Shown: one piece after another, positions 1 to 33,237 of the stretch
Layout of the letters: each line of letters starts with the position of its first letter
How positions within the stretch are numbered: position 1 is the first letter of the stretch
Translations under genes and position numbers: made by a program
The notes under the pieces: generated by a model
Databases searched by the model: none
What the model was told of the DNA's origin: nothing
The model's input: the letters and a program-made list of their open reading frames with translations, nothing else
From: a virus
Reading direction: 5' to 3' (one strand)
Length of the DNA: 33,237 nt
Virus record (IMG/VR): IMGVR_UViG_3300042293_000483
Coordinates: 1 to 33,237 of that record

Positions 1-88
1 GTGCGTGCTATGTCAGAAAGAAGCGTCATAAGTGTCACCAATCTAATAAGTCCACGTTCTGTAGTTGGAATATTGCCAAATGTCGATT
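1..88. other. Truncated repeat-rich region beside helicase (candidate origin)
   Basis: This stretch lies downstream of the unit I helicase stop and matches 16715-16802 almost base for base. It begins inside the alternating purine-pyrimidine run that is complete at 16701-16722. It is fairly AT-rich and holds one GTCACC at 34-39. More GTCAC copies at 98, 110, 120 and 129 lie in the helicase 3' end. No gene is seen. The origin reading is inference from repeat density and the neighbouring helicase. Confidence 0.35.
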
Positions 89-1393
89 TCATAATGTGTC
101 ACCCAATGCGTCACCATGTGTCACTAGCGTCACCCCTGAGAAGCCTCGAGAGTGCTTCGTACGCTCTGCAACGATCCCACGGGCCTTTAGGTCTGGCCCG
201 AGCCGCCTCATGCTCTTTGGATGTATGCCGTTCTGAGCACACCAGTGGCTCCATGACGCCATGATCTGTGCGCTGCTTACCCATCCACTCTCCACCCGCA
301 TGGTGCAGTCCTGCAACCAAGCGCCAACCGTGTCCTGGTCATCGAGGTAGCCCGCCGTTGCCTTCAGGATCGATTCCGGTGGACGCAACCCACCAAGAGT
401 CGCCCATTCTTCAAAGCCCTCCATAGCCCAACGTAGGACGCCTCCCGCCTCCTCCCTGAGTTTCGCTCCCAGGTCGCCATCCGGCTTCTCTGGCTTGTTG
501 GTGAATGGCACCATGCAGAGGCGCCTACGCATGGCATCGTCAACCACCGCAATCTGCGGCGCATGGTTCCCCACCACCAGCAGCTTGAAGCACGGCGTGA
601 ACTCGAACCAGTCCTGCCTCATGTGCCGAGCTACCACCACATCGCCGCCGGTCAGTTGCTTGAGCTTCGCGTCATCCCACTTGCGCCCTTCCTGCGTTTC
701 ATTTGCAATGGCCAGGCGCGCTCCCTTGAGCATGGCAATCTCTGCCGGATGCCGATCGCCCTTGCTCTCCATCAGCGCATCCATCGGCAGCGTCTTGGCA
801 TACTCGCCCCATGCATAGCGGATGGTGTCCACAAAGACGCTCTTGCCGTTTCCGCCTGGTCCGTGGATGAACAGGATGCAGTGTTCCTTGGTGCTCCCGC
901 TCAGCGCGTAGCCGGCCCAGCGCTTCAAGAACGCAACCACCTCCGCATCGCCACGTGCAGCCTCGAGCAGGAACGCTTCCCACCTGGTGGTTGATCCACC
1001 TGGCTTAACGCCTACGCGCTTGGTGATGCTCAGATCGAGCAGCCGGTTGATCGCGCTGCCCTCGATCAGGTCATACACATCGTCAGGCGCGCCGAATCCC
1101 CATAGGTGTTGGTCCCAATCAGCACTACCAACCACTAGACCATCGAACGATTCAGCCACGGATGCGAAGTAGCGGGCCCAGCTGCCCGTGTCGTTCGGAT
1201 TCGCTTTGGCTGCGCCCTTGATGATTTCACCCTTCACCATGTTCAGCCTGTCGCGCTCCCAAACGCCCGAACTAGCACGCGTATACCAACTGTTGCTGTC
1301 CACGCACCACCGGTACTCGAGCTTGATCGCTTCCTTGCACCACTGCCGAGCAGCGGCGTTCGCCTTTACCTTTGACTCTTCTTGCATTTCCAT
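89..1393 (-). CDS. P4/D5-type superfamily 3 DNA helicase (unit I)
   Basis: Replicative helicase of the phage D5/P4 primase-helicase group, expected to unwind the origin region. In the 434-residue reading the Walker A loop GPGGNGKS is at about 178-185. A Walker B-like segment ending in ANE is at about 225-232. The SF3 motif C segment LLVVGNHAP is near 271-279, followed by the arginine cluster RRR near 289-291. The N-terminal part lacks an obvious primase active site, so I call helicase only. GGAGG lies six bases before the ATG at 1393; an ATG two codons earlier (1399) abuts the same GGAGG and is less well spaced. The copy in unit II differs at only two residues despite many silent changes. Confidence 0.9.
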   Translation of the reverse strand: MEMQEESKVKANAAARQWCKEAIKLEYRWCVDSNSWYTRASSGVWERDRLNMVKGEIIKGAAKANPNDTGSWARYFASVAESFDGLVVGSADWDQHLWGFGAPDDVYDLIEGSAINRLLDLSITKRVGVKPGGSTTRWEAFLLEAARGDAEVVAFLKRWAGYALSGSTKEHCILFIHGPGGNGKSVFVDTIRYAWGEYAKTLPMDALMESKGDRHPAEIAMLKGARLAIANETQEGRKWDDAKLKQLTGGDVVVARHMRQDWFEFTPCFKLLVVGNHAPQIAVVDDAMRRRLCMVPFTNKPEKPDGDLGAKLREEAGGVLRWAMEGFEEWATLGGLRPPESILKATAGYLDDQDTVGAWLQDCTMRVESGWVSSAQIMASWSHWCAQNGIHPKSMRRLGPDLKARGIVAERTKHSRGFSGVTLVTHGDALGDTL

Positions 1394-1413
1394 ATCCATC
1401 CTCCATGAAATGG

Positions 1414-1448
1414 CCGCAGGGGCGCGGCAGCACGTCCGACCCCTGCGG
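1414..1448 (-). promoter_or_regulatory. Inverted repeat just upstream of the helicase gene
   Basis: CCGCAGGGG (1414-1422) and CCCCTGCGG (1440-1448) form a perfect 9-bp inverted repeat with a 17-nt loop. It sits between the helicase start and the preceding small gene. Unit II keeps it and extends it to 10 bp. There is no U run, so an operator or translational control hairpin fits better than a terminator. Function is inferred. Confidence 0.5.
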
Positions 1449-1453
1449 TGCGA

Positions 1454-1714
1454 TCACTTGACCGCGTTTGCTCGTTGTTCGCTTTCGATTGTCCGGAACA
1501 CCAACTGCGCGAGGTTGTTCAGCCTCTGCAGCGCGTCCGATTCATTCATCCGCCCAGCGCTGACCTCATCGCAAATGCCCTCGATGCGGCGTGCAATGGT
1601 CTGAATGATGTTTCCCTGCAGGGTCGCTTTATCGCGGAAGTGGTCCACCTCACGCTGCAATCCTGCCGAAGTGCTGCGCCAATACTCCGTGTCGTACTTG
1701 CGGATAGGAATCAT
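1454..1714 (-). CDS. Small conserved early-type protein, 86 aa (unit I)
   Basis: I do not recognise a family. The protein starts MIPIRKYDTEYW and is mostly charged and helical. The central and C-terminal part has a heptad-like pattern (FRDKATLQGNIIQTIARR, then NNLAQLVFRTIESEQ), which suggests a helical bundle or coiled coil. ATG at 1714 is chosen because it overlaps the stop of the preceding small membrane gene as ATGA and follows GGGGCGAGGA; a GTG ten codons upstream is the alternative. Unit II has a single substitution (T to S in KATLQ). The position next to the helicase suggests a replication or early role, which is inference. Confidence 0.7.
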   Translation of the reverse strand: MIPIRKYDTEYWRSTSAGLQREVDHFRDKATLQGNIIQTIARRIEGICDEVSAGRMNESDALQRLNNLAQLVFRTIESEQRANAVK

Positions 1715-1827
1715 TCCTCGCCCCGTTTCCGCACCGGCTGGCACGCTTCATGCTCAGGGCACAGGAACAGCAGCAGGAACACTCCCACCGACACCAGGCA
1801 CGCGATCACTGTGAATAGGTCAGCCAT
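1711..1827 (-). CDS. Small single-pass membrane protein, 38 aa (unit I)
   Basis: This ORF encodes a hydrophobic segment from about residue 4 to 23 (FTVIACLVSVGVFLLLFLC) followed by a charged tail ending in RKRGEE. It overlaps the upstream gene's end and shares ATGA with the downstream start, which is strong operon evidence for such a short gene. Unit II keeps it with one change (L to M). No family is recognised. It could be a membrane anchor or a small inhibitor of host functions. Confidence 0.6.
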   Translation of the reverse strand: MADLFTVIACLVSVGVFLLLFLCPEHEACQPVRKRGEE

Positions 1828-2020
1828 TGCGGACCTCCAGTAGCGCAGCCTCTACGGTTCCGTAGTGAGCACGGGCCGCGGACCGGACAAGCTGGCGCAC
1901 CACGTGCACCTTGCTCGACCCGTCGTACTTCGCGATCGCCTCAAGCAGCCCATCGGTAACCAGGTCGACCCCGATCATCCGCCGTAGATTCTTGTCGTTT
2001 CCTTGCGTCTTCGCCGCCAT
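1820..2020 (-). CDS. Putative ribbon-helix-helix DNA-binding protein, 66 aa (unit I)
   Basis: The layout resembles Arc/CopG-type regulators: a short strand-like segment (RRMIGVDLV), helix one (TDGLLEAIAKYDG), then helix two (SKVHVVRQLVRSAARAHYG). This is a shape-based call, without a detected homolog. ATG at 2020 is preferred because GAGGG lies seven bases upstream; a TTG two codons earlier is the alternative. The N-terminal residues differ completely from unit II while the core differs at one residue. A hairpin-bearing element conserved in both units lies just upstream and could be its operator. Confidence 0.55.
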   Translation of the reverse strand: MAAKTQGNDKNLRRMIGVDLVTDGLLEAIAKYDGSSKVHVVRQLVRSAARAHYGTVEAALLEVRNG

Positions 2021-2065
2021 ATGCAAGCCCTCAAACAGGCTGCAAAGTCCTACTTATTGACTAGC

Positions 2066-2095
2066 GTTTGGCTGTTACGTTAAATTCCAACAGCC
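2066..2095 (-). promoter_or_regulatory. Conserved 22-bp element with inverted repeat upstream of the RHH gene
   Basis: Positions 2066-2087 are identical to 18771-18792 although the surrounding intergenic sequence has diverged. GGCTGTT (2070-2076) and AACAGCC (2089-2095) form a 7-bp inverted repeat around the conserved centre. Unit II keeps a shorter GGCTG/CAGCC version. This fits an operator or promoter region for the small early genes; no standard sigma70 pair is clear. Confidence 0.45.
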
Positions 2096-2111
2096 AGTTA
2101 TAAGCCGCCAA

Positions 2112-2384
2112 CTAAGCAGGACCATGTGCCTGTGTCCGCATCTTATCGACAATTCGTCTGGCTGTCTGCAGATTATCCGCAATTACCTTACATTTAGTAG
2201 CATTGATTATTCGCCGCACAGCGCGGACGTTGTTGCTGCCGATGTTAACCCGCCAGTCCCAGTCGTTTAGGTACGGGTCAAGGCACATGGTCCACTCGCC
2301 AATCGGGTCGGTATCCCGCCGGCACATCCAGTAGTCGGTACGCCGATGGTCAAGCCGTCTGAGAGCTTCCCGGATGTTCCTCAT
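2112..2384 (-). CDS. Conserved hypothetical protein with DTDP...WDWR motif, 90 aa (unit I)
   Basis: No family recognised. The N-terminal half matches the unit II gene at the pattern C-R-(R/K)-DTDP-x-G-x-WT...DP...WDWR, followed by RAVRR; the C-terminal half is helical and charged and has diverged, apart from a shared VDKMRT near the end. The aromatic and charged motif suggests a small beta-rich domain plus a helix. It is separated by about 90 nt from the RHH gene and begins the small early-type cluster. Confidence 0.65.
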   Translation of the reverse strand: MRNIREALRRLDHRRTDYWMCRRDTDPIGEWTMCLDPYLNDWDWRVNIGSNNVRAVRRIINATKCKVIADNLQTARRIVDKMRTQAHGPA

Positions 2385-2403
2385 GCCAGGACTGTACGCC
2401 CGT

Positions 2404-2763
2404 TTACCTCTTAAACCAACTGAGGATCTTTCCTACCCAACCAGGCGTGGCCTTGTTCATCGCTGCCTTACGCCGAGCGCACCCGCCGCAAGGCTTGAAG
2501 CCGACAGCACTTGTGACATTGGCAACCACATCGCCCATGCCAAGGCTTGGTGCAGCCGTCGGTCTTTCCGCCGCACCTGGCGCTCCAAACAGAAGAGGCG
2601 GGTCGAGGTAGTTCCCGTTCCGCGTTTCCCGTTCCTTGCAGGTCGAACACTTGGTGGCGTCAAGGTTCTTGATGCAGAACGGTGACGTCCCTGCCACCCG
2701 CCAAGACTTGCAGTCCGTGATAGGTAGCGAAACGCCGTTGATTGTAATTGTTCCGAGTTCCAT
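2404..2763 (-). CDS. Small CxxC protein with tryptophan-rich cationic tail, 119 aa (unit I)
   Basis: The start at 2763 shares TAATG with the stop of the cysteine-rich gene upstream. The N-terminal part contains a Cys-x2-Cys cluster (CSTCKERE). The C-terminal third is the part shared with unit II: GDVV, AVG, PC(G)xC, then a basic stretch and the tail TPGWVGKILSWFK. That tail is short, basic and tryptophan-containing, like a membrane-active amphipathic helix. The CxxC motifs could bind zinc or form a disulfide. No named family; function unknown. Confidence 0.65.
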   Translation of the reverse strand: MELGTITINGVSLPITDCKSWRVAGTSPFCIKNLDATKCSTCKERETRNGNYLDPPLLFGAPGAAERPTAAPSLGMGDVVANVTSAVGFKPCGGCARRKAAMNKATPGWVGKILSWFKR

Positions 2764-4592
2764 TAGGTCAGGGTAATGATGGTGCCAGTAGATTTGCAAG
2801 ACGTGCCAGGCGATTGGAACGACCGTAAGCATGGTTGCGGGAGCGGGTTCGCGGTTGCCCAGGCTCCACCTGGTGAGCAGTCCTCACCCTGTGGGCAGCA
2901 TGGCGCAACCGTGTAGACGTACGGGTATGCGTAGCAACCGGTGCGCGGTTCAGGCATCGAGGGGCACAACGATTCCCATCCGTACACGAGCACAATATCG
3001 ATGCCACCGATGTTCACTGTGATGTCTTGCAGCGGCCAACCATCGGAAGCTTCGCAGTTGGTGACGTTCTGGAAGAACGCAATGTCCGTGCAGATCGAGA
3101 TAGTGCCGTTCCCGTATTCCTGAACGCGCTTCATCGTGTAGCGCGAGCCCATCGCGTATTCCGGGAACGAGAGGCACTGGATCACGTAGTTGTTGGCAGT
3201 CGCACTCGTCGCGGAGATAGCGGCGTTCGTGGTGTTTGCGGATGTCATGCGAGGCGGCGATGCAACTATCAAAGTTTGGGCCGCGCAGGCGTAGTATCGA
3301 GGGGACGAGGCCACCAAGGTGACCGTGATCTCGGTATTGCCGTTGGTGAACGCCACGCGGTCAACACTCAACGCATCGCCAGCAGCAAAGCCTGGTCGAT
3401 CGTTTGGAGTCTCTTGATCGCACAGCACACAACTTTGCCGATTACCAAACCAGAAGTACGCCGACCACGGCCCGATGCCGGTAGCCGTGACAAGTCCGCC
3501 GATACGGTTGTTGATGCGCTGCGCCATGTGCGCGGCGTTGCCGCTGAAGGTCACAACATCAAGGCCACAGACGCTTAACTTAATCGCTGGAAGAACACCC
3601 CACCCAGTGTTGACCGTATCTGCACTGATGTGCACTACGCCTGATACACCAAGGAACATAGCATCGAGTGACGCTTGTGCGCCCTCTGATGTCGGGTCAA
3701 TCTCCGGAGCGAAACAAGCCGGGAAGACGATGGTCATGACGTCCTCTACATGCGGTGCGCAGCCAGCACTGCCAAGCGAGTAACACGTTTGCACGTTGTA
3801 CGTCTCGTAGCGATCCTCGAAGCTTTCGCAGTAGTCGGGGATATCGTCGCAAATGGGCGTGATGCCGCAGCAGTCGCCCTCCGGTTCGCAGTCGGGGCAA
3901 ACCATGTACTCGATGTTGACTTGAGTGACTTGGCTCGGGCAGCTCGTGGGCGTTGACGGGTCGAGCACCGTGCAATAGCCCATAGTCTGCGTCATACTTT
4001 TGGAGAGGCTCACGATCTCCTTTGGTGGGCCGTGACCACATCGAACGTCCCACGGAACGCCGAGCGTCTCGATGCACGTAGTCGCCGTACTTTGAATGGT
4101 GACTTCCTTACCCTTGACGGTGCCGGATTGGTCAGCAAAGTCATAGCACTCCGCGATCAGTTCCTCACAAGGGAGTTCCGGGTCGTTTTCAATAACGGGG
4201 CTTTCCTCGATTTCAAGGTCGGCGATCCCGCCAGGTGTGCCCTGTTCCTGTAGGTCTGCGTAGCAGCACGGGTTTTCACCCAGGACGCGGTTCTTTACCT
4301 TGACCAATTTGCCGACGTTCACTGGCCAAGTCGACAACGGATTTGGACAAGGAATGGTTTCGAATCCGGTCAGGATGTACATACAGCAATCGTGGCTCAC
4401 GAAGTAGCACTTGTTTGCCAGGTCTGGCGGCGATGGTATTCCTATCGACAAAAGATAGCGCGGGCAAAACTCAATGCGGTCTGGGGCGTTCGTGCAATCG
4501 GGCGCGCAACAGTAATCCTCAAAGTACGTCTCACACTTGAGCGCGTACCAAAGGAGTCCATCCTGGCAACAGCATGACCGCCGTCGACTCAT
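2763..4592 (-). CDS. Large cysteine-rich protein, 609 aa (unit I)
   Basis: I count about 43 cysteines in 609 residues, starting with a CCC cluster at residues 7-9 and with dense groups near MVCPDCEPEGDCC and APCCPQGEDC. Spacing is irregular, without a clear repeated domain. No signal peptide or membrane segment is obvious. The region around residues 290-480 is cysteine-poorer and beta-like (serine, threonine, valine rich). The start shares ATGA with the upstream 38-aa gene. Its slot in unit II holds a 439-aa protein that is also cysteine-rich and also begins with CCC but is otherwise unrelated in sequence. It may be a virion-surface, extracellular or metal-binding protein; I do not assign a function. 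Confidence 0.75.
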   Translation of the reverse strand: MSRRRSCCCQDGLLWYALKCETYFEDYCCAPDCTNAPDRIEFCPRYLLSIGIPSPPDLANKCYFVSHDCCMYILTGFETIPCPNPLSTWPVNVGKLVKVKNRVLGENPCCYADLQEQGTPGGIADLEIEESPVIENDPELPCEELIAECYDFADQSGTVKGKEVTIQSTATTCIETLGVPWDVRCGHGPPKEIVSLSKSMTQTMGYCTVLDPSTPTSCPSQVTQVNIEYMVCPDCEPEGDCCGITPICDDIPDYCESFEDRYETYNVQTCYSLGSAGCAPHVEDVMTIVFPACFAPEIDPTSEGAQASLDAMFLGVSGVVHISADTVNTGWGVLPAIKLSVCGLDVVTFSGNAAHMAQRINNRIGGLVTATGIGPWSAYFWFGNRQSCVLCDQETPNDRPGFAAGDALSVDRVAFTNGNTEITVTLVASSPRYYACAAQTLIVASPPRMTSANTTNAAISATSATANNYVIQCLSFPEYAMGSRYTMKRVQEYGNGTISICTDIAFFQNVTNCEASDGWPLQDITVNIGGIDIVLVYGWESLCPSMPEPRTGCYAYPYVYTVAPCCPQGEDCSPGGAWATANPLPQPCLRSFQSPGTSCKSTGTIITLT

Positions 4593-4705
4593 TTGCTGCC
4601 CTTACTCCTGCACCAGAAGTAGCCGGCTAGGGTCCCGATCAAACCTAGCGTTATGCTGAAGAATAGACTGGAAAGTACACCGTCAAGCGTTGCGAGATTT
4701 AGCAT
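4589..4705 (-). CDS. Small membrane protein, holin candidate, 38 aa (unit I)
   Basis: Residues about 9-31 form one hydrophobic helix (GVLSSLFFSITLGLIG, then TLAGYFW) followed by the basic tail CRSKGSK. It overlaps the upstream 46-aa gene by 23 nt in another frame and shares ATGA with the cysteine-rich gene downstream. A very small single-pass protein next to a spanin-like gene fits a holin or pinholin, but no homology is claimed. Unit II has a homolog of the same length. Confidence 0.6.
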   Translation of the reverse strand: MLNLATLDGVLSSLFFSITLGLIGTLAGYFWCRSKGSK

Positions 4706-4823
4706 TTGATGCCTTTGTGGGAGTTCGGGTTCTGCGGAAGGTTGAGCCAACGCTGCACCCGGCAGCGAAGGTGAGAATTACAAGTCCTAAGAGCCAGGTC
4801 GTATATTGGGCAGTCGTAAGCAT
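4683..4823 (-). CDS. Small membrane or lipoprotein-like protein, 46 aa (unit I)
   Basis: A hydrophobic segment at about 9-25 ends in FAAGCS, which loosely resembles a lipobox, followed by a basic, threonine-rich tail. There is no positively charged N-terminus. Its start overlaps the spanin stop as TGATG. It could be a holin or a second small lysis lipoprotein. The gene is almost unchanged in unit II, including the first 31 residues. Confidence 0.6.
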   Translation of the reverse strand: MLTTAQYTTWLLGLVILTFAAGCSVGSTFRRTRTPTKASNAKSRNA

Positions 4824-5119
4824 CAGCGGCCTCGTGGTATGTAGGTGTAGATCAGTGCTCCGATTACAGCGGCCACCACTGCAATCGATACATACTGGAA
4901 CGTCGAGTAAATAGCAGGAACATCATCAGAGACGTAGGGGATCCGTGCCGAAATCTCAGCGGCCAGCGCCTCGATGCGCTCGAGCTCCGCGTTCGCTTTC
5001 GCCAGGTAAGAGCGTGCCGACGTCGCCGCCTCTCGCGAAGTGTTGGCACTTTGCGAGATCGCCGCCGTGCTCGATGCACAGCCGGTGAGCAGCAGGACGA
5101 TGACGGCGAGGTACAGCAT
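4823..5119 (-). CDS. Unimolecular-spanin-like lipoprotein, 98 aa (unit I)
   Basis: The N-terminus (MLYLAVIVLLLTGC) ends in a lipobox with Cys14. A helical, alanine- and glutamate-rich middle (about 25-62) follows, and then a C-terminal membrane helix at about 76-93 with the basic end PRGR. This topology, outer-membrane lipid anchor plus inner-membrane helix, is that of u-spanins such as T1 gp11, which disrupt the outer membrane at lysis. It is short for spanning a periplasm. The N-terminal region has no lysine or arginine before the hydrophobic stretch, which is unusual. The start shares TGATG with the spike stop. Nearly identical in unit II. Confidence 0.65.
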   Translation of the reverse strand: MLYLAVIVLLLTGCASSTAAISQSANTSREAATSARSYLAKANAELERIEALAAEISARIPYVSDDVPAIYSTFQYVSIAVVAAVIGALIYTYIPRGR

Positions 5120-6615
5120 CAGAGAGCCAGCAATGCGGAGACAATTCGGCTAGTGACGATTTGGTATCCATCGTCCGCCATCGTTCCAGAACCCGCAGGA
5201 GGAATCGCGATAGTGGCTAGGTGCGATTGCCCGCCGTCGGTAGTGCCGTCGCCGTAGAGTTGGTACTTCAACAGCGTTGGCCCATCAATCATTGCACCGA
5301 TATCGACAACGCATACGTTGTCACCGGCAGACTGGCCCCACGCATTTGCTGCGGTGGACACTGCCGCACGACCCGTGGCCCACGAACCCAAAGTTTTTGG
5401 GTGTGTCACGGTAAAGACAAAAGCAATCGTGTCCGCGCTTCCACCAGACGCCACCCATCGTGCCTTCATTCTTGTAACAATGGTTTGCGCGTCAGCAGTC
5501 CAAGTGCCGCTAATGTTTACGCCAGCATTTAAGAAGACAATGGTGTTCCCGGAGCCGCCGCAAGCAACTTGGCGCTCTCGAATTTCCTTAAGAAATGCGT
5601 CGAGCAATTTGTCTGCACCAGTGATCTTGTTTGCAATCTGTGTAGTGGTCAACCCGCCGTAATAAACAAGGTTTGAAACTGAGTATCCACGGATGGCTGT
5701 ATTGATGACGGAATGCCACAATGCCGCAAATGGGCCAAGGGCTTGGTGGGCTGTAGTTGCGGAGTTGTATCCATCCCAACTAACGCGCAAGCCTCGCTGG
5801 CTTGAATCATTAAATGTTGGCGCGTAGGTATAGGATTGAGTTGCGTAACCGTAACCACCGCTAGTAGGTGTATCACTAGTCTCACGCTTTGCAACTCCGC
5901 CACCTGGCAACCAATACCACACCGGACGAAAACTCCCAGCGGTAGGGAATGTTCCATACACCAAACGATAAGTAAGCGTTGCCCCGGCTCCGTTTCCGTC
6001 CGTACCGAATACCGATTCAAATCCAAAACTTGTGTAACTTGCTACCGTTTGATTACTGACGTGGACATTGTTGTCATAAGTGGTAGTAAATCGCGTTCCA
6101 GTCTCTACAACAACTGGATTGACTCCAAATCCGTTTGCAGACAAAAGAGAATTAGTTGTTGAGTTAGTTAAATCTGATATTGACATTCCAAGATAATTAC
6201 GCAGTCCGACAATTTCTGTATCTGTATTTTGTGCCATCATCTTGCAAGGGCTTGGGCTATTCCCTACTGCTACTGTTGTGACAGCACTTGTACCAGCATT
6301 CGTTCCTATTCCTGCTTGGTTTACTTGCGTTCCCTGCGCCGTGCTTGTCGCGCCGGCGTTGAACATGCCGCCACCAAATAGGGACGTTCCGTATGGCTTG
6401 ATCCGCAGACCAAACTGCAACGCCCGTTGCCATCCCATGTGGTAACCGTTTGCACCGGCGTACATCGCGTTGCTATCGCCGATGGTGATTACGTCAAGTG
6501 AATCAACACCATTTGCGGCATCGAGCAGCATCTGTGCGGCCCTTGTAGATCCGTAGATGTTTGGCCCAGTTGCAACTGCGGATAGGACGGATTTGCGGAG
6601 CATGGAGGTAAACAT
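5119..6615 (-). CDS. SGNH-hydrolase-type tail spike or tip esterase, 498 aa (unit I)
   Basis: Residues 43-48 (ITIGDS) form the GDS block of SGNH/GDSL hydrolases, with Ser48 as the probable nucleophile. A block III-like NAGVN lies near residue 365, and a C-terminal D-x4-H (Asp460, His465 in DGGQSH) fits the Asp/His pair. The middle (about 80-330) is a beta-rich insertion typical of carbohydrate-facing domains. Position after the tail-tip genes suggests a virion protein that removes acyl groups from a surface glycan. The first residues (MFTSMLRKS) match the 51-aa ORF before the unit II spike (MLTSMFRKA), so the short head is shared and the enzyme body is swapped. Substrate unknown. Confidence 0.75.
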   Translation of the reverse strand: MFTSMLRKSVLSAVATGPNIYGSTRAAQMLLDAANGVDSLDVITIGDSNAMYAGANGYHMGWQRALQFGLRIKPYGTSLFGGGMFNAGATSTAQGTQVNQAGIGTNAGTSAVTTVAVGNSPSPCKMMAQNTDTEIVGLRNYLGMSISDLTNSTTNSLLSANGFGVNPVVVETGTRFTTTYDNNVHVSNQTVASYTSFGFESVFGTDGNGAGATLTYRLVYGTFPTAGSFRPVWYWLPGGGVAKRETSDTPTSGGYGYATQSYTYAPTFNDSSQRGLRVSWDGYNSATTAHQALGPFAALWHSVINTAIRGYSVSNLVYYGGLTTTQIANKITGADKLLDAFLKEIRERQVACGGSGNTIVFLNAGVNISGTWTADAQTIVTRMKARWVASGGSADTIAFVFTVTHPKTLGSWATGRAAVSTAANAWGQSAGDNVCVVDIGAMIDGPTLLKYQLYGDGTTDGGQSHLATIAIPPAGSGTMADDGYQIVTSRIVSALLAL

Positions 6616-6975
6616 TTATGGAATGCTTTCTGCTGTAATGCGTGCGAAGATGGTTGCGATGTGTCGGTTCTCGCTGCCGGATGTCGGGTCTGCGTATAGC
6701 ACGATGGTGCCCCACGAGTTAGCGGGTAGCGCAGTAGTGCCCGTCACAGCCGCGGCAGTCCACGCAACCGTGGCAGTGCCGCCGCCAGCGTTGACAACTG
6801 AGCCGGAACCTTCGAGTTTGACCGTACCCACGGTGATGTAGCCCTTGGGCGTAAATCCTGCGGTCGTCCAGTGGAAGTTGGCGCCGTCATCGTGGACGTG
6901 CATCGAGACGGCGAAGACTTCGCCGGGTACAACGGTCTGCGGCGGAATGGGAGTGACGAGCGTGAGATTAGCCAT
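6616..6975 (-). CDS. Tail-tip associated protein, 119 aa (unit I)
   Basis: A beta-rich small protein starting MANLTLVTPIPPQ. Start 6975 shares TGATG with the upstream stop. The ends match unit II closely (MHVHDDG near the N-terminus; WGTIVLYADPTSGSENRHIA near the C-terminus), while the middle differs. No family is named. Position between the tail-tip proteins and the spike suggests a connector or decoration for spike attachment. Confidence 0.65.
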   Translation of the reverse strand: MANLTLVTPIPPQTVVPGEVFAVSMHVHDDGANFHWTTAGFTPKGYITVGTVKLEGSGSVVNAGGGTATVAWTAAAVTGTTALPANSWGTIVLYADPTSGSENRHIATIFARITAESIP

Positions 6976-7499
6976 CAGGTGCACCTCAGTGGGTTTGGTC
7001 GGTCAAAGTAGGCAAAGACGGCGCCCGAACTATCGTGGCAGACGTGGAGCTCGACCTTTGCCGATAGTTCCGTTGTAGGCCATGAAGCCGTGTTAGTGTT
7101 GTAAGTGGATCCGACCGGCCCAATCGTGGCCGCTGGCGCGGTTGAGATGTTCATCCCATCGACGATTGTGGAAGTGTTGTGCCACTCACGCAGGTTGACG
7201 GCAGCGGCATAGGTTCCACTCAAATCGTTTGTCGGCACCGTAATGCCACCACCGCCGATTGGAGTTGGGAACCATATCTTCACGGCATACGTCCATCGGT
7301 TTGCTGCGTAAAGCGTTGCAGTGTTGATGGTCACCAGGACAGACTTGGTAGGCGCCTTTGCAAACGCCTCCATTTGCGCAAACTTGATACCGGCCGCGTT
7401 AGCCGTTGCAACCCGTTGAGTCTGCGCGAACCCGTTCATAGCGAACCTGGTCAGGCCGCCATACAAGTTCCCGTTGAAGATGGGGTTCTGGAAAGCCAT
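6975..7499 (-). CDS. Tail-tip or baseplate protein, 174 aa (unit I)
   Basis: Starts MAFQNPIFNGNLYGG. The C-terminal half aligns with unit II at RNIREEHNT/NLREWHNT, then VDGM, ATIGPVGSTY, and ends in YFDRPNP(L/I)RCT; the N-terminal half has diverged. No recognised domain. Located between two other tail-tip candidates, with one-base stop/start overlaps on both sides. Called structural by context. Confidence 0.6.
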   Translation of the reverse strand: MAFQNPIFNGNLYGGLTRFAMNGFAQTQRVATANAAGIKFAQMEAFAKAPTKSVLVTINTATLYAANRWTYAVKIWFPTPIGGGGITVPTNDLSGTYAAAVNLREWHNTSTIVDGMNISTAPAATIGPVGSTYNTNTASWPTTELSAKVELHVCHDSSGAVFAYFDRPNPLRCT

Positions 7500-8398
7500 T
7501 ATGCGATTGCTAGTGGCTTGGGGTTAGTCAACGCGGCAAGATCCAAGGCCGACAAGATGCCGGAGAACGCCGATAGCGTGTTGTAGCGTTGCAGGAAAAC
7601 CACCTTGTCGACTTGCAAGATTGGAACGGTGCCGATGGTAATGCCAGCAGTCAAGATCGGTTCGCCGGTGGGGTTTGGCGCCGGAATCTGCTCGAGGTGA
7701 AACCAGGCGTCGTACAGAAATGTGTGGCTCATCCGGTAGTAGTTGTCTTCCGGTGCAGTCTGAAAGCCTTGGTAAAGCAGAGTGCCAATTGGAAAGCCAA
7801 GGAACGCAGCGCTATTGCGGTTGCCGACGTACGAGGTGTAGGTAGCCCAATCTGGCTCAGCAGCTGGAGTCCCTTGCGGAAGCGTCCTGTCGTACTGCGT
7901 TTCAATGGTCACGAGTTGCTGAGGTACGTCGTACACCTTTGGTTTGCCGTTGGTGTCGACCTTATCGCCGGCAATGTCAACAGCCGCTGAAAAAACTACG
8001 CTTCCATTCGTTGGAAACGTGGGAGCGCTGCGGTACATGGCCGTAGATCGCACAACGGTCGCGCGTGTGCACGTGCAATACGAGCCGCCGTTGTCAAGCA
8101 TTGTCCCGTTGCGGGTGCTCGCTCGATGCGTGACGATCCAAGCGTTCTGCCGTTCCCGTACCGGCTCAATGGAAACCTCACGGATAACCATTGTCTTGAG
8201 GTAAGAATTGCCGCTGTAGACGCCTGAATTTAGTCGGCTAGGTGGCGTGCCTGCTGCTACAAGGATCTGTGCTTCCGTTGGCTGAGTGCTCGCACTGCTC
8301 CATGTCATCAGATACTGCACGGTGATTGAAGATTCACCTGGTGTCTGTGTCAGGGAGTAACTGCGGCTATTTGCACGTTCTACAAGTGTGAATGACAT
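7499..8398 (-). CDS. Distal-tail-like protein, 299 aa (unit I)
   Basis: Beta-rich protein directly after the tape-measure candidate, where siphophages keep their distal tail protein. It shares with unit II the pattern G-x-K-x-D-x-NG, R-x-SAAF or R-x-SVTF, then G(T)LLY-x-GF, H-x-F-x-D, and EQ-x-P-x-PNPTG. I do not see a named distal-tail domain, so the call rests on order and size. TAATG overlap with the upstream gene. Confidence 0.55.
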   Translation of the reverse strand: MSFTLVERANSRSYSLTQTPGESSITVQYLMTWSSASTQPTEAQILVAAGTPPSRLNSGVYSGNSYLKTMVIREVSIEPVRERQNAWIVTHRASTRNGTMLDNGGSYCTCTRATVVRSTAMYRSAPTFPTNGSVVFSAAVDIAGDKVDTNGKPKVYDVPQQLVTIETQYDRTLPQGTPAAEPDWATYTSYVGNRNSAAFLGFPIGTLLYQGFQTAPEDNYYRMSHTFLYDAWFHLEQIPAPNPTGEPILTAGITIGTVPILQVDKVVFLQRYNTLSAFSGILSALDLAALTNPKPLAIA

Positions 8399-9135
8399 TA
8401 CGAGCCACCTTTCAAAATCCGATTCTGTTCGCGCATGAGTCGCAAGTTTTCTGCGTCAATGATTGCGTTCTTCACTTGTACGTCGCGGTTTTTGTTGTCG
8501 CTCATACCGGCCGTCATCTCTTGGCCCATCGTGCCAAGTTTGCCGACATCGACTCTGCCGCCTTGATCGAGAATGTCCGAATTAAGAAACGGCATATACC
8601 CTTGCAACTTTTTGAAGCGCGATTTGTTTGAAACAGGATCTATAAGGTTTTCAGGCGACTTCATCATCTCTGCTGCGAATGCCATCGAATCGTTGTACAA
8701 AGACATTGCATCTTGCTTTAGGCTTTCAAAGAACGCGATTTGTCCAGCTCCGTCTGCAACGTCTGTCTCCGCACGTCGTTGAATTCCACCACGTTTGGCG
8801 CGTTCCGCACCGGCTACGTCGATACCAAACGTGTTTGCCATGAATTCCTCGCGTCGCAATTCAAGCATCTTGGTTTGCATGATGCCTCGTTGCGCTTCAG
8901 GAGAGAAGCGCGTAGACATTGCTGCCAAATCAGTCATGCGCCGATCCATGATCCGGAATGCACCCATCAGCATTTGAAAGCCCATCTGCGCCATATTGAA
9001 CGACGCACCGACAGCAATAGCGCTGGTCTTGCTGTTCAACTTAGCCAACTCGCGATTGGTTGCCGCCACGCCCTTGATGACGCCGGACGGATCAACTTCA
9101 GCGCGAATGACAGCCTTCATGCTCTTATCTGCCAT
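8398..9135 (-). CDS. Short tape-measure-like protein, 245 aa (unit I)
   Basis: It sits directly after the chaperone ORFs, the usual tape-measure slot. The N-terminus (MADKSMKAVIRAEVDPSG, then RELAKLN) resembles the start of many tape-measure proteins, and the rest is helical with a hydrophobic stretch at about 41-60. Tape measures are usually 500-2000 residues, so this is very small. At about 0.15 nm per residue of helix it would set a tail of roughly 35-40 nm. The unit II homolog shares the first 35 residues or so and then diverges. Alternative: a tail-tip chaperone or minor protein. Confidence 0.5.
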   Translation of the reverse strand: MADKSMKAVIRAEVDPSGVIKGVAATNRELAKLNSKTSAIAVGASFNMAQMGFQMLMGAFRIMDRRMTDLAAMSTRFSPEAQRGIMQTKMLELRREEFMANTFGIDVAGAERAKRGGIQRRAETDVADGAGQIAFFESLKQDAMSLYNDSMAFAAEMMKSPENLIDPVSNKSRFKKLQGYMPFLNSDILDQGGRVDVGKLGTMGQEMTAGMSDNKNRDVQVKNAIIDAENLRLMREQNRILKGGS

Positions 9136-9271
9136 AGGTTTCCTTCTTCAACCAAGGGATGCAGCGTTGCGGCTTTTGCCCGACAGCGTTGCACACCAAG
9201 GCCGTAAGCAGCCACTCGCACCGCTCAAGGGTGGTGAGTTCTGATTTGGCGATGAGTCCGCTCATGTTCAT
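9125..9271 (-). CDS. Second tail-assembly-chaperone ORF, 48 aa (unit I)
   Basis: This ORF begins MNMSGLIAKSELTTLERCEWL and its ATG overlaps the stop of the first chaperone ORF as ATGA. Its last 11 nt overlap the tape-measure candidate. A homolog of 51 residues sits at the same place in unit II with the pattern ERCE(W/Y)LLT...PWL(K/R)K...GR. It corresponds by position to the downstream half of the lambda G/GT pair. I see no clear slippery heptamer, so coupling by reinitiation is as likely as a frameshift. Confidence 0.6.
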   Translation of the reverse strand: MNMSGLIAKSELTTLERCEWLLTALVCNAVGQKPQRCIPWLKKETYGR

Positions 9272-9567
9272 GCGTTGCTCGGCGTCTGCGATTCTCCAGA
9301 GCCGCCGTTCGGCGGCGTCGTAAAACGTTCTCGGTTGATCTCCTCAAGCAGCGCCGAGCAGATGTCCGCCCGGACGTTTGCCATCTCGCCGTGGTTGTGC
9401 ACGAACGGCGTCCCATCGATGCAGGACAGACAAGCCGCCCACCAGTACGGATCAGCGGCTGCGCGGGTGTAGTCCGCCATCGTGGGTTCACGCACCATGA
9501 TGACGCCGACACCAGGCACATCGACGCGCCGCGGCTTCGGTGAGATTGAAGAGAGATCGAACGGCAT
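9268..9567 (-). CDS. Tail assembly chaperone, 99 aa (unit I)
   Basis: Small protein between the major tail protein and the tape measure, which fits the chaperone slot. It aligns with unit II at the N-terminal strand (VxVxGxGxxxVRxxTxAD), then the segment with a tryptophan pair, DGTPF or DGSPLF, the helix ALLEEINR/ALIDEVNRP, and RFTTP. It starts at 9567 with TAATG overlap. No sequence family asserted; function from position and two-copy conservation. Confidence 0.65.
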   Translation of the reverse strand: MPFDLSSISPKPRRVDVPGVGVIMVREPTMADYTRAAADPYWWAACLSCIDGTPFVHNHGEMANVRADICSALLEEINRERFTTPPNGGSGESQTPSNA

Positions 9568-9956
9568 TAAGCCTCCTCAACGCTGATTGACCACATGCCA
9601 GGGCCGGAGCCGTCATCTGTGCGTGTTGCGCTAGTGATGTGCCCAGTTAGTACGTAGGCCACTGAACCCTTGTCCGTGTAACTAAATGCCACGCTCCTGT
9701 TTTGAGCGTCTGCTATCGAAGCTGGATTCATATGCGCTCGGATCGCTACGTCTAAAGTGCTGTCTGCCATGCAGTCAAATGTGACGCTGCGTTGGATGCG
9801 TCCGGGCATTCGCTTCTCTGCGAAGTCGGCAAGGCTTGTCGAGTCCAGGGATGAGCGGGAATGGCTAAACGTGACATTCTTTGCAAAGTATGTAGCGGCC
9901 GAAGATGATTGAAAGTTGAGCGTAAGCGCTCCGCCGTAGCCTGGTGTGATTGCCAT
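9567..9956 (-). CDS. Major tail (tube) protein, 129 aa (unit I)
   Basis: Beta-rich protein upstream of the chaperones, after the tail completion gene. It shares GYGG near the N-terminus, (K/R)RMPGR or (K/R)RYAPGR, a run around RAHxxPxS, and DDG(S/T)GxGxWxxSxE near the C-terminus with unit II. This is the expected size and place for a tail tube protein of a siphophage. Overlap with both neighbours is TAATG. Confidence 0.7.
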   Translation of the reverse strand: MAITPGYGGALTLNFQSSSAATYFAKNVTFSHSRSSLDSTSLADFAEKRMPGRIQRSVTFDCMADSTLDVAIRAHMNPASIADAQNRSVAFSYTDKGSVAYVLTGHITSATRTDDGSGPGMWSISVEEA

Positions 9957-10357
9957 TAGGTTGTCTCCTGTACAAGTAGTTCGAGTTGAATAGTCCCGAT
10001 GCGCTCCGCATCGGTCTTGCCGTCATCTATTGATTCGGTGCTCATGGTCACGCTGAACGCGGACAGGACTAACACACAGTCGTATCCCACGTTCGTAATT
10101 GGTGCTGCAAACGAAGTCCGCACATCGTCTACCAGATTGAGGCAATCATCGACCGTATCCGCTATGGCTTGAACCTGTACTGTGATTGTCCAATGGCACA
10201 AGGTTGGGATGCCGGAAGTAACTACATCAACTGCAGCGCTGGTGATTTCGTAGACGTAACACGGTGTTGCAGCGCCCGCTTGGCGAACACCACAGAACGC
10301 ATCTGCTTTCAGTTGTAACTCAACTCGAATAGCCTTTTGGATGTTATTTAGGGACAC
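9956..10357 (-). CDS. Tail completion protein, 133 aa (unit I)
   Basis: Shape and position fit the tail-completion/terminator group (lambda gpU or HK97 gp10-neighbour type). GTG at 10357 (VSLNNIQKAIRVEL) is preferred because the unit II homolog also starts GTG-TC. Conserved with unit II: GxRxAGxxTPCxVYE near residue 20-35, then a hydrophobic helix and DDGxxDAER before the C-terminus. It overlaps the end of the gp10-like gene by 14 nt. Confidence 0.65.
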   Translation of the reverse strand: MSLNNIQKAIRVELQLKADAFCGVRQAGAATPCYVYEITSAAVDVVTSGIPTLCHWTITVQVQAIADTVDDCLNLVDDVRTSFAAPITNVGYDCVLVLSAFSVTMSTESIDDGKTDAERIGTIQLELLVQETT

Positions 10358-10904
10358 TCGTATTCCCCATTCCGAGGATCTTGCGAGCCTCAATCAGAAT
10401 CTCGGAACTGATCGCTTGCATGATCTTGGCTACGTTTGCCTTGCCCCACATCTCGCCGTAGTGGTTGCCGGGGATCATGCGTCCGGAGTGCTTGTGCACA
10501 AATCCGTTCTCTGTCCAGGGGAACACAAACTGCCGGCCGCGTGCGCGTGCGCCGCCCTTCTTGCCAAGTTGCACCCCGAGCTCGGCGCGGATTGGTGCGC
10601 CGGCAGGGCCCATTCGCTTGGGCGAACTGACGCGAGTAGCGGAGGCAATCGCCTTGCGGTGGACCTTCTTCCCGCTGCGGATGTAAGGCGCATTCAGCAG
10701 GACGGCTCTCAGGTTTGCCACGAAGGGCTTGAAGCCCTTGCGGATTGCCTTCTTCCGGACGGCTTCGTTGAGCGCTGGCGAAAGTCGCGCTAGTGTCTGC
10801 GTCACTTCCTTGGTATCGATGGTGATGCGGACAGCACCAGACGTGCCTACAGACCCGCCGCTACCCCTACCCGCTGGGCCCATGTATCGATCGTGGAATC
10901 TCAC
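10344..10904 (-). CDS. HK97 gp10-like neck/tail protein, 186 aa (unit I)
   Basis: Basic protein with a tail-component HK97_gp10 look: an N-terminal variable part, helix ALARLSPALNE...RKKAIRK-type, then a region rich in Gly-Lys-Lys (QLGKKGGARARGRQ) and a C-terminal helix ISSEILIEARKIL. It probably sits at the head-tail joint. Starts GTG at 10904, overlapping the head closure stop as GTGA. Unit II is 36 residues longer because of an Arg/Gly-rich insertion before the final helix. Confidence 0.65.
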   Translation of the reverse strand: MRFHDRYMGPAGRGSGGSVGTSGAVRITIDTKEVTQTLARLSPALNEAVRKKAIRKGFKPFVANLRAVLLNAPYIRSGKKVHRKAIASATRVSSPKRMGPAGAPIRAELGVQLGKKGGARARGRQFVFPWTENGFVHKHSGRMIPGNHYGEMWGKANVAKIMQAISSEILIEARKILGMGNTSVPK

Positions 10905-11224
10905 GGCGTCACCTCCGCAGCAGTCACGCGCAAGCGTTTCTTACGCCCACTGTCCGGGTCCACCAGGCTCAACACGTTGTACGCGGTTCCGTTGAGGACC
11001 AGCCGGCTACGCGTGTTGATGATCGGACTCCAGGCAGTCTCGATATCCAAGTTCGTCCGTATCGCCGAGCCGCGATCATCCATGACCTCGCTCTGTGAAC
11101 TTGTGACCATGCCGCGAACCGTGCCGACATTTAGCCAGGCTAATTGTGCTTGGCCAAATGCGTCAACCGTCTGTGTAGACGTTTGCACCGTCAAGACTTC
11201 GCGCCAGAATCCACATCCGGCCAT
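10901..11224 (-). CDS. Head closure (head-tail adaptor) protein, 107 aa (unit I)
   Basis: Fits the SPP1 gp16 / Phage_H_T_join head-tail adaptor group: QTSTQTVDAFGQAQLAW is the typical 'VD-x-x-G' start, followed by strands and the end NGTAYNVLSLVDPDSGRKKRL. It plugs the portal channel after DNA packaging. Only a few substitutions separate it from unit II. Next to the connector gene, 3 nt apart. Confidence 0.75.
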   Translation of the reverse strand: MAGCGFWREVLTVQTSTQTVDAFGQAQLAWLNVGTVRGMVTSSQSEVMDDRGSAIRTNLDIETAWSPIINTRSRLVLNGTAYNVLSLVDPDSGRKKRLRVTAAEVTP

Positions 11225-11227
11225 AAA

Positions 11228-11509
11228 TCATCCGATCGATTGGTCTGAGTGCATCCGCCGTATGGTTTGGATGAACGGGTGCGGCTCGGGGGTCACGGCG
11301 TCATCGCCGCGCCACGGTTCAAGGCCACCGACTTGCAGCCGGATAGCCATCCACTCTTCCTCCGACATCACCGCCACGCCACGGTTGGTCGCAGCCTCCC
11401 ACATGGAGACAGCCGCGCGCAAGGAAGCGGCGATAGCCGGATCATCTTCCTGATGACCCTTTTTTAGCCATTGCCTGACGTCATCTAAATTGGTGGGAGT
11501 GCCAGGCAT
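11228..11509 (-). CDS. Head-tail connector protein, 93 aa (unit I)
   Basis: Small helical protein in the slot of HK97 gp6-like connectors, directly after the capsid gene. The N-terminal LDDVRQWLKKGHQEDDPAI and a second helix MWEAATN suit that fold. The C-terminus (DDAVTPEPHPFIQTIRRMH) is almost identical in unit II. ATG at 11509 is chosen because GGAG lies about seven bases upstream; GTG at 11521 is an alternative. Confidence 0.7.
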   Translation of the reverse strand: MPGTPTNLDDVRQWLKKGHQEDDPAIAASLRAAVSMWEAATNRGVAVMSEEEWMAIRLQVGGLEPWRGDDAVTPEPHPFIQTIRRMHSDQSIG

Positions 11510-11523
11510 GATGTGCTCCACGG

Positions 11524-11556
11524 CGGCGGGGGAAGGGCCGAAGCCCCGCCCCGCCG
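11524..11556 (-). promoter_or_regulatory. UUCG-capped RNA hairpin behind the capsid gene (unit I)
   Basis: In the transcript an outer 8-bp stem (CGGCGGGG with CCCCGCCG) leads through an internal loop to GGGC-UUCG-GCCC. It lies in the 62-nt gap between the capsid stop and the connector start, the only real gap in the head region. There is no U run after it, so it is a weak candidate terminator; RNA protection or translational damping of the downstream genes is equally possible. Unit II has a different sequence with the same architecture. Confidence 0.65.
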
Positions 11557-11571
11557 CTGCTGAGAGGATGA

Positions 11572-13323
11572 TTAGCCGTTAGTGACTTGCATCTGCACGA
11601 TGGCCTTCGCGCGAGTGAAGTTGCCGTTCATGAACATGGTGCCCTGGAACTTCACCTGGGCAGCTGCTGCCAGGCTCAGATCATCCCTCATGATCGTGGC
11701 GCCTGCCCACTCCCGGGCACTGTAGCCCTCGTTGTGATTGCCTAGGCTGATGATCGTGTTCTTGCCAGTGGTTGCGGTGCTGACGTGCGTCGGCAGGAAT
11801 TCGGTGACATAGACCGGAAGGCCCATGAGCGTGAATCCTGCACCAGCTTGGCCTACCGCATCGGCTGATGGGATAAACACGGGCACGCCATTGATCGTCA
11901 AGTTAGCGATCTTTGCGTACACATCCTGACTCATGAGCCAGGACGCGGTGCCCCAGTAACTCGCAGGGAGGCTGGTGTAACGCATCGCGGTGAGATTCGG
12001 CACTGTGCACGCTGCTGTTAAAGCAAGTGCGCGAGTTGTGCCGGTGCTTGTTGCAGTCGCGATCGTGCAACCAGTCTGCACTGTGAAGAGGCCAGTAGGC
12101 TGATTGAGCGTGGAACCGTTCGTACCGGTTGAACCACCACCAGCGATGAGGCCCCATTCCGCATTGCGAACGAACTGCCGATTCAAGTTGTCGACCACTT
12201 CGGCTTCCAGATCAAAGTTGCTCTGCAAGAGCAGCTGCTTCGACACCGTGGTGAACGGCAAGCACGCTGCCGGAGCCAGTGGAACTTCCGCGAAGACCGG
12301 ATTGATTTCGGTGCTTGCTTGTGTGCCGACGTCGGAAACGGTCCACGCATTTGCAATCGCGTCAGTGCTGAACAGCGTGTTGTAGCGCAGCGTTTGGTAG
12401 CCCTGCACGCCGGACTTGTAGTCCACCAGCTGGCGAGCAACAGTTGACACCTGGGCGTAGTGCGCCATAGCGTCGGTATACAGCTTTGGGATGAGGACCG
12501 AGTTGGTCGCAGGGTTCGCGGTGGTCATCGCTGCACGCTGTTCCGGCATACGGCCGCCGCGCAGGTAGCTCAGCCACTGGTCGCGGTACTCGGGCGATGC
12601 GCGCCACTCTTCGCCAGCGTCGCGGCGATCCATCGTGCGCTGGATCGGGGTCGCAGCCTCGCGGATGCCATCAGCGGCAGCCATCGCGGCGTTGCGGGCC
12701 TCGGTGATCTCCTCGATCTGTGCGACGATCTCGGCGCGGGTTTCTGCTTCAGTGCCTTCGACGTTCTGCGCGCGCAGTTCTGCGAGCTTTGCATTCATGG
12801 TGCGGATGTTCATTGGCTTGATTACCTTTGTGATGACTGGCGTTTCTTGTGAGCGGACTTGAGCAGTGGTGGCGTTGTATGCACCCTGCTCGACGATTGA
12901 AATCTCTCTGAGATTGACTGAATTGAGTGTGCGCTTCTCACCGGCCCACGAATCCCCACCAGGTGGAACGGAAAACCCGAAGGACATTTCGGAAACCACT
13001 CCGCGGCTGACCAAATCCAACACCAGCGAATCGCGCTCTGAACTGCCGAGCGTGGCCGTGTATTTGAGACCTTGCGCGTCCGACTCCAGGGTGAGTGTTC
13101 CGCTCTTGGTGTTGGCGAGAATCTGCTTTGAATCGTGCATAAACCACAGCGACGCACCGGCTGCGATCGATGCGTCAAACGCACCAGGCGCGATGCGCTC
13201 GGTGAATGTGCCCTTCGCACCCATGAGCGGCTTGCTCCATGAGTTGTAAAGAGCGGCGTAGCCGGTGATGGTCTTGCCTTCAACAGCACCGATGGATGCC
13301 TGGCGTGTTTCTAAATCACTCAT
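11572..13323 (-). CDS. Fused prohead protease and major capsid protein, 583 aa (unit I)
   Basis: Residues 1-160 are an HK97-type prohead protease: His63 in WFMHDS, Ser114 in VSEMSFGF and Glu140 in LREISIVEQ fit the catalytic set. Residues about 172-240 form a charged helical delta/scaffold-like stretch (NAKLAELRAQNVEG and IVAQIEEITEARNAA). The rest, from about 255, is an HK97-fold capsid protein with typical segments such as VSKQLLLQS, LMSQDVYAKI and GLPVYVTE. In HK97 protease and capsid are separate genes; here they are one frame, so self-release is expected. The start overlaps the portal end by 8 nt. The protease half is near-identical to unit II while the shell half has diverged. Confidence 0.9.
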   Translation of the reverse strand: MSDLETRQASIGAVEGKTITGYAALYNSWSKPLMGAKGTFTERIAPGAFDASIAAGASLWFMHDSKQILANTKSGTLTLESDAQGLKYTATLGSSERDSLVLDLVSRGVVSEMSFGFSVPPGGDSWAGEKRTLNSVNLREISIVEQGAYNATTAQVRSQETPVITKVIKPMNIRTMNAKLAELRAQNVEGTEAETRAEIVAQIEEITEARNAAMAAADGIREAATPIQRTMDRRDAGEEWRASPEYRDQWLSYLRGGRMPEQRAAMTTANPATNSVLIPKLYTDAMAHYAQVSTVARQLVDYKSGVQGYQTLRYNTLFSTDAIANAWTVSDVGTQASTEINPVFAEVPLAPAACLPFTTVSKQLLLQSNFDLEAEVVDNLNRQFVRNAEWGLIAGGGSTGTNGSTLNQPTGLFTVQTGCTIATATSTGTTRALALTAACTVPNLTAMRYTSLPASYWGTASWLMSQDVYAKIANLTINGVPVFIPSADAVGQAGAGFTLMGLPVYVTEFLPTHVSTATTGKNTIISLGNHNEGYSAREWAGATIMRDDLSLAAAAQVKFQGTMFMNGNFTRAKAIVQMQVTNG

Positions 13324-14491
13324 ATGGTGGGTCCCCTTCGTCTGCGTCTGCGAGATTCGCAGCGGGTGTGATGCCGGAGATCACCGGCGCCGGATCGTCA
13401 AGGCCTGCGATACGTGGCAAACCGAGCCGCACGCGTGCGTCGTTCGGTGCCAGGACGCCGACTTGCACCAGCGCCGCGTACGCCTTGCCGGCTGTGCGGA
13501 AGTCGCCTTGCGTGATAGGAACAAGATCAGTTTTGATGCGCTCACCTGGTGGGAGCAGCTTGCGCGATAGTTCCGCATCGATGCCGGCGCAGAACGGAGC
13601 CAAGCAATGCGTCACGTAGGCCTGTGCGATCTCAGGTTGTGAGCGCCCCTCGCCCTGATAGAGCAGTTGCGGAGGCACGCCGAATGCACGCGCCACCTCT
13701 TCAACGCCCATCTTCTTGGCGTCCATCAAACGAGCGGCAGCGTCCGCAGCCATCTGCGATGCCTTCATGCCTTCGCCGAAGAACGCCGGGAAGCCAAGTT
13801 TGTCTGCGCCGCTGTGTTGCTCTGCCCACTTAGTACGCATCGAATCGCGCGCCGTAGCAGTCAGGGGCCCGGGGTGCTCGATCGCGAGCTTTCCGACAAA
13901 GCCGGATTTGGCCAGTTCCTCAATCGCTTGGTCCAGAATGGCTTGAGTCCCAAGCACGCGAGAGCACTGATCAATCGGAGACACCCCGAGCCATGGGCTG
14001 CGCGGGTCCGTCGAGGCCCGCACATGGATCAGACTTGAGTCATCCACCACCGAATTGTTGACGATGTAACGGGCTTCTGACCCCTTAATCTCAACGCTGA
14101 CGGCAGACGGGTCAACCGGATCCAAAGCCACCGGATCGCCGGTGCGGAGATCGCGCCGGATGAGCAGGTAGCCATTGCCGAAGTAGAGAGCCGACGTCGC
14201 CAGCCACTTACGCATTTCGTATCCACTCAGGAAGGAAGCGGTGTTCCCGTAGAGCAGATCGACCGCGGGCGAGTCCTCAACTACGGACCCGTCGCGGCGC
14301 GTTACAGTGAGATCCAACCGCGCTGAATCGGTGCTGATCAGATTCACGGCACGCACGATGGCGGGGACGCCGAGTAGATCAGCGGATACCGTCGTAAACG
14401 TCAGCGGTGTGTAGCTGATGATCGTTTGCGCGATCGGGCGGCGGAAGAATTTACCCAACCATGATCCCATTCCCGTACTACACCATGACAT
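13316..14491 (-). CDS. HK97-family portal protein, 391 aa (unit I)
   Basis: Ring-forming DNA entry and exit channel at one capsid vertex. Family features: PAIVRAVNLIS near residue 45, ALYFGNGYLLIRRD near 105, SPWLGVSPIDQC near 170, GVPPQLLY near 275, and the C-terminal PNDARVRLGLP. Length is normal for the family. It is followed with overlap by the protease-capsid gene. A second ATG seven codons in (MGSW) could be the true start; neither has a strong ribosome site. Many positions are shared with unit II, with clustered changes at residues 7-45 and around 80. Confidence 0.9.
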   Translation of the reverse strand: MSWCSTGMGSWLGKFFRRPIAQTIISYTPLTFTTVSADLLGVPAIVRAVNLISTDSARLDLTVTRRDGSVVEDSPAVDLLYGNTASFLSGYEMRKWLATSALYFGNGYLLIRRDLRTGDPVALDPVDPSAVSVEIKGSEARYIVNNSVVDDSSLIHVRASTDPRSPWLGVSPIDQCSRVLGTQAILDQAIEELAKSGFVGKLAIEHPGPLTATARDSMRTKWAEQHSGADKLGFPAFFGEGMKASQMAADAAARLMDAKKMGVEEVARAFGVPPQLLYQGEGRSQPEIAQAYVTHCLAPFCAGIDAELSRKLLPPGERIKTDLVPITQGDFRTAGKAYAALVQVGVLAPNDARVRLGLPRIAGLDDPAPVISGITPAANLADADEGDPPYE

Positions 14492-14590
14492 TTCACGAAT
14501 GCAATAGCGCCTACATACACCGCGTCAACGGTGTGTAGACACTATTTCAGATTGTGTATGCGGCGTACGTACGCGCAGTAATCAGAAGCC
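14487..14590. promoter_or_regulatory. 104-nt terminase-portal junction, identical in both units
   Basis: Identical to 31437-31540 while the coding sequence on both sides differs at many bases. It contains a hairpin at 14511-14538 (ACACCG/CGGTGT with loop CGTCAA, extended by CTAC/GTAG across a 2-nt bulge) and a perfect 12-bp palindrome GCGTACGTACGC at 14563-14574. On the minus strand TTGACG is followed 16 nt later by TATTGC, a passable promoter pair for the head operon. Could be a promoter, an operator, or a packaging-related site. Confidence 0.5.
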
Positions 14591-16234
14591 CGGCTGAGTC
14601 TCGTACATCGATCCTCCCATGATCTGCAGATCGTTCAGCACACGCGCCGCCATGACCTGCGCGGTGAGCGCATCGATGTTGCTCGTGCTCTTCTGCTTCA
14701 CCGGCATGGCCAGTCCAGTGAGTCCGACATAGAGCCGAGCCGACGCCAGGCACGCTCGCAGCACTGGGTCCGGCTTGCATCGGATGCGTTCGGCGCGGAT
14801 CCAATCGCTCCAAACGGCCCAACCACCACCCATCCAGACGATTGTCTGCGGTGCTTTGTGCCATTTCCACCCGTGTTTTCGCTCCATTTGGGCAGCCCAC
14901 GCGCTCGCTTTACCGACCGGATCGGCGACAAAAGCGCGCACGTCGTACGTCCGACAGATGTCTACAAGCCTTGCTTCGACCAGATCGAGGTCGATTGTCG
15001 GCCCACCAGCCAGCGAAAGAGCGTGTTCATCGACCCATTTCTGCAGCGGTTGGCGCGTTCGCTTCTCATCGAAAGCGATATCAGCGCCGGCCCACCAGTG
15101 ATATCCGCGCGTGTGCACCTTCGTCCCATCCCACACGGCGAGGCACAGCGAAGTGAGATCGCACTGTGAACCGAACGCGAAGCCGCCCTGGCTAAAGTCC
15201 ACCGCCACCACACCGGCTGCGCCCTGCAACATATCCCAGTCTTCCTCCACCGAAACACGGTCGAGTAGCTCGAGCGGCAGCGCGCCGGCGAGGTCATCCG
15301 TGAACGTAGCGAGTTCCTGCAGCCACGTTTCCTCGCGTGCTTTCGGGTCTGCGGTCGCCAGTGCGTTAGCGATCTTGTCACGGATGACGCGGATGCCAGC
15401 GCCAAGTACGCCGGCGCTCGGGTTCGCGTGCTGCACCGCTAGGTCAGAGTCCGGCACATCGTCCGTATCCATGCCCCACAGCATCGCCCACCACCCTTCC
15501 GGCAGCGGCGTCCCCTGGTCAATCGCGAGTTCGCACGCTTGCCAGTAGGGCCAGAGTTCCCGCGACTTCTGATCGCGATCGGGCGTGGTGATGAACAGCA
15601 TCTGCCCCGTCGGTGACTTGGTGACCGATGACATTCCGCGCAAAATTGCCGCGTCCATGCGACTAGCTTCGTCCGCGATCAGAAGCCGCGGGACCAGACC
15701 GTCCATACTTTGATCAGTCGATGGGAACGCGTTGAATACAGCCTTCTTGTGTTGGATCAAACCGGAGGTAGTCGAAGCACCACCACCCACCGAGCGCCAC
15801 CGGTCCTCGCCGTTGTGCATCTTGGCGATACGCCCGTGGATGATGTTCGCTTTCATTTGGTTGGTCGCCACCGCGCACAGTTCCATATCCTCGCCGGTGG
15901 ACAGCAGCCACTCGAGCAGCGCCACCACCAGCCCCGTCTTGCCGGCTCCACGGGCCACCGACCACAGCGCGTAGCGCGTAGCCGGAGTGCCATCGTCCGC
16001 ACGCCGGCGCGCCAACAGGACCGCACAGACGTGGACCTGCCAGGGCAGGAGCTTCATGCCCATGACCTGAGCGCGGCTCACGAACGCGTCCAGTTGCGTG
16101 CCGTCCCACGCGATGCCGTGTTCACCTGGCGCGTATCGCTCTGCCAGGTAACGGGCACACGCCGCCTTGATGCGCTTCGGCGCCGGCACGGTACCCAAGA
16201 TCACGCCCCTGGCGTACCCGTCCGATCGCTCCAT
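14582..16234 (-). CDS. terL: Large terminase subunit, 550 aa (unit I)
   Basis: Packaging ATPase and nuclease. The N-terminus (YARGVILGTVPAPKRIKAAC) is the usual start of HK97-like large terminases. Walker A is ARGAGKT at 94-100, Walker B LLIADEA at 184-190, and the coupling motif ITTP at 215-218. The RNase H-like nuclease domain shows Asp346 (VVAVDFSQG), Asp438 (FVADPVG) and Asp521 (SNIDALTA). ATG at 16234 fits the family start; the same frame stays open for 134 more codons across the HNH gene, but that stretch has no terminase likeness. No clear ribosome site precedes 16234, so a nearby alternative start is possible. No small terminase gene is seen next to it. Confidence 0.92.
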   Translation of the reverse strand: MERSDGYARGVILGTVPAPKRIKAACARYLAERYAPGEHGIAWDGTQLDAFVSRAQVMGMKLLPWQVHVCAVLLARRRADDGTPATRYALWSVARGAGKTGLVVALLEWLLSTGEDMELCAVATNQMKANIIHGRIAKMHNGEDRWRSVGGGASTTSGLIQHKKAVFNAFPSTDQSMDGLVPRLLIADEASRMDAAILRGMSSVTKSPTGQMLFITTPDRDQKSRELWPYWQACELAIDQGTPLPEGWWAMLWGMDTDDVPDSDLAVQHANPSAGVLGAGIRVIRDKIANALATADPKAREETWLQELATFTDDLAGALPLELLDRVSVEEDWDMLQGAAGVVAVDFSQGGFAFGSQCDLTSLCLAVWDGTKVHTRGYHWWAGADIAFDEKRTRQPLQKWVDEHALSLAGGPTIDLDLVEARLVDICRTYDVRAFVADPVGKASAWAAQMERKHGWKWHKAPQTIVWMGGGWAVWSDWIRAERIRCKPDPVLRACLASARLYVGLTGLAMPVKQKSTSNIDALTAQVMAARVLNDLQIMGGSMYETQPGF

Positions 16235-16316
16235 GGCGGTGTCGACGCGTTGAATACTTGTAGCCGTGGGTTCTTCCTGCGGACCGACGGTCCCACAAGG
16301 CGGTGCCCAAGGGACC

Positions 16317-16345
16317 GGGGTACCCCCCCTACCCAAGGGGGGGGG
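16317..16345. other. G/C homopolymer tract with palindrome before terminase
   Basis: GGGGTACCCC overlaps C7 (16323-16329), and a G9 run follows at 16337-16345, so the segment can fold back on itself. It lies in the 119-nt gap between HNH stop and terminase start. Homopolymers of this length are prone to sequencing length errors, so the local reading frames here deserve caution. Confidence 0.6.
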
Positions 16346-16353
16346 ATCAATTA

Positions 16354-16629
16354 TTATTGACGCGGATTTCTTAGGGTTGTTTTTTCGAGTTCTTCGTGGC
16401 ACGCTCGGCAACACACCATCAGGTTCCTTGGGTCCATCTTGAGGCCCGGATTGACCTCCAGTGGCACGATGTGATGCACTTCGTCGCTCGGTGCTATCCC
16501 GCACCGTTGGCACAGTGGGTTGTTCTGCCTGAGCTTCAGGCTCAACCTCGTCCAACTGCCGCCATAGCCCAATCGCCTGCCACGTACTTCTGAGACTAGC
16601 GCCGCGTACGGCGATTTCCACGTCTTCAT
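16354..16629 (-). CDS. HNH endonuclease, 91 aa (unit I)
   Basis: Small HNH nuclease with Cys40-x2-Cys43, His52-His53 in EVHHIVPL, Asn69 in DPRNLMV and Cys74-x2-Cys77-His78. HNH proteins next to terminase stimulate terminase cutting in HK97-type phages (gp74). AAGGAG lies seven bases before the ATG at 16629, which fixes the start; the ATG at 16636 abuts the same site and is disfavoured. The usual small terminase gene between HNH and large terminase is missing here. Confidence 0.88.
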   Translation of the reverse strand: MKTWKSPYAALVSEVRGRRLGYGGSWTRLSLKLRQNNPLCQRCGIAPSDEVHHIVPLEVNPGLKMDPRNLMVCCRACHEELEKTTLRNPRQ

Positions 16630-16636
16630 CTTTCAT

Positions 16637-16850
16637 CTCCTTGCCTTTGTTGGTGACGGGTGACGCTTGGTGACGCTTGTTTGCATATGAGTAGCCACGG
16701 GCGCGCGCGTGCGCGTGCGTGCTATGTCAGAAAGAAGCGTCATAAGTGTCACCAATCTAATAAGTCCACGTTCTGTAGTTGGAATATTGCCAAATGTCGA
16801 TTTCATAATGTGTCACCCAATGCGTCACCATGTGTCACTAGTGTCACCCC
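16637..16850. other. Repeat-rich region between HNH and helicase, candidate replication origin
   Basis: GGTGACGCTT occurs twice in tandem (16659-16668 and 16669-16678), after another GGTGAC at 16652. The inverse GTCACC/GTCACT occurs at 16748, 16812, 16824, 16834 and 16843, about 9-12 nt apart in the last four, where they overlap the helicase 3' end. Between the two groups is a 22-nt alternating purine-pyrimidine run (16701-16722), able to adopt Z-DNA, and an AT-richer stretch around 16740-16810. Iteron-like direct and inverted repeats next to an SF3 helicase suggest an origin. Inference, not shown. Confidence 0.45.
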
Positions 16851-18107
16851 TGAGAAGCCCCGCGAATGCTTCGTACGCTCTGCAACGATCCCACGGGCCT
16901 TTAGGTCTGGCCCAAGCCGCCTCATGCTCTTTGGATGTATGCCGTTCTGAGCACACCAGTGGCTCCATGACGCCATGATCTGTGCGCTGCTTACCCATCC
17001 ACTCTCCACCCGCATGGTGCAATCTTGCAGCCAAGCGCCAACCGTGTCCTGATCATCGAGGTAGCCCGCCGTTGCCTTCAGGATCGATTCCGGTGGACGC
17101 AAGCCGCCAAGAGTCGCCCATTCCTCAAAGCCCTCCATAGCCCAACGTAGGACGCCTCCCGCCTCCTCCCTGAGTTTCGCTCCGAGGTCGCCATCCGGCT
17201 TCTCTGGCTTGTTGGTGAATGGCACCATGCACAACCGCCTACGCATGGCATCGTCAACCACCGCAATCTGCGGCGCATGGTTCCCCACCACCAGCAGCTT
17301 GAAGCACGGCGTGAACTCAAACCAATCCTGCCTCATGTGCCGAGCCACCACCACATCGCCGCCAGTCAGTTGCTTCAGTTTCGCGTCATCCCACTTGCGC
17401 CCTTCCTGCGTTTCATTGGCAATGGCCAAGCGCGCACCCTTCAACATGGCAATCTCTGCCGGATGCCGGTCGCCCTTACTCTCCATCAGCGCGTCCATTG
17501 GCAGCGTCTTCGCGTACTCGCCCCAGGCATACCGGATGGTGTCGACGAACACGCTCTTACCGTTTCCGCCTGGTCCGTGGATGAACAGAATGCAGTGTTC
17601 CTTGGTGCTCCCGCTCAGCGCGTAGCCGGCCCAGCGCTTCAAGAACGCAACCACCTCCGCATCGCCACGTGCAGCCTCGAGCAGGAACGCTTCCCACCTG
17701 GTGGTCGATCCACCTGGCTTAACGCCTACGCGCTTGGTAATGCTCAAATCGAGCAGCCGATTAATGGCGCTACCCTCGATCAGGTCATACACATCGTCAG
17801 GCGCGCCGAAGCCCCACAGATGCTGATCCCAGTCCGCACTACCAACCACCAAGCCATCGAACGATTCAGCCACGGACGCAAAGTAGCGCGCCCAGCTGCC
17901 AGTGTCGTTTGGATTCGCTTTGGCTGCGCCCTTGATGATCTCGCCCTTCACCATGTTCAACCGGTCGCGCTCCCACACTCCCGACTGGGCCCGCGTGTAC
18001 CAACTGTTGCTATCCACGCACCACCGATACTCCAGCTTGATCGCTTCCTTGCACCACTCCCGTGCAGCGGCATTCGCCTTTACCTTTGACTCTTCTTGCA
18101 TTTCCAT
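16803..18107 (-). CDS. P4/D5-type superfamily 3 DNA helicase (unit II)
   Basis: Same protein as at 89-1393 with two amino-acid differences (Q17E and S41Q in the 434-residue reading). Walker A GPGGNGKS, the SF3 motif C LLVVGNHAP and the RRR cluster are unchanged. Many codons differ silently, for example in the arginine and leucine codons of the RRRL segment. GGAGG six bases before the ATG at 18107 supports this start over the ATG at 18113. The GTCAC repeats are read in frame at the C-terminus, encoding the V-T and D-T pairs of the last residues. Confidence 0.9.
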   Translation of the reverse strand: MEMQEESKVKANAAAREWCKEAIKLEYRWCVDSNSWYTRAQSGVWERDRLNMVKGEIIKGAAKANPNDTGSWARYFASVAESFDGLVVGSADWDQHLWGFGAPDDVYDLIEGSAINRLLDLSITKRVGVKPGGSTTRWEAFLLEAARGDAEVVAFLKRWAGYALSGSTKEHCILFIHGPGGNGKSVFVDTIRYAWGEYAKTLPMDALMESKGDRHPAEIAMLKGARLAIANETQEGRKWDDAKLKQLTGGDVVVARHMRQDWFEFTPCFKLLVVGNHAPQIAVVDDAMRRRLCMVPFTNKPEKPDGDLGAKLREEAGGVLRWAMEGFEEWATLGGLRPPESILKATAGYLDDQDTVGAWLQDCTMRVESGWVSSAQIMASWSHWCAQNGIHPKSMRRLGPDLKARGIVAERTKHSRGFSGVTLVTHGDALGDTL

Positions 18108-18127
18108 ATCCATCCTCCATGAAATGG

Positions 18128-18162
18128 CCGCAGGGGTGCGGCAGCACGTCCGACCCCTGCGG
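18128..18162 (-). promoter_or_regulatory. Inverted repeat just upstream of the helicase gene (unit II)
   Basis: CCGCAGGGGT (18128-18137) pairs perfectly with ACCCCTGCGG (18153-18162) around a 15-nt loop. The unit I copy is one pair shorter. Located in the 60-nt gap before the helicase. Probably an operator or leader hairpin; no U run follows. Confidence 0.5.
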
Positions 18163-18167
18163 TGCGG

Positions 18168-18428
18168 TCACTTGACCGCGTTTGCTCGTTGTTCGCTTTC
18201 GATTGTCCGGAACACCAACTGCGCGAGGTTGTTCAGCCTCTGCAGCGCGTCAGATTCATTCATACGCCCAGCGCTGACCTCATCGCAAATGCCCTCGATG
18301 CGCCGTGCAATGGTCTGAATGATGTTTCCCTGCAGGCTCGCTTTATCGCGGAAGTGGTCCACCTCACGCTGCAAACCCGCCGACGTACTGCGCCAATACT
18401 CCGTGTCGTATTTACGGATAGGGATCAT
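18168..18428 (-). CDS. Small conserved early-type protein, 86 aa (unit II)
   Basis: Homolog of 1454-1714 with one substitution in the shared length (KASLQ for KATLQ). Begins MIPIRKYDTEYW. The ATGA overlap with the upstream small membrane gene supports this start; a GTG ten codons upstream is the alternative. Helical and charged, with no family recognised. Strong conservation beside the helicase suggests that it acts in replication or its control. Confidence 0.7.
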   Translation of the reverse strand: MIPIRKYDTEYWRSTSAGLQREVDHFRDKASLQGNIIQTIARRIEGICDEVSAGRMNESDALQRLNNLAQLVFRTIESEQRANAVK

Positions 18429-18541
18429 TCCTCGCCCCGCTTCCGCACCGGCTGGCACGCTTCATGCTCAGGGCACAGAAACAGCATCAGGAAGACTCCC
18501 ACTGACACCAGGCACGCGATCACTGTGAATAGGTCAGCCAT
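18425..18541 (-). CDS. Small single-pass membrane protein, 38 aa (unit II)
   Basis: Homolog of the 1711-1827 gene, with one change (L19M). One hydrophobic helix, then the basic and acidic tail QPVRKRGEE. It overlaps the RHH gene's end by 8 nt and shares ATGA with the next start, as in unit I. Conservation of frame and protein in both units argues that this very short ORF is real. Confidence 0.6.
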   Translation of the reverse strand: MADLFTVIACLVSVGVFLMLFLCPEHEACQPVRKRGEE

Positions 18542-18728
18542 TGCGGACCTCCAGTAGCGCAGCCTCTACGGTTCCGTAGTGAGCACGGGCCGCCGAACGA
18601 ACAAGCTGGCGCACCACGTGCACCTTGGTAGACCCGTCGTACTTTGCAATCGCTTCCAACAGACCATCAGTAACGAGGTCTACACCGATCATTCTGCGCT
18701 GATTGTTGCGCTCCTTGCTGTCCATCAT
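18534..18728 (-). CDS. Putative ribbon-helix-helix DNA-binding protein, 64 aa (unit II)
   Basis: The core from RRMIGVDLV onward differs at one residue from the unit I protein, while the first ten or so residues are unrelated (MMDSKERNNQ). GGAGG is four bases before the first ATG and seven before the second, so the start may be one codon later at 18725. Short strand plus two helices fit an Arc/CopG-type regulator. The conserved element at 18771-18802 lies just upstream. Confidence 0.55.
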   Translation of the reverse strand: MMDSKERNNQRRMIGVDLVTDGLLEAIAKYDGSTKVHVVRQLVRSAARAHYGTVEAALLEVRNG

Positions 18729-18770
18729 GCGTCCTCCAGGGGAGGCGCATATACGGTGGTGCAGATAAGT

Positions 18771-18802
18771 GTTTGGCTGTTACGTTAAATTCGATTTCAG
18801 CC
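18771..18802 (-). promoter_or_regulatory. Conserved 22-bp element with inverted repeat upstream of the RHH gene (unit II)
   Basis: 18771-18792 is identical to 2066-2087. GGCTG (18775-18779) and CAGCC (18798-18802) form a short inverted repeat with a longer spacer than in unit I. Retention within a diverged gap suggests a binding site for the RHH protein or a promoter. Inference. Confidence 0.45.
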
Positions 18803-18826
18803 ATCCACCAACCTGACGTACACCCC

Positions 18827-19108
18827 CTATATGCGCTTAGTACGCATCTTATCGACAGCCGAGGAAATTTGCTTGAGCCTTTCAGCGGTTTTTTGAGCAA
18901 TTTTGCTTGTGCGCTTTTCCTCATCCTGAGCCACCAATAACCTACGTACTGCGCGCTCATAACTAAAGCCCACCTTGAACCTCCAGTCCCACTGCGGGCC
19001 CGGGTCAGCCGTAATCGTCCACTTGCCCTGAGGATCGGTGTCCTTGCGGCATAGCCACCATTCACCACGTTGGCGATCCAGTTTCTCAATTAAGCCCCGG
19101 TGTTTCAT
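18827..19108 (-). CDS. Conserved hypothetical protein with DTDP...WDWR motif, 93 aa (unit II)
   Basis: Diverged homolog of 2112-2384. Shared: the C-R-K-DTDP-x-G-x-WT segment, DP...WDWR, RAVRRL, and VDKMRT near the end. The region between (about 58-82) is a charged helix (EEKRTSKIAQKTAERLKQIS). No family known. It begins the small-gene cluster after the CxxC protein gene. Confidence 0.65.
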   Translation of the reverse strand: MKHRGLIEKLDRQRGEWWLCRKDTDPQGKWTITADPGPQWDWRFKVGFSYERAVRRLLVAQDEEKRTSKIAQKTAERLKQISSAVDKMRTKRI

Positions 19109-19127
19109 ACCCGGACTCTACGCCCGT

Positions 19128-19343
19128 TTACCCCTTGAACCAACTGAGGATCTTTCCTACCCATCCCGGCGTAGCCCTGTTCAGGGCTGCTTGGCGCTTC
19201 TGACACGCTCCGCAGGGTTTTATCCCTACCGCCTTGGTGGCGCCGGCAACCACATCGCCCACACCTGGCGTCGGCTTCGCACCAGGGATGATCAGCGTAT
19301 CGCTTTGAACCGGCTTGCCATCGACGATGTTCCAATATTTCAT
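19128..19343 (-). CDS. Small CxxC protein with tryptophan-rich cationic tail, 71 aa (unit II)
   Basis: Start at 19343 (MKYWNIVDG) shares ATGA with the stop of the cysteine-rich gene. The shared C-terminal part with unit I runs GVGDVVAGATKAVGIKPC, then GAC, a basic linker and TPGWVGKILSWFK. The N-terminal part is unrelated to unit I and 48 residues shorter. The CxxC pair may bind metal. The short aromatic, basic tail could be membrane-active; this is unproven. Confidence 0.65.
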   Translation of the reverse strand: MKYWNIVDGKPVQSDTLIIPGAKPTPGVGDVVAGATKAVGIKPCGACQKRQAALNRATPGWVGKILSWFKG

Positions 19344-20659
19344 ATCACTTTCACCCTTGTAAAGTCCCAACCGGCGCGCCGCATAAGATCAAAAATCCCG
19401 GTACTGCACGCGCACTCGACCTCGGGCGGATTGCACGCCGGGTCGCACACCTCAAACGGGTAATTGCAGCAGCCCTTCGGGAAGTAGATATCGCTGGTGC
19501 AGATCCCGGTTCTGATCGGAATGTAATCGCCAAGTTGCATTCGGCACTTATTCCCCGTGCCGGTGTAGTGGTCATTGCAATGCTTAAACATTACCCAGAC
19601 GTGTCGCTGTTCGTAAACCCACACAAGGCCGTCGTCCTCGGTACCCAGCAAAGAACCCTTAGGTATTTGAATGAAGTAAACCCCACCTGGCCCCAGGTAG
19701 ATGTCGGTCGCCAGGTCAGGACACGCCGCGTACGGAACCTCTTCCGGGGTAAAGCTCACGGCAAAGGTCGCGAGGATCTCAAGGCAGAACATTGACGATC
19801 GGTGCGTGGTGTCATCGGTGCATCCGCCACCGCACCACATAGGGAATCTGCCTGGGTCACTTGGCCCAGTGCACGGCGAAAACCACGCAATTCGTCCGTA
19901 TACCACGCCGACGTGCGGGTCATTTGTCGGGCTGAGTAGTTGGTAACTCGTCTGGCCACCGCCCAAGCAATCACACGCGCACGGCGTGATGATGATCGAT
20001 GGGTCGCAGCACAGGTTCGCACCGACCCCGCATACTCCGCATGCCTTTCCGAAAACGCCGTGGATTTCCCGCAGATCGGCAAAGTTTATAGCCGATGGAA
20101 AACCGCCCCCTTCCGGTGGGCAATTCACCCAGCCGGGAACACTGCTGATTGTCTTTGCTACGCCGATCGCCCCGAACTCTTTTGCCGCATTGCCGTGATC
20201 ACTTACTGTATTAACCGCAATACATCCACTTTCCGGGTGACCTGGTGGGCAATCAAACTGAGTACCCATCCAATGCGTGGCCCATTGAAATCGTGCTTGG
20301 GCGTTTTGCTTTAGCGGATTAGCCGGAGTACAGATCCAAGTCGGATACTGCCCGCCATCGCTTGGGTAGACAATAGCCTGCGGTGGGCAGTCCTCATAGA
20401 TGGTTCCTTCCCAGCCGGGCCCACCGCGGATACAACCACTAATCGCGCCGACTGGCAAAGCCGGATCGCCTCGATCGCAATTTTCACCTGGACCCGGTTC
20501 GTATTTGCTGCACGATGCCGGCCGGCAAGTGACTTCCAGCTCCACAGAAAAGCCGAGCGGTCCAAGTGTTCCGCAGTCAGCCAGAACAGCATCGCAGTTC
20601 CCTTCCTCACAGTTGGGATCGGTGCAGCCGGTGGGGCAACAGCACTTCTTGTGGCTCAT
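19340..20659 (-). CDS. Large cysteine-rich protein, 439 aa (unit II)
   Basis: I count about 37 cysteines in 439 residues, with clusters at the start (KKCCCPTGC), near residues 205-235 (ACGVCG, LCCD, CACDC) and near the end (KGCCNYPFEVCDPAC, ECACSTG). It occupies the slot of the unit I 609-residue protein and shares the CCC start and the coupled small gene after it, but I see no alignment between the bodies. Rich in Gly and Pro, without a clear signal peptide. Could be secreted, metal-binding or virion-associated; unresolved. Confidence 0.75.
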   Translation of the reverse strand: MSHKKCCCPTGCTDPNCEEGNCDAVLADCGTLGPLGFSVELEVTCRPASCSKYEPGPGENCDRGDPALPVGAISGCIRGGPGWEGTIYEDCPPQAIVYPSDGGQYPTWICTPANPLKQNAQARFQWATHWMGTQFDCPPGHPESGCIAVNTVSDHGNAAKEFGAIGVAKTISSVPGWVNCPPEGGGFPSAINFADLREIHGVFGKACGVCGVGANLCCDPSIIITPCACDCLGGGQTSYQLLSPTNDPHVGVVYGRIAWFSPCTGPSDPGRFPMWCGGGCTDDTTHRSSMFCLEILATFAVSFTPEEVPYAACPDLATDIYLGPGGVYFIQIPKGSLLGTEDDGLVWVYEQRHVWVMFKHCNDHYTGTGNKCRMQLGDYIPIRTGICTSDIYFPKGCCNYPFEVCDPACNPPEVECACSTGIFDLMRRAGWDFTRVKVI

Positions 20660-20772
20660 TTGCCGCCCTTAGTCCTGCACCAGAAATACCCTGCCAGAGC
20701 TCCAATGAGCCCAAGCGTTGTTGCAAAGAAAATAGATGATAGGAACGATTCAGCGCTTGCGAGGTTGAGCAT
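20656..20772 (-). CDS. Small membrane protein, holin candidate, 38 aa (unit II)
   Basis: Homolog of 4589-4705: MLNLASAESFLSSIFF, then a hydrophobic run to GYFWCRTKGGK. Same length, same membrane helix, same basic tail; changes cluster in the first ten residues. ATGA overlap with the cysteine-rich gene and 23-nt overlap with the 46-aa gene are kept. Confidence 0.6.
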   Translation of the reverse strand: MLNLASAESFLSSIFFATTLGLIGALAGYFWCRTKGGK

Positions 20773-20890
20773 TGGAAGCCTTTGTGGGAGTGCGGATGCG
20801 GCGGAATGTTGAGCCAACGCTGCACCCGGCAGCGAAGGTAAGAATTACAAGTCCTAAGAGCCATGTCGTGTATTGGGCAGTCGTAAGCAT
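20750..20890 (-). CDS. Small membrane or lipoprotein-like protein, 46 aa (unit II)
   Basis: Homolog of 4683-4823, identical through the membrane part (MLTTAQYTTWLLGLVILTFA, then AGCSVGSTFRR) and differing only in the basic tail. TGATG overlap with the spanin gene. Same alternatives as in unit I: holin or small lipoprotein. Confidence 0.6.
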   Translation of the reverse strand: MLTTAQYTTWLLGLVILTFAAGCSVGSTFRRIRTPTKASNAQPRKR

Positions 20891-21186
20891 CAGCGGCCTC
20901 GTGGTATGTAGTTGTAGATAAGCGCTCCGATTACAGCGGCCACCACTGCGATCGATACATACTGGAGCGTCGAGTAAATCGCAGGAACATCATCAGAAAC
21001 GTACGGGATCCGGGCCGAAATCTCCGCGGCAAGCGCCTCGATGCGCTCAAGCTCCGCGTTTGCTTTCGCCAGGTGGGAGCGTGCCGACGTCGCCGCCTCT
21101 CGCGAAGTGTTGGCACTCTGTGAGATCGCAGCCGTGCTCGATGCACAGCCGGTGAGTAGCAGGACGATGAAGGCCAGGTAGATCAT
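20890..21186 (-). CDS. Unimolecular-spanin-like lipoprotein, 98 aa (unit II)
   Basis: Same length and topology as 4823-5119: lipobox ending in Cys14, helical middle, C-terminal membrane helix at about 76-93 and PRGR end. Only about five residues differ. In this unit it starts 5 nt after the pectate-lyase spike, so the lysis cassette has stayed constant while its neighbour upstream was exchanged. Confidence 0.65.
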   Translation of the reverse strand: MIYLAFIVLLLTGCASSTAAISQSANTSREAATSARSHLAKANAELERIEALAAEISARIPYVSDDVPAIYSTLQYVSIAVVAAVIGALIYNYIPRGR

Positions 21187-21191
21187 TAGAT

Positions 21192-23255
21192 TTAGCCGAG
21201 CGTGATAAGAGTGAAAATGTACGAATCACCAAGGCGGTTTTTTACATTAATCAACAATGTTAATGGATCGATCCAGACGTTTGCTCTTATAGATGTATTA
21301 GGATTCACTGTGTTCGCAAACGCGACATGACTGCCAGCAGATACTGAGGTAATCAAACTATCGCCGTGCAGGAAGAGGAAATTAGTAATTCCTCCGCATG
21401 AGCTTGTCAACATACGAAGGCTTGCTCCGTTTGCCATGAAAGTGCTGCGAGGAAAAGCGTAAGTCGCTTGGTCTGCAATAATTGCGCTTTGCACAGTTAC
21501 GCCGCCACCGTTTTGAGAATCCGGATCAACTAGTGTGCCAAACCGAGGTAGGAATCCGTTTCCGTTGTTATTGAACTGGCTTGCGGCTAAACCAATATTT
21601 TGGTTTTGATACGCGTTGAAATCAGCACGCAGAATAGAAACAAAGTCAGTGTTGTTTACGAGATGAGGGACAGCAGTTGCGTTTGCATTTACGTTCCCAG
21701 ACACTTCAAATTTGTTGATATCAAATCGCCCACTTGCATTGGAAGCAAGAAACGCGCTAACAAGTTTAGTCATCATGTTGTTTTTGATGACCGACGAGCA
21801 CACTCCGCTGCTTCCACCATCTCGCAAAGTTGGCGAAGCAAATATTTTTAACGGGCCCGAGATTTTGTTGCCAGTCACCGTAACAAATACAGGCAATGAT
21901 GTTTCCGATACCTCTGTCCATCCCACAAAACTGCCAAGCACCCCTGTCGTGTCGGGAACATTGTTTAAAACAATGTTGTCTGTGACTGTGTACATACGCG
22001 CTCTTGTTGTTGCCACTCCTGAGAAAAAACCAATAGGAGCAGAACCAAATGTGTTAAAGGTATTTTCAAATGGGTTTGTTCCGCCTGGCCCAACGTCATA
22101 ATGGAAGACGTTGTTGGACACAATGCCACACTCAAGCTGGCAATTGATTTGACCAGATCCATCCTTAATAGGCTGAACCGCATATCGAACCGTGTTGCCT
22201 GTAATTACGGTTTCATCGTTCTGAACCTTAATTGCACGGCCTTGGCAATTTATAAAGTGGTTGTTTGATACTGTTGCAGTTGTTGGTGAGTAAGTAGACC
22301 CTGCGACAGTGCTGCCAAAGATCTTTAGTCCATCGGCGTTTACGTTTGAAGCAACATCTGCAGTTTGGTTGTTATTAATGTCGTTGAAATAGCATCCAGA
22401 TACATTGGTGTTTTGTGCGAAAAACGTCCCACCATCGGTGTTGACACCTACACCCATGCCAGTAGTTTCAAAAGTATCATTTGCGGTAAGTGCGCTTCTC
22501 TTGAAATTTGTAAATTGGCTATTGGTGACGTTTATGAATTTATAGCCTCCAAGCAATTCAAGACCAGCAGATGATTTCCAAAATCCTGCGCCTACTGGAA
22601 CGCCGTTCTGTATTCCGAATCCATTTTTGAATACGCAATCATCAACCTCAACAACCGCCTCGCCTTGCAGTTTGTCATCGTGTCGAAAGCAAACTTGCGC
22701 TTTTAGGTTGGCATCAAATGTGAGTCCTCTGAGACTGAGATCCTTGCCAACCGAGCCGCGGATGTAAAACATAAACGCGGCCTGCGTTGTGGTTGTCGAT
22801 TTAATGGTGGCCGATTCGGCTTCCATTCTGAGCCCATTAGCTGGTGTGGCCACATCAATTTGGACTCCAGATCCTGAACTAGTAAAGGAAGACATGGCAT
22901 ATACGCCGCTCGGAAAGAAAAGCGTCCGGTCAAGAGTAATGCACGAATCAACTGCTGCTTGGATAGCTGCGCGGTCATCAGTTGTTCCGTCACCAACCGC
23001 CCCAAAGTCTTTCACGCTCACCATGTCGCGAAGCTTGGAGTCCAGCGTGCGTGAAGTTGCACCGGTGCCGGTCGCAAGGAAGTTTGGACTGCCTCCGCTG
23101 TAACTCGTTGAAGTCCAGACGGTGCCGGTGCCGACCTTAAACTTGCCGGTATCGGTTTCGGCACACATCTCTCCCGTCAACAGTGTTGGGTTGTTGGACG
23201 TCCAGTTTGCTGCCGTGTCTCGCCGAATGCAGATGTTTGCGCTGATAGTTGCCAT
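21192..23255 (-). CDS. Pectate-lyase-type beta-helix tail spike, 687 aa (unit II)
   Basis: Residues about 9-50 (IRRDTAANWTSNNPTLLTGE, then TDTGKFKVGTG) resemble the N-terminal domain of major tropism determinant proteins. Residues 83-99 (DFGAVGDGTTDDRAAIQ) are the signature of the Pectate_lyase_3 superfamily used by phage depolymerase spikes. A long run of N/G/V-rich short repeats (about 110-560) fits a right-handed beta-helix, and the last 110 residues may be a trimer or binding cap. Predicted to bind or cut host polysaccharide. Active-site residues cannot be picked. It is AT-richer than its neighbours, a hint of horizontal acquisition. Confidence 0.85.
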   Translation of the reverse strand: MATISANICIRRDTAANWTSNNPTLLTGEMCAETDTGKFKVGTGTVWTSTSYSGGSPNFLATGTGATSRTLDSKLRDMVSVKDFGAVGDGTTDDRAAIQAAVDSCITLDRTLFFPSGVYAMSSFTSSGSGVQIDVATPANGLRMEAESATIKSTTTTQAAFMFYIRGSVGKDLSLRGLTFDANLKAQVCFRHDDKLQGEAVVEVDDCVFKNGFGIQNGVPVGAGFWKSSAGLELLGGYKFINVTNSQFTNFKRSALTANDTFETTGMGVGVNTDGGTFFAQNTNVSGCYFNDINNNQTADVASNVNADGLKIFGSTVAGSTYSPTTATVSNNHFINCQGRAIKVQNDETVITGNTVRYAVQPIKDGSGQINCQLECGIVSNNVFHYDVGPGGTNPFENTFNTFGSAPIGFFSGVATTRARMYTVTDNIVLNNVPDTTGVLGSFVGWTEVSETSLPVFVTVTGNKISGPLKIFASPTLRDGGSSGVCSSVIKNNMMTKLVSAFLASNASGRFDINKFEVSGNVNANATAVPHLVNNTDFVSILRADFNAYQNQNIGLAASQFNNNGNGFLPRFGTLVDPDSQNGGGVTVQSAIIADQATYAFPRSTFMANGASLRMLTSSCGGITNFLFLHGDSLITSVSAGSHVAFANTVNPNTSIRANVWIDPLTLLINVKNRLGDSYIFTLITLG

Positions 23256-23270
23256 GTTGTTTCCTTTGGA

Positions 23271-23426
23271 TTACGACGAACCGCCATCGAGAATGTCTGT
23301 GAAAAAGGTTGAAGAAGAAGATCCACCACCGGTGATTACGTCCGTCCAATTAGTAGTAGTTGAGTAACCGCCTGTAAAGATGTCCTCAATCATTGTCATG
23401 GCTTTACGGAACATTGAGGTAAGCAT
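23271..23426 (-). CDS. Short spike-adaptor-like protein, 51 aa (unit II)
   Basis: Begins MLTSMFRKAMTMIEDIFTGG and then is Gly/Ser/Thr-rich with two TD(V/I) repeats. Its TAATG overlap with the upstream stop supports the start. The first nine residues match the N-terminus of the SGNH spike of unit I, so it may be the retained attachment head left when the enzyme body was replaced, or a separate small adaptor. 15 nt separate it from the spike. Confidence 0.55.
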   Translation of the reverse strand: MLTSMFRKAMTMIEDIFTGGYSTTTNWTDVITGGGSSSSTFFTDILDGGSS

Positions 23427-23773
23427 TACGGGATGGCCTCGGCTGTTATGCGTGCGAAGATGGTCGCGATGTGCCGGTTCTCGCTGCCGGATGTTGGGTC
23501 GGCGTAAAGGACGATCGTTCCCCACGCGTTGGCGTCTACGGTCAGCGTCTGCACCGCAGTCCAGGACACGGTGGCAGTGCCGCCGGCAGCGTTAATGACC
23601 GTCGCGGTGCTAGCTGCAATGGTGATCGTGCCCACAGTGATCTTGCCGACGGGCGTGAAGTTCGTCCAGTTGAAGTTCGAGCCGTCATCGTGGACGTGCA
23701 TCGAAATGGCGAATACTTCACCCTTGCAGATGACTTGTGGCGGAATTGGAGTAACGAGCGTGAGGTTGGCCAT
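23426..23773 (-). CDS. Tail-tip associated protein, 115 aa (unit II)
   Basis: Homolog of 6616-6975. Both ends are nearly the same (MANLTLVTPIPPQ, MHVHDDG, WGTIVLYADPTSGSENRHIA), the middle is diverged and four residues shorter. Starts with TAATG overlap. Beta-rich, likely a structural connector at the tail tip; inferred from position. Confidence 0.65.
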   Translation of the reverse strand: MANLTLVTPIPPQVICKGEVFAISMHVHDDGSNFNWTNFTPVGKITVGTITIAASTATVINAAGGTATVSWTAVQTLTVDANAWGTIVLYADPTSGSENRHIATIFARITAEAIP

Positions 23774-24294
23774 TAGGTGCACCGGATAGGGTTGGGTCGA
23801 TCAAAGAAGGGGTATGCCTGTCCGAACGAGTCATAGACGACGTAAACCAACACTTTCGCCTCTAGGCCAGATGTGGACCAGGCGCTACCGGCATAAGTGC
23901 TTCCCACCGGCCCGATCGTCGCCGTCGGACTGCTCAGACTCATGCCGTCCACCTCGGTTGCGGTGTTGTGTTCTTCTCTGATGTTGCGGCAGTTCGTGTA
24001 GCTGAAACGTGAATCCGTGGCGCTCAGGGTGATTCCAGTGCCAAGTACGCCGGCGGGCGTCCACAGTTTGATTGTGTATCGCCATCGGTTCGATTGACCA
24101 ACGATGAGGGTCGCGCTGATTACTTCGCACAGTCCCTGGGTGACTATCTGACCCTTGATGACTTGCTGATTCGCCCACACCATCGCCTCGCCGTAACGGG
24201 CCGTCGCGTTCGCCGCCGCTTGCCAACCATTGCACACCACGGCATTCGCCTTGCCGTACATACCGCCGTGGAACAGTGGTTGCGAGTAGGACAT
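23773..24294 (-). CDS. Tail-tip or baseplate protein, 173 aa (unit II)
   Basis: Homolog of 6975-7499. N-terminus MSYSQPLFHGGMYGKAN differs in detail. The C-terminal half keeps NIREEHNT, VDGM, ATIGPVGSTY and FFDRPNPIRCT. No domain recognised. Stop and start overlap with neighbours, same context as in unit I. Confidence 0.6.
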   Translation of the reverse strand: MSYSQPLFHGGMYGKANAVVCNGWQAAANATARYGEAMVWANQQVIKGQIVTQGLCEVISATLIVGQSNRWRYTIKLWTPAGVLGTGITLSATDSRFSYTNCRNIREEHNTATEVDGMSLSSPTATIGPVGSTYAGSAWSTSGLEAKVLVYVVYDSFGQAYPFFDRPNPIRCT

Positions 24295-25241
24295 TAGAAG
24301 AGCATCGGCGGGTACGCCTTGATCAGATCGGCTTCAATAGTGGCTGGCAGGAAGTCATCCATGAAATCCCTGGTAACCGGGTACGGCTGATACCACCCCA
24401 CCTTTTCGCATTGGTTAATCTGCAGTCCGGCAACAGTCACACCAGGCAAAAGGATCGGCTGTCCGGTCGGATTTGGCACCGGCATCTGCTCGACGTGGTA
24501 GTACGAGTCAAAGATCCAGGTATGGACGATGCGCCATATCTCGCGGTCAAGCGATGCTGAGAACCCTTTGTAAAGCATCGTCCCCGCCGACGCATCCATA
24601 AACGTAACGCTGTTACGCTTGTTGATAGCTTCATAGAAAGTTTGGAAATCCGGATCATCTGGCGTCGTCGTACTAATCAGCGGCGTGCGGTCCCACTTGT
24701 ACTCCAGCTGCCGGGTGATCTGCGGAAGTTCCTTCACGCGAGGCATTCCGTTCAGATCAATTTTTGTTCCGCCAATATCAGTTGCTGGTGGCCATGCAGC
24801 AGCGCCATCTGCCGGCAGGGTCAAAGCTGATGTAGTAGTGGACCTACGGTACTCGGCGTATTGCCGGCCACTGACCGCCATCGTCTGCTTTGCGCCATAG
24901 CCCTGCTTAGCGGGGTCTACCGGAAGCATGGTGGAATACACCGCGGTCACTCGCCAGGTGTAGGGAACAGATACTTCGGGCACTGCGTTCACCGAACGGC
25001 AAACCATTGAGGCAATGAAGTTATTCATGGCTGCCGGTGTTGCGGTGTGAATTGCGGCTGCCGGGCGAGTCTGCACCATCGGCATCCCGGTTTGGGTCAG
25101 TACCAACCCGTCGCCCGGGTATGCCTGGCCAATAGTGTCCGGCTCCCAGTATGCCAAGTAGACCGCCGTCAGCGTGGTTTCATCCACGTTCTCAAAGTTC
25201 CACTGTCGGGAGTCTTTGATCTCAATAATTCCGTAGCCCAT
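24294..25241 (-). CDS. Distal-tail-like protein, 315 aa (unit II)
   Basis: Diverged homolog of 7499-8398, 16 residues longer. Conserved anchors: GTKIDLNGMP, RNSVTF, GTMLYKGF, HTWIFDSYYHVEQMPVPNP, TGQPIL. The N-terminal 100 residues share little. Position after the tape measure and before the tip proteins supports a tail-tip hub role. Confidence 0.55.
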   Translation of the reverse strand: MGYGIIEIKDSRQWNFENVDETTLTAVYLAYWEPDTIGQAYPGDGLVLTQTGMPMVQTRPAAAIHTATPAAMNNFIASMVCRSVNAVPEVSVPYTWRVTAVYSTMLPVDPAKQGYGAKQTMAVSGRQYAEYRRSTTTSALTLPADGAAAWPPATDIGGTKIDLNGMPRVKELPQITRQLEYKWDRTPLISTTTPDDPDFQTFYEAINKRNSVTFMDASAGTMLYKGFSASLDREIWRIVHTWIFDSYYHVEQMPVPNPTGQPILLPGVTVAGLQINQCEKVGWYQPYPVTRDFMDDFLPATIEADLIKAYPPMLF

Positions 25242-25930
25242 TACTGTGCCCCCGATTTCAGGCTGCCAGCGATCTGCCGCAGATATTCTTCCGAGCCAGC
25301 CATGCCGCGTCCCGGTGCTTGGTTCTGATACGCAAAGTTCTGCGCGTTCCCGAGTTCTCCCAGTTGGCTACCAGCAGCAGCGGCAGTAGTCGCGCCGCCG
25401 GCAAAGTCACCGCTAAGGAACTGCTCGACCGCAGCGATACCCGTAGCCGCAGACTCAAGCAACATGTCGGTACTCGCTCCCATATTGCCGCTGAAACGAG
25501 CCGTAGCGCCCATACCCGCATTGATCCCGCCGGCGTTGCGCTCGATGCGGGCCGCCGCACCGGTGGCGATGTCGCCAGCAGCCTGGGAAGTCTGAATGGA
25601 TCCAGGCGTGACGGCCGCTCCGATCTTGATATCCGCCTTCATCTTCTCAGCGTTCGCCAGGTTCTGCGCGCCCATCGCAGCGCCCGAATACTTGAGCGCC
25701 GCGCCATTTAATTCCGCCATCCGGCGCTCGACGCCTTGAAACACTTGTGAGATCCCTTGGAACGCCATCTGCGTCATCTGTAGTGTGGCAGTGATCCCAG
25801 CAGCAGCCGCGCCACTTCGGGCTGTCTTATTCAGCTTGCCGAGTTCCGCGGTGGTCTTGGCGACGCCACGCGTGATACCACTGGTATCCATTTCCGCGTA
25901 GATCACTGACTTCATGCTCTTATCTGCCAC
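25241..25930 (-). CDS. Short tape-measure-like protein, 229 aa (unit II)
   Basis: GTG start at 25930. N-terminus (MADKSMKSVIYAEMDTSG, then ELGKLNK) matches unit I; the rest is alanine/glycine-rich, helical, and unrelated in detail (GGATTAAAAGSQLGE and similar runs). A hydrophobic helix lies at about 40-60. Size again implies a very short tail if it is the tape measure. Alternative: a tail-tip protein with a tape-measure-like N-terminus. Confidence 0.5.
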   Translation of the reverse strand: MADKSMKSVIYAEMDTSGITRGVAKTTAELGKLNKTARSGAAAAGITATLQMTQMAFQGISQVFQGVERRMAELNGAALKYSGAAMGAQNLANAEKMKADIKIGAAVTPGSIQTSQAAGDIATGAAARIERNAGGINAGMGATARFSGNMGASTDMLLESAATGIAAVEQFLSGDFAGGATTAAAAGSQLGELGNAQNFAYQNQAPGRGMAGSEEYLRQIAGSLKSGAQ

Positions 25931-26075
25931 GGTTCATTCCCTTCTTTCGCAACCAGGGGACCAATTCAGAAGGCCGCTTGTGAGTCAACGCGGACGCAAT
26001 GATCGTCAGTAGGTATTCGCACCGTTCATCAGTGGTCAGTTCCTCCGCCAGTCCTGCGTCCATTTGCATCCTCAT
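25920..26075 (-). CDS. Second tail-assembly-chaperone ORF, 51 aa (unit II)
   Basis: Starts MRMQMDAGLAEEL with ATGA overlap on the first chaperone stop, and ends 11 nt inside the tape-measure gene. Shares ERCEYLLT, PWLRKK and the GR end with the unit I ORF, which supports both as real. No slippery site is evident at the junction beyond a CCCCGAAA run. Confidence 0.6.
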   Translation of the reverse strand: MRMQMDAGLAEELTTDERCEYLLTIIASALTHKRPSELVPWLRKKGMNRGR

Positions 26076-26368
26076 TTCGGGGCTTGCGTTTCGATAAAGC
26101 CGCTTGGTAGCGGCGTTGTAAAACGGGGACGGTTCACCTCGTCGATCAGCGCGCTTGCCACCTCATGATCAAGCGCGCCAACGTCCGCACCAGGGGCGAA
26201 CAACGGCGAGCCATCCGGAAGCGTGAACAAGCGCGTCCACCAGAACTGCATATCGCCCGCCAATGAAATATCCGCCAGGGTCGCACGCCGGACCACCACC
26301 GGCCCGATGCCGACAATCTCCACCGTGCGCGGAGCCGAGGAAATGACCTTAGACGGATCGAGGCTCAC
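26072..26368 (-). CDS. Tail assembly chaperone, 98 aa (unit II)
   Basis: GTG start at 26368 shares GTGA with the major tail stop and matches the unit I start in alignment; a start eight codons earlier would overlap the tail gene by 28 nt. Core features: VEIVGIGPVVVRRATLAD, WW or WTRLF segment, DGSPLF, ALIDEVNRPRFTTP. Function from context and conservation. Confidence 0.65.
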   Translation of the reverse strand: MSLDPSKVISSAPRTVEIVGIGPVVVRRATLADISLAGDMQFWWTRLFTLPDGSPLFAPGADVGALDHEVASALIDEVNRPRFTTPLPSGFIETQAPK

Positions 26369-26793
26369 TGCTGCTCCCAGCTCAGTTCCCAAGTGCCGGC
26401 TCCGGTGCCGTCATCGCTGAACGATGCGGAAGTAACTTGGATGTTCCACGCTACCGGACTACCGGATACGTCCATGCTGTTCCAATACGCGAAGTTCCCC
26501 TGATCGGTGTACTTGAGTGTTAGGACGGCGTTGACGCTGTTTGCCAAGGAAGTCGGCATCAAGTGAGCCCGCAACAGGTCATCCGCAGTAGAAGTTTGAC
26601 GGAACAACGTCAGCGATCCGGAAATCCGGGTGCGTCCGGGCGCGTACCTCTTGCGCCAGTCACCGATCGCCGTCACTTCGAGCGAGTCCTTCTCGATGTT
26701 GAGCGTGAAGCTCTTAACCTGCATAGTGATGCCGGCGGATGCCGTGAAGCCCGAGAAGAGGATGACGCCGCCGTAGCCTGAGATAAGAGCCAT
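26365..26793 (-). CDS. Major tail (tube) protein, 142 aa (unit II)
   Basis: Diverged homolog of 9567-9956. GYGG near the N-terminus, W-RKRYAPGR, RAHLMPTS, FSDDGTGAGTWELSWE at the C-terminus. Thirteen residues longer, mainly in the middle. Fits a siphophage tail tube subunit. TAATG overlap with the completion gene upstream. Confidence 0.7.
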   Translation of the reverse strand: MALISGYGGVILFSGFTASAGITMQVKSFTLNIEKDSLEVTAIGDWRKRYAPGRTRISGSLTLFRQTSTADDLLRAHLMPTSLANSVNAVLTLKYTDQGNFAYWNSMDVSGSPVAWNIQVTSASFSDDGTGAGTWELSWEQQ

Positions 26794-27191
26794 TAGTATG
26801 CCTTTGCAAGGATTGTCATTACGAGTGATACGACGCGCTCGGCGTCACTTTGTCCGTCGTCTGGAGTTTCCGTCCGCGCCGAAGCGTTCACGGCCACTAG
26901 CACCAGAATGATGTCGTCCGCAACGTTGTCGATGTTCCCTGTGAACACCGAGAGTAGGTCGTCCACTACTGTCCACGCTTGCAGTGCGGTATCCGCTACG
27001 CAATCGGCGGTCACTTGCATCGTGTAGTGCGGGATCACTTTGCCAGTCATCGCCACCTCGAAATCCACCTGGGTGACCTCGTAGACAATGCATGGTGTGG
27101 AGTTTCCGGCGCGGCGCAGTCCCACGGACACCTCGTACCCCGCGGATACCATGGTGGTGTAGAGCGTCTGTGCTGCGAGGCTGATAGACAC
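26793..27191 (-). CDS. Tail completion protein, 132 aa (unit II)
   Basis: GTG start at 27191 overlaps the gp10-like stop as TAGTG. Conserved with unit I: GLRRAGNSTPCIVYEVTQ and DDGQSDAER near the C-terminus. Size and place fit a tail terminator or completion protein. Helix-strand pattern is normal for the group. Confidence 0.65.
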   Translation of the reverse strand: MSISLAAQTLYTTMVSAGYEVSVGLRRAGNSTPCIVYEVTQVDFEVAMTGKVIPHYTMQVTADCVADTALQAWTVVDDLLSVFTGNIDNVADDIILVLVAVNASARTETPDDGQSDAERVVSLVMTILAKAY

Positions 27192-27859
27192 TATTTACCC
27201 CCCAGCAATTTCTTGGCTTCCACAAGCACCTCGCGAGCCATCGCGTCGGTGATTCGTCCGATTGCCGAGCGAGCCCAGTTAAGCGCCCGACCACTGCCAG
27301 GTATGCGTCGCGAGCCACCGCGTGGCGCTCGGAAGTTTGGCGAGGTCCAGCGCCCTGTAGCGTCGCGGTCCTGGCGATTTGACCAGGTATTGCCCTTGCC
27401 TGGTGACGGGTTCGCGGAGTTCGTGTACTTCTGTGATCCTTTGCCGCCATGCCTGTATCCCTGCTCGAGCAAATGGAACACGCCCTGCCGGCCCCGCGCA
27501 GCCTTGCCGCCCTTCTTGCCGTAGCGCACGCCCAGCTGCGCGATCAGTTTGGCTTCCGGGCCTGCCCCACCACGCTTGATCACGATGCCTACGGCGCTCG
27601 CCATTGCCTTTCGGTGGAGGTTCTTGCCGCGATAGGGTCCAGTGCCGACTACGCCGCGCAACTCCGTTACGAACGGACGTAGCGCCCTGCGGATGCCCGT
27701 GCGGCGCGCCTTCTCATTCAGTTCCGCGCTCAGCCGGCCAAGTGCTTGGGCTACCGTCGAGTTGTCGACCTGCAAGTGCATCTGCGTCGCGCCCGAATTG
27801 ACCGCCGGCCGTCGGTACGGTCGAGCCATCACGGTCATATCGCGATCGTGTTGCCTCAT
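27191..27859 (-). CDS. HK97 gp10-like neck/tail protein, 222 aa (unit II)
   Basis: Same core as 10344-10904 (RRLSAELNE-type helix, GVRYGKKGGKAARGRQ, C-terminal EVLVEAKKLLGG), plus an Arg/Gly/Ser-rich insertion at about 140-190 that unit I lacks. The ATG at 27859 overlaps the head closure stop as ATGA. Confidence 0.65.
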   Translation of the reverse strand: MRQHDRDMTVMARPYRRPAVNSGATQMHLQVDNSTVAQALGRLSAELNEKARRTGIRRALRPFVTELRGVVGTGPYRGKNLHRKAMASAVGIVIKRGGAGPEAKLIAQLGVRYGKKGGKAARGRQGVFHLLEQGYRHGGKGSQKYTNSANPSPGKGNTWSNRQDRDATGRWTSPNFRAPRGGSRRIPGSGRALNWARSAIGRITDAMAREVLVEAKKLLGGK

Positions 27860-28179
27860 TGCGTCACCTCGGTCGCGATCACTCGCAGTCGCTTCTTGCG
27901 CCCACTGTCCGGGTCCACCACGCTTGAGACGTTGTACGCCGTGCCATTCAGGAGCAGCCGGCTACGCGCATCGAGGATCGGGGACCAGGCAGTCTCAATG
28001 TCCAGGTCAGTCCGAATTGACACGCCGAGATCATCCACCACTTCCCGCTGCGTCGGCTTGATGATTCCGCGCACAGTGCCCACCGTCAACCACGCCAAAT
28101 CAGCCTGCCCAAGGTCATCGACCGTCTGGGTAGACGTTTGCACGGTGAACACTTCGCGCCAGAATCCACAGCCGGCCAT
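27856..28179 (-). CDS. Head closure (head-tail adaptor) protein, 107 aa (unit II)
   Basis: Close homolog of 10901-11224. MAGCGFWREVFTVQTSTQTV start, 'VDDLGQADLAW' adaptor motif, SPILDARSRLLLNGTAYNV and DPDSGRKKRLRV end are kept. Same family and role as in unit I. Confidence 0.75.
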   Translation of the reverse strand: MAGCGFWREVFTVQTSTQTVDDLGQADLAWLTVGTVRGIIKPTQREVVDDLGVSIRTDLDIETAWSPILDARSRLLLNGTAYNVSSVVDPDSGRKKRLRVIATEVTQ

Positions 28180-28182
28180 GGA

Positions 28183-28470
28183 TCATCCGATCGATTGTGA
28201 TCCGTGCATCCGCCGAATAGTCTGGATGAACGGGTGAGGCTCCGGGGTTACGGCGTCATCGCCACGGAATGATTCGATATGACCGACTTGGAGCCGAATG
28301 GCAAGCCATTCTTCGTCCGTGATGTCCTTCAATTCCTTGGCGGTCGCGGCCATCCAGGCCGACAACGAGGCCGTGAGCGCAGCCGAGATGGCCGGATCAT
28401 CTTCGTTGTGCGTGCGTTTCAGCCACGCCCTCACGTCCGCTAGACCAGGTTGGGTAGTGGGTATCGACAT
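28183..28470 (-). CDS. Head-tail connector protein, 95 aa (unit II)
   Basis: Homolog of 11228-11509. GAGG lies four to five bases before the ATG at 28470. N-terminal half has diverged (LADVRAWLKRTHNEDDPAI kept), C-terminal DDAVTPEPHPFIQTIRRMHG almost unchanged. HK97 gp6-like connector by position and size. Confidence 0.7.
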   Translation of the reverse strand: MSIPTTQPGLADVRAWLKRTHNEDDPAISAALTASLSAWMAATAKELKDITDEEWLAIRLQVGHIESFRGDDAVTPEPHPFIQTIRRMHGSQSIG

Positions 28471-28482
28471 GGCACCTCGCTA

Positions 28483-28514
28483 TTGCGGGGTGAGGTCGAA
28501 ACCCCACCCCGCAA
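28483..28514 (-). promoter_or_regulatory. UUCG-capped RNA hairpin behind the capsid gene (unit II)
   Basis: In the transcript a 10-bp stem TTGCGGGGTG/CACCCCGCAA plus GGGT/ACCT (one G-U) is capped by UUCG. Same place and cap as in unit I, yet most stem bases differ, so pairing is what has been kept. No U run follows. Candidate terminator, RNA stabiliser or attenuator between capsid and connector. Confidence 0.7.
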
Positions 28515-28530
28515 CTGCTTGAGAGGATGA

Positions 28531-30273
28531 TTAGGAAGCAGTGACTTGCAGCTGAACGATCGACTTCGCGCGGGTGAACGCGGAGTTCGCGAACATGGTG
28601 CCTTGGAACTTGACCTGACCACTACCGGCCAGAGTTAGGGCATCCCTGTCGATATTCATGCCGGTCCACTCCCGGGCGCTGAATGCATCTCGCACGTTGC
28701 CGCAGATTAGCATGGTGTTCACGCCGGAGGCTGCAACGAGCTTATAAGCCGGCGCAAACTCGGTCACGTACACCGGCAGACCCATGAGCGTAAACGATGC
28801 GCCAGCCACACCAACCGCATCGGCGGATGGAATGAACACTGGGACGCTATTGATCGTCAGGCCACAGATTGCCGCGTAAACGTCTTGCGACATTACCCAC
28901 GCGCTCGAGTTCCAGTACGAAGCTGGCAAGAGGCTATATCGCATCTCGCGCAGATTGGCAACAGTTACGCCGGCAGTAATTGCCGTCGCGCGCGTTGCAC
29001 CACCAGCAGCAACAGCCTTGACGGTTGCGGCTGAAGTGGTGGTGAAGAGTCCGACCGGCTGATGCGTGGTCACACCGTTTGTGCCAACAGTTCCAAGTCC
29101 GCCGACGTAACCAAACTCAAGGTTGCGGGCGAATTGGCGCATCAGGTTGTCGACGATTTCAGCCTCGACATCGAAGTTAGCCTGGGCAAGCAGTTGCTTG
29201 GTCACACTGGTGAACGGCAAGCACGCCGCCGGGGTCAATGGAACTTCAGCGAATGCCGGATTGATTTCCGTGCTGGCCTGTGTTCCGGCATCACTGACAG
29301 TCCACGCTGAGGTGTAAGCGGCAGTTTCGAGCGTGTTGTAGCGGAGGGTCTGGTAGCCCTGCACGCCAGTGCGAAGCTCAGCAAGGTTGCGAACAACAGT
29401 CGCAGCGTCGATGTACTTCATGATCATGTCTTCGTACAGCTTTGGAATCATCACAGCACTGCTGTCCTGACTCTTCAATGCTGCACGCACTTCAGGCTGA
29501 CGGCCGCCGCGCATGTAGCCCATCCACTGGTCGCGGTAATCGTCGGTGCTGCGGTACTCATCGCGCTGGTTGCGGCGATCGATGGTGCGCTGGATCGGGG
29601 TCGCAGCCTCGCGGATGCCATCAGCGGCAGCCATCGCGGCGTCGCGCGCCTCGAGGATCTCCTCGATCTGTGCGACGATCTCGGCGCGGTTTTCTACTTC
29701 AGTGCCTTCGACGTTCTGTGCGCGCAGTTCTGCGAGCTTTGCATTCATGGTGCGGATGTTCATTGACTTGATTACCTTTGTGATGACTGGCGTTTCTTGT
29801 GAGCGAACTTGAGCAGTGGTAGCGTTGTATGCACCCTGCTCGACGATTGAAATTTCTCTGAGATTGACTGAATTGAGCGTGCGCTTATCGCCGGACCACG
29901 AATCCCCACCAGCAGGAACGTGGAATCCGAAAGACATTTCAGACACAACACCGCGCTTCACCAGGTCGAGCACCCCGGCGTCACGCTGCGAATCGCCGAG
30001 CGTGGCGGTGTATTTCAGACCTTGATCGTCTGATTCGAGCGTGAGTGTGCCGCTCTTGGTGTTGGCAAGAATCTGCTTTGAATCGTGCATGAACCACAAC
30101 GATGCACCGGCTGCGATCGATACGTCAAACGCACCAGGCGCGATGCGCTCGGTGAATGTGCCCTTCGCACCCATGAGCGGCTTGCTCCATGAGTTGTAAA
30201 GAGCCGCGTAACCGGTGATGGTCTTGCCTTCAACAGCACCGATAGATGCCTGACGTGTTTCTAAATCACTCAT
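28531..30273 (-). CDS. Fused prohead protease and major capsid protein, 580 aa (unit II)
   Basis: Protease part: His63 (WFMHDS), Ser114 (VSEMSFGF), Glu140 (LREISIVEQ), all at the same positions as in unit I. The delta-like helix and the nucleotide stretch up to about residue 240 are nearly identical to unit I; from there on the capsid shell has clear divergence, including the block around residues 250-300 and 400-440. Fusion with protease is unchanged. Overlaps portal end by 8 nt. Confidence 0.9.
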   Translation of the reverse strand: MSDLETRQASIGAVEGKTITGYAALYNSWSKPLMGAKGTFTERIAPGAFDVSIAAGASLWFMHDSKQILANTKSGTLTLESDDQGLKYTATLGDSQRDAGVLDLVKRGVVSEMSFGFHVPAGGDSWSGDKRTLNSVNLREISIVEQGAYNATTAQVRSQETPVITKVIKSMNIRTMNAKLAELRAQNVEGTEVENRAEIVAQIEEILEARDAAMAAADGIREAATPIQRTIDRRNQRDEYRSTDDYRDQWMGYMRGGRQPEVRAALKSQDSSAVMIPKLYEDMIMKYIDAATVVRNLAELRTGVQGYQTLRYNTLETAAYTSAWTVSDAGTQASTEINPAFAEVPLTPAACLPFTSVTKQLLAQANFDVEAEIVDNLMRQFARNLEFGYVGGLGTVGTNGVTTHQPVGLFTTTSAATVKAVAAGGATRATAITAGVTVANLREMRYSLLPASYWNSSAWVMSQDVYAAICGLTINSVPVFIPSADAVGVAGASFTLMGLPVYVTEFAPAYKLVAASGVNTMLICGNVRDAFSAREWTGMNIDRDALTLAGSGQVKFQGTMFANSAFTRAKSIVQLQVTAS

Positions 30274-31441
30274 ATGGTGGGTCGCCTTCGTCTGCGTCTG
30301 CGAGATTCGCAGCGGGTGTAATCCCGGAAATCACCGGGGCGGGATCGTCAAGGCCTGCAATTCGTGGCAGCCCGAGCCGCACGCGTGCGTCGTTCGGTGC
30401 GAGCACGCCGATACCGACCAGCGCTGCGTAGGCTTTGCCGGCCGTGCGGAAGTCGCCCTGTGTGATGGGAACGAGATCGGTGGTGATGCGTTCACCAGGT
30501 GGAAGTAGTTTGCGGGAGAACTCGGCATCGATGCCGGCGCAGAACGGAGCGAGGCAATGCGTGACGTACGCCTGTGCGACTTCAGGCTGCGAGCGCCCTT
30601 CGCCCTGACCGAGCAGTTGAGCCGGCACGGAGAATGCCCGAGCGACCTCCTCTACACCGAGCCGCTTGCATTCCATCAGTCGCGCCGCGGCATCCGCTGC
30701 CATCTGATTGACCTTCATTCCCTCACCGAAGAACGCAGGGAAGCCAAGCTTGTCCGCGCCACTGTGTTGCTCTGCCCACTTGGTCCGCATCGAATCGCGC
30801 GCCGTAGCCGTAAGGGGCCCGGGGTGCTCGATCGCAAGCTTTCCGACAAAGCCTGATTTAGCCAGTTCCTCAATCGCTTGGTCCAGAATGGCTTGAGTTC
30901 CAAGCACGCGAGAGCACTGGTCGATAGGAGACACCCCGAGCCATGGGGAGCGCGGGTCCGTCGAAGCCCGCACATGGACGATGGAGGAATCGTCCACCAC
31001 TTGTCGGTCAATGATGTAACGCGCCTGAGTTCCCTTGATTTCTACGCTGACCACGCTCGGGTCAATCGGTTCCAGGGCCACCGGGTCACCGGTGCGGAGG
31101 TCGCGCCGGATGAACAGGTAGCCGTTCCCGAAGTAGAGAGCCGACGCAGCCAGCCACCGACGCACCTCGTACCCACTCAGGAAGGAACTACTGTCTCCTC
31201 TGAGCAGATCGATGACGGGTGAATCCTTGACGATGGATCCATCACGTCGCGTGACGGTCAGGTCTAAGCGCGCTGAATCTGTACTGATCAGATTCACGGC
31301 ACGCACAATGGCGGGGCAGCCGAGTAGATCAGTGGACAGCGTTGTCAGCGTCAGCGGTGTGAAGCTGATCAGCGTTTGCGCTTGTGACCGATAGAAGAAT
31401 CTGCCGAACCATGACGCCATGACCGTACTACACCACGACAT
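30266..31441 (-). CDS. HK97-family portal protein, 391 aa (unit II)
   Basis: Same length as in unit I. Features: PAIVRAVNLIS, ALYFGNGYLFIRRD, SPWLGVSPIDQC, VPAQLLGQ, PNDARVRLGLP. It differs mainly at residues 7-45 and near 80 and 135-150. The ATG at 31441 lies at the edge of the identical 104-nt junction, so any regulation would be shared with unit I. Confidence 0.9.
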   Translation of the reverse strand: MSWCSTVMASWFGRFFYRSQAQTLISFTPLTLTTLSTDLLGCPAIVRAVNLISTDSARLDLTVTRRDGSIVKDSPVIDLLRGDSSSFLSGYEVRRWLAASALYFGNGYLFIRRDLRTGDPVALEPIDPSVVSVEIKGTQARYIIDRQVVDDSSIVHVRASTDPRSPWLGVSPIDQCSRVLGTQAILDQAIEELAKSGFVGKLAIEHPGPLTATARDSMRTKWAEQHSGADKLGFPAFFGEGMKVNQMAADAAARLMECKRLGVEEVARAFSVPAQLLGQGEGRSQPEVAQAYVTHCLAPFCAGIDAEFSRKLLPPGERITTDLVPITQGDFRTAGKAYAALVGIGVLAPNDARVRLGLPRIAGLDDPAPVISGITPAANLADADEGDPPYE

Positions 31442-31540
31442 TTCACGAATGCAATAGCGCCTACATACACCGCGTCAACGGTGTGTAGACACTATTTCAG
31501 ATTGTGTATGCGGCGTACGTACGCGCAGTAATCAGAAGCC
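31437..31540. promoter_or_regulatory. 104-nt terminase-portal junction, identical in both units (unit II)
   Basis: Identical to 14487-14590, including the bulged hairpin and the palindrome GCGTACGTACGC (31513-31524). In a 33-kb contig this is a repeat pair long enough to mislead a short-read assembler, and also a possible site for recombination between phages. Confidence 0.5.
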
Positions 31541-33237
31541 GGGCTGAGTCTCGTACATCGATCCTCCCATGATCTGCAGATCGTTCAACACGCGCGCCGC
31601 CATGACCTGCGCGGTGAGCGCGTCGATGTTGCTACTGCTCTTTGCCTTCACCGGCATAGCCAGTCCAGTCAGTCCGACATAGAGCCGAGCCGACGCCAGG
31701 CAAGCGCGCAGCACTGGGTCCGGCTTGCATCGGATGCGTTCGGCGCGAATCCAATCGCTCCAAACAGCCCAACCGCCACCCATCCACACCATTGTTTGCG
31801 GCGCTTTGTGCCATTTCCAGCCGTGTTTCCGCTCCATTTGGGCAGCCCAGGCGCTCGCTTTACCCACCGGATCGGCGACAAAAGCGCGGATATCGTAGGT
31901 CCGGCAGATCTCTACAAGCCTTGCTTCGACCAAATCGAGGTCAATTGTGGGCCCACCGGCGAGCGAAAGTGCGTGTTCTTCGACCCATTTCTGCAGTGGT
32001 TGGCGCGTTCGCTTCTCATCGAAAGCAATATCAGCGCCGGCCCACCAGTGGTAACCACGCGTGTGCACCTTCGTCCCATCCCAGACCGCCAGGCACAGCG
32101 AGGTCAGATCGCACTGCGATCCAAACGCAAATCCCCCCTGGCTAAAGTCCACCGCCACCACGCCAGCCGCACCGGCCAACATATCCCAGTCCTCATCCAC
32201 CGAAACACGGTCGAGAAGCTCGAGCGGCAGCGCGCCGGCGAGGTCATCCGTGAACGTGGCAAGTTCCTGCAGCCAGGTTTCCTCGCGTGCGCGGGGGTCT
32301 GCGGTCGCCAGTGCGTTTGCGATCTTGCTCCGAATGTCACGGATCGAGATCAGAACGCCGGCGCTTGGATTCGCGTGCTGCACCGCCAGGTCAGAGTCCG
32401 GGTGGTCCTCGGCATCCATCCCCCACAGCAGAGCCCACCAACCCTCCGGTAGCGGCGTCCCCTGGTCTAGCCCGACTTCGCACGCTTGCCAGTACGGCCA
32501 CAGTTCCCGCGTCTTCTGGTCGCGGTCCGGTGTGGTGATGAAAAGCATCTGGCCGGTGCGCGTCTTCGTCACCGATGACATCGCGCGCAAGATTGCCGCG
32601 TCCATGCGGCTTGCCTCGTCGGCTATCAAGAGCCGGGGGCATATGCCATCCATGGCATTGTCTGTGCACGGCATCGCCTTGAGCGCAGCCTTCTTGTGTT
32701 CGATCAGCCCGATCGTGGTCGACCCACCCCCACCAACAAAGCGCCAGCGCTCCTCACCCTTGTGCATCTTCATGATCCGCCCGTGGATGATGTTCGCTTT
32801 CTCCTGCTGCGTTGCGACGCACGCCAGCTCCACATCGTCACCCGTCGCGAGCAACCACTCGAGCAGCGCCACCACTAGCCCCGTCTTGCCGGCTCCACGG
32901 GCCACCGACCACAGCGCGTAGCGCGTAGCCGGAGTGCCATCGTCCGCGCGCCGGCGCGCCAGCAGCACCGCGCACGCGTGCACTTGCCAGGGCAGCAGGG
33001 TCATACCCATCACCTGGGCGCGGCTCACGAACGCGTCAAGCTCCGTGACGTCCCAGGCAATCCCCGTGCCGGCCGGGTCCGCACGCTCTGCCAGGTAACG
33101 GGCGCACGCGGCCTTGATGCGCTTCGGCGCCGGCACGATCCCGCCCACCACGCCCCTGGCGTACGAATCCGAGCGGTCGATCGCAGGGTATGCGCCCTGA
33201 TTACCTACTTTCCCGGGCTCAGTGCCCTCACCGATGC
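31532..33237 (-). CDS. terL: Large terminase subunit, 5' end cut by the window (unit II)
   Basis: 567 codons are visible and the frame is still open at the edge. Walker A SVARGAGKT, Walker B LLIADEASR, coupling ITTP and nuclease aspartates (AVDFSQG, VADPVGK, NIDALTA) match unit I. The first recognisable family residues are YARGVVGGIVPAPKR. Upstream codons (GEGTEPGKVGNQG, then AYPAIDRSD) have no match in unit I. A GTG at 33151 would give 539 residues but lies inside the conserved N-terminal motif, so the true start is probably further upstream. Confidence 0.9.
   Translation of the reverse strand, partial: IGEGTEPGKVGNQGAYPAIDRSDSYARGVVGGIVPAPKRIKAACARYLAERADPAGTGIAWDVTELDAFVSRAQVMGMTLLPWQVHACAVLLARRRADDGTPATRYALWSVARGAGKTGLVVALLEWLLATGDDVELACVATQQEKANIIHGRIMKMHKGEERWRFVGGGGSTTIGLIEHKKAALKAMPCTDNAMDGICPRLLIADEASRMDAAILRAMSSVTKTRTGQMLFITTPDRDQKTRELWPYWQACEVGLDQGTPLPEGWWALLWGMDAEDHPDSDLAVQHANPSAGVLISIRDIRSKIANALATADPRAREETWLQELATFTDDLAGALPLELLDRVSVDEDWDMLAGAAGVVAVDFSQGGFAFGSQCDLTSLCLAVWDGTKVHTRGYHWWAGADIAFDEKRTRQPLQKWVEEHALSLAGGPTIDLDLVEARLVEICRTYDIRAFVADPVGKASAWAAQMERKHGWKWHKAPQTMVWMGGGWAVWSDWIRAERIRCKPDPVLRACLASARLYVGLTGLAMPVKAKSSSNIDALTAQVMAARVLNDLQIMGGSMYETQPGF

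Follow-up and report, generated by a model that had tools for sequence, protein, structure and literature searches.

Exchangeable receptor-binding and tail-fibre cassettes of phages combine a tail fibre with an adaptor or a Tfa-type chaperone, and diversity-generating systems of the Mtd type vary phage tropism proteins. Here we analysed a virus contig of 33,237 bp (IMG/VR record IMGVR_UViG_3300042293_000483, positions 1 to 33,237; the window) in which two unrelated cysteine-rich proteins, A and B, occupy the same slot, each followed by a small CxxC protein (the partner). The locus resembles tail fibre–Tfa cassettes in being a late two-gene unit with a constant attachment part, a replaceable body and a partner that follows the body, and in the tail-module neighbourhood of the cysteine-rich pair in other phages. 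That location is found in unrelated phages, whereas in the phages of the window presumed lysis genes separate the pair from the spike. The locus differs from such cassettes in that neither body nor partner matches tail-fibre or Caudo_TAP families in Pfam, PHROGs or NCBIfam (Caudo_TAP was also absent from a search of the contig record); in its cysteine leader of about 8–9 residues, bodies probably scaffolded by cysteines and KPCxxC partner tail; and in assorting independently of the spike. With Mtd-type systems it shares a proposed purpose, the changing of a contact surface, but it does so by replacement of the whole cassette and is under purifying selection within families. A search of the contig record for reverse transcriptase (RVT_1, PF00078) gave no match, with controls positive in 3 of 14 genomes.

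Two genomes in one contig

Comparison of the contig with itself aligned positions 1–2006 with 16715–18718 (94%) and 10888–16237 with 27843–33184 (80%), and the related contigs L003 (16,658 bp) and L052 (15,902 bp) carry 127-bp direct terminal repeats, as found in complete circular assemblies. The relatedness of the halves, together with these repeats, means that the window consists of two different but related phage genomes of around 16.6 kb placed end to end, with the same join point at the primase/terminase junction. The double contig arose most simply as an assembly join of co-occurring strains. A and B are the slot proteins of the two separate genomes, one each; we refer to these phages and their relatives as the 16-kb group.

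All of the genes located below are on the minus strand. Upstream of the slot, the genomes encode a variable spike, which is a spike-like protein of 498 amino acids without a Pfam match in the first genome (5119–6615) and a protein of 687 amino acids with Pfam matches to Mtd_N (E = 2.5e-11) and a pectate-lyase-like domain (E = 8.1e-9) in the second (21192–23255). It is followed by a spanin-like protein (4823–5119, 98 amino acids; 20890–21186 in the second genome) and by a small membrane protein that is the same in both (4589–4750, 53 amino acids; 20656–20817). The spanin-like protein has a lipobox-type N terminus and a C-terminal hydrophobic segment, which we take to be the layout of a one-protein spanin; its PHROG match to Rz-like spanins reached only E = 0.11, and its function is a prediction. 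The small membrane protein, a presumed member of the lysis cassette, forms the conserved left flank of the exchanged region.

Elsewhere in the two genomes, tape-measure-like proteins, read as such from the sequence, have just 245 and 229 amino acids (8398–9135 and 25241–25930), which would imply a very short tail; the first had no match in a PHROG search. The major capsid protein is apparently fused to a prohead protease (11572–13323 and 28531–30273), and isolate phages match this product in parts, as protease and as major head protein.

Cysteine-rich proteins A and B

Protein A (2763–4592) has 609 amino acids, 43 of which are cysteines (7.0%), and begins with the leader MSRRRSCCC; at its start it overlaps the small membrane gene that precedes it. 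Protein B (19340–20659) has 439 amino acids, 37 of them cysteines (8.4%), and begins with MSHKKCCC. The other 38 genes counted in the contig have 97 cysteines in 9,170 residues (1.06%; maximum for a single gene, 3.4%), and the binomial chance of the observed contents is 6e-22 for A and 1e-21 for B. The initial annotation had described two proteins with CCC starts and 7–8% cysteine in the same slot, flanked by a lysis cassette and a small CxxC protein, and had stated that their bodies do not align. All of this was borne out: small membrane and spanin-like proteins lie upstream and the CxxC protein downstream, and hhalign gave the profiles of A and B (20 and 18 sequences) a probability of 0.5% (E = 0.12), whether the first 14 residues were kept or cut. 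At the DNA level, similarity between the genomes reaches the start of the slot (4588–5123 versus 20655–21190) and resumes only within the downstream gene (2369–2537 versus 19096–19261). That the slots belong to two joined genomes, and that the CxxC protein is part of the exchanged unit (see below), goes beyond that description.

Within families, cysteines are the most conserved residues of the slot proteins. In alignments of 19 A and 12 B sequences, 41 of 43 and 34 of 37 cysteines are invariant, compared with 209 of 609 and 156 of 439 residues overall (34–36%); the smaller alignments of families D and E have 14 of 16 and 8 of 14 cysteines invariant. The bodies tend to be acidic and contain many aromatic residues, and hydropathy revealed no signal peptide or transmembrane stretch (highest 19-residue value, 1.46).

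A match to a common intracellular enzyme family would have spoken against a surface role, and none was significant in Pfam, NCBIfam, PHROGs or PDB-sequence searches. The slot proteins found nothing significant of any kind in the first three, and PDB sequence profile searches with A and B gave 0 matches at E values of up to 1. AlphaFold models of A and B have very low confidence (pLDDT of 33 and 42), too low for interpretation, and a Foldseek search with that of B gave no match below E = 0.8. No match was obtained by tblastn of INPHARED with A, with one family D protein or with the cysteine-rich proteins of two other lineages. A search of genome contigs for relatives of A yielded 50 candidate stretches, 0 of which were confirmed, and gives no host assignment.

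Six families with one leader

Slots were gathered from IMG/VR by scans with A (27 loci), B (4 loci) and the spanin-like protein (40 loci) and by a DNA pattern for the slot start (78 stretches), supplemented with other loci already collected. The related contigs gave 72 unique slots, 66 of them complete, and BLAST divided the complete slots into six families: B (18), D (16), E (15), A (9), H (6) and C (2). Their proteins range from 256 to 618 amino acids with 3.6–10.3% cysteine, and families D, E and H include short bodies of 256–292 amino acids.

All six families share a leader of the form M[S/T]xx(R/K)..CC(C). When it is kept, several pairs of families align over residues 1–12, with E values down to 1e-5 to 4e-6. 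When the first 14 residues are cut, no relationship is left in any of the 15 pairs (hhalign E of at least 0.036, probability of at most 1.4%), and these values do not demonstrate a fold common to all six bodies. The uncut comparison of D and E, though, includes an alignment in the second half.

Because the DNA pattern and the slot filter require R/K-type bases at codon 4 and cysteine codons at or near position 7, and so favour CCC-type starts, leader counts in the slots collected by pattern are not independent of the search, and we repeated the count on loci anchored by the spanin-like gene only. These 40 loci include 32 with a complete slot, taken without a cysteine criterion. In all 32 the longest slot open reading frame (ORF) has at least 3.6% cysteine, cysteine at residue 7 and arginine or lysine at residue 4, with the start codon picked by its spacing from the spanin-like gene. 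The leader codons differ synonymously among slots; thus, it is the protein sequence that is kept, not merely the DNA.

A partner gene matched to the body

The partner of A (2404–2763, 119 amino acids) has an A-specific first half and a constant tail, GMGDVVANVTSAVGFKPCGGCARRKAAMN; that of B (19128–19343, 71 amino acids) has a B-specific first part, MKYWNIVDGKPV, and the constant tail GVGDVVAGATKAVGIKPCGACQKRQAALN. Each starts in overlap with the stop of its slot gene. In most slots the partner gene overlaps or almost touches the slot gene, although its start codon could not be placed in some. The first half tracks the slot family, with LGTITI.GVSLPI.DCKSWRVAGTSPFC in the A type and KYWNI.DGKPV in the B type; in C, D, E and H the partner first halves are again family-specific, and D has at least two types. 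The last 45 or so residues are common to all families (GxGD..A..T.A.G.KPCxxCxxRxAAxN). From this combination of a family-matched first half and a constant tail it follows that the exchanged unit is the body gene plus the first half of the partner.

The partner tail matched PHROG 32048, a family of no known function, at E = 5.7e-5 over residues 90–130 of a 142-amino-acid reading of the partner, and that family has a similar GxGD...KPCxxCxxRxxxLN stretch. Nonlabens phages P12024S and P12024L also have a similar KPCxxC stretch. In P12024S, however, it lies near the N-terminal end of a 119-amino-acid protein, two genes before the terminase, and the neighbours of this protein are not annotated as cysteine-rich, unlike the slot pair.

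Frequent exchange of the cassette

Three pairs of slots have near-identical upstream DNA and belong to different families. In these, every 50-bp bin before the start codon is 90–100% identical, and identity falls to chance within about 24–36 bp past it; in the A/B pair of the window itself, the last 100 bp before the slot are already more diverged. Exchange is so frequent that the slot family can be predicted neither from the spike type nor from the spanin-like gene next to it. For the 60 of 66 slots with a recognizable spike, the mutual information between spike type and slot family was 0.359, compared with 0.336 (s.d. 0.045) after shuffling (P = 0.287). Slots with spanin-like proteins at least 95% identical had the same family in 16 of 48 pairs, against a random expectation of 20% (65 of 66 slots). 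The suggestion that the slot varies as the spikes do needs qualification, as slot family and spike type assort independently. Within families, median dN/dS is 0.076–0.149, indicative of purifying selection; D and C supplied few usable pairs. We conclude that the slot is almost certainly an exchangeable two-gene cassette of a cysteine-rich body and its partner.

The pair in other phages

Family A and its partner also occur in contigs of around 32–39 kb with other gene sets. In L019, L067, L087 and L088 the pair follows tail genes and a spanin-like gene; in L024 it lies between structural genes (PHROG major head protein upstream) and cysteine-free proteins of 1,196 and 2,011 amino acids. The larger of these (L024:15789–21821, open) has a C-terminal polyvalent-protein ADP-ribosyltransferase domain (PF18760, E = 1.3e-14).

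A scan with the alignment of the partner tail gave 80 loci, to which L174 was added. Among these 81, 2 lack the motif, 29 were assigned to the 16-kb group (L223 by hand) and 50 lie outside it. In 39 of the 50, the nearest upstream ORF of at least 100 amino acids has at least 4.5% cysteine (11 of these 39 loci are near-duplicates and were dropped from a further analysis). Counting ORFs of at least 150 amino acids, 36 of 38 upstream of the tail are cysteine-rich, compared with 3 of 271 other ORFs of the same loci. BLAST sorted the 39 upstream proteins into 22 clusters. CCC occurs close to a start codon (within 30 residues) in 16 of the 22 cluster representatives, and none has CCC elsewhere. One locus (L256) has a CCC protein with 4.2% cysteine, under the cut-off, and 8 of the 50 have the KPCxxC tail with neither a cysteine-rich neighbour nor a fusion. 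The tail also occurs, again without such a neighbour, in contigs of bacterial metagenome-assembled genomes (L171, L172 and L173; Acidobacteria, Myxococcales and Verrucomicrobiota). The rarity in phage proteins that the initial annotation attributed to such cysteine density is seen in this contig and in the isolate phages searched, whereas the arrangement is frequent among uncultivated phages.

In L174, one protein of 581 amino acids has DCCCD near its start, a cysteine-rich body and an end of the form GLGD...KIKPCKGCQRRQAALN (KPCKGC), so that both halves of the cassette stand in one chain. The contig is binned as Pseudomonadales, and the protein is identical to one in the viral contig L177 (51,981 bp); by tblastn it found nothing in INPHARED (best E = 0.7).

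Upstream neighbours in representative loci (70 of 83 used) matched 60 PHROG families, the 25 most frequent of which comprise 19 tail or virion families—including tape measure, minor tail, tail fibre, tail fibre assembly and virion structural—and 6 without a function. Pfam added five families, among them a tape-measure domain and a glycine-rich domain. Downstream neighbours (50 of 71 used) matched 41 PHROG families, and the 25 most frequent are 4 tail or virion families, 8 without a function and 13 of regulators, integrases and enzymes. One protein may match several PHROG families in these counts, which exclude ORFs on the minus strand, some of the small ones and the L245 duplicate. With tail genes upstream and mostly regulators, integrases and enzymes downstream, the pair tends to lie at the end of the tail region. 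L235 and L255 have the tape measure first, then one or two genes, then the cysteine-rich protein and its partner.

Proposed function and alternatives

The position of the pair among tail genes, together with the replacement of whole bodies, points to a component of the distal tail that makes contact with the host. We consider it probable that the cassette proteins belong to the virion tail, and close to an even call, leaning slightly in favour, that they contact the host; the joint proposal of a tail-tip part that meets the host surface and is swapped as a unit is, by a narrow margin over evens, the one we favour. Constant ends around a variable middle are read most simply as a socket. The body would be joined to the particle by the constant leader of about 8–9 residues (basic residues, then CC or CCC), one half of the partner would fit its own body, and the constant KPCxxC tail would bind a common site, such that CCC leader and KPCxxC tail may form a docking pair. 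A swap of the cassette would then replace the contact surface in one step. The cysteines may form disulfides or bind metal and thereby scaffold the body; as no signal peptide or transmembrane stretch was seen, such pairing or metal binding would take place only at or after assembly or lysis. Several observations weigh against the tail-tip proposal: the bodies match no family or PDB sequence, in the 16-kb group the cassette follows presumed lysis genes, these phages already have a variable spike of their own, the KPCxxC tail also occurs outside this pair, and the low dN/dS values carry no sign of point-wise diversifying selection. The host or surface interaction suggested by the initial annotation is nonetheless the most likely reading that we infer from body swaps, late position, tail-gene neighbours elsewhere and the lack of an enzyme match.

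The same tail-gene neighbourhood would suit a tail part of the virion with no receptor role—a plug at the tail tip, a collar or a stabilising decoration with a freely replaceable body—and independence from spike type would agree with a part not sharing the receptor. We regard this as unlikely, although it is the strongest competitor, as it leaves unexplained why a purely structural part acquires unrelated bodies more often than its neighbours. Somewhat less likely still is a secreted or lysis-time effector, set free with the lysate or displayed at the cell surface, that would for instance block superinfection or act on rivals, with the partner as carrier or guard. The constant start, variable body and matched neighbour recall polymorphic toxins, and both the 16-kb group and L019, L067, L087 and L088 have the cassette after presumed lysis genes. 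However, the constant part has only 8–9 residues and is not a delivery domain, no Pfam toxin domain was matched, and the partner has a C-terminal half that is constant in all families, so that it is not a fully toxin-specific immunity protein. The effector proposal is also at odds with the hydropathy result (no signal peptide or transmembrane stretch seen; maximum, 1.46), the tape-measure and minor-tail genes that adjoin the pair in other phages, and the fused version in L174.

Clusters of the CCC, CC and CxxC kinds, near-invariant cysteines and a CxxC partner could instead indicate a metal-binding or redox pair that handles zinc, iron–sulfur or copper in the infected cell. This appears improbable given long, mostly acidic, aromatic-rich bodies in six unrelated families, none of which has a family match; at 256–618 amino acids and 3.6–10.3% cysteine, the proteins are also not small, as metallothionein-like proteins would be. 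That the difference between A and B reflects only an assembler joining two phages, with nothing exchanged, is barely credible: the contig does contain two genomes, but the slot differs between flanks that are otherwise 95–96% identical in many separate contigs.

Beyond the tail-tip proposal, we tentatively raise the possibility, for which the odds are clearly lower, of a general phage ‘cysteine socket’, in which a constant CCC/KPCxxC docking, through a mixed disulfide or a shared metal, would serve unrelated bodies across lineages and be swapped independently of neighbouring genes. Such a socket is apparently undescribed so far; we found no paper recognizably on this module, which may have been described in other words. 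If correct, the tail-tip proposal would name a part of the tail module that current annotation overlooks in many uncultivated phages, and would supply a rule for its detection: a CCC start followed by a KPCxxC partner. It would also provide an example of host contact being changed by exchange of a whole cassette rather than by point variation, and would make it testable how a phage keeps a cysteine-rich protein functional despite its synthesis in a reducing cytoplasm.

Follow-up and report, generated by a model that had tools for sequence, protein, structure and literature searches.

The window, by which we mean the whole stretch of DNA analysed, is the 33,237-base IMG/VR virus record IMGVR_UViG_3300042293_000483. 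It consists of two related units of ~16.6 kb each, arranged head to tail and carrying genes mainly on the minus strand; the first 2 kb of the two units are 94% identical. Relatives of the window reach ~18.3 kb in the longest of the matches listed, and some span the primase-terminase border. The two-unit record could be a chimera made in assembly, or it could represent a hetero-concatemer. Two other long records were considered as multi-unit relatives and rejected, the capsid gene being absent from both. In unit 2, a tail-spike-like gene (21192-23255) encodes the N-terminal domain of a major tropism determinant; for the gene at the counterpart position in unit 1 (5119-6615), no match to tail spikes was obtained.

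In each unit a protease-capsid fusion gene, which matches the Pfam families S78 and Phage_capsid, is followed by a small gene at the adaptor position. Family search gave no match for either of the small genes (93 and 95 aa); the gene after the 93-aa gene of unit 1 matches head closure Hc1. The features of this region are as follows.

11572-13323, minus strand: protease-capsid fusion gene of unit 1, 583 aa, with the stop codon TAA at 11574-11572
11561-11571, minus strand: C/U-rich tract UCAUCCUCUCA of unit 1, straight after the capsid stop, which can pair with the next Shine-Dalgarno
11523-11557, minus strand: hairpin of unit 1, UUCG loop at 11542-11539
11516-11519, minus strand: Shine-Dalgarno GGAG of the next gene, unit 1
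11228-11509, minus strand: small gene at the adaptor position of unit 1, 93 aa, placed before the Hc1 gene
28531-30273, minus strand: protease-capsid fusion gene of unit 2, 580 aa
28520-28530, minus strand: C/U-rich tract UCAUCCUCUCA of unit 2
28479-28518, minus strand: hairpin of unit 2, UUCG loop at 28500-28497
28475-28478, minus strand: Shine-Dalgarno GAGG of the next gene, unit 2
28183-28470, minus strand: small gene at the adaptor position of unit 2, 95 aa

The gap between the capsid gene and the small gene measures 62 nt (unit 1) or 60 nt (unit 2), and in both units it folds into a hairpin capped by a UUCG loop, as the initial annotation had recognized. The minimum free energy of the gap is -37.1 kcal/mol in unit 1 (z -4.35) and -34.5 kcal/mol in unit 2 (z -5.40), and 0 of 200 dinucleotide shuffles were as stable in either case. 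The further claim that stem bases differ between the units with pairing kept was borne out: the loop is closed by a C-G pair in unit 1 and by a U-A pair in unit 2, and other stem bases differ too and pair in both. The stem of unit 1 contains a small internal loop. The foot of the stem lies within a few bases of the Shine-Dalgarno of the next gene in both units, with no U run between them, which had also been noted correctly. No strand had been given; the structure belongs to the minus-strand mRNA. The adjoining Shine-Dalgarno, the C/U-rich tract ahead of the stem and the frequent hairpins at this place in cultured HK97-type phages had gone unmentioned. A search of the window against Rfam returned 0 matches at the gathering threshold.

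A second hairpin lies in the terminase-portal gap (14547-14498 and 31497-31448, minus strand). Its 50 nt are identical between the units, in surrounding DNA that is ~84.5% identical, and exact copies of its first 18 bases were found in 27 of 235 loci, several of which are the same contigs. In both units a third stable hairpin precedes the DUF5906 primase-like gene, just 5′ of its start (1452-1403 and 18177-18128, minus strand).

To follow the post-capsid hairpin through relatives of the window, we collected 126 gaps from two capsid-guided IMG/VR scans, locus L110, one MAG contig and the two window copies. The second scan took the best 80 of 328 relatives, and a further list the best 80 of 105, of which only L110 was new. 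Duplicate contigs of first-scan loci (L052, L206 and L208-L216) were left out; L027 and L044, which are too short, and L201, whose capsid match is cut by the contig end, were not counted. A GC-rich hairpin was present between capsid and adaptor in 124 of the 124 gaps that were long enough (best-of-list relatives and the window), which form a subset of the known relatives because only the best 80 of 328 and 80 of 105 were taken. These gaps comprise 48 distinct sequences over 75 nt with 11-22 pairs per stem, and capsid identity to the window protein among the relatives goes down to about 35-39%. The stem starts 9-20 nt past the capsid stop in the 48 distinct sequences, the gap is 57-72 nt long, and the next gene starts 4-15 nt past the stem in 45 of the 47 distinct sequences with an assigned start (L023 had none assigned). 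The two outliers, L190 and L191, have gaps of 96 nt from misassigned starts, where our script chose an internal ATG; a TTG start would reduce the gap to ~66 nt. A U run behind the stem was found in none of the distinct gaps. In all of 28 related loci (6.7-18 kb), the hairpin outranked every other 46-nt fold of the coding strand in stability, and in 26 of the 28 it did so over both strands. Within the window, the hairpin of unit 1 ranks first, and that of unit 2 is exceeded by unit 1 alone.

The loop is more variable. Among 30 distinct hairpins, UUCG occurs in 14, CUCG in two and GAAA in one, the rest having longer loops; the C(UUCG)G form of unit 1 is found in 7 of the 30, and unit 2 carries U(UUCG)A. 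These counts indicate that the stem, and not the UUCG loop, is the conserved feature. The emphasis of the initial annotation on UUCG is thus right for the loop in both units and otherwise too strong, since relatives with CUCG, GAAA or longer loops have equally strong stems.

A DNA search of 50,697 phage records revealed no close relative of the window, and matches in protein searches of phage records were all below 60% identity. A DNA pattern scan for the hairpin, which used a narrow pattern, returned mostly one allele. A first scan of genome contigs gave 0 confirmed relatives, and a scan of 84,980 prokaryote genomes gave one, L223, a 4,879-base contig in an Actinomycetota MAG bin; this is a weak hint to the host of the sister clade, too weak to name a host.

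The covariation check on homologues, which had been proposed with the initial annotation, was run on 14 distinct stems with four-base loops, using ten gapless loop-proximal pairs (140 cells). Of the cells, 135 (96.4%) were paired, as compared with 95.7 (sd 5.0, maximum 114) in 2000 permutations of whole 3′ arms. Compensatory, double-sided changes were seen at 9 of the 10 pairs, in 30 cells over the 14 stems. The covariation score was 0.729, against 0.176 (sd 0.040) for shuffles, none of 500 of which equalled it, and slid structures scored 0.06-0.16. The 140 cells contain seven G-U pairs and no A-C appositions, which favours RNA of the mRNA strand over DNA. The post-capsid hairpin is therefore a real, covarying and positionally fixed RNA structure, and the covariation, the fixed position and the rank of the hairpin as the strongest fold give good support to the earlier proposal that the RNA structure is functional.

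The tract between the capsid stop and the stem is rich in C and U (C 0.43, U 0.22, A 0.22, G 0.13). Over 17 families, the 12 nt past the capsid stop gave 3.65 expected pairs with the next Shine-Dalgarno; shuffles of the same composition gave 2.91 (p 0.0055), and 12-mers of random sequence gave 2.01 (p 5e-5). Random sequence also pairs somewhat with the Shine-Dalgarno in this test, single families are mostly non-significant, and 3 of the 17 fall below their own shuffles. The Shine-Dalgarno of the connector pairs at 4.45 of 6 bases, against 3.59 for other Shine-Dalgarnos of the same genomes (n=12 versus 173, p 0.008). The p-values of this comparison and of the tract pairing test are too small, because the families are related. 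Sequence comparison thus lends moderate support to a tendency of the C/U-rich tract to pair with the next Shine-Dalgarno.

On the two sides of the gap (11507-11574 and 28468-28533 in the window, and in related loci), the alleles of capsid and connector occur in changed combinations, and an 11-nt flank is identical. Among 45 close relatives, the hairpin allele matches the connector allele in 42 (p 2e-9) and shows no association with the capsid allele (p 1.0). In L023, L039 and L043, hairpin type B is joined to the other connector type. That the hairpin goes with the connector is consistent with a role in expressing the connector, but may be no more than a reflection of where recombination is possible.

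The genes for the capsid, which is present in several hundred copies per particle, and for the connector, of which there are about a dozen, are neighbours in tailed phages. A fixed, covarying element at their border is a compact possible way for phages of ~16-18 kb to set this ratio. We give about an even chance to the reading that the element is an intercistronic RNA hairpin separating capsid output from connector output, most likely post-transcriptionally; action after transcription is the most likely because the stem is followed by no U run and has a purine-rich Shine-Dalgarno right behind it. Tuning between capsid and connector and protection of the mRNA, both raised in the initial annotation, are the two leading candidate mechanisms. 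We infer an exonuclease block, an expression effect in its direction and size, and an opening controlled by the ribosome. The hairpin would halt 3′-to-5′ exonucleases, giving a stable capsid mRNA, and, set against the Shine-Dalgarno, would hold connector initiation at a modest level, assisted by the preceding C/U-rich tract through its pairing with the Shine-Dalgarno. A ribosome terminating at the capsid stop would cover the tract; given the ribosome footprint, a stem that starts 9-20 nt past the stop would lie at or slightly beyond the edge of that ribosome. More tentatively, the whole gap might be a three-part RNA device of anti-Shine-Dalgarno tract, super-stable hairpin and Shine-Dalgarno, in which the terminating ribosome, by covering the tract, makes the connector start accessible for a short time. 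If so, the capsid:connector ratio would follow ribosome traffic without a terminator setting it, and the gap would hold a widespread, still unnamed RNA element of small uncultured phages.

A different role is suggested by HK97, whose record (NC_002167) annotates a putative terminator (5192-5213) at the same place, between genes 5 (capsid) and 6 (adaptor). The hairpin could be a partial transcription terminator, either intrinsic though U-less or assisted by Rho/NusG, past which only a fraction of polymerases would reach the connector genes. Its stem is stable and GC-rich, as is that of a terminator, and a survey, in the part of it that was available, argues that U trails are often absent at termination sites (PMC8355165). 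In 20 cultured HK97-type phages, hand-picked and not sampled (cut-off of 7 or more pairs and -13 kcal/mol or lower; for phage 16-3 the gap was taken to begin where the longer capsid product, made by frameshifting, ends), the capsid-adaptor gap contains a hairpin in 14 and none or a weak one in 6. A U-rich tail (5 or more T among the following 8 bases) follows the stem in 5 of the 14, which points to termination in those phages. In the relatives of the window, however, every distinct gap lacks the U run, and the site is absent from the results of a scan for terminators over 9000-17000. The purine-rich Shine-Dalgarno behind the stem should, moreover, give a stable RNA-DNA hybrid. We therefore consider termination at this hairpin unlikely.

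Alternatively, the stem might act purely as a 3′-exonuclease barrier that stabilizes capsid mRNA, its short distance to the next gene reflecting genome economy. The great stability of the stem, its often stable tetraloops and its location at or outside the edge of a terminating ribosome all suit such a barrier, for which the galE hairpin is a precedent (PMC11925234, in the part available). It would leave the C/U-rich tract, the extra Shine-Dalgarno pairing and the linkage to the connector allele unexplained, however, and is in our view doubtful as a full account. The reshuffling of capsid and connector alleles over the gap, with its identical flank, would suit a DNA-level element, for instance a cruciform or a joint at which gene cassettes recombine. 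This is very improbable: the presence of G-U pairs and absence of A-C appositions indicate RNA, of one strand, and the stem sequences are widely divergent, which a homologous joint does not favour. We reject, as barely credible, a recoding signal that fuses capsid and connector by stop readthrough, frameshift or T4 gene 60-like bypassing, because, although the hairpin lies past the stop codon and the T4 bypass gap likewise has a tetraloop stem (PMC3014915, in the part available), the connector is in frame 0, 1 or 2 relative to the stop in 25, 15 and 7 distinct sequences, tandem stops (UGAUAG) occur in some sequences, a separate Shine-Dalgarno and start serve the next gene, and the last capsid codon varies.

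We also compared the element with known systems. A literature search, to which most subscription journals were outside the scope, found no paper on a hairpin behind an HK97-type capsid gene. Tuerk et al. reportedly dealt with intergenic CUUCGG hairpins of phages in 1988. Such hairpins are described as long known, with stems of 2-8 pairs, in the available part of PMC8948821. They share with our hairpin the C(UUCG)G loop, found in unit 1, and the intergenic site in phage operons; compared with what that text describes, the element here has a longer stem, a fixed capsid-connector site and a loop that is only one of several in use. The galE hairpin of the E. coli gal operon, according to the available part of PMC11925234, blocks exonucleases and creates polarity, and is not the terminator of the operon. 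It is, like ours, a non-terminator operon hairpin, with a function shown for galE and inferred here, but it lies, on the same partial account, inside the next gene, ~120-130 nt past the stop.

Closer counterparts are found behind other capsid genes, and the window hairpin falls into a descriptive class of GC-rich hairpins between capsid stop and adaptor start in HK97-type phages. The post-capsid hairpins of the cultured phages F1055 and Pd_22F likewise have a U-less stem with purine-rich sequence right behind it, but their stems are shorter, and the record regions examined carry no annotation of them. The HK97 hairpin occupies the same gap, with a G-rich 5′ arm, a C-rich 3′ arm and a GAAA tetraloop as in relative L187; it is weaker (11 pairs, -19.9 kcal/mol) and ends in UUUU, whereas the hairpin here has 13-17 pairs, no U run and an adjoining Shine-Dalgarno. 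The hairpin described here is thus a U-less, Shine-Dalgarno-abutting form of the already known post-capsid hairpins. These have at best been annotated as putative terminators; the comparison suggests that some are U-tailed and others U-less, and the two forms may differ in how they work.
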